From Agrocybe praecox (taxonomy: Eukaryota; Basidiomycota; Agaricomycetes; Agaricales; Agrocybaceae), in contig OZ024851.1 in assembly GCA_964017145.1 (NCBI GenBank), positions 2,666,001 through 2,730,000 on the forward strand: a stretch of DNA of 64,000 nucleotides. Reading direction: 5' to 3'. The notes below the pieces were generated by a model that saw only the letters and a program-made list of their open reading frames with translations, ran no database searches and had not been told where the DNA came from. Made by a program: the position numbers and the translations under genes. Positions 1-64,000 of the stretch are shown one piece after another; the first letter of the stretch is position 1; each line of letters begins with the position of its first letter.

Positions 1-274
1 TATCCGCCGCATACTTCAACGCGACAATGCTGCTCGCGTTCGTCGTGCTTCCTACCGCAAAGGGCTGCACGCCGAACACTGATAGATCAGGGTTGTATAA
101 TTCAAGAAGGGCTTCCACAGCTGCTCCGTATTCCCATGAATGCTTTGGGAGGGATTGGGCGAGCGTTGCAACCTTTTGGATGTCAAACCCCGCAGAGTAG
201 GGGAATGGTTCAAACTTGGTCAGCGAGGATATGATAGTGATAGCAGGGAAAATGGCGTTGTTAATGTTGACCAT
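1..274 (-). CDS. Six-hairpin glycosidase-like protein, N-terminal fragment cut by window edge
   Basis: The reading frame on the minus strand opens at the ATG at 274-272 and runs off the left edge without a stop, giving about 91 residues. It contains the string HSWEYGAAVEALLELYNP followed by SVFGVQPF. I associate this with the N-terminal part of secreted basidiomycete proteins annotated as six-hairpin glycosidase-like, which are alpha/alpha-barrel enzymes of uncertain substrate. No signal peptide is obvious after this ATG. A hydrophobic stretch in another frame lies just upstream (about 340-460), so a 5' exon carrying a signal sequence cannot be excluded. The family call rests on memory of the motif; the catalytic part is outside the window. 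Confidence 0.5.
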   Translation of the reverse strand, partial: MVNINNAIFPAITIISSLTKFEPFPYSAGFDIQKVATLAQSLPKHSWEYGAAVEALLELYNPDLSVFGVQPFAVGSTTNASSIVALKYAAD

Positions 275-1234
275 GTTTGTGCGTTAAGATCTATAATAAA
301 TATCACTGGATCGTTTGAAGAAGAATAGGAATAAAGATTGTGTGGTTCGTGTTCGTCGTGGCACGCGGACAAGAGAAAGAAGAGCAGAGTCGTAGCAAGG
401 TAGCGTGAAGAAGGAACCAAGGTGGAAATGGCAACTAGTCTGATTAAATACAAATGTTCACCGTAAAACACCCTATTTTGTCAAGAAGCCTATGTCGGAG
501 ATATCGAGCTTCTGCGCATGATGCGTTGTTATAACGCATGTCGTTAAAGCCTTGGGACACATACATGAGATGCAGCTAAGAGCTCCACGGAGAGCCAAGA
601 CAAAGGTGAGGGTCATAAATTTAAATCGGCACCATCCACGATTCAACATTGAAAAGCCAAGTCGATGGTGGTCAACGCCAGAAAACGAAAGTTATTGTTT
701 GGTTTCACATTTTACTGTCAACATTCAAGGCAAGTTATGACTTTGTTTACCTGCGAGAAACTAGGGTCAAACAGGCTTTCGTAGCTCCATGGACTCACTA
801 AGATCCATGTCCTCAAAGCTTCTTTGTCGTACAACATACGCGATACTGCATATGTATGCCATGTTATCGAGCCACGAAGCTTGATGTCTGAACTTTGCTA
901 CTGAAAAAGTTCTGCTCAGTTACCTGGGCGTCCAGCCCCTTGATTGTCAAGACACCACACGAGACTTGCAATTGTGCAAGCTTGATGGTGCACTATGGAA
1001 CTTGGAAGAGAAAGCGCTGACTCAGAAACAATCATGGACCTTGTCACCTTTGTGTCACCCACTTTGTCACATTCAAGTTGAGAGGCATTGTCCGGCAGAC
1101 CGTCTGGCGGAAATTTCTAACAGACCAGATGTCCTCCAGGGGGGTACCTTTCTGTTTCAGGGCAATAAGTATGCCCCATAATTTAAACATGTATTGATCC
1201 TATTTCAGCAGTGTCCAGACAGGAGAATATTCCG
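275..1234. other. Intergenic, no gene recognised
   Basis: This stretch separates the tail-to-head minus-strand genes on either side. The short open frames here have no recognisable composition, domain or splice structure. It should contain the 5' region of the left-edge gene and the 3' untranslated region of the carboxylesterase. Confidence 0.5.
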
Positions 1235-3584
1235 TCAAACAGGGTTCGCCAAACTGACAGTCGTCAAGAGATTCATGGCGTCTTGTCTGTACGTGTCGGT
1301 GGTCAAGGCGAGGGGGACCGATCCGTCTTGGAAGACCAACAGTTGGCGTGATTTCAAGTCGAATTTTGGCCATTGGAAGCTGAGCAAACTGGGCGAGTTT
1401 GGATTCAGAGTAGTGGCGAATCGGATGAGGTAGTCTTCCATGTCTCCGCCTCCGTAGACGTTGAGGATATCAGATGCATGTACCTATGGTTGGCGATCAA
1501 CGTCACAGCTACTACATAAAAAAACCAAGATACAAGATACTTACAGATCCTAGGACTGGCAGTGCTTTCATTCGCTTGCTGACTGTATCATGGCAAGTGT
1601 CAATAACCAGACAACCGTATGTTTAGCTGGAAAACTCACCGTAAGACCAGACGTTAGGATTTGTGGAGACAGTATTCTGGAGGAGCCATCGACGTGGTGC
1701 CTGGAAAACACCGTCTCCTTGGAAGGCAGCAATGCGCTTAAATTGCGGGGAAAACGCGTTGAGTATTCCAGTGTCAAAAGGCGATCCCTGAGTGACGTCA
1801 GAGGGATATAACGTCCTGAACTGGCTCAATTGTGCATCGGTGACTGCTGGGAAAAAGTTTGACCTGAGCCAACTCTCGACTTGTGCATCGGTACTGTTGA
1901 AAAGTTTGTTTTGGAATCAGATTATTCCCATTTACAAGGCATGGATAGGCTTACGTCAAATTGCGGGTTGATAAGGAGAAGAGAGTTCCTTCGTCGTCAC
2001 AATTGCCTACAACACGTTAAACATTTATTGAGCAATTAGGGTTGTGTATTTATAGCATAGACATACCCGTAATGTAGGGGATGTTCGCCACTTTGTTCTG
2101 TTGCACGAGGACCTGAGGGTTATCGGTGAGGAATACGCCATCTGCACGAGGAAGCCACGCAAGATTAAGAGCCTAGAAATATTTTCGTCACGGCTTTTAT
2201 TTATTTATTTATAGTATCAAATTACCTGGAACGAAAAGATCCCTGGCGTCTTATTGATGGCAGCTTTGAGCGACGCGTAGGGAACTGTCCTCAAGCAAGC
2301 AAGGGTATCAGCAGAGCCAGAGCATCCAGTATCTACTACGATCGAATCATAATATTTTTGTCCATGGGTAATGTCGCCAACAGGAACGGGAGCTCCGGAC
2401 TCCATAAATGCTGCTCGGAAAAGGCCTTCAGTGTTGCCACCATTGGCAAGCATCTGCAAGGATACGGAGATAGCACCAGCCGATTCACCCCAGCTAATAG
2501 GGGTGTTTGTAAGAAAAAGGAATGGTAAGGAAACGATAAAAGAGGCAAAGCATACATGGTAACCTTTGTCGGGTCCCCTCCGAAGCCCGCGATATATTTC
2601 TGTACCCATCGTAAGGCCTCTCTCTCTGAATAAGATTGAATTTTATATCAGAGCTTAGATCCTGCGTTGAAGATTGAAGAGTACTCACGATCCTGCAAAC
2701 CGAGGTTGCCCACTCCTGCTTCCTTCACTTCTTTAGAAGCCAAAAATCCCAATCCAGTCAACCTTGAAAATAGTAAGGTTATTGTTATACTCGTCATAAA
2801 ATTATGTTTATCTATAAATACCTGTAGTTCATGCTGACGTAGATAACTGGGCTCCCCAGGTCAATGGAGTGCGAAACTATGGTACTGCCGTCATAGCTTT
2901 GCCAAGAAATATGAGCAACTGCTACTATGAGCTTTTGACGCTAAATGACATCTTACATGTTGGTGCTACCAACCTCGAAACCACCTCCGAATATCCACTT
3001 TGTAGAGGGGATCAGATACACGTCGCGAAACAGATAAATTCTGCATTTACCACTAATACCGGTAATTTAGAAGTGGGAGTAGCCGTGGCAGGTTTGACGA
3101 CGTTAATGCTCAAGCCTTAGAGCATCATTAATAAAAGAAGCGAAACTTGGAATATAAGTCACCACGTACAATCCTCCGAGTCGGGGAATGTTTGCCCGTA
3201 AATAGAATTTACAATATAGTCCGCGGCAGCTGCAGGTAGTCCCTGTACGATAGGAAGGTCGACTGCTTGTTGCGCACAGGATGGTCCGAAGTTGGTTGCA
3301 TCAAAGGTGCCATTGTAGGGTGGAACAGTCTGAGGTAACCTAAAACGAAGATCTCCGACTCTGGCAAGAGGAAAAAAAAGTCGTTGGGCAATCAGTAAGT
3401 AGATATCATCATGAGAATTGGCTTACGGTGGTTTGGCAAATGGGATCCCCAGGAACTTTTGAGTTAAGCCTGAAGTCGTCCCCACAAACGTGCCACTATC
3501 AAGGGTGACGGTAGGGCCTGCGGCTGGAACAGCAGACACAATGGCTATATTCAGCGCGAGACTGAGAAGGACCTGTAAACGCAT
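1235..3584 (-). CDS. Secreted type-B carboxylesterase/lipase
   Basis: A multi-exon gene predicted to encode a secreted alpha/beta-hydrolase that cleaves carboxylic esters. The ATG at 3584 begins a signal peptide (MRLQVLLSLALNIAIVSA) followed by FLGIPFAKPP, the usual N-terminal motif of type-B carboxylesterases. Later exons give a Cys ending in SEDC, the oxyanion-hole segment GGGFE (about 2975), the nucleophile elbow GESAGA (about 2490), the acidic-residue segment DDEGTLFS (about 2000) and a C-terminal VHASD histidine segment (about 1475). The Ser-Glu-His triad is therefore complete. Exons are joined by short introns of roughly 50 bases. The stop is at 1235 and total length is about 540 residues, normal for the family (cholinesterase/Candida rugosa lipase group). 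Extracellular ester breakdown is inferred; the substrate cannot be read from the sequence. Confidence 0.93.
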
Positions 3585-4493
3585 AGCTGGGATGGGTACG
3601 CTTCGTTCTCGAGGATATGTAGCCCTTCGCGTTTATATCTATCCCCCCACGAGGAAATCCATAGTCGTCAGAAGTTTCACACTTTACTTTTTTGAGGTTC
3701 TGCAACTAAAAAAGCAGCTAAAAGCGTCAAAATAACAAGCTAAGAAACCTAGTGCCCGAAATCAAAAAGCTGATTCCTTGGTAAAACAATAGGAAATAAA
3801 TTGCATAAATTTAGGGCTGAAATATTGATAAAATAGCGTAAATTTTCACCTTTTTAGCTAGTAGTAGCTTTTTAAAAATCGAGAAATAAGCTAAAAGAGG
3901 CCAAAAGCGGACAAGCAGCTCAAGTAGGCTTGACATAATCACAACTAACAAGAGGTTTCAACTTGTCCTCGTAATGCAATCGTAATGTCCTTCGGGAGCC
4001 GATGTGTAGAAGAATCATAACTTGTGGGTGTGGGCCATTGCATGGCATGGCATGTACGAGTCCTGGTTTTGAATTTTATTTATTGTATTTATTGTTGTCG
4101 AATTATGTTGCATCCAGCAGTCTGATGTAGCGATGTAGCCTATACTGCCGACTGAGATCAAGACGGGAAATCGGTAGCGGTTTTTCATGCACAAATCAGA
4201 TGAAAGGGACGTAAATCTGTATTATTATTGATGTATATATATTTTATAATAAAATCTGTTGAGTAGCGACATACGCGTAGATGAGATAGTAAGACTGCTT
4301 GCAGGTCCTTCCCAAGACCGTCCACGAAGACAGGCACCCTCAGTTGCCGAACATGTATATGCTACTGAACCATGCAGCTCGCTTGCCTGTCCAAGGTGCC
4401 ACCCATTTGCTACTAACTGGTAAGACAGGTCAGGGCACAAAGTTAAACAAGGGAGAAAGAAGTAGCCGGGAATATACTTACAAAACAACACAA
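3585..4493. other. AT-rich intergenic DNA, no gene seen
   Basis: This is the 5' flank of the carboxylesterase. Between about 3705 and 3930 it is very AT-rich and repeats short words such as AGCTAAAAG and its relatives several times in both orientations. I see no open frame, terminal repeat or target duplication that would define an element. Confidence 0.4.
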
Positions 4494-5200
4494 CCAGTCA
4501 GCTCACTCGCTCATCCAACGCACGTATGCGACATCGGATTGTGCAGAGAATGTCGGGGAGCATGACGGATGATATGATAGCTAGGAAGAGGGCAGGATGA
4601 GAACGAGTAAATGATAAATAGAAGGGTGTACTCACAGGCCAGCTCGCTTGTTCATCCCAAGTGTGTATGCCACCTTTAACTTGAATTGCGCAGAGAATGT
4701 TGGAGAGCGTGATGGATGATATAGTAGCTAGGATGAGCCTGGCAGGATGAGAACAAGAAAGTGATAAATGAAAAGGTGTACGCACAGGCCAGCCCGCTCG
4801 CTGATCCAACGCCTGTACGCCTGGATGTCTGCAGTTCCCTCCCACTGGAGTGAATGTAACCTATGACATCTTGTTGAGCCCATCCGAGAGGTACATGATA
4901 GATGTACTCAGGTAGGAATAAGAACGCACCAAACTGGATAAAGGAACTTGACGGACATCGGATTGTGCGGAGAATATCAGAGAGCGTGACAGATGGTATG
5001 ATAGCTAGGAAGAGGGCAGAGTGAGAACGAGCAAGTGATAAATAGAAGGGTGTACTTACAGGCCAGCTCGCTCACTCATCCAACGCGTGTATGCCACCTT
5101 TAACGGACATCGGATTGTGCAGAGATGTCGGAGAGTGTGACGGTATGGTAGATAGGAATAGGGCAAGGCGAGAACGAGCAAGTGCACGATGACATGTTAG
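4494..5200. repeat. Tandem minisatellite, unit about 145 bp, about five degenerate copies
   Basis: The phrase aggccagctcgct recurs with small changes at about 4494, 4637, 4788 and 5060. Between those anchors the segments share further blocks: gattgtgcagagaatgt, then gatgatatgatagctagga, then a stretch ending in tgataaatagaagggtgta. Spacings are 143 and 151 bp, then 272 bp, which fits one more decayed copy between 4788 and 5060. On the minus strand each unit carries a possible splice donor (GTAAGTACACC or GTGAGTACACC) and a CCTAG acceptor-like site, so the unit could be an amplified exon-intron piece of a dead gene. An open minus frame crosses two units (4498-4845), but it resembles nothing I know. 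Confidence 0.8.
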
Positions 5201-6038
5201 CCAGGATCCTGGCATAACGATATATTTTTGGCATGTGCCAGAAAGGACCGGAGACCGTTCAATAAGAGATGGAGGGTGTTGTTGTGCTTCAGGCGCAAAT
5301 GGCGCAACCCTCGTGTTTTGTTGTAACTTGTCAGGGTATAAAGCAGTAAGTATGTCGGTGAAGAGTGTTGACTTGCGCCGCGTTGGTTAAGCGCCTGGCG
5401 GCTGGCCAACCAAAGAACACATGACTGAACCGGTTACCGGCAAAACGAGAGCCCGACCTTTTAAGATCAAAAACAGGACGCGCGCGATATAAGAACTCGT
5501 CCGCGTCACAAAATTGCTGGATTCTTGACTATGCCTAACTAAACTTATGTAGATACCGAATAGGAATTCCATTTTATCTTCTATTTGGTAAAATAACAGG
5601 ACTCCTACTGTCACTCCTATTCCGGGGGAAAATCGAATATCTTTTCAAGAAGTACTATTCCGCCAACAAACAGGTTTCTGAGTAGCCCCCGAGTCATTTA
5701 CTTTGATCGAAATAGGCAAGAAATAGGATTGTTATGTTTGCCGACAAGCCATTGATCATTTTCCATTGGTCAGCAACTTTCCCGCCCTGTGAGCGAAGCA
5801 CGTTCGTAGTTATTATGACATATATTTGACATATATCATTCTCAAGAAGCATCTTTACTCTTCGAACCATATGCATGTGTGGTTGAAATTGGGGAATTTT
5901 CACAATTCCTCGTGCCCTTGAAGTCTAAAACCTAAGTATAAGAAGGAAGATCTGATGTTTTGAGCTGTCTCAGCAGTGCCAGCACTGTCTTACCGCTACC
6001 TGGAGTTCTACGTTCAAAGGCCAAACTCGAGGAGCAGG
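5201..6038. other. Intergenic, includes phosphoesterase promoter region
   Basis: No coding frame with recognisable content is seen. The last 100-200 bases should hold the promoter and 5' leader of the phosphoesterase gene. A tRNA-like word near 5375 was examined and rejected. Confidence 0.4.
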
Positions 6039-7839
6039 ATGTTTTGGAAATTTTCGCTTCCTCTCCTAAGCGGGCAAGTCCTTGTGTGCGCTGCACCATT
6101 CTTACGTGAGTCCAAACAAATCCTGTATGTAGTATGTAGAGATGGATAACTTACTCAGTTGATGGCACACAGAGCAAGAGAGCCACATTCTCGGTCATGT
6201 CCCAATCGCACCTACAATTGATCCATACCCGGCGCTAGGAAAACCTCGCGTAATGTTCAAACCAGACGGGTCATTCAAAGTGACCGTATTTTCCGATCTC
6301 CACTTTGGGGAGAATCCATGGGACGATTGGGGTCCTCAACAAGACGTGAACAGTCTTGCGTTGATGAATACCGTTCTAGGAGACGAGAAACCGGATTATG
6401 TGTGCGTTCATCATTAGAATCGTGAGAAAGAAGTAGTATGCATGGTCTAATCTACTGCTATAGAGTCATTAACGGTGATCTGATTACAGGAGAAAGTGTG
6501 GTATTTCACTGAAATACAGGGCCGAACCTGACGTTTTTTTTATTGAACCATATAGACACATTCAGGGAAAACTCGACCTCGCTCGTCGATGAAATTGTGG
6601 GACCGCTGAACAATGCAAAGATCCCATTCTCGTCCACTCACGGTGTACGTCTCATGCTTAATTTATTAATCCCTAATATCATCTCATAACGGCCATCATA
6701 GAACCACGATAATCAAGCAAATATCACTCACCTTGAAGAGATCCAACGCGAATTGAAGGTCGCCCCCTTGAGTTATACACGAATTGCACCGAAAGGAGTC
6801 GGGGGCGAAGAGGGACCAGGAAATTATTGGGTACCTGTAAGTTTTATGATGGACCTTAATCTCATAAGTACATCAATTATCCCATAGATTTACCGCAATG
6901 CAAAAGATCGTACGCCCATATTGATCTTTTGGTTCTTCGATTCGAGAGGTGAGTTGGTTTGGTATTGACTATTCTGATGTACCTGACCTATTCCAAAGGT
7001 GGATTCTCCCCGAATCCAGACTCGGTCCCTGTCCCAGACTGGGTGGACGCTAGCGTAGCTTCATGGATTGAATCAGAATCATTAGCAATGGAGAAAGCTT
7101 GGGGACCTGCTGAATCTCGGGGATCAGTGGTCTTTGTTCACATACCACCGTACGTCGTCTTACCGTTGTTAATCCATCACTTTTCCCGGCGGGGATTGTG
7201 CAATAACCGTGTATTTGATGATAGACATGCTATCCAAGCTCTCCAACCTACATTGGATGCGGACAAAAACCCAGGGTTAAACGGTAATTTTCGGTGTTAG
7301 GCACCGCACGTAGTCGATTATCGTCTAGTGATACTTACCTCTCTCTGTACCTTCCCTTCCCCCGCAGCTGACCTCTTGGGAGACGGTTCAGTACAAGATT
7401 CCAGTGCCCAGAATAACGACGGCCCGTTCTGGGACTCTCTTAATTCGAATATTAAGAATTTGCATGCGATTATTTCTGGACACGGTACGCCTTTTTATAC
7501 TGTCGGTCGGGCCTTTCACATGCTGAATAATTCCCGTCCGATTCTTTCCATACAACCTAAACATAGATCACGGAAACGAATGGTGCGCCCGTGAGCCAAC
7601 GAAGGACGTGATTTTCTGTTTTGACAAACATTCCGGGTGAGTGTGTTTTTGTTTATACAAGTTCGTTATTTTTTATCCATGCCAGATATGGTGGATACTC
7701 CGATGCTACTTGGGGACATGGTGTCCGGAATCTTTTATTCCATACGCCTGATCCCAAAGCTGGGGTGGAGACTTGGATAAGACTTGAAGAGGGGGATACA
7801 CGGGCGAGGGTAGTGTTAAACAGCACATACGGACGATGA
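6039..7839 (+). CDS. Calcineurin-like metallophosphoesterase (Dcr2/PAP-type), secretory
   Basis: A multi-exon gene for a metal-dependent phosphatase. The ATG at 6039 starts a hydrophobic leader ([20 protein letters not shown]), so the protein probably enters the secretory pathway. Metal-ligand motifs of the calcineurin-like fold appear in order: VFSDLHFGE (about 6285), INGDLITGE (about 6470), THGNHDNQ (about 6700), VFVHIPPH (interrupted by an intron near 7150) and SGHDHGNEW (about 7475-7575, also split by an intron). The last exon ends NSTYGR and stops at 7837-7839. Length is about 400 residues. The arrangement resembles fungal Dcr2-like and plant PAP16-like phosphoesterases. The physiological substrate is unknown. 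Confidence 0.92.
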
Positions 7840-9056
7840 TGGATGTTTGTTTCCTTACGGCGGGCAAACGACAGCGAAGGACATTGGCCTGGTATCCAAT
7901 CATTTCGTGACCTTTCTCCGCCCGGCGTTTTTGAGAGTTTACGACACTGTCAGAAAGTAAAAATTGTTGACAATATAACAACATTGTTAATTTCCGCCCC
8001 TGCACATGTCCTCACACGACAGTTGGCACCGCTTCTGCTTTATTGAATTGAGAAATCATTGGTTCGCAGGGATGTTTAACCCATCTGCAGATCATATGTA
8101 TATGATATTTCCATAATCATCAGTACGGTGTACTTAGCATATATTGCCCATGCTCGGTGCGTCGTTGAATCCAGTAAGCGTACATCCCATTAAGAGCCAA
8201 GAGGTGTTATTCAACCATCCGTACGAGAAAGCAAGCTCCGAGACCCATTAACTCAGCGCGCCTTCTAACTCCACGTTGAATATGGAAGAAAAGCTGACTT
8301 TGACTAACTTGAGTCTGGCGGCGTTCACTGCGAGGTCATAAGCCAAGAACGCCCAAGAGCCTCTAGGAACGTCTTGGATGAAAATATGTACGTCTTTCTG
8401 TATACTCGAAGCTCCATGGTTCTCGTAATTTAAAAGGACGATATCCTTCAACCTCGGAGACTCGAGTCACTAAGCAGTTCCAAGCCAAGTATCAAGCTCC
8501 CTCCGAGCAAATTTCTGGCTTTGATGAACACATTAGACGCGTAGTTTGTGCGGGTATCACTGTCGTCCATATACCAGCAGACGAACGAGTATGAAGATAT
8601 GATCCGTTAGAGCAGCCTCCACGGTCGAGCTCGCATTCAAGTGTCGCCAAGTAGAAAAATTACAGAATCCAGTTTACTTTGGCGATATGAGGCTGTACAT
8701 AACGTTCTGTTTTTGAACCAAAGCGTGTCATAATCTGCCATTAGAATTGCGCGATAAGCGAGCCTTGAATTCGGTGTTAAAGATTAGTGTGGGAGAAGGA
8801 GAAAAACCGATGGAGCCGACTCAGCCAAGTGCCGAAGCGGCGTTCCGAAGTTGAGAAAAGATGCCAAGATTTCCTATTTTGGGAATCACGCCTGCACACA
8901 AAAAAGGAGAGCCTAAACTACTTTTTCCTTACTTCCCTCATCTTCGCTCTTCTGACCTCGGTCGTTAGTCCAGGCCTCTCTTTAGGTCGACTTGGGTGTC
9001 ATTCGAGAGTCAAAAAAATCTTTAAAATCTTTGTGGATCCAGGGAATCAGCTACAT
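7840..9056. other. Intergenic, no gene recognised
   Basis: A 67-codon minus frame at 8248-8451 is open but has no recognised domain or neighbouring exon. The region from about 8790 to 9056 is open in frame with the downstream DUF1275 gene, but is treated as its 5' leader because it lacks DUF1275 features. Confidence 0.4.
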
Positions 9057-10088
9057 ATGGCCGACACTGCGCAAACTCAGACCCCGAACCGCACTTCAGC
9101 GACGTCGACGGTGGGAAGCGTTACGAAGGGCGGAGATGTAGAGCAGGCAGGAGGAAAGCAGACAGTGACCCTATGGCAGTACCTGCAAGCCGACGTTGAC
9201 CCGGCGCAGTCAACGGGTCCTTTGGCGGCGTATTGTTTCATGACGGGATACATGTGTGTCGCGTTCTTTTATTCAACAATTCAAAGGTTTTAACAGACAC
9301 ATAAAGTGATGTCGTATCGTTCTCTGCCATCTTTGTATGGTGCGGTTTCCAGACCGGTAACTTTGCTCAGGTGTGTAGAGGACAACAAAAAGATAATAGT
9401 TACTGATATTTGAAAACAGTTGGCTCTTGCACTTGCTCGTTTGTTCGAAGGTGCACCCGGATTCAGGGACCATACTTTCCATAGGGCAGATCAACAGGCC
9501 TTGTGTTCGCTCCTTGCTTTCAACGCCGGTGCCTTTGTTGGTCGTATCGGTGACCGCGTCGGAGCTCACAAGCGGCTCTGGCTTGTTGTCGGAACCTTCA
9601 TTCAAGCTGTCTTGACCATGGCTGCTGCCGTTGCCTTCTGGAAGTCAGGTCAAGGATTACCTGGTATTTCAGGCGAAAGAGATCTTCCCGTGTGGTCGAA
9701 TGCTCTCTCCTTCGTCGGTCTCGCCTTCATGAGCGCAAGCCTGGGAGTGCAGGGAATTTTGGGCAAGAGGTTGAACACTCAGTTCGGAACAACTAGTACG
9801 TCGTAACTTATTATTGGAGACATGCACTAATCACTTTGAACAGTCGTGTTGACCACCGTCTGGGTCGAGCTTATGTCTGACCCTCGTCTGTTCAAGCTCC
9901 GTCAGCGTGTTATGACGCGCGACCATAGGCTCATTGCCGCTGTCGCTCTCTTCCTCGGGGCCTTCGTCGGACGTTCTATTTTGGGCCAGCTCGGAACGGC
10001 TGCTACCATGGGTATCGGTGTTGGCTTCAGAGTTTTGATCACCTTTTGGTGGATTTTTGTTCCGGGAAAGGCTGTCCGCCAATCATAA
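9057..10088 (+). CDS. DUF1275 (YoaK-like) integral membrane protein
   Basis: Four exons (9057-9253, 9307-9370, 9420-9795, 9844-10088) join in phase to give 293 residues. After a hydrophilic start (MADTAQTQTPNRTSATS) comes the segment FMTGYIDVVSFSAIFVWCGF followed by QTGNFAQ, the diagnostic motif of the DUF1275/YoaK family. Hydrophobic helices such as LWLVVGTFIQAVLTMAAAVA and FRVLITFWWIFVPG follow, giving about six membrane spans. The family is widespread in bacteria and fungi and its transport or other activity is unknown. The ATG at 9057 was chosen because upstream codons in the same frame show no conserved content and an intergenic base composition. Mutually consistent splice phases make the model firm. 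Confidence 0.9.
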
Positions 10089-10858
10089 CCCGTTTTCTGA
10101 CATTTTAACTGTACTCGTCGTTTCCTGCCCAACACCACCAACACCAACACTAAGGCAACATACATCATATACGCTTCACGCAACGTTCCAATAGATATCC
10201 CCAACCTCGCCTTCCTTGATCCCAAATTACCCCTCTCCTTTCATTCATGATTCCGGATTCCAAGGCCACACACCACAAACCAGCCCTCTAGATAACCGTG
10301 TGGGCACTTACAGCACCCACCCAAACCTTGAAGTTCGAACCATCCATCCCCGATGGGCAGCCGCGACCCTACCACTTCAAACCTTTAGATTTCTTTTACA
10401 TATACAGGGTGCGGATTGGTCAAATTTGATATATCTCCTTTGTATGATTATAGTATACCACTTCTGTGTTCTTTTAGTAATTGTTCCCTTTTATGCAACT
10501 TGATCTCTTGAAATTACGACCAATTGGACGAAGGCCACAAATGACATCACGCGACTGGCTTGCGGGCTGGTTCTCCTGGTCCACTTTCAGAATGGGGGGA
10601 GTAAATGAGCCTGACTGAAAAAAAAAAAAAAAATGGTCAAGAGAGGTCAACAGGCGGCGAGCAAACTTTGAAATTTGATGGATAATGATGTCATGCGATT
10701 TCCCTCGCGTCCTAGTCCTCCTGGGCCTTTCTGGGCTTCAATCATGGTGCTACAATGTATGTTGTTTTATTTTGTCCTCTTTTTGTATTTTATCATTTTA
10801 CAACAAGCGTGTGTAGTGCAAGCACTGCTATGTACTACTAAGATAAAAATTAACTAAA
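10089..10858. other. Intergenic between convergent genes
   Basis: This is 3' flank for genes on both sides. It has a 15-base A run at about 10619 and no recognisable coding or repeat structure. Confidence 0.4.
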
Positions 10859-12271
10859 TCATGAAGCGATCTTCCAGTTACCCCTGATGGTAGCGCTGTT
10901 GAAGTCGTGATTGGGCCAGCCCTGTTGCTGGAAGTAGGCGAGAACGTCTTTTTCAGTCTTGCCAGTGACATCGAAGCATGTGCGGATGCTGGACGAGTTA
11001 CGAGGAACTAGGTGAGTAATTGAATCTTTCTGGTAAAGTATGATTAGAACACGTACTAGATCTTGTTGAATTGGGTGGTGGGGATAGAGAACTGGTTTCC
11101 AGACACAGGGGGCTTGCCAGCAGCAGCGTTAACGATGTCAACTGGAATAGGAAGGAATAGTAGTAAGATAAACACGTTCCATCTTTCAACTAGAAGACAA
11201 TGATACTCACGAACGGAGAATCTGACGGTCTCAGCTGGCTTGTATCCCGCACATGTAGCGATGTCATCCTGTTGCTTGATTTTGGCAGGATCGTTCTTTC
11301 CACCGACCGATTTGGCGATCTTGTCGTGGGGGACCCAGATCTTAGGGGTTTGTGTTCTCCAAGCCGTAGTACCGATAGCTTCAACCATGCAGACTGAGGG
11401 AGTGACGTGCTCGCCCTTGACTTTGCGTGCGTTGGCTGCGCTAATGGCGAAGAACATGGCGCTAATTGAAGGAGAAAATGAGCATAACCTAATTCTATGT
11501 GTTGAATGATAGAAAAGGACTTACGTTTCGACGTGATCAGTAACGTACAAACCAGGTCCGAGCTCTGCATCGTTTCCGTTAAATCCTCTCCCACTAAAGG
11601 TCAGATCTATATTTCAGTCTCTGATTCACGACAGAATGATTGTGTACAACGACTTACAGGATGGGCAGATGTTTTCCGGTTCGACCAGCCGACATGTACT
11701 CCGCAGCTGTGGTCTGTTTTACGACGCGTCAAGGTTAGAAAAATAATCAAGGGATTGTTTAAATGATAGAATACGTACGCTGCTCGTGCCATGGAATCCA
11801 AGGAACTCAGAGGCAGTACGGCGAGAAAGGCTGGTGTAGCCAAAGTCTTCCTCCTCGCGCTTTACTTTGGGAGGCGCCGGTCGCTTGAGAGGACAAGAAG
11901 GTCCATGGGCACCTTTCTTTGCACCGGTAGTCTTGGTCTTGCCGGTCTTGGTCTTTCCACCTTTCTCCTTGACAGGCTTGGTCTTCTTATGCGAATTGTT
12001 CTGAGAGAATAATAATGAACATCCGGATAACATGCCAGAAGCGTATTATGTGCGTACCTTTTTCGTCACACCTGCACCACCGAGATGAACTTTCTTAGCA
12101 GGAGTACTCTTCCTTGATACAGCCTAAAATCGATCTCAGTTAGCCATAGATTCACTCAAATACATTTAACATAAATCATACCTTGCTCCTGGGTGGCAAT
12201 GGGGTAGGGATAGCGAGAACAATCTCGAATGCGCAAATGAGGAAAACGAAGAAAGTAGAAAAGGAACGCAT
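10859..12271 (-). CDS. Secreted ADP-ribosyltransferase-like protein
   Basis: Eight exons on the minus strand encode about 320 residues. The ATG at 12271 starts a signal peptide (MRSFSTFFVFLICAFEIVLA). A Lys/Thr/Gly-rich basic segment follows (about residues 35-95, with KTKTGKTKTTGAKKG). The core domain begins with EFLGFHGTSS, then LGPGLYVTD and TAMFFAISAANARK. An HGT motif, then LGxGLYVTD, then an A..FA helix is the order of the H-Y clade of ADP-ribosyltransferase folds. The third catalytic residue is not identified with confidence. The end reads DVLAYFQQQGWPNHDFNSA. Activity and target are inference from the pattern only; the protein could be an inactive fold relative. A shorter decayed relative lies at 14136-14563. 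The last intron uses the acceptor at 10990-10992, which avoids a stop. Confidence 0.6.
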
Positions 12272-12912
12272 GTTTGATTTAGAGGATAAGTGCGAATTGG
12301 AACCTGCCAAAAGCTATGCGAGTGTGGTGGACGACCGGCGTACAGAACAAACTTTGGGAAACTTAGAGCCCTTTATATATGATTTCCGGGCCTTATCAGG
12401 AGACATCCTTTGAGCTCCTTGGAGGTTATCCGATCCGATCCGTCGGCTTCGCTTTGTGAACGTCGCTAAATCCTGAGGGACCAGCAGGGACCTTAGAAAG
12501 AGCGAGTTGGAGCAACGGACCTTGTACAACAGCGTGCAACGCGTCGCAAGTCAACGACATTTCGAAATCGATATACGCCAGAGTAAAAGAATCACCTGCT
12601 GAGTGAGTCCTGGGTATTATATTTTTCCAAATTCTTTGAAATAAACAGTGGTATTAGGTGCAAATTAGACGGTATTTCGTGGCTACCATCAGCATCGCCA
12701 GTAAGTTCATCAGCGCTTATATTATATGATCGGACGAATCGGCGATAACCGCGATAATCCGGAACTATTTTTGGACAAATACAAATACTTGAATAAAACA
12801 CAGAAATGCAGCACAGCCAAGCGATTGTACTCAGACACTCTTAAGCTGACTTGGGACCCTCCATCTATTATCGACTTTATAACTCCTGTGCTTCTCCATC
12901 TTCTTCTCCATC
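12272..12912. other. Divergent intergenic region
   Basis: About 640 bases between the divergently transcribed genes at 10859-12271 (-) and 12913-13623 (+), so it should hold both promoters. The region just upstream of each start is pyrimidine-rich on the coding strand, as is common in fungal leaders. No specific site is assigned. Confidence 0.4.
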
Positions 12913-13623
12913 ATGTCTACCTCTACCGACCAGGTCGTATCCTTCTCTTCCCGCCATACCGGTGGAATATCATTGTCTCTGAGCCGTTACAATCGACAAT
13001 GGTTTCTTACCTATCCCCGTGCCTATGGCATGATCGCTCCATTACGCATTTCCAAGAGCCTGAATGATCCCAAGGCCGCGTTCAACGAAACGGAGGAACA
13101 CGCGCGGAACCATTTCTGGTTGAATCCAAACGTCCCTAGCAGTCCTTACACTCCCGAAGAGACTAATTTCGCAGAGAAGAAATACGTCGGCTCGACGATT
13201 CACGAGCTTCTTGATGCGGAGCCACGGGTCGCTCGACTTACGGGCAAGAAGCGCAAAGAAGCTTCCCGTGCGTTTGACGATACTGGAAAGGAAATCGAGT
13301 GCCTGGAGGTCGAGGTTCTGATCCCAGATAATGGGCTACTGTATCAGTGCTACTACTGCTTGGGGTGGGAAGCAGAAGGCGAGAGTGAACGTTTCAGAAG
13401 CTGCGGAGACGACACGTACTGGTGCGCGTCGGTGAGTAATAGGGTGTTGGCTGTGCATATCAGATCTTGATTTTTTTCTTTTCTTATTACGTCGCAGTGC
13501 GAATCAAAAGGCTCAGTTGCATCCAGCGTCTCTGGAACTTTTGAGAAGCTCGCTCGGGACAAGATCTTCCCTCTCATAGATAAATATACGTATGCAAGAG
13601 ATAATCTTTACGCTTACCCATGA
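12913..13623 (+). CDS. Hypothetical protein with Cys-rich segment
   Basis: Two exons (12913-13432 and about 13499-13623), joined in phase across a 66-base intron, encode about 215 residues starting MSTSTDQVVSFSSRHTGG and ending DKYTYARDNLYAYP. The middle is charged (KKRKEASRAFDDTGKEIECL). A cluster of cysteines (YQCYYCLGW, then FRSCGDD, then WCASCES across the splice) has a CxxC...C...CxxC layout that could bind zinc and is loosely reminiscent of treble-clef or MYND fingers, but I cannot assign it to a family. The join restoring the second CxxC supports the intron. Function unknown. Confidence 0.6.
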
Positions 13624-14135
13624 TTTCTACAACTTTTGTATTTCAATCTTACTCGTCTCGCGTAATAATCTTTCTAACGAACAATCGAATACTTTGAACG
13701 AAATTCTCAAGATCTCATAATAAAATCGTTTCTGAATCTTCGCGCATTTCTCGCATACTGTTAGAGCACTGCCTTACATATAAGGTCCTCCCAAGACGAT
13801 CTTGTCTCCTACTTATCACTCTGTCCCACTCTCTGGGGCTTTTTTATTCATATACCATACGTACGTGCGTATGGTTTTCCGCTTGGGCTCTATGAATCAG
13901 CGCCATCAGCGGCGGGCGCTCAGCGGTAATTTCCGTTCCATTTATAACCTGCAGAGCAAAAGAACGCTGTATCCGGGTATAACGTACCCCTACTGCACAC
14001 ATAAGTCTACACAACGCAAAAAAAGGACAAGATGTCGATGGCACTTCATCTTCTTTGACCCCCCAGATATGTCAAAACATTTATTCTAACCCCTTATCGG
14101 ATCGTACTTGTTACTATCAGAAGGAGATATGCCAA
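13624..14135. other. Intergenic, no gene recognised
   Basis: No open frame with recognisable composition is seen here. It separates the Cys-rich gene from the decayed ADP-ribosyltransferase-like copy. Confidence 0.4.
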
Positions 14136-14563
14136 CTAAATCAACGGAGGGTCAATAATATTCCGTTGTTGACGAAGACAGGGGCTGTTGAAATTACGGT
14201 TTGACAGGCCCTGTTTCCTGAAATAGCGGAGGACTTCGGCCGGCCCCTTGTTGTATTAGGGTTGCTCAAATTAACTACGCGCAAGATAAAATGTTCATTA
14301 GCGATACGCAGATTTGGCCATTGCGACTCACTAAAAGCACAAGGTAAATTGAACTCACAAATAGAGAATCTGACGGTATCAGAGGGAACATATCTAGCGC
14401 ATCTGATAGCAAATTCTTGTTCTTGTTGGTGGTTGCGAGCATACTGATTAGGAATCCAAACTTCAGGGGTTTGCGTCCTCCAAGCGGTTGTGCTAAGAAC
14501 TTCCACCCCAGGTTCTATGAGCTCAGCTGGGTACCTGCTGATATGGTGACGAGCTCTGGACAT
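14136..14563 (-). pseudogene. Partial, decayed copy of the ADP-ribosyltransferase-like gene
   Basis: The minus strand encodes STTAAWRTQTP-type sequence, specifically TTAWRTQTPEVWIPN and YVPSDTVRFS. These match TTAWRTQTPKIWVP and YKPAETVRFS in the complete gene 2 kb away. After an intron in the same place (donor GTGAGT after the RFS codons) a second exon reads EVLRYFRKQGLSNRNFNS, matching DVLAYFQQQGWPNHDFNS. The signal peptide, the basic segment and the HGTS/LYVTD half are not found upstream in the expected position, so this is a 3' fragment. No start codon convincingly belongs to it, and expression is doubtful. It marks a local duplication followed by loss of the N-terminal half. Confidence 0.7.
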
Positions 14564-15031
14564 GTGGGTGACTACTAGGGAGTAAAGGCGTCATGAGCAA
14601 GTGAAGGTGTTCATGACGTCCACCCGGTATTTGGGGGGAACTGCCTCAACACGACAAACGAGGATTCGGCCTCCCGGATTTTAGGTTCGGGAAACAATTC
14701 GTCTTCAGAGCTGGATACGGATGTCATGTCTAAGTCGCCCATTCGCAATATAGAACTGGTTATGGATAGTAGTTCAACTTCAAAGTATGTTGTGCCTACA
14801 TATCACGGGCGCGGTCATGTGTATGTAAATATATGAACCAATTTATCACTGTCGCGTCGCGCGACGCGTAAATTATCTCCATGTGTGCCAAGTTTTCTCT
14901 GATTTCGGAAACGCTTGAGCTGGTAGTAGACAATGAAGCACTGTGTACATTAAATTAGTTACACGAAATACACTATGTTCTCCTAACAGGGAACTATCAC
15001 AGCAATATGGCCTCCTAGGCCTATAGGGTTG
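14564..15031. other. Intergenic with CG-rich palindromic site shared with the 30.5-kb region
   Basis: This is 3' flank of the membrane-protein gene. At about 14855-14875 it holds a near-palindrome built from GTCGCGCGAC. The corresponding position downstream of the paralogue (about 30498-30518) has the same word with small changes. A 45-codon open minus frame (about 14608-14745) has no recognised content. Confidence 0.5.
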
Positions 15032-17150
15032 TCAGGTCATAGAGCTATATCTCGGAGGAGGCACAGTCGTCGCCGAGTATGGTCGTGCGCTTTGTGCCCG
15101 CGAAGCGCCACGTTGACGTTGGATAGAAGGCGTTTGAGGCATCGATGAACTTCCCTGCCCGTCCTGCATACTTATTTGTTGCTGAGATGCAGAATCATAC
15201 TCCATTCTGAGTTTTCCAGGAGGTGGTAGTATCCCAGTTGCGTACTGCGTGGCCTATAAAATGTATCGTGAGCTGTACGCTACAGATAGTATAACACGTG
15301 TCTTTTACCGAAGATACAAAGGGAACCGGTATCTCCGCAAGAGCGAGTGCTGGTGGTATTGGTGTCGTTGAAACCTGGTTGGGTACCGGCCACACAATTG
15401 GGTTATCAAGGACATGTGAGACTTCCGTGCTCATTGGTGCAGGGTAAAAGCTACCGCTTCCTAGATAGCGAACATATGTAAAACAATCAATATCAGAAGA
15501 CTGCTATATCGGTCAACCCAGAGAACAAATAGAACATAGGGGTACCTTGGCTCGTCTGTGTCATTGAAGACCTTGGACTCTCAAGAAGGTCGAGATTTTT
15601 GTCGTTCCTCATCCTTTCCCCCGCTAATTCTCTTCTCTGTCTCCAATAGAGATAGAAAAATGCAATGAATCCGAACACTGCAATGCTCGTCAAAAGGGCC
15701 AACGCGGCTATCATTCCCGGAGGTGTTGTAGACTGCCTAGAGTTACATCAGGGTTATATTCTTACATTTGAGAAGAATGGGCTTTACTGAACAGTCTTAA
15801 TCACAGTGGTCGTCACGGTGGCCCTCGGTGCAGGCGCTGAAAGTGATGCAAGATTGGCGTCGAGAAAGCTAATAATATATATCAATCAGACTGTTCATCA
15901 GGAGTTCCATGTATGCACCTCACCTGCCTCCAAGAGATTCAGCCGTATACACGTTCGCATAATCAATAGCTAATACGCCATTATCGATGGGTTGAGCAGG
16001 CTGTATCTGCAGCAAGTGTGTTCCTGGACCCAGATTTGCTGCAAAGAATAGAATTTCTTGAGGTCGATAAAATGCGTTATGGGCAGAATACACAGTCGGA
16101 TCGCCGTTGTCAATTTGTACCGAGTATGTGGACGTTCCAGTGGGACCGACTGGCCCATATAGTGCGATAGCGTCACCTGAGGTTAATTATAGATGAGAAT
16201 TATCACAGAGCATAGTATCATAAAAGGTAAATCAATTCACCCTGATGCGTCAATCAGCCCCGAACATCATAAGTCAGTTGGACTGACGAGATCAAAACAC
16301 GATATACTAACTACTCACCTCGAAAGTCAATCTTGCAGTAGCGGACTCATCGGTCGTCGAGCTAGGCATTCTCCATTAGGTGCGATGCACGTGAACTTTC
16401 CATTAGTACTTACTGCCCAGAGTTCCCAGAGAACCCCCCAACTTGCTGAGGTGCTGACCACGAAGAAGCCGGCGTGTAGTTGAAAGCTGGATGATTGTCT
16501 TGTATAGTGTTTACAATCAATTGTTCGTTATCTTTCCCGACGCTTGTTTCGAAGGTGACCTGGAGAATTTCGTTTTCGTGTATCACGCAACACTTAGGAC
16601 GATGACTTACAAAGTCAATACCCAGAAACTGTCCATCCGTGTTCGTCATAGTCACATTGTGCATCATTAACTGGGTCGTACTTCCCGAGAAAAGAGCAGT
16701 TTGGAATTGATCGGAGGCCGAAAAGCCGCTTTGCGTTGTTCCAGGACTACTATCCAGTTGACCTTGATAAGTTCCGTGATTTGAGCGTTTTGAACCAAAG
16801 ACTGTGACTGAAGTGCCATAGTAAGTGAGCTTCATTGTCTCCCCTGGCTGTTGTGTAATTGTTGCCGACGATAAGGAATTCTGGTCGAGCCCGGTGTCAC
16901 TCCCAGAATCCGCCGCTTGCCAATTCGCAGAATATCGAAGCATTGGAGAGGTGTCCTCTAAGGTGACGTGAAATAATGGCATGGTGTAAAACACAGCCCA
17001 CAAGTCGTCGTAAAATTATCCTGGACCTGCAGGGTACGCTTCAAGCGTCGATGTGAAGGTGTGAGTTCGAAAAAGAGCTGATAGAATTGAATGCAATGAC
17101 TGTTTATATTAAGCTTCAGCATCTAGCATACCCACGGTTTACATGGGATT
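14825..17150 (-). repeat. Arm A of a 2.3-kb inverted segmental duplication
   Basis: This block, read on the minus strand, matches 28220-30545 on the plus strand. The match covers the whole membrane-protein gene, its upstream AATATAAACAG box, the 5' leader word CGCTTGAAGCGTACCCTGC and the 3' CG-rich palindrome. Exon-intron positions are the same in both arms. Divergence is visible as scattered substitutions and small indels, so the event is not very recent. Confidence 0.85.
15032..16982 (-). CDS. Single-pass membrane protein with paired extracellular domains (copy A)
   Basis: A multi-exon minus-strand gene of the type abundant in Agaricomycetes. From the ATG at 16982 (MPLFHVTLEDTSPML) an extracellular region contains two similar beta-rich domains. 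The first includes LTYYGTSVTVFGSKRSNHG; the second, after three introns, has the IALYGPVGP type of sequence. A Ser/Thr-Pro linker leads to one transmembrane helix (MIAALALLTSIAVFGFIAFF) followed by YLYWRQRR, a basic stop-transfer. The cytoplasmic tail holds SHVLDNPIVWPVPNQVS and a Ser/Pro/Gln-rich end (VPPPRYSSMT); the stop is at 15034-15032. The pattern resembles galactose-binding or jelly-roll modules in surface proteins; ligand and role are unknown. It is intact and closely related to the gene at 28425-30358. Confidence 0.85.
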
Positions 17151-17897
17151 TTACATTGCGCGTCGATATGTCGAAGAAAAATCACAGCCATCTATTCGGT
17201 GCTTAGGTGGCGACGTTTCTAGGATGGTTAAGAATAACTTCATGTTTTGGGTTCGATGCGCTGGGGAAAACCGCCATCTTTCTCTCTTGATGGTCAGAGA
17301 ATACTCAGAGAATAAGCAGCGTAAAGAGCCTGTCCTTGGAATGTTGGCAGGTGAAGATGCAAGAGAGAGCCTACCCATAGATCTGCATTTATCATCCTGT
17401 TGGTATCAGAGTTTAGGCCTTTAGCGCAATCACGGGATCGTGCGATGGTCCATTAGATTTAAGATTAGAATCGTCGCGTACCGCATGTTTCTTTCCTTTA
17501 CCCGCGAAGACTAAGTAGCTTAATATCTGTCTGCTCATGTTGAATCTTACAGCCAACTGAGGATTTTCCGAAGCGACCTTAACCGGTTTTCTGACAGTTG
17601 GATTCCTTGCCCTTTATTGTAGTAATTGCGATATCGCATGCTCTAACCCGAAAGCAACGTAAAGCATGATTTTATTGCTTTTATTGAAAGATACCAAATA
17701 AACACCCCAAAAAATAATATAATATCAAAGGAAACCGTTACTTTTGTGTGTATGTACCAGACTTCAAACCACATTTTTCCATTCGAGCCCCACAATTGAT
17801 CGGAGTGACTCCAAGAAAGAAGCCAACGATAAGTTAGTAAAGAAGTGAAATGTTATTAGCCGGATGATTTGACAGGCCGATGGCGACAGAGTTATCC
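16983..17897. other. Intergenic, includes copy A promoter
   Basis: The part to about 17150 is upstream duplication sequence, with a TATA-like AATATAAACAG near 17100 on the minus strand that is conserved in copy B. The rest is 3' flank of the bestrophin-like gene. A 93-codon plus frame at 17143-17421 starts with ATG but has no recognised content. Confidence 0.45.
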
Positions 17898-20119
17898 CTA
17901 CTGTCGGGTGAGGGTATTGACGTCTTGCCAGCCCTTCACCAGCGTACGGCGCAGACTTGCGTATCCCGGAGGAGCAGAAGATTTGTCTGTATCACTTGGA
18001 AGCGAATACTCTGCTCCAGCGGCGACGAGTTCCTGTGCTGTACGACGGTCGGCCGGTGCGAAGGGTTGGTTTCTACCATAACACTTAGAATGCGGGAGAT
18101 AATGAACTGCGGTAGAGAGAATGCTTACAGAGGGGAGAAAATGAACTGATCGGGGTTCGGTGCTGTGTGAGCGGTGATGAGGTGCAATTCTCGCTGGATG
18201 GCTTGGCAGAAGTAGTCGAGATCTGAAACGTCGTTGAGACATTATACGAGGCGTATATGAAAGCGACAGAACATACCAAGATCGTTCAAGTCGTAATTGA
18301 ACGGGTTTTCGCTAAGTTGGATGTGAGCGAGGCTCACGAATAAGAAATATGTTTAAGAACTTACATTTCTTGGCCAATTTCAAGGAAACCAAGCAGGAGG
18401 AACGCAGCAAATGCCGTACCGGGAATGGTAACCCAATGGAAAGCTTGTTCGATTTGGAACTAGTAAAGGTATGATTTAGGACATAGAAATTAAGAGATGA
18501 TGACCGAGACTCACGGGGAGGAAAAACAGGTAGAGCCTGCCAATATGGCAGGGTCAGTAACACATTAACCTTTTTTGGGTACAAAGTACATACCAAAGGG
18601 ACATGCGAAGATGAGCCTGGTATGCAAAGGGCAAAGGAGTGTTGCAGATACGTTCTAGATTAGAAACAGTATCTTGAAGGGTGGTCAAATTTCCCGTAAT
18701 ACCAGTGGCGATAGCAGGTTGGAGAAGTCCGTGGCGCATGCACCCTGCGTGAAGAACGGGTTAATTGCTGAACCTTTTATTTTTTTATACATCAATTATA
18801 ACTCACATGCGGAATAGCTGAGAAACAAGATTCAGCATCAGAGCTCGTAGATTATGGGACGTTTTCACTCACTTTGAAAGTACCAATAGAATCTCGAGAG
18901 GAATGTGACTCTCCACGTACTCGTTGTACCTTCTCCTCTTGCTGCGCCTTTTGGGATGAGCCGCACGGGTGATGACGTGCACTATCCATTTGAAGAATCT
19001 CAAGAGGGGAATGTAATCGTAGACAGAAGCCTCGGGCGGGTTACGGGCGGGTTTCAAAGGACGTTCGCTAGGGATTTGAGGGAGATGGAGGGGAAGGCCC
19101 TTCTCTGGATCCGAATTACGGGTAGAGCGTTGGGAAGATTCTTCTGCGTTTAGCTCGGTAGCAGGCATATCGACAGGCCTTCGGTTGGTGTCTTCATCGT
19201 CTTTCCACAGAGGAAGTTTCTCGGATTCTTCACCTTCATGACCGTTGGCGTAGCGAGGGAGGAAAGAAATAAGTGGGTAGAGATCTTCGTAGTATGGACC
19301 AGGCTCGTCACGGAGGAAGTGCTGTATTAGATCTTAATTGAGAAAACAATAAGGATAGAGGAATTTTTTATAGCCAACCTTAACAGACACAGCAAATGCC
19401 AAAACCTATGCCAATCACACCGAAATTTGAGTGTTCCATTATTTTTAAGTTCTCTAATTGTTGACGCACCAGGTTTATCATTGTCTTTTTCTCGATGACA
19501 TTCTCCAACACGGATGCATTTGCTGCTGGACCCTTTCCTGCACGATCTACCGGAATATGAATCCAGATCTTTGAAATTGTATTAGTTTCGCTGTATATTT
19601 CTCCATGGAAATATGGAGGAGGCCAAGAATAGGAACCTCATGACGATGCACGAGAAATTTCAGTCCTGCTCCCGCCAATGATTTTAACTTACCTGTTGAG
19701 ACAAATTTCGCGATCCAGTGATGATGTTCGTCCACATCTTCCTTCCATCCTGGTACCTGCATGCTATTATTAGGACACAGACTAGAAGCAATCCAGGAAC
19801 AAGATGAAAACCTACCTTTCATAGGCAGAGGACGTCCGAAAAGAGATGACCAGACCGAGAACCGTACCCAGGACGGTCAGTAGCTGATTTGATACCGTGA
19901 GGCTTTTTGAAGTTTTCTCGGTGACGAGTGTAACCACTGACGACCACGGTGTTGTCAGTCCAGGCGTCGATGAAATTTGGAGGGTTCGATGAAAGAAAAG
20001 TACTCACTTGTAGCTATTAGCGTGAAGAATAGAACCTCCGGCCAGATATCGTTGATTACTGTAGCCTGGAACTTCCTGGCGGTCCATGTGCCGCGGAAGA
20101 GAGGATTTGAGGAGACCAT
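17898..20119 (-). CDS. Bestrophin-like anion channel (UPF0187/RFP-TM family)
   Basis: The minus-strand gene starts at the ATG at 20119 (MVSSNPLFRGTWTARKFQAT). After one intron it gives LLTVLGTVLGLVISFRTSSA and YERYQEGRK..W, the hallmark of bestrophin/UPF0187 proteins. A long hydrophilic insertion follows (about 19250-19000, with EESEKLPLWKDDED and RPLKPARNPPEAS), then ESHIPLEILLVLS, TTLQDTVSNLERI and the second conserved membrane region FHWVTIPGTAFAAFLLLGFL plus EIGQEIENPFNYDLNDLDL, the typical C-terminal core motif. It stops at 17898 after VKGWQDVNTLTRQ. About eight short introns are present. Bestrophin-like proteins form pentameric chloride channels; the fungal members are little studied. 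The family call is firm, the ion specificity is inferred. Confidence 0.92.
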
Positions 20120-22046
20120 GCTCTCAGATGGCAACTAGTGCGACGTTGACCCAGCTAAAGAAGAAGAAAGGAAAACTTGGAGGAAAGGTATGGGAATATG
20201 GGAAGTGGGCGGACAGTGTGATGGACCACCCTGAGAGGAATGGGGTATATAATTTATAAAGAAGAAACAAGGGTGGAATCTTTTTTTCCAGGGGTTCGCC
20301 TGTTTTGCCGATACCATCATCATTCTATTTTCATTCTAACGGCAACGGGACCATGCATCGCGGCACACGACAACAAATGTGCAGAAATGTGCGTCCTATT
20401 ACGTATCTCCATGATTACCCAGCCACCGTCATCATTCCCTACGTCCACTGGAACCTCTGTGCGATGATGAAGCACCTTGAACATCAAACCAATTAAACTG
20501 AACTCTCACTATACTTACTACATATATATAAAGGTATACGGAGATTCGCCTCGCCCGGAGCTGACACTGGTTGTCGACGGCCTTGAGGCAACACAATTCA
20601 TTTGTTCACGTACGGATCCGTGAGCAAAAGTCAAATGGAGTATCTGGAGCACGATCGATTATTTATGGGCGTCGAAATTCTGACGAGAATACACTCGAGA
20701 TGACCGACGAGTGTCTTGGCAACGGCTCAGCTGATGTTGCATGGAGGATGAGAAGCATACACACTGCCTGACGGCGTCGAATGTTACTCAAAGAGGACGT
20801 GATGCTTTCAATTACTTACGTTTCATGTTTAGATTTGTCAATAATAGACATATTCTTTTTATGTGTGTACTCTGACACATGTACGTAGCAGGCAGTATTT
20901 TGATATCTTCCCTTGCTTGCTATACGGTTATAGCACCTCCATCATCTCAGTACACCACGTACTAGTTTAAAATGGATGAAAATTCAGAAATCAAGTCTCA
21001 GCGCTCATTTAATCATAACCTAGTACCATGTAGGTTCGTGTAGGCACTCTACAACCTCGCTCCGGCTCGAAGATGAGCCCGGAGTACGGCATCAATTTGG
21101 AGGAAGGGAAGTGATGATTGATTTCATCATATACATAAGCATAAGTTTCTCGGTTTGTATTCGAAGAAGTTCTACGAAAGAATACAAGCCCCAATCACGC
21201 TCAAAAACCGCCTAGGTGACATATACAATGCACTACGTTACACACTCCACAACTTGAGCTACCAAATGACATGGAAGTTGCGCACAAACCCATTTTGCGC
21301 AATGCGGATGCAATCATGGTGTTCATAGACATAATTACTAGTCAAACGAAAATAACAGAGGGTAAGCTTATTTGCTATATATAGATCTGCTTCAGCTGAA
21401 CGCTGCTGAAGCCGTTCGATTTTTAACAAATAAGGCAACTAATTACTTTCCTGGGTAATCAGAAAGCCCCTTTGTGTCGCCTAAAACCTTCCATAAGAAG
21501 GAAATTATTGCTCGTCCAGGACGCCACACTCAGCGACTCATCGCTAGGTACCGATTAAGTTGCGATTAAGCATTCTTTTTCATTTCGGCAGAACATGAAC
21601 AGGAACGCGAATAGAAAACTGATAGACATGTTTCTATTTTATTTTTAGAGTTGATTAGCTTTGCCTAGCCTAGGAAATGGTTCAGCCAGGGTTGTAAGAA
21701 ATGAGAAGCAGTCAAACATGCCTTATAGGGCTATTTTGACCTGCGATAATCCATAACCTACAATAATCCATAGCTTCAGACGTCTACCGAGAGCTATGGG
21801 ATAAGACAGTTTTGACCGTAACTGCAAGGAATTGCTCAGCTGATGAAGAGACGCCATAGGGTGGTAGCGGCCGAAGACCAAGAGAGTCGAGACAGAGTTC
21901 CCTGAAGCATCTCACACGTAACTCAATAAACACACCATTTTCCATCATCAAATCATGCAGGGCTACCTTTAGTAGGCTTTATTCGTCTGTGAACGGTCGA
22001 TAAACGTGCGTGTTCCTAGTTTGAGATTATTATGTTGTACATTGTC
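20120..22046. other. Long intergenic stretch, no gene recognised
   Basis: About 1.9 kb between the bestrophin-like gene start and the 3' end of the repeat protein gene. Several small open frames exist on both strands, but none has domain-like content, codon pattern or splice partners. No terminal inverted repeat was noticed. Confidence 0.45.
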
Positions 22047-22868
22047 TTATTTCTTATCTTTCTTCTCCCTGCCCACGGCGGCCCTAATAGCATCAGCGAT
22101 TTGCTTATCCTTCGCCTGCTCCAGCGCCGACTCGTTGTCTTGAGGTCCTTGCTTCAAGATATGCTCTTGGAATAAATCGATTGCTGTTACAGGACACAAT
22201 GTCGTTAAACATATCGGTGCTGCTGAAGTAAGCAAGATCAATACCTTTGTCCAATCGGTCCTCCTTCGCCTCTGCCTTCGAACCACCACCCATGGCAGAG
22301 TTGATTTTATCCATAAGTCCGGCCGGCTTAGCAGGAGTCTTCTCTTCGCTCTTCCCCGTGATAACCTCCGTTATCTGATTTACGAGACCGTGTTTCTGAG
22401 GCGCAGGAGCTGGGTGAGCAGGGGTCTGTTGCCCTGCAATCGCATCTCCGATTTTATGGAAAATGTTCTCTTCTTTTCGAGGAGTCGCTACAGGTGCAGG
22501 TGGTGGTGTTTTCTTCCCGATAACGTATCGCCTAGCTTGGAAAAGAGGTTCTCTTCCTTATGCTGGATGGGCGTCGCAACGACTGGTGGTGTTTGGGTTG
22601 GTTGTTTGCCGGATAAAGCATCCCCGAGCTTTGAGAATAGATTTTCTTCTTTACGAGTGGCTGGTGCTGGTGTTGGTATGGATGCAGAGCTTTGCGTTGA
22701 GTGGTGCTCGTTGTTCAACGCATCTCCAATCTTATTCAATAGCGAGCTCGTGGTGTTGTAACTTCCGGTCGATGCGGTTGGTAGAGGTGTTGGCACGTTG
22801 TTGGCATGATGTTTGTTGCCTTTATCACCGTCGAGGTGAAGATTCTGCAAGTTTTTGAAAAGATCCAT
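22047..22868 (-). CDS. Hydrophilic six-repeat protein with one frameshift
   Basis: From the ATG at 22868 (MDLFKNLQNLHLDGDKG) the protein is built of repeats about 30-37 residues long. Their cores are SSLLNKIGDALNN, EENLFSKLGDALSG, EENLFSKLGDTLSG, EENIFHKIGDAIAG, GLVNQITEVITG and GLMDKINSAMGG, separated by Pro/Thr/Ala linkers. A final exon after one intron encodes DLFQEHILKQGPQDNESALE and QAKDKQIADAIRA, a C-terminal motif I associate with small fungal stress-related proteins. The frame is broken inside repeat three: comparison with repeat two places a one-base loss near 22515, after which coding continues in the next frame to the stop at 22047. As written the first frame would end at 22488 after 126 residues. 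Either the gene is newly inactivated or the sequence has a base error. Function unknown. Confidence 0.65.
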
Positions 22869-24186
22869 GGTAAGTTACGTTTAGAAGGAGAATGGACGTG
22901 TTATAAACTAACCTAATCGCTTTAACGGATTAGTCCATTCGCTTGGCGTTCGAGAATAAATAATATGGCCTTATCGATGAAATCAAATGATGGTCGTGGT
23001 AGTCCAAGCTCAAGCTCGAGGCTCGTCCGTTCGGAATTCAAATCGATTGACCTTGCGCTTACACCATGTTCATCCGTAGATAGCCAACAACAGCCCATGA
23101 TAGGGCGTGTGCACGATGCACTCTAGCATCTGTAACCCTGAATATTTACCCGCAGAATGTGAACTTCTGCTCAGAGTCTCATCTGACCTTCGCCACTTGG
23201 GCTTGCATCTACTTCCCGACGCTATGGTTTCCAGACTATGATCTCGACGGTATGCCTTCTATTTCGTTTGTCAACAAGTGATTTTTTATTTAACAGGTGG
23301 AGAAAGGGGCCATAGGATTATGATCATCCATTTTTGGTTTTTTCTACATCGTGTGGTCGGCATAAGTTGCTCTGGTGAGTTTATTTTTTTCTTCAAGTAA
23401 ATTTCGAGTTCATTATATGTATAATTTGCGTCGTGGTAGGGCAACGCGCATTAGCCTCGGACTCTCTATGACGCGGATGATGCCTCAGAGATCAGGTTAT
23501 CCTCACAATAGCTCGCAGAATACTATAGCACAGACAGATGGTGCGACGAATCCATCTGGAGAAACGAATCAATCCGCCCTTGACGATTCTAGTTCTGCTT
23601 CTAATACCTCTGGAACCGACCGTCCACTGCATCCATACTGATTCATCCCTGATTTTTTCGCAAGATATCACGACATCTACGTGCTTCTGGGAACGCGGAT
23701 GCCCATCTAAAAGTGTGGTACACGCAACCATGACTCAATTTCGTGCCCGCAATTAATTTCCCCAACATCATGTAATAGTACGAGAGACCCCTTATTTTTC
23801 CGATTCATCCACCGTTATAATTTTCTCTTAGAGATTTAGAAGACACGCCTTAGTTGGTGTCTTGACTCTTGACTTGCTGTGATACTTAGGGTTATCCCTC
23901 CTTTGGCATTTTGCGTCGCATAAGCCACAAATACTTTTTGTCGTAACCGCTGGGGAATTTATTATGGTACTGTATTTATGTACATGGTCAAATTTGAATA
24001 TATGATTTAATTGTTGGGGGTCCCCCTAGTCGAGAAAAAAAATCAAAATGACCATCCGCGGAGCAGGATAAGCAGAAAGAAAGGAAGAAGGAAACCATTG
24101 AAGATATGCTTTGGTATTAAGATATTGAGGTTATGAACTAAGTGATGACCAGACCAGGGAGCAGGCTACATATTGCCACTAACTGC
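22869..24186. other. Intergenic, possible but unproven small spliced gene
   Basis: On the plus strand, three short open segments near 23150-23250, 23298-23370 and 23440-23470 could be joined by GT-AG introns into about 65 codons containing FATWACIYFPTLWFPDY. No start or family could be assigned, so it is not called. An 88-codon plus frame at 23375-23641 is Ser/Thr-rich and unconvincing. Confidence 0.35.
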
Positions 24187-26462
24187 TTATTGCGAGATGG
24201 CCATCAGACTGCCAACAAATGTGAGGAGCTAAAAGGAGGGGGTGATTAGATGGATGTTTCGATATTATGTGTTGTCACTGACCAATCTGGGCCGCACATC
24301 TACGATATCTTCGGGAACCAAGAAGATCAGAGCGTTCATCTTCCTTGCAATAGAGATGGCGAGCTTAGCTAGAAGAAAATGATAAATTCAGCGAATTGTT
24401 GACTGATATGTGAGGTAAAAACGGAAACGTACCATTTTGTCTCCTATCCTCGTAAGCACCATTCTCATCTACAGGAACAACAAGAGCAGGATCTACGATT
24501 CCGGGTCTAATCGCATCCAAAAGATCGAGGAAGAACAAGCCGGTGGTGATTGATGGATCCTTGAACGAGCGGATCGGGCGTACGCTGGTATTATGTTTTT
24601 GGGCTGTGGTATTTGCCCATTTAAGAATATCTTGGTCGGACAGTGGTCGGCCGCTCTTAGATAATGCGGAGAACGTCTTCGTGATGTTCAGTCTGTGGTT
24701 CAAGGAGTCAATTAGTTGAAGAGACAGCAGATAATTCAGGGACACTTACCGCATCAGTTGCCAAACGAGACCCAACACTAGCTTCTTCTGCCCATCCACG
24801 ATGTCGGCACCCTGAATTCCAACCATGTGCAACCCATTCTGTTTTGCAAGGTCAACAGCATAGTTCGTGTTCTCGACGGCCTTGAAGCGGGAGAGTGTGC
24901 TCTGGTTGGGGGTGACGCCAATATCCGCACCCTCATCGTCGTCCTCTCCAGTTCCACCACCACTGGCATACGACGCCGGACCGGCACCTGCTTTGGGCTT
25001 GGACACCCTACGCCAGATGACACTCCCGGGCAGGATCTTGTCGAATGCTTGCAGGATGATCAGTCCGTCCTTGAGGTTCTCAAACAGGTTGAACACGCCG
25101 GGTTCGACACCAAGAGAGTTGAGCCAGAGAGTGAATACGCGGGCCTCACGTTCGCCTTCTGCATCGAAATCTTCGACCTGGCCATAATCCTTGGCTTCCT
25201 GCTCGTCTAGCGGTTCGAGTCCGGGATGGGTGTTGAATAAATTGGCGACGAAAGCAAGATTTAGACGAGGGTTTCCTGCAACGAGCGACGAGGGGGTGAG
25301 ATATTTCCTGCATCCAATTTTCTCTGCATTTTGCAGCACCTGCTCCGCACGAGTTTTAAGATCCCGTGTCTGGAGAGGTGCACGAGAACACTGGTCTGGT
25401 TTGAGTTGGTTGAGCAGAACCGTGTAGTTCTCGCCATCGGAGACGTCGCGACTGAAATTGTTCACTCTGCGATTCCAGCCAGCTGCCTTCAGGTGATAGT
25501 TGAACCAGCGCAGAAGGATCTGATCAGGTGTGAGACGAAGTAGGTCGTCAATTGTCTCTCCTTCTTCGCACAGCCTGTACAGCTCGGGATGAAGCTTGAT
25601 GTCAACTTGCGCGAGCAGACCGCGTCGGATGATTTGCCAAATCAATCCCAGAATGAGATGCTCCCTTCCCTCTGCCAAATCTGAAGAACCGATGTTGACA
25701 ACGGAACAACCGATACCCTTGGCGGAGGTAATTACGACGTTATTATTCTCTGTAATTTGGAACGCATTCAGCGGTTTGCGGGGCGTTGGTTTGTTCAACA
25801 CTCGGGTATCAATGGTATCGGGGACGGAGTCATTTAAGAGTTTACATAGGACTAGCCCATCCTTGCACTCGTCGAACAGTTGCATGGTGTTTGTTGGAAT
25901 TGGGTATCTGTCTCCGATATCTGGATCGTTTTCGATGACCTAGGAGGAATCAGACATGTCCTAAGTTACTTGGAGAGGACCTACGAGGTTGATATGATTC
26001 GTGAATTCACTTCGCTCATCCTCGTTAATGGTGTGGCTAACGTTGGCGTTGGATCCTTGCACAGTCACTTTACCTGCCTTTGTGGCAATACCAGCCTTTT
26101 GCTGCGTCCGTAGTTTCACGTTGAGCTGCGAAACACATGAGCATTAATCCCCTCCCCCATGTTGGCTTTAACGCACTTCAACCCAATCATCTAGCTCCAC
26201 CTTGCCGCTAGCGTCAACACTGACGTGCTTCAGAGTCTCTCTAGCAACATCGTATGACTGCCCACTGGACTGAAGAGCGTGCAACACGCTGGACTTGTCT
26301 ACACGTCCAGGAGTATCGGTGTGCAATGAACTGCGTAATGATGACGATGATCAGCCAAATTCCCCTATTTCTCCATCGTACTCACTTGAACCGGTTGATC
26401 AGCTCGAACATATCGTCTCTTGAGACCTCTGGGTACTTCTTTTGCAGCTTGAGAGCTTCCAT
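24187..26462 (-). CDS. SAC6: Fimbrin (plastin/Sac6), actin-bundling protein
   Basis: Minus-strand gene with a large central exon and several small introns. The ATG at 26462 (MEALKLQKKYPEVSRDDMFE) opens an EF-hand-like N-terminal region, which runs through GKVELDDWVELNVKL. Four calponin-homology domains follow in two tandem pairs; visible hallmarks are DGLVLCKLLNDSVPDTID, GREHLILGLIWQIIRRG, RWFNYHLKAAGW, DGENYTVLLNQL, FTLWLNSLGV, KDGLIILQAFDKILPGSV, KKLVLGLVWQLMR and FLDLLDAIRPGIVD. The final exon after a GTCAGT donor reads LLTFVGSLMAISQ, the conserved fimbrin C-terminus, with the stop at 24189-24187. Fimbrin crosslinks actin filaments in patches and cables and supports endocytosis and hyphal growth. 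The length (about 640 residues) is usual for the family. A normal host housekeeping gene. Confidence 0.97.
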
Positions 26463-28424
26463 CGTTGAAAACAGAAAAGTTGGGTGGTGGTTTCAAATAA
26501 AGAAATTATGGAGCAACCCAAGAAACACCGGGCGATCTTATCGTGCTGCGGTGGCTGTGCACCGTCGGCCACCGCAGACAAAGCGCAGACTCTAACATTC
26601 ACACTACAGACTTCATACTGCACATTAACAATACTCAGCGTGCGCAGAAGTTTTGCGCCGAGTCCTGTTTAATATTTGATCTAAGAAGCTGCGTTGCGTT
26701 GTTTTGTTTTTCGTATTTGGATTGAACACAAATTGAACATAAAGACTTGGTAGAAAAATAAGAGTTTCACGGTTATGCAATGTGTATACTTAATACTTAC
26801 TTCGTATACAAGGAAGATATACCAAGCTCGGTTGGCTCTTGAGTTGCTTTGAGACTCATATATACCTTTTATCCAATCATGTTCACTCGGATTTCGTACT
26901 TTCTTTGAGGACGAATATAGTCACAGTTGTTGTTGGTCAATTTGACGACCAGATGATGCCTCATAACACTGCTGAAAAAATACAGAAGCAGTCCACCTGC
27001 GCCCGAGAATGTTAGGCTCTAAGAAGTACCAAAAACATACCTGAAACTCTGAAAAGATGATTTCTGCAAGGTTAAAATACAGAAAGATGCCGGCCGACGG
27101 ACCTCAGCGGTGCCGTATGAGTGAGCACCCAGAAAGGGAATTTTGAATCGCTATTTTTACACTAGCGGGTGCTCCGTCACCAACGGGCTTGCTATCCGGC
27201 TCGAGCCTGTCGCAGATTTATTTTTCGTTCTTTAGTTTTTTCTCTTAAATACGTAGACATTGAGACAAAATCTGACACATTCAAACAAATATATTTCCAG
27301 ATTTTTTTGTTTTTTGTTTTGTACTTGTCGGAATACGCGAGTTCCCCAGCAACTCCATCACTCACAGTCACCGCGACGTTCCACAGCAACATCACATCCG
27401 TACCTTAGCCCCCCGAACAGTTGTGCTCCCACTCTCTTTTCACACATCTCGAACGTCGTTGAGACTGGACAGAAACGGATGGGACAAACGAACCAGATTT
27501 ATAACTTTATTATATGGGTCACACTTTGTCACGTTGAACTTAAGAGTAATTTCCGTGTTTCGAAATTCGCACCGACTGACGTATTCCCGCTACTGCACAA
27601 TTCTATTCTTACGAGTCCAATTGCTATTGGAATCACTATAAGCGCCAGCCCCTTCCTCCACAGCAACCAAGTCCATATCCAAAGCCACGTCCTCTCCAGT
27701 TGATATTGAAAGCAATGGCTCTGCATCAACCCTCTGTTCCGTGTCAAGCAGAATCTGTTCCATCTCTTGGTGAAGAGATGCCCACCCAACGAACTGATGG
27801 CGAGTCTACGTTTGTCCCAGTCCTTGGGTGGTGTTTGCCCTTTTCAGAGTCCGCCTGATGTTTGACCGCTTTTTTTGAACATAACAAAAACAAATGATGT
27901 ACAAATAATAGAATACCCGTGACGGCGTGACCCAGGTCCCAACGATCTGGTAGCGAGTCTGGGGGACAGGAACCTTACTGTTAACACAGCAAGCCAAAAC
28001 ACACTTTCTGGTCTTCCAGAAACACTATCAAGCACCACTTCCTGTACCAATTGCTCAAGCTGCTTTTCGATACTGTTTCTGCTCCCCTAACAGCGCCATA
28101 ACCTAACATTCAACGACAGCTTAGGCCTCGAGTTATTTTAACCATCCTAGAAACGCCGCCAGCTAATGGATACGAGTAACTATGTTTTGCGACATGTCAG
28201 CGCGCATTGAAAAATCCTCCGCACCCCATGCAAACCGTGGGTACTCCAGTCTCCTGAGGCTGCATCCCAAATATAAACAGACATTGTATTGCGCATTTAT
28301 ACCTGCGAGTATCAGCTTGTTTTGAACCCTTGCCCCACGACACCGACAGAGCACACCAACGCTTGAAGCGTACCCTGCTGGCCCAGGATAATTTTACAAC
28401 GATTTTAGGTCTGTGGCCTACGCA
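26463..28424. other. Intergenic, includes copy B promoter
   Basis: Nearly 2 kb between divergent fimbrin and membrane-protein copy B. From about 28220 the sequence belongs to duplication arm B, including an AAATATAAACAG box at about 28269 conserved with arm A and a probable promoter element. No other gene is seen; the short open frames at 27169-27790 overlap each other on both strands and lack coding character. Confidence 0.5.
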
Positions 28425-30545
28425 ATGCCAACCTTTTCCGTGACCCTAGAGGACACCTCTCCGATGCTCCAATATTCTGCCAATTGGCGACCGGCGGCTA
28501 CTGAAAGTGACAATTTACTTGACCAGTACTCTCTATTGACGGCGACAATCACACAACAGCAAGGAGAGTCAATGAATTTCACTTACTATGGCACTTCAGT
28601 CTCAGTATTCGGCGCAAAGCGATCAAACCACGGAACTTATCAAGGTCAACTTGATAGTAGTCCTGTGTCAGCGCAAAGTGGCACATCGGGTCCAAACCAA
28701 TTCCAATCTGTTCTGTTCTCAGGAAACACCACTCAGCTAGGGATGCACACCGTGAGTATGACGAACACACAGGACCAATTCTTTGACATTGACTTCGTGA
28801 GTCGTCCGAGATGATGTTGACGGAGTTGAACTTATTTCTTCTATGTAGATCACATTCGAAACAAGCGTCGGTGAAGATAACGAGCAACTTATAGTAAACA
28901 CTCTGCAAGATAATCACCCAGCGTTCAACTACACGCCGTCTTCTTCATGGTCAACACCTCAGCAAGTGGGCGCATTTTCTGGAAACTCTGGGCAGTAAGT
29001 AATAGAGAATCCTGTGCATTGCAATCCCACCTAATCCAGATGATCAGCTCGACAACCGACGGGTCAGCTATCATGAGATTGACTTTCCAGGTGAACATTT
29101 TATCATGTTTTGATGTTATCAATATGGGCTGATCGGCGCATCAGGGTGAATTAACGTTTTATAAGATTATTACTCGGTGCCCATCCTCATTTATAATTAA
29201 CCTTCAGGCGACGCTATCGCTCTATATGGGCCCGTCGGCCCCAATGGAGCATCCAAATACTCGGTTCAAATTGACAACGGCGATCCAACTGTGTATTCTG
29301 CCAATACTAAATTTTATCGGCCTCAAGAGATCTTATTCTTTGCTGCAAACCTGGGTCCGGAAACACATACACTGCAGATGCAGCTAGGAACTACCAGCGG
29401 TAATGAGGTGTTGGCTATTGATTATGCGAACGTGTATACGGCCCCATCTCTCGGAGGCAGGTAAGGTATATGAAGTTTCCGACGAACAGTCTGATTGATT
29501 GCCTTGATATCATTAGCTTTCTCGACGCCAATTTTGCATCACTTTCACCTCCTGCACCGAGGGCCACCGTGACGACCACTGTGATTAAGACTGTTCAGTA
29601 AAGCCCGTTCTTCTCGAATGTAAGAATAACACCCTGATGTAACTCTAGGCAGTCTACAACGCCTCCGGGAATGATAGCTGCGTTGGCCCTTTTGACGAGC
29701 ATTGTGGTTTTCGGATTTATCGCATTCTTTTATCTTTATTGGCGGCAAAGAAGGCAGTTATTTGCTGAAAGGATGAGGACTGAAAAAGGCCTAGACTTCA
29801 TTGCTAGTCAGACAACATCTTCTATGACATACAGCAGCCAAGGTGATTGATTATCTCTCTCCTAATGATTTGGCTGATATTGATTGTTCTTTTTCTTTCT
29901 TTCTTGATATATAGGAAGTAGTAGCTTTTACCCCGCACCAATGAGCACGGAAATCTCACATGTCCTCGATAACCCAATTGTATGGCCAGTACCCAACCAG
30001 GTTTCAACGACATCAGTACCACAAGTGCTCGCTCCTGCGGAGGTACCGGTTCCCTTTGTATCTGAGGTAAGAGAAATGTGGCCTACGACCTGTCGCGTAT
30101 CGCTCACGATACATGTTATAGGACGTGCAGTACGCAACTGGGATACTACCACCTCCAGGAAAACTCAGAATGGAGTATGATTCTGCATCTCATCAACAAA
30201 TTAGTACGCAGGATGGGCAGGGAAGTTCATCGATGCCTCAGACGCCTTCGACCCAGCGCCAACGTGGCACTTCGCGGACGCAAAGCGCGCGACCAATGTC
30301 GGCAGCTAGTCCGACTGTGCCTCCTCCGAGATACAGCTCCATGACTAGACAAGTTTAAGAGGCTACCATTGCTGTGATAGATGATACCTGGTTATGAGAA
30401 CGTAATATACTATGTTTAACTAATAGTGTCTACGGTGCCTGTTGCCCAACTTTCCCGAAAAAAGATAACACTGCAGCAATGCAGATGGAGATGTTTTACG
30501 CGTCTCGCGACGCGACCGTGACACTAATTAATGGGTTCATACAAG
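28220..30545 (+). repeat. Arm B of a 2.3-kb inverted segmental duplication
   Basis: Plus-strand counterpart of 14825-17150. The alignment runs from an AAACCGTGGGTA word upstream, through the promoter-like box and all exons and introns of the membrane-protein gene, to the CG-rich near-palindrome at about 30498-30518. The arms face each other across about 11 kb that contains the bestrophin-like, repeat-protein and fimbrin genes. Confidence 0.85.
28425..30358 (+). CDS. Single-pass membrane protein with paired extracellular domains (copy B)
   Basis: The paralogue of the gene at 15032-16982. From the ATG at 28425 (MPTFSVTLEDTSPMLQYSAN) exons join in phase through FTYYGTSVSVFGAKRSNHG, HPAFNYTPSSSWSTPQQVG, AIALYGPVGPNGASKYSVQ and TLQMQLGTTSGNEVLAIDYA, which form two beta-rich extracellular domains. 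A linker with TVTTTVIKTVQ leads to the helix MIAALALLTSIVVFGFIAFF and the basic anchor YLYWRQRRQ. The tail has SHVLDNPIVWPVPNQVS, LPPPGKLRMEYDSASHQ and PPPRYSSMTRQV before the stop at 30358. About eight introns lie at the same places as in copy A. All exons are open, so both copies look functional. A cell-surface sensor or adhesion role is only a guess. Confidence 0.87.
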
Positions 30546-32857
30546 CACGTGCGCGTGACTTTTAAGGCACTGCATCGGTTCAGCGCGAATTTTAAAGAAT
30601 CCAGCATTACGTCCCGACCTCCGAATTGATCTAATTGCCCCCCCTAATACCCCAATATGGAACACAAAAACACAACTGACAACTGAGAGCGATGATCCCA
30701 AGGACGACGGCAGTACAACTGTCACCCGGAAAAAAGAAGAAACTCCTGTTTTTATCTTGCAAGCGGCTGAGCAAGCTTTGAAAGGAAAGCAATATATTTC
30801 GCAGGTCACCCATCATGCACACGCAAAAGAAAGGAAAAGCTGGGCGGGATAAAGATTCTCTCGTCAACTGGCCTAGACGGCGGTCAAGGATGACACATCG
30901 ATTAAGAAATGTGCACACCGCCGGCGCGTCATGATAAATTCAAGACTATTACGAGACCTGAGGAACGAAGGAATCGTCTTAAGGTATGGGACACTCATAT
31001 CCAACCATTGTCATGTGATGAGCGTGACAGTTACCAAATCTGGACGACCTCTTAAAATTTCATAGAAATAAGCAAATTAAGAGATCTGTAACACCTTTTG
31101 GTTAAATCTAAAAGCTGAGCATTTTTTTTCACCTTAGTAAATATCTACCGGTTCCTTTTTTGTAGATATTGACTGAGCCAATCGGATGTTATGCCACTTT
31201 TAAGATGGATTCGCTGCACCCTCGTATGTCACATGCATACGTTAAACATGATAAAAACAAATTAAATACCATTGGCGTATATCTCAGCTCGCTTCGTTGA
31301 ATACCTGCCTATATAGTAAGCCAGAAGCGGGGCAGAGTAGTGGAAAACAAGCTGCCTGGGCTTTCAGAAAATATTGGGGACATCGGGTGCTGCCTGCCAG
31401 TATAATGTATGATCTTGATCAGGCTAACATGGCTTAAATAGTGTATTATATTCATAACTCTCCCATTTTTGGCCTCATTCCGTAAAAATTTGGTATTAGT
31501 GTATATTATATGCTCTAAAAAATCCCTCAGCTTTTATTTTTTTTGATTTCCGTTATGATCCTGCGTTATTTCTCCTCCAATGTTTCTCCGAGCCCCTTCG
31601 TCCGTTTTTGGGCATAAGGGTCACAAAAAAATAACGACACGTGACGATGGTTGGATATGAGTGTCCCATACCTTAAACTGATGATGTTTTGGCCTCTATT
31701 ACCCGGTCACGTTTTGATACCGGTTATAATTGTTGCCGAGAAAACCCCTAGAAAACTTTCACTCAACAAAACATAGTGATTTTTATGAGCGAACATGTAC
31801 CTACTCCCTTGACTCCTTCCTGTCTAGCGCTGTGCATATGAGAGCGAGATTAAGTTCTCCGTCACCCCTTTTTTTCGGCCTGCATACGCCATGCCCATCA
31901 TAATAACATACGAATACCGTATCTTATACTCCGCTCGAAAAAAGGTCTCGTAACCGCCAGCTCCGCTTGGCCCATCAAAACTCAAGTTGACGCAACGCAC
32001 TCGGTACTTTGACCACTTCCCAAACCTCAACACGGAATATTCCGCATCATGCCCTTGTAATTTCTTTCTCTGGTGTTCTATGCAACGCTGGATTAGGGTC
32101 TCACCAGCTAAAATAACCATTTATTCACTGAAAACCCACGACGTCCTAACTTTTCTGTCTATTCATGGCACGAACGTATTAATAGCTTGACATCGCCTTC
32201 AAATTGACATTTAAACGGAAATTTCCTAAGCACAGGCTTATTTTATGCTGTGTGACCTGCCAGCTGTGATCAGATGCTGTGGTATATACAAAGAGACCCA
32301 TACCATTGCGACGAGTACGATAGAGGGTGTGTCCTTCTGAGTTTCGTCCGCGCAACGTTCTTCGTTGAAAAGAGGTACATCTATCCTATATATGAAGAGA
32401 ATAAGGATTTGATCCCATCATGATTAGCCAATCTTACGTAAACATTGGGTAAGCAGACACTGCAGACACGGCGCCGCAGGCGTCGCCCAAAACGGTTGGC
32501 TGTGGGCCGTGGCTGATCTCCTCCGCTAATTGGCGCGTTCTCACTTCTTTGAGATTCACTTCTTCGTTTGCATGAAACATGAATGGCTGCTATACTCAGG
32601 CGGCGAGCTGAAGATTATTTTAGATGTAATATAAAATATAGTGACGCATGTAAAGGCAAAGCGAGCGAGTGGGCGAAAGCACGAAGTGCTCTCCGGCCAC
32701 CCCTAAGAATTCTTTGTGAAAGGTCCAAGAGACGAAAAGCGACACCCATATCAAGGAGTCTAATGACGCGGCGAGTGAGTCTCGGTACCCATTTACTAGG
32801 AAAGGACGACTGAGGTTGCTTACCAAATAGCCCAGCATTATTTAGTCAAAACGCGAA
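30359..32857. other. Intergenic, contains one MITE
   Basis: Apart from the 698-bp element at 30979-31676, nothing coding is recognised. To about 30545 it is duplication arm B. The last few hundred bases (from about 32500) may include the terminal repeat region of the adjacent DIRS-like element, but I could not define it. Confidence 0.45.
30979..31676. mobile_element. Non-autonomous MITE with TTAA target sites
   Basis: Two 35-bp terminal inverted repeats, 30983-31017 and 31638-31672, begin GGTATGGGACACTCATATCC and match at 33 of 35 positions. Directly outside both ends is TTAA (30979-30982 and 31673-31676). A TTAA duplication is the signature of piggyBac-type insertion, so this is probably a piggyBac-mobilised MITE. 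The 620-bp interior is AT-rich and has no open frame of note. No transposase in this window fits it; the KDZ transposase at 49657-53400 belongs to an element with different ends. Confidence 0.85.
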
Positions 32858-34009
32858 TTATCGCACAGGTGGCATAGTGTAGCGGATGAATTTGTCATAA
32901 AAGGATGTGTCATCCTGAATGTACGGGGCGAGTATGAGAGCATGCTTTCTTAAGTATGCCAAAAACGCGTCGCTTGCCCATCTTCCTTTTGTCTTCATGA
33001 CATCGAAAGGCATGCCGCGTAGTAAGTATTCGAGGACAGAGCCAATTCGTATACCATGGCCTTGTAAGGGATCCAATTTTGCTGCGCGCGCTGCTTTCGC
33101 TAACCGTTCGATGAATTTCCTCTTGGTAAGAGGCTGATGACCACCAGTGCTCTTACGGTAAGCAAAAAGGTGGCCATTGGCAGGGGGCTCATTAACTCGG
33201 AGATGGTTTTCGAGAGCCTTGTCAGGGTCGGTGGGGCCCTTTTGCTTTGCCCAAAATACATCCTCCCCCTCTAGCGTGGTTTTGGATCGTGGGAGATGGA
33301 GCACCGTAACTCGAAGACCGTTTCTATCTTGGTCATGGGATAAGTTGTTGCGTGTGACGTGATGGGAAGCATTGAAGCCATCTAGTTTCGATACTGTAAA
33401 TTCCCCAACACGAGCAGATGCATAGAAGCAAGTGGTTAAGCAGGCAAATACCGCTGCGTCTAAGGGAATTGTGAGATCAAGGTGCTGTAGTAGTGCCGCC
33501 ATAAAATCAACCGTATAAGGGCACCTTTTCTTATGCTTTGACGAGGGCGGGGAAAGCTTGTCTGCTGCTCGGAGCAAGGTTTCCATCTCTGCCCGATTCA
33601 TCATCCATGAGATCCTGTGGAGGATATGCCACGCACGAACACCATACAAATAATTTGAAATGGTCTTCCCTGAATATGATGCCGCCAGGCTCGAAACAAA
33701 GGTGGAGAGAAGGTCCTGGGATGCAGGAGCCCTATCCTTTTCAGCAATACTACGTGAATCGCAAAAAACGTGGAAAATAAGTAGCCCAGCACCATACGAA
33801 GCGTGTGTGTCCTCTTCCCAAGCATGAGAAATTACTGAAACAACACGTTCAACGTCGTTCTGACTAAGACCCGGAATCTCTGGGTCTGAAAAGGAAGAGC
33901 GGGGTCGCCAGAGTCGCAGGCGATCACGAGCATGGCAATGTGGACGTAGCTCTGAATCTTGGGGGCGTAAATTATGAGGATAAGGAGCTGGACGACGTCG
34001 TGCGACCAT
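32858..34009 (-). CDS. Tyrosine recombinase of DIRS-like element
   Basis: An uninterrupted 383-codon frame starting at the ATG at 34009 (MVARRRPAPYPHNLRPQ), 38 bases downstream of the pol stop. The N-terminal half is a SAM-like core-binding region (YGAGLLIFHVFCDSRS, SNYLYGVRAWHILH). The catalytic half shows the family residues in order: Arg in YASARVGEFTV, the HxxR box in GHGIRIGSVLEYLLR, and a late GRWASDAFLAYLRKHA with the candidate Tyr nucleophile. In DIRS elements this enzyme inserts a circular DNA intermediate without duplicating target sequence. The open frame extends further upstream (to 36301), but that part is antisense-like and overlaps pol, so the ATG after the pol stop was preferred. 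Confidence 0.9.
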   Translation of the reverse strand: MVARRRPAPYPHNLRPQDSELRPHCHARDRLRLWRPRSSFSDPEIPGLSQNDVERVVSVISHAWEEDTHASYGAGLLIFHVFCDSRSIAEKDRAPASQDLLSTFVSSLAASYSGKTISNYLYGVRAWHILHRISWMMNRAEMETLLRAADKLSPPSSKHKKRCPYTVDFMAALLQHLDLTIPLDAAVFACLTTCFYASARVGEFTVSKLDGFNASHHVTRNNLSHDQDRNGLRVTVLHLPRSKTTLEGEDVFWAKQKGPTDPDKALENHLRVNEPPANGHLFAYRKSTGGHQPLTKRKFIERLAKAARAAKLDPLQGHGIRIGSVLEYLLRGMPFDVMKTKGRWASDAFLAYLRKHALILAPYIQDDTSFYDKFIRYTMPPVR

Positions 34010-34046
34010 AGAGTGGGGTAATTCCACATCCCGTTGTTTTCCAGAT

Positions 34047-36218
34047 TTAGTTGTGGGTGCGCGCAACGAGAGTATTGGTCTCTGTGTGTCGAGTGTGCTG
34101 CAGCTGGGTGTTTCGGTGGGCAGAGGAATGTTGTTCTCGGGCCCTTTCTTCCAATTCAAACCGTTCAGGTATTCTGTTGAGATTGCAACTAGCAGGTCGG
34201 TGCTTGCCATGGATGGGGTTGTCAAAGTCGACGATGTAGGGTTGTGCCTCGAGAGGAATGGGTATGTTATCAAGGAGGAGGTCGATGGGTGGGTAAATTC
34301 CTCGCGATGGACCATCTGATGGGTTTTGGGCGCTGGGTACATATCTCGTAAGTATGCTGCAATCATATCTTCTTGATAATTTGTGAATGCGTCGGAATAC
34401 ATCGTTGGTGTGACGGTTCCGACTGCGTCCATTCCACCATCCTTCGACGACTCCTTGGTTGTCGCCGTAAACCCTAAAATGGGTGCCAGGTGTGGCATTC
34501 CTGCACAGAGCGTGGACGAGGAACTCGAATCCCATGGCTTCAGCCCAACCGATATCCCGCCCTTTGGATTGCCAACCTGGGATGAGGATCCATGCTCGCC
34601 ATTTTGATCCAATCGTGATGGCAATGCCAAAGCCTGAGCTTGCATCTGAATATGCCTTGACATCGACAACTGGTATGGGTCCTGGGATGAGTCTTGATAA
34701 GGGGTCGGATTGGAGGAGGGTTTTCCACCACTGCAGATCTCCAACAGTGTTTCGGGGTGGGGTATGCGGAATGAAAGGACGACCGTGGAAGGTACTGAGC
34801 ATGGCCTCCAGGTTTGTGAGGTACGCTCGTCCTTCCGGAATGATGAGAGTTGTGTGTAAAAGCTTTCCGTGTAGTTTTTGAACTTCGAGAAGCGTGTGAG
34901 TGGGTTGCAACTCCCAAGCTTCGATGGCAGCGAGATACTTGGCTCGCTTATCATCTGGAACAGCGACCGTACGAGTCTGTAAGTTCCATACAAAACCCAA
35001 ATAAGTGACAATAAAGCTGAAGGGGGTGGTTTTGCTGTCTTCCCATTTGATTCCCAGGCTGTCAGATAATCTGTTGATTTCTTCGTCACCATAGCTATAA
35101 GTTTCCCCATCCACACTCTGCAAAGAGTCCAAGGTCGAAAAATCCTGCAGTGTGTAGCCCATATCTTCGTCAAACTCCTCATAAAAGCCATCCGGCATGA
35201 TTTTCCCTTGATACCATACTCTACTGCCCTCTTGAATGCACCTGCTATTAAGTTGTATCTCCTTTCGCCACAATTTCCGTTGTTCATTATAATCATGGAG
35301 GTGTATAGCAAGAATTTGAAAGAAAATATGGTCATCGACCCATTTAGAGAGAGGACCAATACCGTTAGCTCTAAAAATATCAGCACCTGCATCTGCGAGC
35401 AGACCATATACCCCTCCTGCTGATCGTAGGCCGAAATTGTTATTAGTATTGACTGCGAATCTGTCATCACCCTTGAGTCGAACCACCAGCCCTGCCCATT
35501 GCTCGGGTAAAACAGGAATGGTTCGATAAGCCTCAGCGACATCTCTGATGGATGCGCGAGATCCTGGAGGTAGCCTAAAGATGAGAAGCGATACTGCGTG
35601 AAATGTACCCCAAGTACATGGGAAATTATCAATATTGATATATGAATTAATGGAAGGAGTTTCGAGAGAAGAATGAGGGCTTGAGAAGTCGTGAACAGGT
35701 CTGTATTTTCCTGGCTTTCCGGGTTTAGGTACCAGCGATAAAGGAGAACAATGAAAAGGTCCGATAAGGGCTTCCAGCTCAGATTGGGTAAAAGGACCAA
35801 TATAACGGTGTGCGTCAAACTCCTTTTGTGTGATGGCATCGTGAATATCAGACAGCTGAATAAGAGATGGATGATTGGGTGGGATGTAGGTCTTGGAAAT
35901 ATTGGGTATGCCCACGTCGAATCCACGAACCAAGTCTCAAGCAAGATTAGGATACTTGCGGACCAGTCCATGCTTGACGAGCTCATGTTCCCACACCTCT
36001 GGCTTGTATGGTGTAAGACCTTCAAGCCTTCTCTGCTCGAGGGCACGTCTGGGCTCCATGATCGGATTTTGCGCAACCCGAGCATCGATGGCGTTCGGGA
36101 TGGGACGAGCTTTGACATCCTCTTGGCAATTGCCAATCGAAGCACAGGGTTGATCCCTCCTTGCCAACCAATCTCCCATGGTCGTTTCTGTGAGCTTTGC
36201 CTTTCGATTCCGAGCCAT
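34047..36218 (-). pseudogene. DIRS pol: reverse transcriptase-RNase H with one in-frame stop
   Basis: A reading frame from the ATG at 36218 (MARNRKAKLTETTMGDWLA) to 34047, broken once by TGA at 35939-35937 between VRKYPNLA and DLVRGFDVG. Downstream of the stop are reverse transcriptase motifs (LSLVPKPGKPGKYRPVHDFS, VAEAYRTIPV, FGLRSAGGVYG and the VDD box in SKWVDDHIFFQ). An RNase H domain follows with DVKAYSDASSGFGI, IGWAEAMGFEF, YGDNQGVVEGW and NPSDGPSRG, which supply the acidic residues. Both sides of the stop are in the same frame and read as one protein of about 720 residues. The stop would be CGA if its first base were C, a C-to-T change at a CpG, but this is inferred. Confidence 0.88.
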
Positions 36219-36297
36219 CCCATAGTTTCGCTGAGTTGCATTTGGTGAAATCGTGGTCGTGACGTCCAAGGCATACGGCACAGACTCTTGACGTCGC

Positions 36298-37646
36298 TCA
36301 TGAGTCTGCGCCCTGGGTAAAACCCGCTTCGTCACTGTCTCTATCCCCAGATTGAAATTGGGACTTGAGTTGATTAGCTCGACGGGGATCACGATTCTTG
36401 CGGTTTTGCTTTGACTGGAATCTGGCAGGTGATCGTGACCTAGCTCTCTTCCTTGAACTTTGCCCGTAAGATGGGGACGGAGATCTTGATGCTCCCTCAA
36501 AATTCCTTGAGAAATTTCGCGATCGTTTGCGAGGTGATCTCAGGTCCAGCATAGCTTGGAAAGAAGATGTGGCTTCATTCATCTAGTGGTGGAATAGCGC
36601 AGCATAGCAGTAGCATAGCATAGTAATTGGACGATATGACAATTCAATGTAGCATCGCATAGCAATAAAGTGTTCATAAACGAAAAGAAAAAAGGAAGAT
36701 ATTTCGTCAGCACTTTGTACGCAAATTGTGTAACATAAAATATAAAATAGCGTACCTCGCGAAGAGATTTCTCTCGGACACCATCCCCAACTTCGGTATG
36801 TAGCTTATCCATCAGATCATCATTGATTAACTGGATGTTGAATCCTTCGCCCTGTTTCAATGCGTCAAACCACTCTCGCCTGACTCTATTTTGGTAAAGT
36901 AAGACTGTCTGATTTCCGTGGGGCCGCAACCGTATAGGGTGACTCTCCAATCGCAGAAAAAAGGCGGCCAAGGATGTAACATGTTCTTGTGGCCATACCC
37001 CGGATGCTGACATATAGTGAACCATCAAGTTTTTGGCCACGGACAACTCTTCCCATTCCAGCAGGTGGTCCATCCTAACGTTCTTGGATGCCTTCAATGA
37101 CGAGGAAGGACGCAGAGCAACAACGCCGTCATCATTTTTGGCGAGCGTGAAGGTGTCTTGCGACGTGGCTTTTCCGTGTTCTGCCTGGGCTTCTTGACAT
37201 CCCCGAAGAGTGAAATAGTCGAGTTCGACGTATTCGAGCTGCTGGATTCTATTCAGCGCATACGCAGCTGGTCTGGGTGCAATCCATGAGTCGACCCTCT
37301 TCGTAGGATCGAATGCCTTGAGCTTCGGTTTCTTCTTTTCTAGCTCTCGCCTTTCTAATTCAGCCTCCTTCTCCTCCTCTTCTTGCTTTTTCCTTTCCTC
37401 CTCTCGAGCCTCCTGGGCAGCCTCCTCCTCCGCAATTTGATCGATGCGCACTTGTTCGTTCCATTGCACAATTTTACGTTCGTTGGATTGCTTCCAAGCG
37501 TCCTTTAACTTATCAATAGCACCCTCGTTGGTCAGAGGGATGTCGCCGATATGTGCCGAAATCAGTGACAGCCTTATGGGGCTCCACTCGTCTTCCTCGT
37601 AGTTCGGACAAATCGCCTTCGTGGGGTCTTCAGTTAAGCGAGGCAT
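36298..37646 (-). CDS. DIRS gag-like protein, spliced
   Basis: The first unit of the element. The ATG at 37646 (MPRLTEDPTKAICPNYEEDE) opens a 297-codon exon with a long charged helix (EEAAQEAREEERKKQEEEEK), then AFFLRLESHPIRLRPHGNQT and QNRVRREWFDALKQG. A candidate intron (36583-36755, GTACGC...CACTAG, 173 bases) ends the exon in phase zero. The second exon (36298-36582) adds 94 residues rich in Arg and Ser (RSPRKRSRNFSRNF, RKRARSRSPARF) that could bind nucleic acid in place of a zinc knuckle. The total is 391 residues. Without splicing the frame would end at 36579. Assignment as gag rests on position and composition. Confidence 0.7.
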
Positions 37647-38230
37647 AGGAGTCGTTAAGTATCCACTTTGTGCTCGTAGGCAGAAAGATTTTAGCCAGTT
37701 GAATTTTAATGAATGAGCAGTGTGCTTGAAGCTTGAAGAACTTCGACGCGCTGAGAACTGTGACGAGCAAAGACCACGAACGATGATGGTGGTATGAGAA
37801 AGGAAAAGACACGTGCCCCATCATTCGTTCTCGCAAAGACTATATTCTAGACTGTCACTCATTTCATTCATTCTATTTTAGAATCGCAACATTTGTCGCG
37901 CCGAATTTGTCTGTATATTCTTTTCAGTATTTTTTCAAGCCTGTATATGTTCATAGAAATACACTGCATGTCTTTTGGGGTGAGTTTTCGTGCTTTTTTG
38001 CTTTTTTGCAGGTGTTTTGCTGCTCTTTCCCCCCATTTTGATTGAAGCTCCATTTCAACTGCTGTTGTTTGAGTCAATTTTCTCCTGTTTTGTGTCTGTT
38101 GGGTAGCACAGCCGGAACATCGAGAGTGTCCTTTTTTAAGCTTTAACATCTTGATAATAGTAGCAGGTGCTCCTGCAATGTAAGTAAATAAGATATGTGA
38201 TAATAATAATAAATGACAAAAACAAAAGCA

Positions 38231-38370
38231 GTGTCAGTCAACTCTATTTGGAGACGGAGATGTATATATGATTATTAAAGTATATGAGAATAAAAGATGT
38301 GTGTATCAGTCAGCTCCGTTTGGAGAGGGAAATGTATATATTTGTTAAATCATAAGATATGAAATATGTG
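38231..38370. repeat. Two-copy 70-bp tandem repeat
   Basis: Units 38231-38300 and 38301-38370 share the layout GTGT(AT)CAGTCA, then TTTGGAGA, then GGA(G/A)ATGTATATAT and a run of ATGA-type words. They have the same length and differ by scattered substitutions. Confidence 0.75.
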
Positions 38371-38903
38371 TGACTAAAGAAATGGGGGGTTGCGGAAGTC
38401 CAGGCGTTGGCGCACAGAAAAGGCGCGTCCGAGAGATCGCGTATCTGATCGAGGACGCGTCCCAAACGACTCGACTCAAAGAGAGCGCGTCACTGGGAGC
38501 CATCCGCCAAGGACTGAGTGGGAGCGAAAAAAAAAACCGACCCAAGACTGAAAAGAAAAGGAGTGGGTGGGTGGGAGCAAAAAAAGGGCTGCCAAGAACT
38601 CAGAGCAGCAGAGAGATATTTATTGAGAGAAATTCTTACATCAGGAGGCCGTCTAAAAGTAACAGCTGTTGAAAAACGAGAGAAACGAGGAAGAGCTGAA
38701 AATGTCCAGCACGTCGGATCTGACACATCTTATCTTATCGCGGAGAGAAGGGAGAGTAACTCCCGCGCTCTGGAGAGCCTACAACAAACGGTAATGTTCA
38801 TAATATTAAGGGAATTTTTAATGTAATACAACAGACCAAAAGTATAATGTACCCAAAGGTGGAATCTTTCTAATGAAAGGCGCCATATAATTATTAAAGA
38901 GAG

Positions 38904-39000
38904 GCGCGAAGCGCCAGCGGGGTCCAGGGGCGCAGCCCCGGCAAGCTGTTGACCAAGCGTAGCAGGAGGTGAGCGAAGCGAACCCTCCGACGCGTAGCGA
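38904..39000. repeat. Cluster of five GCGNAGC mini-hairpin heptamers
   Basis: GCGAAGC at 38906 and 38973, GCGCAGC at 38930, GCGTAGC at 38957 and 38992: five copies of GCGNAGC in 93 bases, several extended by flanking pairs (GGCGC-GAA-GCGCC, GGGGC-GCA-GCCCC). GCGNAGC DNA is known to fold into unusually stable hairpins with a three-base GNA loop. The role here is unknown; it may be the end of a repeat family. Confidence 0.8.
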
Positions 39001-39049
39001 CGGGTCAAAAAGCTTGTATGACTTGAGCAAAACCAGTTGCTGACTGACC

Positions 39050-42000
39050 ATGTTGCTTTATAATCAGAACTCAAGGATGACAGAACCTGACGAAGATTGG
39101 AAAAACGCCCTACGTGCAAGGACAGCCAGTGCTGTCAAATTTATGTATGAGTGATGCATAGTTGCCCCACATAAAGTATGCATCCACAAGGGCAACTGCC
39201 CAACTGCCCAAAGTGATGCATCAAGCCCTCTGGCTGGCCTATTGTGACCATTTGTGACTATAGTCATGTGTCTAATATTGATGGGATCAAAATCAATGCA
39301 CATGACTTTTTGCTTGCCTCTATTTACATGTTTGGGCTCCGTTCATATGTTTATATGGCCTCAAATACAAACAAATAATAAATAATGATGTCAGCAGGCA
39401 GGGGCAGGCCTGCTACAAAACAAACAAAGCCTTTGAGTGACATCACATCCAAACAACCTAATAAGGCAAGAGGACTTTGGACTTTGAGATTTTGCGATAA
39501 AGTCCTCTTGATACCATGATAGACGGGACTAATACATGACCAAATAAGATCAAATCTATTTTTAGAACACATCCATTTTTTGCTTTAGTCTATTTTTAGA
39601 ACAATTACGAATTTGCCAAATATGATGGAGTTATTTTTAGAACTGATCTATTTTTAGAACTCATTACATATTTACATGGTTTATGAAAATCTATTTTTAG
39701 AAATTTTTAACAAAAATAACTTTGGTGGCTGTGCACTAGATCACATGACTATACTGTGGCTATGCATCAGATCACATGACTTTCACATGACTACGCCCCT
39801 CTAGTCACTGTTGGTCACCCTGATGCATCACTTTGGGCAGTTGGGCAGTTGCCCCTGTGGATGCATACTTTATGTGGGGCAACTTAGGTTGGGTCATGCA
39901 TACATCTGCCAGTAACAGGTGGCAAGGACTGAGAACGACCTACGCTACATGATCGATGATGCAGACCGTGAACGCAATGTCGAGCTTGCCAAAACACCGT
40001 CGAATAGAAAGAACATCGAGAAGGCCCACGACGATGCATATGCTTGTATTCGAATACTCAAAATGGAGCAATACTATTACCACTTGACAAAAGAGCGTAA
40101 TTACCGCCGATGGATGGCTGGTATCCCTGTGGACCCCGAGTGGGAGGATATGTTCAAGAACGAGAGAGAGGAGTTTTTGATGTTGAATACGAGCGAACGA
40201 ATTCCTAGTGGTGCCTTCAAGATGGAGGAAGAAAGCGAAGCTGTGATGGTAGGTGATAAACTTCTCCTTAATATTAATGACTAAAAGGCTCATCAATATC
40301 AAGCTTAATTATACAGAGGGACAGGAGGCACAAATCATTGAAGAAGTCCTGGCGCGGGTCGCAGACGATGAAAAACGTCAGGAGGACGAAGCTATTGAAT
40401 TAATGAATGATTATGAAGTGTCTCGGATGGACTTCATCCAACAACAGATGTACCTCCTTCAACAGATCGCATACAACAAACACAAAGAGAAAACCACGAT
40501 GCAGCACGAGAATCGTGAACATGTTAACCGCGACAATTTGGGCACCTCATCAGGTGTAAGCTTGGCAAATCAAACAGGACGAGATTCAAATGGAGGGAGA
40601 GCAATTTAAGCGAGCACTGGCAGAAGAAGAGGCCAAAAACAGAGTCAAAGCTTTCGAGGATGACATAAAGAAGATGATGAGGGACGTGGGTGAATTAGAG
40701 TATGAAGCGAGCCAGAAACAAAAGGAGATCGTGTGGAAAGAGGCGGCTTTGAAGCAAATAGCGGAGAGCAATAGTAAACTCCAAGAGGAAGCAAAGAGGA
40801 TGGCCAACGACATCACAGAGAACCAACAAGGCCTCATACGTTTGGAAGAAGAAAAGGAAAGGATAACTCAGGAAATTGAGGGTCGAAACAAAGAGTTCGA
40901 TCGTCGCGAACAAGAGCTGGTGCAACGAGAGGCTGCGGTGGCTGAAGCAAAGAAAATGGAGGATGATATGAAAGTCAAAGAAGAGGAGGCCAAACGAAGT
41001 GCCAAAGCTCTGGACGACGATTTGACAAAGAGGGCCATCCTTATGGAGAACTTGGAGTCAGAACTAGTCCGAAAACATGACGAGATCAAACAGAAGGAGG
41101 AAGAGTTGAAGAAAATAGCGGAAAGCAATAGGAAGACACAAGAGGAAATTCTGGAGCAGAAATGGGCCTTAAACCATCGCGAGATGGACCTCCAGCGTCG
41201 GAAGGTAGAGATGAAGCAGAAGGAAGAAGGGGAGGAAACGAGCCAAGTTGCCTCTGCAAAAGAGAAGAAAGAAGACGAGGTCGAGAAGAAATGGGGGGCT
41301 CTTAAACGCAAGGAAAGGGGATTGCAGCAACAGGAAACGACTCTCCAAACAGAGAGGAATGCCACCGGACACAAAATTACGAAAGCGAAAGAAACATTGG
41401 ACAAGTTGAAGGAGCAAGCCGAGAAAATCTTACAACAAGCTCGAGATAAAGAGATTGGGATATGGGGCGTTGAACGCGAAGTAAAACAAAACGAAGGGAA
41501 AATCCAGGAGAGAGAAAAGGCCATTTCTCGCCGAGAAGCAGAATTACAAGCACGCGAGGTCGAATTGGCAAAGAAGTTTGAAGTCGTTAAGCAACGAATA
41601 AATGACTTCGTCCAATGCATTCCTGTACTACCCCAACAGGCTTTTGTTCTGGAGGATGGGGATGGTGGACGGTCGACCCTCCTGCATCGACGAAGCATGC
41701 AATCTATCTTGTCCTTTTCTACCATGTCTTCGATTGAAAGCACCAGCACCGTCGCGCCGCAGAAGTCCCAGTGGGAACTATACCGGGAGATGGCAAACCG
41801 AGAAGAGAACAACAGACCTGGTGGTAGCTCTGCGGCAAGCGAAGGCTCCATAAGCAACAGTAATTCGACTTTGGCCACAAATTCAACGTCCACATCCTCT
41901 ACGGCAACTATATATCGTAATCGACCCGCACGGATCCACAGTAATTCGATGAGTCCGGATGACTCGCATTCCCAATGTCAAGCGCCCAAGCTGCAGATTT

Positions 42001-42170
42001 GGATTCCTTCAAGTTTACCAGATATCAAACCATCATCCACAAACACCACTGCTCCGCGCCAATTTGGACGTGGATTGTCGTCGATACCCGCCAATGGTGT
42101 GCCTATACCCTCTCGACTGATGAGCGACCAAAGCTCAATAAGCGTCTGGAATTACGGTCGCCTAACTTGA
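39050..42170 (+). pseudogene. Coiled-coil protein gene interrupted by a hAT-like MITE (paralogue 1)
   Basis: The gene begins at or before the ATG at 39050 (MLLYNQNSRMTEPDEDWKNA) and reads ALRARTENDLRYM only if the insertion 39124-39929 is skipped. This matches SLHKRVEDDLRYM in the paralogue at 58031. It continues VELAKTPSNRKNIEK and RWMAGIPVDPEWED, then, after an intron at 40249-40318, a Glu/Lys-rich coiled coil of more than 400 residues. A second intron or a frame change lies near 40535-40590. The tail has MSSIESTSTVAPQKSQWELY and LQIWIPSSLPDIKPSS, also shared with the paralogue; the stop is at 42170. The N-terminal Ser-rich region of the paralogue is missing upstream. With the insertion the protein is probably not made intact. 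Function unknown; the composition suggests a cytoskeletal or scaffold role. Confidence 0.8.
39116..39929. mobile_element. hAT-like MITE with exact 8-bp target duplication
   Basis: GCAAGGAC occurs at 39116-39123 and again at 39922-39929, flanking 798 bp. Inside are 64-bp inverted repeats, 39160-39223 and 39821-39884, starting AGTTGCCCCACATAAAGTAT, with only one or two mismatches. The outer 36 bases match less well; the left one contains CAGTGCTG, the usual start of hAT ends. Eight-base duplications are typical of hAT elements. There is no transposase frame inside. Removing the insert plus one copy of GCAAGGAC rejoins the host coding frame exactly. Confidence 0.88.
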
Positions 42171-42507
42171 AGTTTCTCGTACTCATGAACTGCTTTCAAA
42201 TGTACCACCACCTGGTCTTGGCGTCGACCACAACAACTTTTGGTTGGATATACAGTCATTACCTAGTCAATGACCCATCTCGGTCAATGACCCAAACTCG
42301 TATTTTGAGCTCAAATATCAATCGATTTCTTAGATTTTTGTGCAATCTCTTCATTAAGTACCTATCTATGGTAATCCAGACAATCTAAGCTCCCCGCCTT
42401 TTACATCTTCCGATGTCCATGGATAGATCAGATTCTGAGGGATTTACCAATATTGTGAACAGGGTTGCCATACCCATGACATCAAATCTTTTCAGGCCAT
42501 TATTATT
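42171..42507. other. 3' flank of coiled-coil paralogue 1
   Basis: Non-coding. It contains GTCAATGACCC twice (about 42272 and 42294), preceded by CAGTCATTACCTA. The same run occurs in reverse orientation near 57112-57130, beyond the 14-kb element. Confidence 0.5.
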
Positions 42508-42514
42508 AAATAGG

Positions 42515-42753
42515 CACATAGAATAGTGTATATGTACCTAACCACTACGTAGTAGCTAAGGTGACATAATACCCGTAGTGTACGTGCGGAGCTGAGTCGG
42601 CCCATTACCTACATTATACCCATACTATACGGATCGGCCCAGATAGCTACATAATAACGTGGCATACGTCAGAGCGGATTCCGCTGGCTGGGCTTCCGCA
42701 GGTTCCCTCGTCCGGGATATGGTGGCTATTGGTATGGCATTCCCGGATTTTGA
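42515..42753 (+). repeat. Left 239-bp terminal inverted repeat of the KDZ element
   Basis: Starts CACATAGAATAG and runs to CCCGGATTTTGA. It matches the reverse complement of 56340-56578 at 237 of 239 positions; the two differences are in GGGATATGG/GGGATGTGG and GGCTATTGG/GGCAATTGG, both near the inner end. Confidence 0.95.
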
Positions 42754-42811
42754 GAGTCCGGAATCAACAGACACCAGCATAAGGCGCACAAAAAACAGTA
42801 AAATTCAACAA

Positions 42812-43875
42812 TTACAACATATCTAGAACACATTTAAGCAGGTATTCTCCCTCTGCCCATTCCCTATCAATCCTAGTGAAGACATCAAGATAATATGTTT
42901 CCATGCGAAGTTGATTTCTCCTGCCCTCTTTCATGATATTGAGCCTTGCATCGTATAGGTCAGCATCCCAGCGTTCCAAGTCCGGGTTTGCCAAAAAGTG
43001 AACTATGTAAAGGTTTTGTTCCGTAAAATTCTATGGAAATCAATCACATTAAACATAGTTAACAGAGTTAGGGGGGGGACGATACTCACGTAGTTGTATG
43101 CAAAGGAGGTATGGGAATCGCAGATAAATTTGTCCATAGAAAATAAAGTCGGATCTTGCTCTGCCTTGGAGAGAGGAGAACGCCCAGTATGGTTTACGTG
43201 TCGAGCATACTTTCGTGAAGCGTTAATTTGTGGGGAAAACATTTTGTTTCCCGTACATTCCATGTCGTGAGCAATCAAATCCTTCACTGATCGTTTGTGT
43301 GCCGGTATTGCCGGACTTTGTGCTTGGGCTTGGGGGATCGGCGAATGCAACGTTGCATCAATCTCAGCATCAGAGCCTGATAGTGAGAGGTCCTGTGGAA
43401 GGACGGCATAGTGATTGGATTTATGTTGATCATGAAGCGCCTCTTCGGATCGATGAGACGGGGATGTTTGGTTCATAAATGAACGACGTTGATTCGGCGG
43501 AGGTGACAGCAGATCTGCTACATAGTACCGACCTAGTCTGGGAATAGCGTTATCGCCGCTGACTGGTGTCGTAATGTCCGGAGATGGAGATAGCATCTCC
43601 GTGTAGTAACGACCTTGGGGTTTGCTAATCTCGGGGGACAGCGATGGGGTCTGATAGTACCTCCCACGTCGTGGCTTCAGAGGGGTGGAGACCACTGGCG
43701 ATGGAATATCCGGACTTCCCGCTTGATCAATCGCTACATCGTGAAGGATGTCGGCATTGTGCGATGCCTTTTTCCCCTTTCTTCGCTTTGATGTAGTCTT
43801 GGACACCGCTGTGTGCGATCCTGGGTCTGTCGCTCCAGATCTCTGGCTGTCGGTATTCTTCTTGGTTTTTTTCAT
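42812..43875 (-). CDS. KDZ element gene 1: unknown protein with GRYY repeats
   Basis: Two exons (43090-43875 and 42812-43030), joined in phase across a 59-base intron, encode 334 residues. The start at ATG 43875 (MKKTKKNTDSQRSGATDPG) was preferred over a TTG further up. The N-terminal third is basic and disordered (SKRRKGKKAS, a likely nuclear signal). Three tandem motifs follow: RRGRYYQTPSLSPEI, PQGRYYTEMLSPSPDI and RLGRYYVADLLSPPPN. The C-terminal quarter is a compact charged segment: NPDLERWDADLYDARLNIMK, then ETYYLDVFTRIDREWAEGEY. I do not recognise the family. The gene sits next to the left terminal repeat and diverges from gene 2. Given the position it may help transposition or regulation, but that is a guess. 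Confidence 0.8.
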
Positions 43876-44076
43876 GGGACTGTACTGGGTCAAGGGTAAA
43901 AGGTAAAATGAAAGCTTTAAAGCAAATTCAGATCAATCCGATAAGAGGCTATTTCCGGATATCACGTGCAATGTGATTGCGTTTAAACGGTCAAGTCGTA
44001 CTTACCGGCTATATTTGCTTTTAACCCCAATCTTGCTTGTTTCTCAATCGTTTCCCCCAATCTTTTATCCCTCAAC
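43876..44076. promoter_or_regulatory. Divergent promoter region between element genes 1 and 2
   Basis: The 201 bases between two divergent start codons must contain both promoters. A CACGTG box lies at 43963-43968 and a CTATATTTG TATA-like word at about 44011, some 65 bases before the gene 2 ATG, followed by a pyrimidine-rich leader. Confidence 0.5.
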
Positions 44077-46653
44077 ATGCAATCCAATTATATTGTCCAC
44101 AATCTCAAACCTCGTATCAAGGCTGCCTTTACCTCACAGGATGGGAATGCCGTTCCCCAACTGCAAAAGGACGTGTGTGAATACTTGTGGAAATGGAGCA
44201 TCACTCCATCTTGGAACGAAAATCAGTCAGAGGCCGAATTTTTCGCTATGGATCGCACCATTGTGAGTACTCAACTTGGCTACTTCATGTTTGTTTACTA
44301 ATGAATCAATGATTCTGCAGATCTTGCTCAATAGTGTACGCGTCAACACGGGATACGCAGAAGACGATATTTTCTCTTCATTGGTGGATGCCCTTACCAA
44401 GTGGGATGGCAAAAACCCAAACACCCCATACCCACCATCCTATGTCAGGAATTTTTTCAAATCCTGGGATGACGCACACCGACCGCCTTCTCCCAAGAGC
44501 CGCTACCTCAAACCCTACATACTCTCGGATGATGAAGAACCCATCCGACCGCCAGCCGCAGCCACCGGCAAAACTGTCACTTTCCGGGCGGCACCTTCCC
44601 TCGCCGAAACGCGTGCAGTTCCGAAGAAGAACTTAGTCGTCGAGCTAACTAGGAAAGATGCTCGCGCGACCAGTAAAGCGAAGCCTGTTCAGGACAATAC
44701 GGACGAGAATGTCCGTCGGGCAGGGGGAAAGCAGAGGGATCCGACTCAGGAGAAGGAAGCAAGGAAGAGGACAGCGCAGCCGGAAGAGATTACGCACAAG
44801 AAAGACGGAAAGGAAGACAGTGCACGGAAGAAACAAACACCAGCGGAGGACGTGCCACGCGCCAAGAGCGTGAACAAAGAAGACCGAGAACCTGCAGCAA
44901 AAAGGGTGGAAAAAGAGAAGATCATCGCGCGCGAGGCTGAGGCTAAGCCCAATAAACAGGTCTCGACCGGCAAGAAACCTCCGTCCACAAAGTCCGGGAA
45001 TGCCGGATCCCGCTCCAAGCAAGCAGAGTTGACATCGAGCGAAGACGAAGACGAGGATGACGAAGAAGAGGGAGGTGCTTCCGAAGAAGATGATGACGAG
45101 GAAGACGAAGATGACGAGGTGGATGCAAGCGAAGACGAAATCGACAAGTTCGTAGCCCGTTATTCCCGGACTAACAAGAAAGGGAGCAAGAAAGCTGGCA
45201 AAGGGAAAGCCGCTATTGCCGACGCTCGACATGGGAAGCAGAAAACAAGAATGAACTTAATGGGTGACCACAACGACAGCGACGTCGAAATGGCACCTCC
45301 GGATGTCACTGATGCAGAGTCGACGAAGAAAGACACCCGCAAAGGATCCACCAAAAGACCGGCAACTGCGCCAAAAGCCAAAAGTGTCCAGGCTCCAAGG
45401 CCAACGCCTCGCGCAGAGTCCATATTGGACATTCCGTGCAGTATCTGCCTCGTATACGGGACGTTGTGCACTTATTCAAACAAGGACACACCGCGTTCCA
45501 ACAAAGCAAGGTCTTCCTGTGACCAGTGCCTCGGCAAGAAAGCGAAGTGTAGTTTTGCAGTTCCATCCCTCCCTCCCTTCTTCAATCAAAAGGATATGTC
45601 TCCGGAGGTGCGCAAAAGTATTCCTCATCTCACAGCCTTGTTCACTGGCTCCACGGCGAGCATTCGAGTCTTGCGTAAGTTCTGCATCGATCATATGTTT
45701 TGTCATGGTTGACACTTTTTGCAGCGGACATCGAGGATGACATGCGCAAGATTGAAAGAGACGTACGCACCATGAACACGCGCATGGACACCATGGTGCA
45801 AGTTTTCCACAAGACAATCGTCGACCTTCATGAAAATCTGCTGGCAGAAATGCAGACAATGTACGAAGCACTTGTCGCCGACCTTAGCAACGCATGGAAT
45901 GGAAGTCCGCAAGTGCAGGCGCCGGCTGAGGAAAGGGACAGTGAAGAAGAAAAGTCGCAATCGCCGCGCGCTCGTTCTGAAGCCCCTGAAATCGACGATG
46001 AGGAAACGGGATTGCCCACATTGCCCATATCAGCTGCGGATGCAAGGAAAGCGGACGTCCATAGTGCAGAAGATGCGACGGCTAACATGCAAGTGGATAG
46101 TTCGGCATTGCCAGAAGGTCGGGGTCCACATCTGTCAACTCCGGACGCGACACCAATTGGACCGCTAATACCGGCAGGCGTCTCACCCCTTCCGTCAATT
46201 CCATCTGTTACTCCCAACAACTCGACCCTCCGACCACCTATTCCAACAGTTGATGTGTCATTGAATCCAACCCCATCTGCACCATCCCACATCAACTCTA
46301 TTTCACCTCCATCACTCAATGTCGTTGCTGCCACATCTTCTACGCTTGTCCCGCCTTCGTCTACATTAGCTGGCATTGCTCCAAGCAAGACCCGGCCCAC
46401 ACTCCCGACTTTATCAATAACACCGACCTCGCCCGCGGGATTGTCTACTTCTCTTCCCCCCTTAACACCGCTGCCCGAAGAATACGAGTCAGCCGATGAT
46501 ACACGCAGACGTTCCAAACGACGAAAGGTGGGTGATTCAGCAGCACCTAACAATGTCCCACGCCCAGCGAAGAAATTGAAGACTAAGAAAACGGTCAAGT
46601 CACCGGCCGTCGTTCCCGATGAAGATGCTCTGGACTCGGCAGCTCCTATGTAG
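44077..46653 (+). CDS. KDZ element gene 2: large nuclear protein with paired CX2CX6C cluster
   Basis: Three exons (44077-44262, 44321-45674, 45725-46653) join in phase to give 822 residues. The N-terminus (MQSNYIVHNLKPRIKAAFTS) includes a predicted globular segment through NFFKSWDDAH. A long acidic and basic low-complexity region follows (EDEDEDDEEEGGASEEDDDE). The centre holds CSICLVYGTLC, then 16 residues, then CDQCLGKKAKC. These two CX2CX6C blocks resemble a stretched fungal Zn2Cys6 cluster and could bind DNA. A coiled coil follows (MRKIERDVRTMNTRMDTMVQ), as in Zn2Cys6 dimerisers, then a Pro/Ser/Thr-rich tail and the basic nuclear signals RRRSKRRKVG and RPAKKLKTKKTVK. DNA binding, perhaps of the element's own ends, is inferred. 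Exact family not identified. Confidence 0.82.
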
Positions 46654-46793
46654 TTCTTAATTTCTTCGCCATGTATGATATAAAATATTGCGTCATATGT
46701 TATCTGCTTTTTGGATAATCTGGAGCATAAGCCAAAAAAGGTGGATTTGATTTGAATTTTAAGAGAGGCATATTGTTTACAAGTTAATGATAT

Positions 46794-49313
46794 CTACTTT
46801 GGACCAACTTTCTTTCTTTTCCTTTGCTCTTGTTTCTCCTCAGCCAAAGTATACAAATCCTTTCTAGGAGCTGATCGTCGTCTCTTTGACAACGCATTTT
46901 GGACAGGCAAGTCTGTATCCGGAGTTTCCGGCATTGCAATAGTTGTTTCCGGCATTCGCGGCAATGCAACACTGGCATCCGGAGTTGCCGTCACTGCTGC
47001 GGGAGTTATGGTCGGGATTTCCGCCCGAGGTTCTGAACTTGATGCCGCTGTTGACGGCTTGCTAAGTTGGTTATCCGGCATTTGCGTTTGATTTGAGCGC
47101 GGTATTTCCGGTATTTGTGCGTTTGTGTTTGTGTTTGTGTTGTTAGCCTCAGAACAAATGAAAATCTGTTTTTGTAATCCTGGGTGATTGTTGACTCCAA
47201 GGTGAAAAAAATTCTGTGGGTGTGATTGAAGGATAGGTGGTACTTGTTGCGGAATGGGTAACGCCGGCAGAAGGGGTTGCATATTCCACATATCACTTGT
47301 GGAAGCATTGCCTGAAAACAAATATTGTCCAGATTCAAAGCCAACATTAGGATACATGTTATGTTGGGAGTAGTGACTTATATTCTCATGCCTCATTGGA
47401 GTCGGACCGTTTTGCGCCATTGGAGGAAACATAGGATTTACTTGCCATGTTGTATGGTGAAAGCCAGGTCCGTCAATCCCGCTCTGAGCCATCACCGGTA
47501 CGTTAATGACGGACTCTGTTTGAACATGCATTCCGTCATTGCCAGCAATAATCCTATCACTGCCGCTAATCCCGTTGCCAGCACGAGTATTATGTCCGTC
47601 ATTCACGTCTTCCGATGCACTGTCATTCCCGGCATTAATATTAAAGTGTCCGGTAAATGGGTATTGACTATTATCATGTCCGTTAATGGCGGGTCCGGTA
47701 TTGACTCTGTCGTGTGATGTTTGTAATCCAAGTTCAGGGTCAAGATTACTGACAGAGTTGACTGTGCGACGGCGTCTCACAGATTTTTTGTGCCCATTAA
47801 TTTCGTTTTCTAGAGACCTGCCAGCAATGACGGGTTGAAGACCAACGGGATAAGAGGCTGATACGATATCCTTGCCTACAATCACAGTGCTGAACATGAA
47901 GGGCACTTCACCGATTTTTTGACCTTGTCGCCACTGATCCAAAATACGCTGACAATCTATACGATTCATCTTGCTTGGATCCTTGAATGCAATACACTCC
48001 GGAATATATTTCAAGTCAAAATATTTTCCCGGATTAGTGCTTATGTCGTTCCATGGAGCACTCTTAGTCTTCCCGGACGTAGCAGTTTCTGCATGGACAT
48101 TGAGTCATGAATGTCAAAAAAAAAAAAAAGTTCACCCACGATAGTGAGCGTTGATAAACGTTCGAATTATCTCTTTTTGTGTCTCCAGCATCTCGATATC
48201 ACCGCTGCGACAAAATGGAAGTGGTATTACCGGCATTCCCATCATGTTCCAACCCAGATCGCCTTTCTCGAAGTGAGTCATGTGAGGCCCGGCAATTCCG
48301 GTCTCTATTTCCTGAATTCTTGCCACGTATTCAACGTATGCTTCCTTAAATTGTTCAAAGGCTGGACGATTGAATTCTTCAAACCTGGGGATATTGGGTC
48401 CATTACTTCCTCTCCTGAACTTTTGAGTATTGTCATGGCTGCAGTTAAGGTGAGGTTAAATATATGTCCGGCAATTGCGTTTATACAACTTACACAGCAT
48501 ATGCGACGTTCCCGTTCATTCGGTAGTGACATTCAAATGTCAGAGATCGCATACCCATTGTCTTGAATTTATGCTCGTCCATACGATTGATGATTGAATG
48601 CCCATAGCGTTCAACATGTCTGCAAGAGTGATTAGATTCACAATATAAGAAAATATCTATGGCTTTTCGTACTTTGCTTGTACTTCAGGAGGAACAGTGT
48701 CCTTCTCCCATCTGGCAAGCTCCTCCTCCATCTCTACTCTCTCTTCTTCGCTCATGCTGTTCACGACCTCCTTCACGGCCTTCTTGTAGAATTTCAGCCA
48801 ATCACGCGATCCGGGACTTGCTCTATTCGATAATATCGAGCATACATCCATAATTTCCTGCTTTTTCTTGTGCTGGACGACTTTGGTCACAGTGATATTA
48901 CTATGAAACCCAAGGTCTCGTATAATTTTTTTCCCCCTAGAATGGTTTGCGAACCATGTCAGTACTTGCTTTTAAGGGTTAATGGGTTGTTAGACGCAGT
49001 CGGCAGTGTGCTACTATAAACTACTGACCTTTTTCTTTCGCTTCCATTCCATCTTTCTAGCATTCTCCCCACATGCTTCTTTGCTATACCTGTCTCCCCA
49101 CAGCTCTCTTATCGATGTGGCAACTACACCCTGAACCAGACGACCCTTTTCCAGGCGCGATTTCTTGCTTTTATATTCTTCGAGATGTTTCTTTAAGATT
49201 GCCTTTTCAGCGTTCGTCCATATTTCAGCTGGCAGCCTCAACGAGACATCAGGGACAGGAATGGGTTCATTGGCTGTGTCAAAGGTATCAGATTGATAAT
49301 GGTCTGTGGACAT
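46794..49313 (-). CDS. KDZ element gene 3: Agaricomycete-expanded protein of unknown function
   Basis: A multi-exon minus-strand gene from the ATG at 49313 (MSTDHYQSDTFDTANEP) to 46794. Exon 1 encodes LPAEIWTNAEKAILKKHLEEY and ends at a GTCAGT donor; exon 2 resumes QVLTWFANHSRG. The middle includes MSEEERVEMEEELARWE and the segment APWNDISTNPGKYFD, then FKDPSKMNRIDCQRILDQW. That block (an APW...FxDPSKM...LDxWR pattern) is one I recognise from many lineage-expanded hypothetical proteins in mushroom genomes. The C-terminal half is Asn/Gly/Ser/Pro-rich and ends with basic runs KRRRSAPRKDL and EQRKRKKVGPK, probable nuclear signals. It is divergent from the transposase and probably co-regulated with it. 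Function unknown; a transposition accessory role is plausible. Splice sites in the 48.1-48.6 kb region are less certain. Confidence 0.75.
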
Positions 49314-49656
49314 CCTGTGTTATCGTAGAGATCAATTCTCTTTGTGTGAATATATAAATGAGGTGTATCAAGCGGTTATTTTTGTTATCTCCTGCACGAT
49401 CACTTTGAGAACATATTAAAGCCTTTTGTATTTTCTGACGGTTATTCTTATAATTCTCTGTTTGCAACACACTCGCTAGTGGCATCCTATTCATTGTATT
49501 CTAGAGATCATCATCTTGATTTGGTCAATAACTTGCTCTGATAACCTCAATAGCCTATTAATCTTCCAGCCCTCTTATCCCGGTATAGCAATGATCATCA
49601 ATGATACACTGTTGTGAAACTCATCAAACAAGATTAGGCTTTCCAGACTCTCGGCC
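49314..49656. promoter_or_regulatory. Divergent promoter region between element gene 3 and the transposase
   Basis: 343 bases separate the two divergent ATGs. A TATATAAA word lies at about 49350, close to the gene 3 start. The rest is AT-rich with no clear sites. Both promoters must be here. Confidence 0.5.
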
Positions 49657-52600
49657 ATGCCTAAAGGATCGACACAGATTCCAAGAGCAAGAGGTGTAAT
49701 TACCTCAAATGTTCAGCGGGTTAAATGGTCAACATCTGGCCGTATTTCTAAATCAGTGACAGTTCATGAAGCACGAAAGCGTAAACGTTCGGAAAGCCCT
49801 CCTACCAACATTTCTCACCGTGGTACGGAAGGCACTGTGCAGTATGAGGCAGAGATTAGTGCAGAAGACGCTATCAATAATATGAATGAGGTAGATCTGG
49901 AACAGAACAGAACAAAGGTAAGACAACCACGATCGGGATTCTCAATGTCTGACCATAGTTTAGTCCCAGAATGATTACCTGCGTGAATGGCTGTATAAAC
50001 GGAACACTGCCCTTCAGACAATTCTACACTGAAAAGCACACCCTTCCACTGAGACTCTCTGTAGGGTTTGCGAGACCAAACCAGGATTGTGGAGGTGTCG
50101 TACCTGTGTAGGAGGATCATTATATTGCTCCTCCTGCCTACGAACATCTCATGAATTACTGTGGTATCATAGGGTTGAGCGATGGAATGGGTCTTTTTTC
50201 CAAATCGGAGCACTTTGGCAAGTCGGCGTCACTCTAAATCTAGGCCACAACGGAAAACTCTGTTCGAGGAATACAACGCCAATGCTGGACATAGATATTA
50301 GTACGGTGATGCCGGGAATAAACACGCCGGACTTGACGGGAAATAATGGAATGGAATTGCCGGACTTGGATAATTCTGATGCGGAAATGCCGGACTTGGA
50401 TGATCCTTACGCGGGAATGCCGAACTTAATTGACTTCAATTCCAATCGCATTAAAAACATTCCGACTACTTACACAGCACCAGAAATTGAGCCAGACGAT
50501 GATGATGATGAATACATTACCGTGGAATCTGACGATGAGACAAATATATGTCCCAAAATGCTACCTAAACCACCAAAAACGGACACAAACGGCAATCCCT
50601 ATATAACGGTTGTGCATACCTCCGGTATTCACTACCTGGCGACAATCCCTTGCATTTGCGAAAATGCCAATGAACATGACATACAATATCTCGATATGGG
50701 ACTCCTCAGCGCAAGTTATATCAATATCAAGACTGTCTTTACACTATCAGTCTTGAAGGACTTCAGATTGTCGAACCTCGAGTGTAAAACAAGCGCATAT
50801 CAATACTACCAAAAGCTTCGAAGGCTCACATGCCCGGCATTCCCACGCCTTGTTCCAAATCGATATGCCGAACTTCGTCGCGCCACACGTCAATACCGAG
50901 ATTTGAAAAAGAGACAAATTCATGGAGTCCCGTACGATGAGCAACCGGGGAAAAAAGGAAGCATGGGTCTATTTTGTGCAGCATGCCCGCAGCCTGGAGT
51001 CAATCTCCCAGATGGGTGGGATAAAGACAGCAAACGACAACTGTATATCCGGAGTTTCGTGTCGGACGGTAATTTTAAAGCCGATCACGTTAAGCAGAGA
51101 AATGCTGCAGATGATGTATATCTATCGTCAGGGGAAGCATATCTGACGGAAGAAACAGAGTATGCCAAACACCTCGCAGAAATGGTGCATATTGCTCCAA
51201 AATATAAAATTGTATGTCTATTCATTAAATTCGTCCGTCAATAACATGCACTGGCACTGAAGTATCCGCTATTAACCGCTTTTGTAACTACGTTGCTGCA
51301 GAAGGAGACCTGTCACAATCACCATGCTATCATAGACGCGTCCAAAACCTTGGCTACCCTTGATAGAACCGGTGTTGGTGCTCATGCTTGCGGACGACAT
51401 GGTTGCTTCTGTCCGGGTAGTGTAGTTGATTTTCAAAAGGGCGAACGACAGATGAATATGGATTGGTCTCTCTGTGAAACCCTGAAGACAACAAACTTAG
51501 ACGGCATCACCGACATCCTTCTGATCTATGACGTGATGTGCCAGTATCATGTCAATTTGTATGAACGTGTGGCGGAGTCTAGCCGAATGTCGTTACCGGA
51601 CACTATTCGCATCATCAAGGCTATCGGTCAGTTTCATGTACATGGCCATCAGGAAGAATGTCTCTATCGGTTTTCAACCAGCTTTATTCCTGGAGTAGGT
51701 GTTGTGGATGGCAAAATTTTGGAAACTTTATGGTCAACTTTGAATGAGATATCCCGCAGCACCCGGACCGCAACCCTCGCACATCGCGGCGAGGTTCTTG
51801 ATGACCATATGGGTGATTCAAACTGGAAAAAAATTATTAACACGGGTATTTCTATCTCTACGCTTCAGTCATTATATAATTTTTATTGTTTTGCAGGGCC
51901 AATGATTATTAAGAAGTATAAACGTGCGGTCATTGAGCAAGAATCCAGTCAGGAATATTTTACGGAATTATCAAAGCGCATATCTCCGGACAAGATTCAA
52001 ATTTGGAAAACTGAAATTGAGGCAGCTGAATCGCAGCGTCAGGCTGACCTCACATCAATGGACATCATGCGGAGTCGCATCAAAAAAGGTACACCATTTC
52101 TAGCGCATTCTACACAAATGTTATAACTACTTTAGCTCCCGGAAAGAAAGTCACCGAACTGTCAATAGCGGAAGCGGAGCTTCAAGCCGGTCAAGTAGGA
52201 CAATCTGCCTGGATATCGACTGGAATTAAGATAGTGGAAGATCAGTGTGTTCATTTTTCTATTGGCTATCCATGGGTGGGCTTCAAGCTTATACATCGTA
52301 GGTTAAAATTACAGGCTCACATAAGAAGCCTTAGCTTACATCCAACTACCGATGAAAAGTTGGATCTTACGGGACGGCGTCAACGATTACGAAATCGTAT
52401 GGATGCATACTCGAAGTTAGTATATGACCATATGGATGTCGATGCAGTCCAATCTGCCATCAACACCATCGAGGCAGGAACGGACTGGAAAGAACCTCTC
52501 ATTTTTAGTCCGGATGATGCGGACATTGATGATGGAGTGCCGGATTTACAACCCTTAGGATTTGATCACCTCTCAGCAGAGCCCGAGAAACAAAAACTTA

Positions 52601-53400
52601 TATTTCTGTCCTCGGTCACGCCACAATACGTCAATAACGCAATGACGATCTCACTTCGGGAAAAGGAAGGGCTACTATTAAAGGGTCAGGCCACTGATTG
52701 CATCGAACAGATAAAGGAGCATATAGTTCAGATGTCATGGGAGTTTACAACCAAAGTCCGACAAGCTTCCAATAATAAGCAAACTTCACGTGCCTGGAAG
52801 GGTGTCAAAGTCCTCAAACGTGGCCTCCGTCATTGCCGAGCTATGTATAATTACTGCCGCCGGGTTCTGCGGAAGATTTACGGCCCGGACACTGTGGATG
52901 CGGACTTTCCATTACTTTCCGACAAAGATTGTGAAACAAGCAGTGCAGTTGGTGACCCAAACGCACCAGGTCTCAGCAGAAAAAAGCTCTCCTGGATCTG
53001 GACGTGGATTGGTCCAATAGGTACCGCGCAGGATGCACCTGACAATCAAGTTGATTACCAGACCGAATGTAAGACGCAGCCATACTATTTTATTTCTTGG
53101 GCTAATATATGTATAGTTTATAGAATTCATTGGTTGCGTGCACGAGCACAACGGAATAGGTGGCAGGAAGAATTAGATCTTACTGAGCATGAGATGATAT
53201 GGACCATTCGGTATTACATGTTTATGGCTCAACGGTGGGCAACGCGAAGGGATACAAAGGCCGGGGATCCCGGCTTACAAGCTTACGCCGAACAGCAAAT
53301 CAGCATGTGGAACGAGCTGGGAAGAATTGCTCAAAAAAATTTTTGTTCTGCTAATTTTGCACATGTTCGTATATGGAAACCAGTTTCCCATCTAACATAG
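49657..53400 (+). pseudogene. KDZ transposase with one in-frame stop near the N-terminus
   Basis: Exons 49657-49917, 49970-51211, 51302-52088 and 52136-53400 join in phase to about 1,180 residues. After a basic N-terminus (ARKRKRSESPP) comes the cysteine-rich module typical of KDZ proteins: LCRVCETKPGLWRCRTC, LYCSSCLRTSH, then YHRVERWNGSFF and LNLGHNGKLC. The catalytic region shows GLFCAACPQPGVNLPDGW, CHNHHAIIDASK, HACGRHGCFCPGSVVDFQKG, IYDVMCQYHVNLYE, GQFHVHGHQEECLYRFS and GKILETLWSTLNEIS with HRGEVLDDHMGDSNWKK. These match the conserved order of KDZ transposases, with Asp and Glu as candidate metal ligands. TGA at 50030-50032, between ILH and KAHPSTE in one continuous frame, would truncate the protein at about 107 residues unless bypassed. 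Everything after it looks conserved and open. Confidence 0.9.
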
Positions 53401-53530
53401 ACATTTGTTCTATCAACGGCCGCCAATGACGATCCTTGCTGTCAATAACGTAAATTAGTTCCCGAAAGTGCTCGGGTTTCTTAAAACACCGGTCATGTGA
53501 TACCCGCAAACTGCATTGTAATCAGATTCC

Positions 53531-54897
53531 ATGATTGTTGATATTGTACCTTGTCCTCGTATCATCATGAATCCCTATGCAAACATGTTGGGCAATATTG
53601 TTACCTGCCCCCCACCAGACGCCGCTATTGACGACATGATCCCCCGTCATAAGCGGGAAGAATTGGCGATTCTTGAGCTACATTTCATGCATGCTCATCT
53701 CAAGACCGGTCTCCGAACCTTTCTTGATCGCATTAGCGGCGGCGATGACGATCTTTACGTTCGATTGCAAACATCTTTAGCGGATGTCCTGGTGCGTATG
53801 TACTCTGTTTTTGTCTTCTTGATCTTATCGTTTTTAGAGTTGTGTCCTTGCCCAAATGGGTTATTGTGCCATCATGGGTTATAAGTTTGATGTGCCGTTC
53901 TACTTCAGGGAATTGGCGGATATATTCGGTTCACCAATCCAACCAAAATCCGCCTGGAGATGCGAATCCGCCATCAATAACGAGAGTGATATTAATCTGG
54001 ACTTGTATATTCTTCGGGGTTTCGAACGGCACCTTGATTGGTGGAATGCAGATGAAAAATATCCACCTATATCATTGAACATAATGCATAACTTGTTTAC
54101 GTTATGGGTGGCCAAGGTAAGATCTGTACCTCATCATCGCCACGATATTATTAAGCTGGCTTCTCGTTACTTGTTAGGTTGACAGAACGGAGGGATTGGA
54201 TGTTGTTATAGATAAGATCCCCAAGGATCCCGTTTCAGGTATGACTGAAGCCCTGGTCCAACTTGGAATTTCGCGCGACCGAAAAGGGAAAGGAAAAGAG
54301 AGTCAAACGCCGTCAATGCCGGGCCCAAGTACCATCCCTCAAACTCCAAAACATGACCTCAACATGGCTGCCATCAAAACCGTTCTCAAGTCCAGTTTGG
54401 AATCTTTCTCCAAAGGAAGGCACGTACTTGCTGCGGCAAAAAGCATCGTCGAAAACGGTGTACACAAGTCAACTCACCGTATCCAAGCAATCTCTATTTT
54501 GGAAACCATTAATGCCCAGGTTGGGAACCCGTTTCCAGACGATAGGTTGCATCCTAAATTCCGACAATATTACCCCTACGTACCCGCTAAAACGGGTGAG
54601 GAAGATTCGCCAACTAAAAAAAGTCCCAAGAAATCTCGTGTTCGTCGAAAGGTCATCCCTGCTTCACAATCCGCCAATGCCGATATCTCCGCTAATAACG
54701 GCTACGCAACCCTGACAACAATCAGTGGTTTATCCGATTTTTATGAAAATAATTCTGATGAAAGCTCAATTGATTATCCAATTGAACATCCACCTGCCTC
54801 TCCGTCAGATAGTGTCGAGATTGTCAGTGCTAGGAGGCTTGAAGATGACGATGACGAAGACTGCTCGTATGACGGGGATTCCGAAATTGATCATTAA
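53531..54897 (+). CDS. KDZ element gene 5: unknown protein downstream of the transposase
   Basis: Three exons (53531-53791, 53838-54116, 54178-54897) join in phase to 419 residues, starting MIVDIVPCPRIIMNPYANML. The N-terminal half seems globular (LELHFMHAHLKTGLRTFLD, GYKFDVPFYFRELADIFG, FERHLDWWNADEKYPPISLN). The C-terminal half is low-complexity with basic KKSPKKSRVRRKVIP and an acidic end, DEDCSYDGDSEIDH. It is in the same direction as the transposase, 130 bases after it, and only 16 bases from the end of the convergent dioxygenase gene. No family recognised. Exon structure is supported by phase and by continuous hydrophobic patterns. Confidence 0.75.
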
Positions 54898-54913
54898 TTC
54901 GTGTATGTATTAT

Positions 54914-56185
54914 TTACAGATGGAATTCGTATTTGTCAATATTCATCCAAGTAAAGCCATCAACACCCATATTTTTCATTACATTGTCTTTCATATAAAA
55001 AGCAATACATGTCCTACCTCCATCGCACTGTGCTCCATGTCGTAGGATTCTACTGCAAAGAGCAATAACTGTTCCTGGAGAATAGCGAAATTCTATTCCT
55101 AGTCCCGGGAGTTCAAAAATACCATTTTCGTAAGTTCCTAGCGCAAGGAGGGTATCCATGCATTGGTACGCTGATCCGTTATCCCTGTGGATGGGAGTCT
55201 GTCGGCTATTGATAATGTTGATGACACCGTAAGGTGAGGCCCAAACTTGGAGGATGGAGTGAAGGAGATAGCCTTTGTTGACATTTTCCGGCCATAAGGC
55301 CAGCTGTCGCAGCACATCACATCCGGCCTGGAAAAGCTCCGGATGGACGACATTTAAAATGCTTCCAATGATGGCAATGCCGAGAATACTCGTTTGGAGC
55401 CATTCCGTACTTTGAGGTTTAGTTAATTGCAACGAGACCTCCATTGGGTTCGATTTCTACATCATTCTTATGGTTTAGAATAGTAAATGGTACTTGATAC
55501 AATAACATACCTCATGTGCTTGCTGGTACCAAGCAGGAGAAAGAGTAACATTTCCCGGTGTCCCATTTTCGCTAGTAAAAAAATATGCTGGCGATGTCCG
55601 CCAACTCTGGCTAGTACATTGGACTTGGAATGCACTGTTCAATACCGTCATTGACGTCATGAGCTGATCCTTTCTTGGCAGTCAGTATTCCGATCAAATC
55701 CGTCATTTCCAGAGTTGCGGACATACCTGGCGTTCACGTAATAGCAGATCTGGAAGGTACCAGGCCATTACATCGCCTCGGCTATCTGATACTAGACATG
55801 GTTTGTGCATGTTGGTTGGATTCGCAAATATAGGAGGGTATTTCTCATCCAAGTTCTTCTCGAGTTTGACATTTTGGCCGGTGCACTTCGGATGCTTTTG
55901 TAGAGCTATGACGTAGTCTTCAGCGCTCCAACTTGTTTGAACTATTTCGGTTTGTGAGTATTACGAAAGAAAAATAAAATTCTATGTATCAAAAATACCT
56001 TGGTTTTTGTATGCTTGCGCCAGCATGCCAGCAGCATGGTTGCATTCCAACAAAAGGGTATAAGTCTATGTGGATGGATATGGAATGGGCCCTATTTCGT
56101 CTTTGATTTTAGACAGAAATTTGGCTTTCATGTAATCAGCAATAGCTTGAGTCAATGAGAGAGCAACTAAGGGTATGCTATGCAT
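54914..56185 (-). CDS. TET/JBP-family 2-oxoglutarate/Fe(II) dioxygenase (predicted 5mC oxidase)
   Basis: A minus-strand gene, last in the element before the right terminal repeat. The final exon (54914 to about 55457) holds the catalytic double-stranded beta-helix: the HxD pair in TPIHRDNGSAYQ, then DTLLALGTYENGIFELPGL, YSPGTVIALCSRILRHGAQ with the distal His, and GGRTCIAFYMKDNV with the Arg that would hold 2-oxoglutarate. This order fits fungal TET/JBP enzymes, which oxidise 5-methylcytosine. Upstream exons read VQTSWSAEDYVIALQKHPKC, WYLPDLLLRERQ and SPAYFFTSENGTPGNVTLSP. The earliest segment, from the ATG at 56185, is followed by an in-frame TAG at 56068-56066. Either that is a nonsense change or the protein starts lower, for example at MLAQAYKNQ. 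All catalytic residues are intact. Confidence 0.83.
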
Positions 56186-56339
56186 GACAGTGGTTGAGAG
56201 TTCAGATCTTCAGATGGTATGTCTCGGGATTCACTGATAATCACATGACATATGTACATTGATGCGCATTTAAGTGCTTGAGATGAGGGGAATAAAATCT
56301 GTGCTCGTTCATCCGGCAATACCGTGCTGAGCTTGTTTA

Positions 56340-56578
56340 TCAAAATCCGGGAATGCCATACCAATTGCCACCACATCCCGGACGAGGGAACCTGCGGAAG
56401 CCCAGCCAGCGGAATCCGCTCTGACGTATGCCACGTTATTATGTAGCTATCTGGGCCGATCCGTATAGTATGGGTATAATGTAGGTAATGGGCCGACTCA
56501 GCTCCGCACGTACACTACGGGTATTATGTCACCTTAGCTACTACGTAGTGGTTAGGTACATATACACTATTCTATGTG
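56340..56578 (-). repeat. Right 239-bp terminal inverted repeat of the KDZ element
   Basis: Reverse complement of 42515-42753 with two mismatches, ending CTATTCTATGTG. It is immediately followed by the second AAATAGG. Confidence 0.95.
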
Positions 56579-56585
56579 AAATAGG

Positions 56586-58030
56586 CTCTGTATAACTTCT
56601 CCACTCTTCAGATCCAATTTAAAGCTTCGAAAAGTCAAGGAAATGGCAGAACTGCTGCAGTTTCTCCGAAAATAGATATGAGAGCGGGTCACATCACGCA
56701 TTGCCATTTCGGGAAAAATTCCGAAATATGACAAGAGAAAACCCAGATGGTAGAAGCCAAGGATGTCTCCGATGTGAAAAGCAGTTATCAAACCAAAGGT
56801 CACAGATTTCGTAGAGGAGAACGGAGAAGAAGAGAATGATGGCGATAGATCGAGTTTAGGTAGCGATTCGGATAATCGCTAAGCATTCCTAATCTAGAAA
56901 TATCACATTGATGTGACGTGGGTCATTGACCGGGTTTGACATGATAAGGCTAGTTTCAACTGATTTCACATTGCGAGCATCAGATGCGCGATTTCTCTTA
57001 TTATGAGTTCATATATCTATTCCTTACATATAAGCACACAATTCTATCTCCTTAGTTTTTCAGATTTCAAAATTTTGAAAAACTTGAGGCCGTTTTAAAT
57101 TTGGTAGGGTCATTGACTAGGTAATGACTGTAAACGTACTTTGATTTATTATTGATAATAAAACATGTACAAATCCCTTTCATAAAGTGAGGGTGTTGCA
57201 GTGTGAGCATTTTATTTATTTTTAAAAAATAGCAGATGAAGTGTGGTGGTGTTACGTGTAGAAGAAATATTGAAGAAATAGCAGAAATAAGGAAAAAAAA
57301 GTGAACACCGTGACGCGACGCGATTCGCGACATGTCAGTATTGCGTGGGAATTTGAATTTGAAGGCTTCTCAGCGCATCACCTACGTTACAACTTCTCCC
57401 GCTATACACAATAACCCCACACGCTAATCCTTGTACTTTCTATATATAACCAACAGCAACATCCTTCATCTTCATATGAATTAGGCTCGTGACCAGCCGC
57501 AGAATGAGATATCGCGAAGCGATGGAGAATCTCAAATCGAGGTCCTGCTCATTTGACGGCCTGTCACAGGTCTACATATGAATAAATCATATTATAAGCA
57601 TGACTTCAAAGAAGTCGATTTGTCCGGACGATCAAATAACGACTACCACCTCCAAGGTCGAAAGCCAAAAGATACAGAAAATGTGATTACTCTTCATCAC
57701 ACAGCAACACCAAGCTCGCACAATACAGGATGTACAAGAACTATATACTTAGAAGCAGAACAGAGCTGTGCATGCCGTTGATGCTGTGCGTGTGATGGGG
57801 CGTGGCTACAATGAGGCTAGTTGGGAATCTTTTGGGGAGGTTTGTCTACATATATTTCAATTTTCGTGCGACTAATCCTTCCACCCGTATTGTAGACAAA
57901 AATTATCTGAAAATTTGGGAGAGGTATGTGATCAGCCTAGCTTTAGCACAGTCACAAAACCACTTTATTCTAAGTCTTACTGAAATATTGCATTTCTCTT
58001 TCTTGTCTTATCTATGTAAGGATCGCATCG
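56586..58030. other. Intergenic, 5' flank of coiled-coil paralogue 2
   Basis: No gene recognised. It has GGGTCATTGAC at about 56928 and 57112; the second, with AGGTAATGACTG after it, is the inverse of the 42262 sequence. A CG-rich word at about 57311 (GACGCGACGCG) resembles the palindromes at 14.86 and 30.5 kb, and a single GCGAAGC lies near 57516. A 67-codon frame at 57578-57781 has no recognised content. Confidence 0.45.
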
Positions 58031-61000
58031 ATGTCCGGATCGGAAAGCCACCGTCGTCCAAGTTCCGGCCAGTCGTCTGCCAGCCATTTTCCAACCCCAG
58101 TCGATCCACGGACCACCAGCGATGTCAACGATTTGGAACCAAATGAGGAATGGAAAAAGTCGCTACATAAACGAGTTGAGGATGACCTACGCTATATGTT
58201 TGCCGATGCAGACACTCAGCGCGATGTTGAGCTCGCCAAAGCGCCATCGGAAAGAGACCGTATCGAGAAGGAGCACCACACTGAACAGGCTTATATTCGG
58301 TCACTGGCGATGGAACAGTACCATTATCAGCTGAAGTAAGAACGTAATCAACGCCGATGGGTCGCTGGTATCCCTGTCGACTTCGAATGGTCGGAAATCT
58401 TTGTGAAGGAACAGCAGAAAATTATGGACAAGATCAAGCGGGATGCTGATGGGAGTTCATTAGAAGGCCGTGCTGCAAGTCCTCCCCCAGCGACACCGTC
58501 GCCTCGACCGACGACATCATCCCAGGATGCTACTCCGTCTCGACCATCTCCTTTGCAGCAGAAGTTTACCACGGAGGAACGTAAAGAAATTACTTCTGCG
58601 GCGCGACCTATTCGTAGAGCCTCTGACGCACATCGAAATGCCGAATCGTCAACGTCTCATGACCCCGAGGAAAGGCGGCGCACAGCGTCTAGTAGCGGTA
58701 GTATCAGTCGTCGGCATGCGCGAGACCGATCGTCGCATCCTACTATGCCAGCAGCTCTTGTCGTGGAACCGGAAGATATGCTGGCAATGCCCCCCGCAGT
58801 ACCAATACCGCCACTGTCAACATCGCCATCCTCTTCCCGTCAGAGAATGTACTCTCAGTCTTCTGATAAGCCTCCACCTTCTCCAAATGACCGGATTGAA
58901 AGTTCCTTGGGTCGGTCATCAGGTTCAATACGATCTGTGAGGTCTGACAGGAGTACGCGCGCTTCGCCTGCTCCCGAAATGTGGAAGCCATCGGTTAATC
59001 CCACTGAAGATGCCATCAGTCCTTCTACACCTCCACCTGCGCCCCCACCAAGTTCTTCTTCTACTAAATCTGTCAATCTTGGCCGTCGGGGTAGTACTGC
59101 GAGTATACGGTCGACTGGCTCTGGTGCAAGCATCCGACCTTCAATTACTGAGACGATACCGGAAAAAGTAGACGGTGTCCTGGAGGATAAAGCATCAGAG
59201 AAAGATGCGCATCAACAGAAGAATCTCGACAATAACGGTGTCGCAAGCACTAAACGTAGACTTTCAGTGAAACAAGAGAAACGGCCTCAGCGTCGGCGGG
59301 ATAGTAAAGCGAGTATACCTGACAATGCAACATCACGCCAAGACGAACCGCCTCACGTATCGCGACCTCCTTCAGTTTCCGCAGCCTCTTCTTCGACATT
59401 CTCAAACCATCCTGGTCCATCTTCATCTGCGACGATGCATTATGCAACATCTTCCTCTCCTGTGAAACCATCAAGTCTCAACCAACAGTATAATCCTCCA
59501 AGTCGTGTTCTGTCTCGTTCAGGTAGTAACGGCTCTTTCCACTCGGGCGATTCAGACAGATATTACTCTGGCATAGACCGACCATATAAATCTGCATTTT
59601 ACACTGAACTATATCACTCTCTGTCATCTAGATCAACTCCACGCGACCGCGAACATGCTTATCCCGGCCCCAGAGACCCTTCGTATTCTGCACGACCATC
59701 TCACCCTCCTCCGCAGGCCAGATCACCTTACGGCAATGATAGAGAATATGGATATAGTCCTAAGAGCAGGGATTTTGAACCTATCTTGCCTTACAGCGAT
59801 TATCAAAGTTCGCATACGCCCATATCTCGGAGGTCATCTTTCAATTATGGGCGTGGCCGCGAGCAGCACCGGGAGTCTTGGGATGGTCACCGAGAAAGGG
59901 ATGACTCGCATTTCCGACAAAGCAGAGAATGGGACGACGATCGTGATCGAATGAGAGACGTCGATTACCGCGATCAGCGCGAACATGAACCTCCTCGCCA
60001 TGGTAGATATTCTGGTGGACCTTACTCGGCTCGGCCTCATTCTCCTGCAAGCTATCCTCCGCCGCCGTCAAGTGCAGGACGCCATGGGGGATCTATGGAA
60101 TACCTGCCTATGCATGAACTATACGATGATCGCGACAGAGAATGGGAAGACCAACCTCCTCCCCGATCTTATCGGCGACCTGCGCCACTGCAGAACAGCG
60201 ACGATTACGACACTTTCAGGAATCCATATAGCGGTGCGTCGCCACGGCCTTCAGGCCTAGCGCGTCAGCCACCGTATTCGCGTCGCGAATGGGAGGAAAC
60301 GAGTAGCGACAACAGGAGAATGACCAGTGATAATATTGGTTTGTCTCTTTTCTTCCTCTCTGCCTTTTTTCAGCTTCTCTTTCTACTTCTTTTATTCGCC
60401 TTTCTCTTTTGCAGTTATATAGTTTCACATCGCTCCTCGTTATCCTCATATCGTAGAACTAGAAAGTATAATACGCTATTCTATTGATATGCCCTTACCT
60501 GTTTGTGCATCTATTTTGTTTTTTTCTTCTCTTTTTCGTTTTGTTGCTTTTTTTCCCAGCTTCCGTATCATCTTTCCGTTCTCCCATCTATTTCATTTCA
60601 TCCCTTCTTCGTTCCCTTTTCAATGAATACACGTACTGACCTTTCTACTTCTACCCAGACAATCACTCGTCCACACCCCCGCATACCCCCGGAAGTATAC
60701 CAATACCTCGACCTCCTCCTCCTCCTCCCACCGAGAGTAGCACAGGCCCACGTCCTGCATGGAGCAATTGGGCAACGGAAGGTGGTTCTCGAACCACATT
60801 GAGCTTTGCCCGCTCGCCTCCTCCCTCGACGCCCTCAAACGACATGTATAGCAGCAGCCCTCGACCGCGGCGGAGATCGGGCCAACAGCCCTCGCCGTAT
60901 GAATCGACTCCTGCTCCTGCTCCTCCTGCTTCTGTGTATCCGGAAAGGCAGATGGCGACGGCGCCTGTTGATACGAGGCTGGCAAAAAGGTTGGCAAAGA

Positions 61001-62922
61001 GGCGGAGTGGGGAGGACGATCAGTATACAGATAGTGAGAGCAATGATGATGGCGAAGAGGAGAAGGAGACAGTGGGGGGAGAGGAAGGCGAACAGGAGGA
61101 GGAGGAAGGCGAGGAAGATGAAGACGAAGAAGGGGAAGGATCGGATCGCGCTGGGTTAATGGACGCGGACGCAGACTCTGATCGAAGGGAACTTATTCTT
61201 AGCGCGAGCAGTGGTACCAGCAGTGCTAGTGGGAGCGAGGAAGAGAGCGAGGAGGCTGAAGAAGAAGAGTTGGTGTTAGAGGTGGAGAAGCCGAGCATAC
61301 GAACAAGGCAGTTTCCTCCGAAATCTACCAACAATGTCCAAGCACCAAGACGAAAGCTCATATCAAGGACGACAGTCAGTCTATCTGGAATCAATGCCAG
61401 CCGCCCACCTACAAACGACGACCTTCGTCACCGTCTCCAGCGCGAAACGGAGGAGGCGAAGATACGCGATAATACGCTCCTTGACGCTAAGAGGTTCATC
61501 AGCACCAAGCAGAAGGAGTCGAAGGTCAAGAGCGATCAGTTAAAGACGAAGAAGCTGGAGGAGGCGCGGTTGAAGCAGGGTCGGGAGGAGGAAGCAGCTA
61601 GGTTGAAGGAAGAGGTGCGTGTGAGAGAGGAGAAGGCCGCTAGGTTAGCTGAGGAGGAGGAAGCTAAGCGGTTGGCGGCAGCGGAGGAAGAGGCTGAGAG
61701 GTTGGCTGCTGAGGAAGCTGCTCGTCTGGAGGAGGAGGAGCGGGAGCGGGAAGAGGAGCGTTTGCGTGAGGAAGAGGAAGCACGGAAGGAAGAGGAGCGC
61801 CTGGAGCAGGAGAGGAGGGAGGAGGAGAGGAGGAGGAGGGAGGAGGAGATCAGGCTGAAGGAGGTGGAGGCGCTGAGGAGGGCGGAAGAGGCTAAGAAGA
61901 AAGAATTTGAGATCAAGCAGAGGGAGGACGACCTCAAGAAGAAGACAAACGAAGCGAAGAAGTTGGAGAAGGATGCTGCTAGGAAAGCAGAGCAAGCCAA
62001 GCGCAAGGAGACGGAGGCCAACAAGAAAGAGGCGGAGACAAGGGCGAAGGAAGCCAAGTTGAAGGAAGTGGCAGAGGAAACGAAGAAGATGCAAGAGGAG
62101 GTCGCTAAGATCGCGGAGGAAGCGAGAGAGAAACAGGAAAATCTCAAACGATTAGAGGAGGCTCTCAAGCTCAAGGAAGGCGAGTTGCACAGGTGGGAAG
62201 CGAGCCTCCAAGCAGAAAAGAATGCCACTAGCCACAGGATCACAAAGGCCAACAAAATTCTCCGAAAAGCACGAGCGAAAGAGGAGGGGATGAAAAAACT
62301 GGAACATGAAACGAAACGAAACGAGGAAAGAATTCGAGAAAGAGAAACAGCCATCTCTTTGCGAGAGACGGCATTGAAATCACGCGAGGTCGAGATGTCA
62401 AAAATCTTTGACGCCGTTCAGGAACATATGTCTGAGATCGGCGAGGATCAGCAGCCGGAGCCAATGAGATACAAAACTCCGGATATTCTTCATCGACAAG
62501 GCGAATCCATCGACGGCAGCAGCGACTTTTGTGAGAATCGGCAAAGCTACCACTCCGCTTCTACGACTTTCACTATGAGTTCTATATCAAGCATTAGCAG
62601 CATTGGCGCTCTAAAATCTCAGTGGGAATTATACCAGGAAAGGGTAAAACAAGAAGAAAGCAACTCTGATGATTTTATTGGGGAAACTCTCATGGTCACC
62701 GAAGGCTCTACAAGCAGCATTATGGGCAATCAACGTCAACAATCACGGGCACAAGGTTTTAATGGTGCGGAAGGTGCTCCCCATTCCAAGCCTCAGCCAC
62801 CCCACCTTCGGCTCTGGATTCCTTCAAGTTCACCGGACCCCCGTCCTTCATCATCCGGTTCCATTGCTCCACGTCCAATTGCATCTGGATCTTCATCGAC
62901 ACCCGTTCTCGACGAGTTATAG
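58031..62922 (+). CDS. Large disordered/coiled-coil protein (paralogue 2), in-frame stop near N-terminus
   Basis: From the ATG at 58031 (MSGSESHRRPSSGQSSASHF) the frame gives a conserved N-terminal module (RVEDDLRYMFADADTQRDVE, AKAPSERDRIEKEH, RWVAGIPVDFEW). It then gives more than 800 residues rich in Ser, Pro, Arg and Tyr (SRRHARDRSSHP, RERDDSHFRQSREWDDDRDR), an acidic block (about 61060-61145) and a Glu/Arg/Lys coiled coil of about 350 residues (EEAARLEEEEREREEERLRE). It ends with SISSIGALKSQWELYQERV and LRLWIPSSSPDPRPSS. An intron at 60339-60658 (320 bases, T-rich) joins in phase. TAA at 58337-58339 interrupts the N-terminal module where paralogue 1 has Lys; the bases there (GAAGTAAGAA) also make a strong splice-donor match. 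So it is either a nonsense change or an unrecognised intron. Function unknown. Confidence 0.72.
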
Positions 62923-63295
62923 TTCGATGGGTACAACTCAGATTAGATCTGATCAACCGGAAATGCCCGCGGACACGAGGCAGTGTTCGATAAGTGGCTA
63001 ACAGGAGTACACGTAAGCCTGGTTAACTACTTATTCATCTACTACTACTTACTGCATGCTAACTTCGTGGACCGATTGGATATTGTATTACTGGTATAAA
63101 CGATTTAGATCGTTCGCGGCAGAGAGCGGCAGAGACATAACGCACTGGGTACGTTGATTATCACTCGGGTCTATCTTTTGCTTATCTTTTTGAACACCAT
63201 GTTGAAGTTTTGCCAGGCTTATTACATTCATAACGACATGAATTGTAGTATAGTACTGTGTAATATGTACAGAGAAAATATATCTTTTAGTGCTC
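62923..63295. other. Intergenic between convergent genes
   Basis: 3' flanks of the coiled-coil gene and of the minus-strand gene to its right. Nothing else seen. Confidence 0.4.
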
Positions 63296-63978
63296 TTATC
63301 CCAATGCCCCCTCGAGACTGCTGTATCTTGAAATAAGATGTAGTGGTACTGGTTTATGGATACTAATGCCATCCCATACATCATTGTGGCTGAAGAAATG
63401 TTCGAAAAAGGGCTGCTCGTCGCCGTCGGTGCTAGCTGGAAACATTTGTTCTTCAAGGTATGGGTCATAGTCAGGTTCGCATTGAATATTTGTAAGTTCT
63501 TCTAACATTTGAAACACAGGTCCATCTTGACAAGGGTGACAAGACGGTATGCTGGACCCGGTGGGCAGTGAAGGAAGTTCAACTACGTGTTGAATTATGG
63601 TAGGGCCTAATTCGGATGGTGGCTCCGTCAGAGGTGCTGAGGTGCTTGTTTTATTGGTCTTCAACTGGACGTTGGCTGCGAAGTGGGTTCAATAATTAAA
63701 TGAACCACTCAAAATTCAAATTATTGATACTCACTTGTTCGAAAATAAGAGCGCCTCGCACGTTCAAAATCCGTTGAAAGCTGGTCGCGCGCATATATAC
63801 CCTCGGTCGCGCAAAGGGATAAGGTTGTCATTGCACGAAAGTCGTAATTCATCCCCCGGGCAATTGCACCAGTGACACTGAGGTTTACTCCGTCGCGTGC
63901 AATATTTTCATGTCCTTGTTCGTTTCCATTTGTGTCCCTTGGTGCGGCCTTCCAGATGTCGCGTGGTATCAGACTCAT
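63296..63978 (-). CDS. Hypothetical protein
   Basis: Two exons join in phase across an intron at about 63670-63735 (donor GTGAGT, acceptor TTCGCAG) to encode about 205 residues. The ATG at 63978 begins MSLIPRDIWKAAPRDTNGNE; the first exon continues IARDGVNLSVTGAIARGMNY and ends RARRSYFRT. The second exon reads NVQLKTNKTSTSAPLTEPPS and an acidic segment (NIQCEPDYDPYLEEQMFP), with the stop at 63296. No signal peptide, membrane helix or known domain is seen. The gene could have further exons beyond the right edge, since only 22 bases remain. Function unknown. Confidence 0.6.
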
Positions 63979-64000
63979 GGGCTGATATAAAGCAGGTAGG

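Follow-up and report, generated by a model that had tools for sequence, protein, structure and literature searches.

A KDZ transposon of Agrocybe praecox with a recurring companion-gene core and a dispersed CpG word

Results

Boundaries, genes and integrity of the element

The window analysed here, a 64,000-nucleotide stretch of Agrocybe praecox contig OZ024851.1, contains an element of 14,064 bp (positions 42515-56578) whose features are collected in Table 1. Its inverted ends are identical at 237 of 239 positions, with mismatches at repeat positions 205 and 213, and it is inserted in a host repeat, three other copies of which contain the 7-bp site once at the aligned junction, with one substitution each. 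Since these paralogous copies represent empty sites, the element boundaries are confirmed, and with them the near-identical 239-bp ends and the AAATAGG duplication described in the earlier note, whose account of a KDZ transposon present from one boundary to the other, accessory genes included, is borne out as well. Terminal repeats and a target duplication, the marks of the KDZ superfamily, are both present. A 7-bp duplication together with CA..TG termini was found in three elements (AAATAGG, CGACCGA and GTAAACT), and the terminal inverted repeats of the elements studied here measure 239-287 bp.

Table 1. Features of the element and its insertion site, in window coordinates
Feature	Position	Strand	Observation
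Host repeat carrying the element, TA/CAGT ends, 26-bp inverted repeat	42251..57132	.	about 810 bp without the element
Target duplication AAATAGG, left	42508..42514	.	single copy at three paralogous empty sites
Left terminal inverted repeat, 239 bp, starts CACATAG	42515..42753	+	end-to-end comparison
Gene A, 334 aa, 2 exons, no family	42812..43875	-	conserved in C10 relative, 163/310 aligned residues
Motif array, 32 CGG-N6-CGG sites, 18 of form CGGNAWTNNCGG	43302..56324	both	31 in exons, 1 intergenic
Gene B, 822 aa, 3 exons, Zn2Cys6-like CX2CX6C-X16-CX2CX6C at residue 435	44077..46653	+	cysteine pattern
Gene C, 766 aa, 5 exons	46794..49313	-	relatives divergent beside KDZ transposases at 21/26 loci
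Gene D, KDZ transposase with CxC2 cluster, 4 exons, 1184 codons	49657..53400	+	TGA at codon 108 (50030-50032)
Gene E, 419 aa, 3 exons, no family found	53531..54897	+	E-like genes same-strand 3-prime of KDZ at 8/13 loci
Gene F, TET/JBP dioxygenase, 4 exons, HxD motif retained	54914..56185	-	TAG at codon 40 (56066-56068)
Right terminal inverted repeat	56340..56578	-	matched to left end
Target duplication AAATAGG, right	56579..56585	.	single copy at three paralogous empty sites

All six genes announced in the earlier note were recovered in the layout it gave, with divergent pairs A/B and C/D, a convergent gene F and a smallest gap of 16 bp between the stops of E and F. Pfam domain matches were obtained for KDZ (PF18758, 1.5e-41; 142.9 bits in gene D against a cut-off of 26.6), CxC2 (8.9e-21) and Tet_JBP (5.1e-17), and the CxC2 cysteine cluster of gene D is accompanied by a sub-threshold B-box match. 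The Pfam scan of A, B, C and E gave nothing above the cut-off (for E, exon 3 was scanned). The protein database search with gene E left no match at E <= 0.001 among 3723 candidates, and that with gene C yielded 3 of 6758, all from Agrocybe pediades. The predicted structure of a gene C relative is of low confidence overall (mean pLDDT 38.7), its N-terminus being predicted helical at moderate confidence over residues 31-110 (block pLDDT 56-83).

Gene F was aligned to CcTET of Coprinopsis cinerea (PDB 8jkk, 7vpn) over residues 157-352 (E 4.8e-34) and retains the HxD motif (HRD), the distal His and the Arg. At the AG-type positions given in the available portions of the literature, counted by hand on the CcTET alignment, gene F carries Asp at CcTET 337 and Ser at 331, where Gly or Ser is expected. 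The catalytic domain is alignable with that of CcTET, whereas the reading frame of gene F is interrupted by its TAG before this domain.

The earlier note had described the element as intact and, from its matching ends, as recently inserted; the first description is wrong and the second is not supported. Genes D and F contain in-frame stops, which fall in stretches alignable to the coding sequence of a relative termed C10. A candidate intron removing the gene D stop is possible on paper and, judged by eye, would also delete a cluster cysteine. Ends of DNA transposons are copied along with the element, while LTRs are instead made from one template at insertion; hence the identity of the ends is no insertion clock. 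The arms are 99.2% and 95.1% alike within elements and about 75-76% alike between two of them, and dating by end identity was rejected on this far greater likeness within each element. Although 237 of 239 matching end positions and a perfect duplication speak for an intact, recently inserted autonomous element, the two stops and the absence of a clock in such ends leave this reading barely credible. Both gene-bearing copies of the assembly (window and C10) look damaged, and therefore the window copy is probably mobile now only with help in trans.

Relatives in the genome and the companion-gene core

The C10 relative (13.3 kb, 7-bp duplication CGACCGA) carries genes A-E in the same order as the window element. 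In spliced alignment the introns of A, C, D and E are equal in number and phase, a 4-bp artefact in D being the sole exception, and the alignment of gene B is gappy and legible up to the first intron. Constraint is evident across A-E (pN 0.18-0.35 versus pS 0.70-0.81, with silent sites near or at saturation).

The order B-C-D-E is repeated in three distant KDZ elements. In C12:209k gene B was assigned by cysteine pattern and position, its spliced alignment being poorly separated from the reversed control (344 versus 279), and the alignment of gene E is weak (167 versus 119). In C12:2520k both B and E were identified from their position and the cysteine pattern and by eye, BLASTP giving no match at 1e-3; the target duplication of this element (C12:2520521-2534017) was looked for and not recognised. 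Profile comparison of the window proteins with their distant counterparts gave E=0.0035 (probability 9%) for B and E=0.075 (probability under 1%) for E, against a background of 0.12-0.85 in seven unrelated pairings.

An 11.1-kb insertion at C2:719544-730622 carries the family ends and the 7-bp duplication GTAAACT; no match to genes A-F was found in it at E <= 1e-4, and a 350-aa frame within it gave no Pfam match at E <= 0.01. The earlier note had named the occurrence of the ends without the genes as grounds for rejecting the unit. Such ends do occur in this insertion, whereas C10 shares A-E; the insertion looks like a non-autonomous derivative and not a refutation.

The recurrence of C and D together in distant KDZ elements shows that the heritable unit is larger than the transposase. 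The zinc-cluster protein B and E, the partner on the 3-prime side, also return at corresponding places, where position and features identify them better than sequence does; gene A and the TET gene F are family- or copy-level extras. The expectation that this element could define the proteins of the mobile unit is thus supported after the addition of relatives. That A, B, C and E might be passenger cargo, captured host genes outside the mobile machinery, fits the behaviour of gene F, which acts as an extra, and of gene A, which turned up only in the window/C10 family except for one short match. However, this reading is very improbable in view of the order and constraint kept by A-E in C10 and of the association of gene C relatives and E-like genes with KDZ loci (Table 1).

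A dispersed CpG word

The word CGGNAWTNNCGG is present in 18 copies in the window element and 15 in C10, versus 0.5 expected per 14 kb, and the maximum under an order-3 Markov null was 4 in 300 runs. Within coding sequence 17 copies were counted versus 1.1 expected; 1000 synonymous shuffles reached a maximum of 8, none attaining the observed number. The word lies on both strands and the spaced pair CGG-N6-CGG occupies all three codon phases of each strand; the strict word is absent from sense phase 0. Most positions differ between the window element and C10, with 8 shared among 31 and 19 coding sites. Grouped at a minimum distance of 100 bp, the word sites fall into 19 and 18 separate clusters, and CGG-N27-CGG is likewise high (23 and 28).

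Other KDZ families bear the CpG words GCGGGA and AGACGCG, so that a dispersed CpG word was found in 5/5 KDZ elements examined, with three words distributed by family. After a dispersal filter the five elements scored 9.8-32.5, and 12 control segments scored at most 6.7; the C7 word was barely above its own Markov null (20 versus a maximum of 19 in 200 runs). Each of the five KDZ elements examined thus bears a body-wide CpG word that members of a family have in common and that changes from one family to the next. A single TET exceeded the cut-off, versus at least 137 KDZ loci in the genome, and gene F is a remnant in C10. The TET is therefore not needed for the word array, and the dioxygenase is dispensable to the element unit.

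Gene B is a candidate reader of the word. Its two CX2CX6C halves, the cysteine arrangement of Zn2Cys6 proteins, occur in B of 5/5 elements. Against Pfam Zn_clus gene B reached 20.0 bits, below the cut-off of 21, and among B-like proteins of three other families one scored 10.9 bits (E=0.51) and two gave no match; the search of solved structures with B matched no Zn2Cys6 structure. A coiled coil 3' of the B cluster was judged by eye. According to the available text of a published account, the usual targets of Zn2Cys6 factors are paired CGG triplets, to which they bind as coiled-coil homodimers (PMC5559640).

Discussion

Alternative origins and readers of the word

A functionless word could be a side effect of composition or codon use, or else of protein repeats or minisatellites. 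Most of the top CGG spacings are multiples of three and preserve codon phase, a 30-bp minisatellite at 50353-50427 includes the word, the proteins contain low-complexity linkers, and one control segment reaches 18.7 through a tandem repeat when the dispersal filter is omitted. Such an origin is nevertheless improbable. It is opposed by the outcome of the synonymous shuffles, by the presence of CGG-N6-CGG on both strands and in every codon phase, by the separate clusters and by the gap between elements and controls after filtering; CCGG is moreover as dense in intergenic DNA (5.74 per kb, 6 sites) as in exons (5.73 per kb). Introns are poor in it (1 in 850 bp), a point that weighs against the address reading.

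A stronger competitor, although still unlikely, is that not B but another protein reads the word: the transposase, C, E or a host factor from the silencing, repair or recombination machinery. Co-inheritance does not separate the reader, as D, C and E travel with the word just as B does, and the CxC2 cluster and sub-threshold B-box match of the transposase, as well as the predicted N-terminal helices of the gene C relative, offer other candidates. Contrary to this, paired CGG triplets suit the Zn2Cys6 habit reported in the text available (PMC5559640), B is the gene with a Zn2Cys6-like cysteine pattern in all five elements, and a single host factor fails to explain a different word in each family.

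Comparison with known systems

The window element belongs to a kind of KDZ transposon, described in 2025 as Kyakuja, that carries an AG-type TET dioxygenase. In the available sections of that description, TET-positive Kyakuja transposons are reported from Agaricomycotina (Kojima 2025, PMC12730594), and they share with our element the KDZ transposase, the AG-type TET, 7-bp duplications, CA..TG termini and Agaricomycete hosts. Contrary to the 239-bp repeats found here, two Laccaria Kyakuja families are described there without terminal inverted repeats (PMC12730594); this is stated for these two families only and need not define the Kyakuja lineage. The main text, so far as available, describes no genes like A, B, C or E and no motif array (PMC12730594).

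In the portions available of a study of Cryptococcus neoformans, KDZ1, KDZ2 and KDZ3 were shown to move and resemble our element as 9-11 kb KDZ transposons with long inverted repeats (241, 139 and 169 bp). They differ from it by 8-bp (KDZ1) or 4-8-bp duplications and by CxC1 instead of CxC2, and neither a TET nor companion genes are described in these portions (PMC12810828).

A dense, family-specific short word within the element is also known, from the accessible parts of two reports, in Arabidopsis VANDAL21 and VANDAL6, where the anti-silencing protein VANC reads the word of its element and removes silencing marks (PMC5735166, PMC10398659). The VANDAL words lie mainly in non-coding tandem repeats and in one orientation (PMC5735166, PMC10398659), whereas those described here run through coding exons, on both strands and mostly outside tandem repeats. 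VANDAL and VANC belong to a different superfamily with different proteins, and the word of the present elements is known from sequence alone.

Proposed mechanism and significance

In the reading that we prefer, the element is a Kyakuja-type KDZ transposon of the cut-and-paste class, with long inverted repeats and 7-bp duplications, and CGGNAWTNNCGG would serve as an address read by an element protein. The B product, probably a dimeric Zn2Cys6-like factor, would bind CGG-N6-CGG at many copies and thereby coat or mark the element DNA. Through this coating, silencing methylation might be kept off the element, helped where F is present by its oxidation of 5mC in the marked DNA; the coating might also, or instead, gather the transposase onto the right element. 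A Kyakuja-kind KDZ unit with a companion core and a B-read address word appears the best explanation overall, and we regard its chances as about even. A broader proposal, which we hold as possible but doubtful, is that mushroom KDZ elements address themselves: a family CpG word would be spread over the whole body, a zinc-cluster protein of the element would read it, thereby keeping DNA of that family active and matched to the transposase of that family; between families, word and reader would change in step, and the TET would be a weapon added on to an older system.

KDZ elements are numerous in this genome, and fungal TET genes are known to be carried by such elements, among others. The KDZ literature surveyed, so far as its text was available, treats these elements as a transposase with or without a TET. 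Neither the companion-gene core nor the dispersed word was found in the available text of the literature searched, the scope of which lay outside Iyer et al. 2014, reportedly the founding KDZ/TET paper.

The conserved companion-gene core names proteins for transposition tests. A family word running through coding DNA, if true, would be evidence of an unusually direct sort that a transposon marks its own body, and simple binding and methylation assays could then test for self-action of TET-bearing transposons. The word may also serve as a sequence signature for gene-less members of the family.

Boundaries and gene content of the element

The matching ends and the AAATAGG target duplication described in the earlier note were borne out by window self-comparison, which found AAATAGG on both sides of the element (42515-56578; Table). 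The element lies between the halves of a host repeat that, judged by its ends, may be Tc1/mariner-like. Once joined, the flanks matched other copies in the searched genome (59.17-Mb assembly, 347 contigs, window included; contigs are abbreviated C2 to C12), and the match at C3:2275978 spanned positions 1-813 of 815 at 92%. Protein relatives closest to the window sequences come from Agrocybe, Flammula and Psilocybe, which suggests an agaric host. The 7-bp site was single in all three host-repeat copies with an aligned junction, with one substitution each, and these paralogous empty sites thus confirm the target duplication and the boundaries. Elsewhere in the window, a 205-bp stretch of 73% identity lies on either side of the element (39930-40134 and 58177-58381), perhaps representing related neighbouring host genes, and self-comparison revealed an inverted 2-kb pair of 79% identity (15029-17055 and 28352-30352), probably duplicated host genes.

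Gene models built by hand with GT-AG introns gave the previously claimed layout. Pfam analysis revealed CxC2 and KDZ domains in gene D, the transposase, a Tet_JBP domain in gene F and a below-cut-off Zn_clus match in gene B; nothing exceeded the cut-off in A, C and exon 3 of E. The closest PDB match of gene F was CcTET (4.8e-34), relative to which HxD, the distal His and Arg are kept. The copy can no longer be called intact, as had been supposed: gene D carries an in-frame TGA (50030-50032) inside a stretch aligning gap-free to the relative on C10, and gene F a TAG (56066-56068) in its N-terminal exon, which also has a C10 counterpart. In its best spliced alignment, the transposase of C10 is interrupted by two stops and one frameshift. 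Either both copies are decayed or some of the stops are assembly errors. The transposase exon also holds a 30-bp minisatellite (50353-50427), whose repeat unit includes the motif described below.

Features of the window element and of the related insertions
Feature	Position	Strand	Size	Remarks
Host repeat halves	42251-42514 and 56586-57132		about 810 bp	TA/CAGT ends, 26-bp inverted repeat
Terminal inverted pair	42515-42753 and 56340-56578			237/239 positions equal
Gene A		-	334 aa	
Gene B		+	822 aa	
Gene C		-	766 aa	
Gene D		+	1184 codons	KDZ transposase
Gene E		+	419 aa	
Gene F		-	367 codons	TET/JBP dioxygenase
C10 relative	C10:2964436-2977708			arms 287 bp, 95.1% identical; duplication CGACCGA
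C2 insertion	C2:719544-730622		11.1 kb	arms about 1.07 kb, 99.7-99.8%; duplication GTAAACT
Further element	C12:209000-228900			
Further element	C7:529500-544300			
Further element	C12:2520521-2534017			inverted ends about 840 bp

Relatives sharing the ends

Searching the genome with the 239-bp end gave 12 matches, its own two counted, and a 31-base end pattern allowing up to two mismatches gave 13 (reversed control 0). Three insertions have both ends: the window element, the C10 relative and the C2 insertion; the remaining ends had no partner in the stretches examined (about 16 kb each for six). The proposed unity of ends and genes was upheld in part. In the C10 relative, A-E keep their order and orientation, identical residues numbering 163/310 (A), 382/795 (B), 379/714 (C), 825/1146 (D) and 264/404 (E), and gene F is reduced to an N-terminal remnant, whereas the C2 insertion has the ends with no match to A-F and is probably a non-autonomous derivative. 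Arm identity within one element is far above that between elements, and it therefore measures homogenisation; the recent insertion read from the matching ends does not follow.

Genes making up the unit

Between the window element and C10, amino-acid-changing differences in A-E amounted to 0.18-0.35 per site and silent ones, near or at saturation, to 0.70-0.81, indicating that all five genes were under constraint. The genome contained 176 KDZ matches (150 of 240 candidates scored), of which the 150 matches listed merged into at least 137 loci, and one TET above the cut-off among 11 matches. A C-like query from a distant KDZ element gave 63 matches at 26 loci, 22 of which had a KDZ gene among the matches listed within 8 kb and four of which did not, where chance placement would give 3.7%; among the listed KDZ neighbours 21/22 were divergent and one was on the same strand. 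An E-like query yielded 13 loci, eight with a same-strand KDZ match just upstream and five without, again among the KDZ matches listed.

All three further elements repeat the arrangement of the window element, with B-like, C-like, D and E-like genes in this order and in matching orientations. Between those on C7 and at C12:209k, all four proteins match by BLASTP; at C12:2520k, C and D do so, while B was assigned by position and cysteine pattern and E by position and by eye. Compared with the window family, distant C reached a spliced score of 339 (controls 165 and 134; BLASTP 1e-4 to 6e-4), distant B shares cysteine pattern, position and a weak profile match (0.0035), and distant E position and a weaker profile match (0.075). 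The core of the unit is D and C; B and E very likely belong to it. Membership of gene A is shown for the window family alone, and gene F is optional.

A dispersed motif in the window family

Words containing CCGG stand out in the window element relative to its flank, and likewise in C10. They resolve to a direct CGG repeat with a 6-base spacer (CGG-N6-CGG), present 32 times in the window element and 22 times in C10 (background 3.4 per 14 kb). Its consensus, CGGNAWTNNCGG, occurs 18 and 15 times, respectively (background 0.5 per 14 kb), and in order-3 Markov versions of the element on average 0.34 times (maximum 4 in 300 runs). CCGGNAWTNNCGG has 160 matches genome-wide, palindromes counted twice (reversed control 89), and 10 in the window element, where the genome rate predicts 0.04.

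A CGG spacing of 27 is also frequent (23 and 28 in the window element and C10), and multiples of three are common among the leading spacings, a coding-sequence footprint. The synonymous-codon shuffle allows for this footprint: 17 coding copies of CGGNAWTNNCGG were observed, compared with a mean of 1.1 and a maximum of 8 in 1000 shuffles. The sites lie on both strands, CGG-N6-CGG occupying all three codon phases of each and the strict form five of six, with sense phase 0 empty. CCGG is equally dense between genes (6 in 1045 bp) and in exons (67 in 11,691), with few sites in introns (1 in 850 bp). The N6 sites of the window element and C10 fall into 19 and 18 clusters, respectively, separated by 100 bp or more, which a single minisatellite does not account for. 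Of 31 coding CGG-N6-CGG sites in the window element and 19 in C10, eight are at shared aligned positions, although alignment gaps can hide some; motif density is kept while most positions differ. Palindromic words such as CCGGAAATTCCGG form symmetrically arranged clusters at C9:3671364-3673983 and C10:1075898-1077047, possibly another element with similar sites.

Words in other KDZ families

A dispersed word recurs among KDZ elements and differs by family, in a sample of five elements and three word classes in which C7 and C12:209k are bounded by genes, not ends. GCGGGA reaches 33 per 10 kb in C7 and 45 in C12:209k (background 2.1), and AGACGCG 32 in C12:2520k (background 0.4); in KDZ elements outside its own family, each word ranges from 0 to 3.7 times background. 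For the strongest dispersed 7-mer, -log10 P ranged from 9.8 to 32.5 across the five elements and did not exceed 6.7 in any of 12 control segments. Some of these segments contain long open frames that look retroelement-like by eye; the Poisson values assume independent words and serve for ranking. When the dispersal filter was left out, a tandem repeat raised one control segment to 18.7, and N runs ranked first in two. The C7 word was just outside its own order-3 Markov null (20 copies, where 200 runs gave at most 19), those of the other four elements clearly so.

AAGACGCGG, the word of a KDZ family other than that of the window element, is not enriched genome-wide (510 versus 488 for the reversed control); on contig C2, 36 of the 63 matches listed fall in five clusters, two at KDZ loci. 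At C2:3747775-3751436, 13 copies lie in 3.7 kb with no KDZ among the matches listed; here the word may reveal a member that has no genes.

Known precedents and possible role of the word

The element belongs to an already described kind, the TET-bearing Kyakuja elements reported in 2025 with 7-bp duplications and CA..TG ends (PMC12730594); it differs by its long ends from the two Laccaria families in the portions of that paper available. Long inverted ends are described for Cryptococcus KDZ elements in the available part of PMC12810828. Neither the companion core nor the motif arrays turned up in the literature searched, a scope outside which the founding 2014 paper lay.

Gene order recurs, arrays are family-specific and site positions differ between relatives. 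Paired CGG triplets are the typical target of Zn2Cys6 factors, which bind them as coiled-coil homodimers (PMC5559640), and two CX2CX6C halves are present in gene B of each of the five elements. VANDAL/VANC of Arabidopsis is the nearest known precedent of a transposon that has both a word and a reader of its own; in the available parts of the sources, most of its words lie in tandem repeats outside coding sequence (PMC5735166, PMC10398659). On these grounds we think that B reads the word. An element so marked by B would be guarded against silencing, or tagged for its own transposase, and the TET protein may act on the marked DNA.
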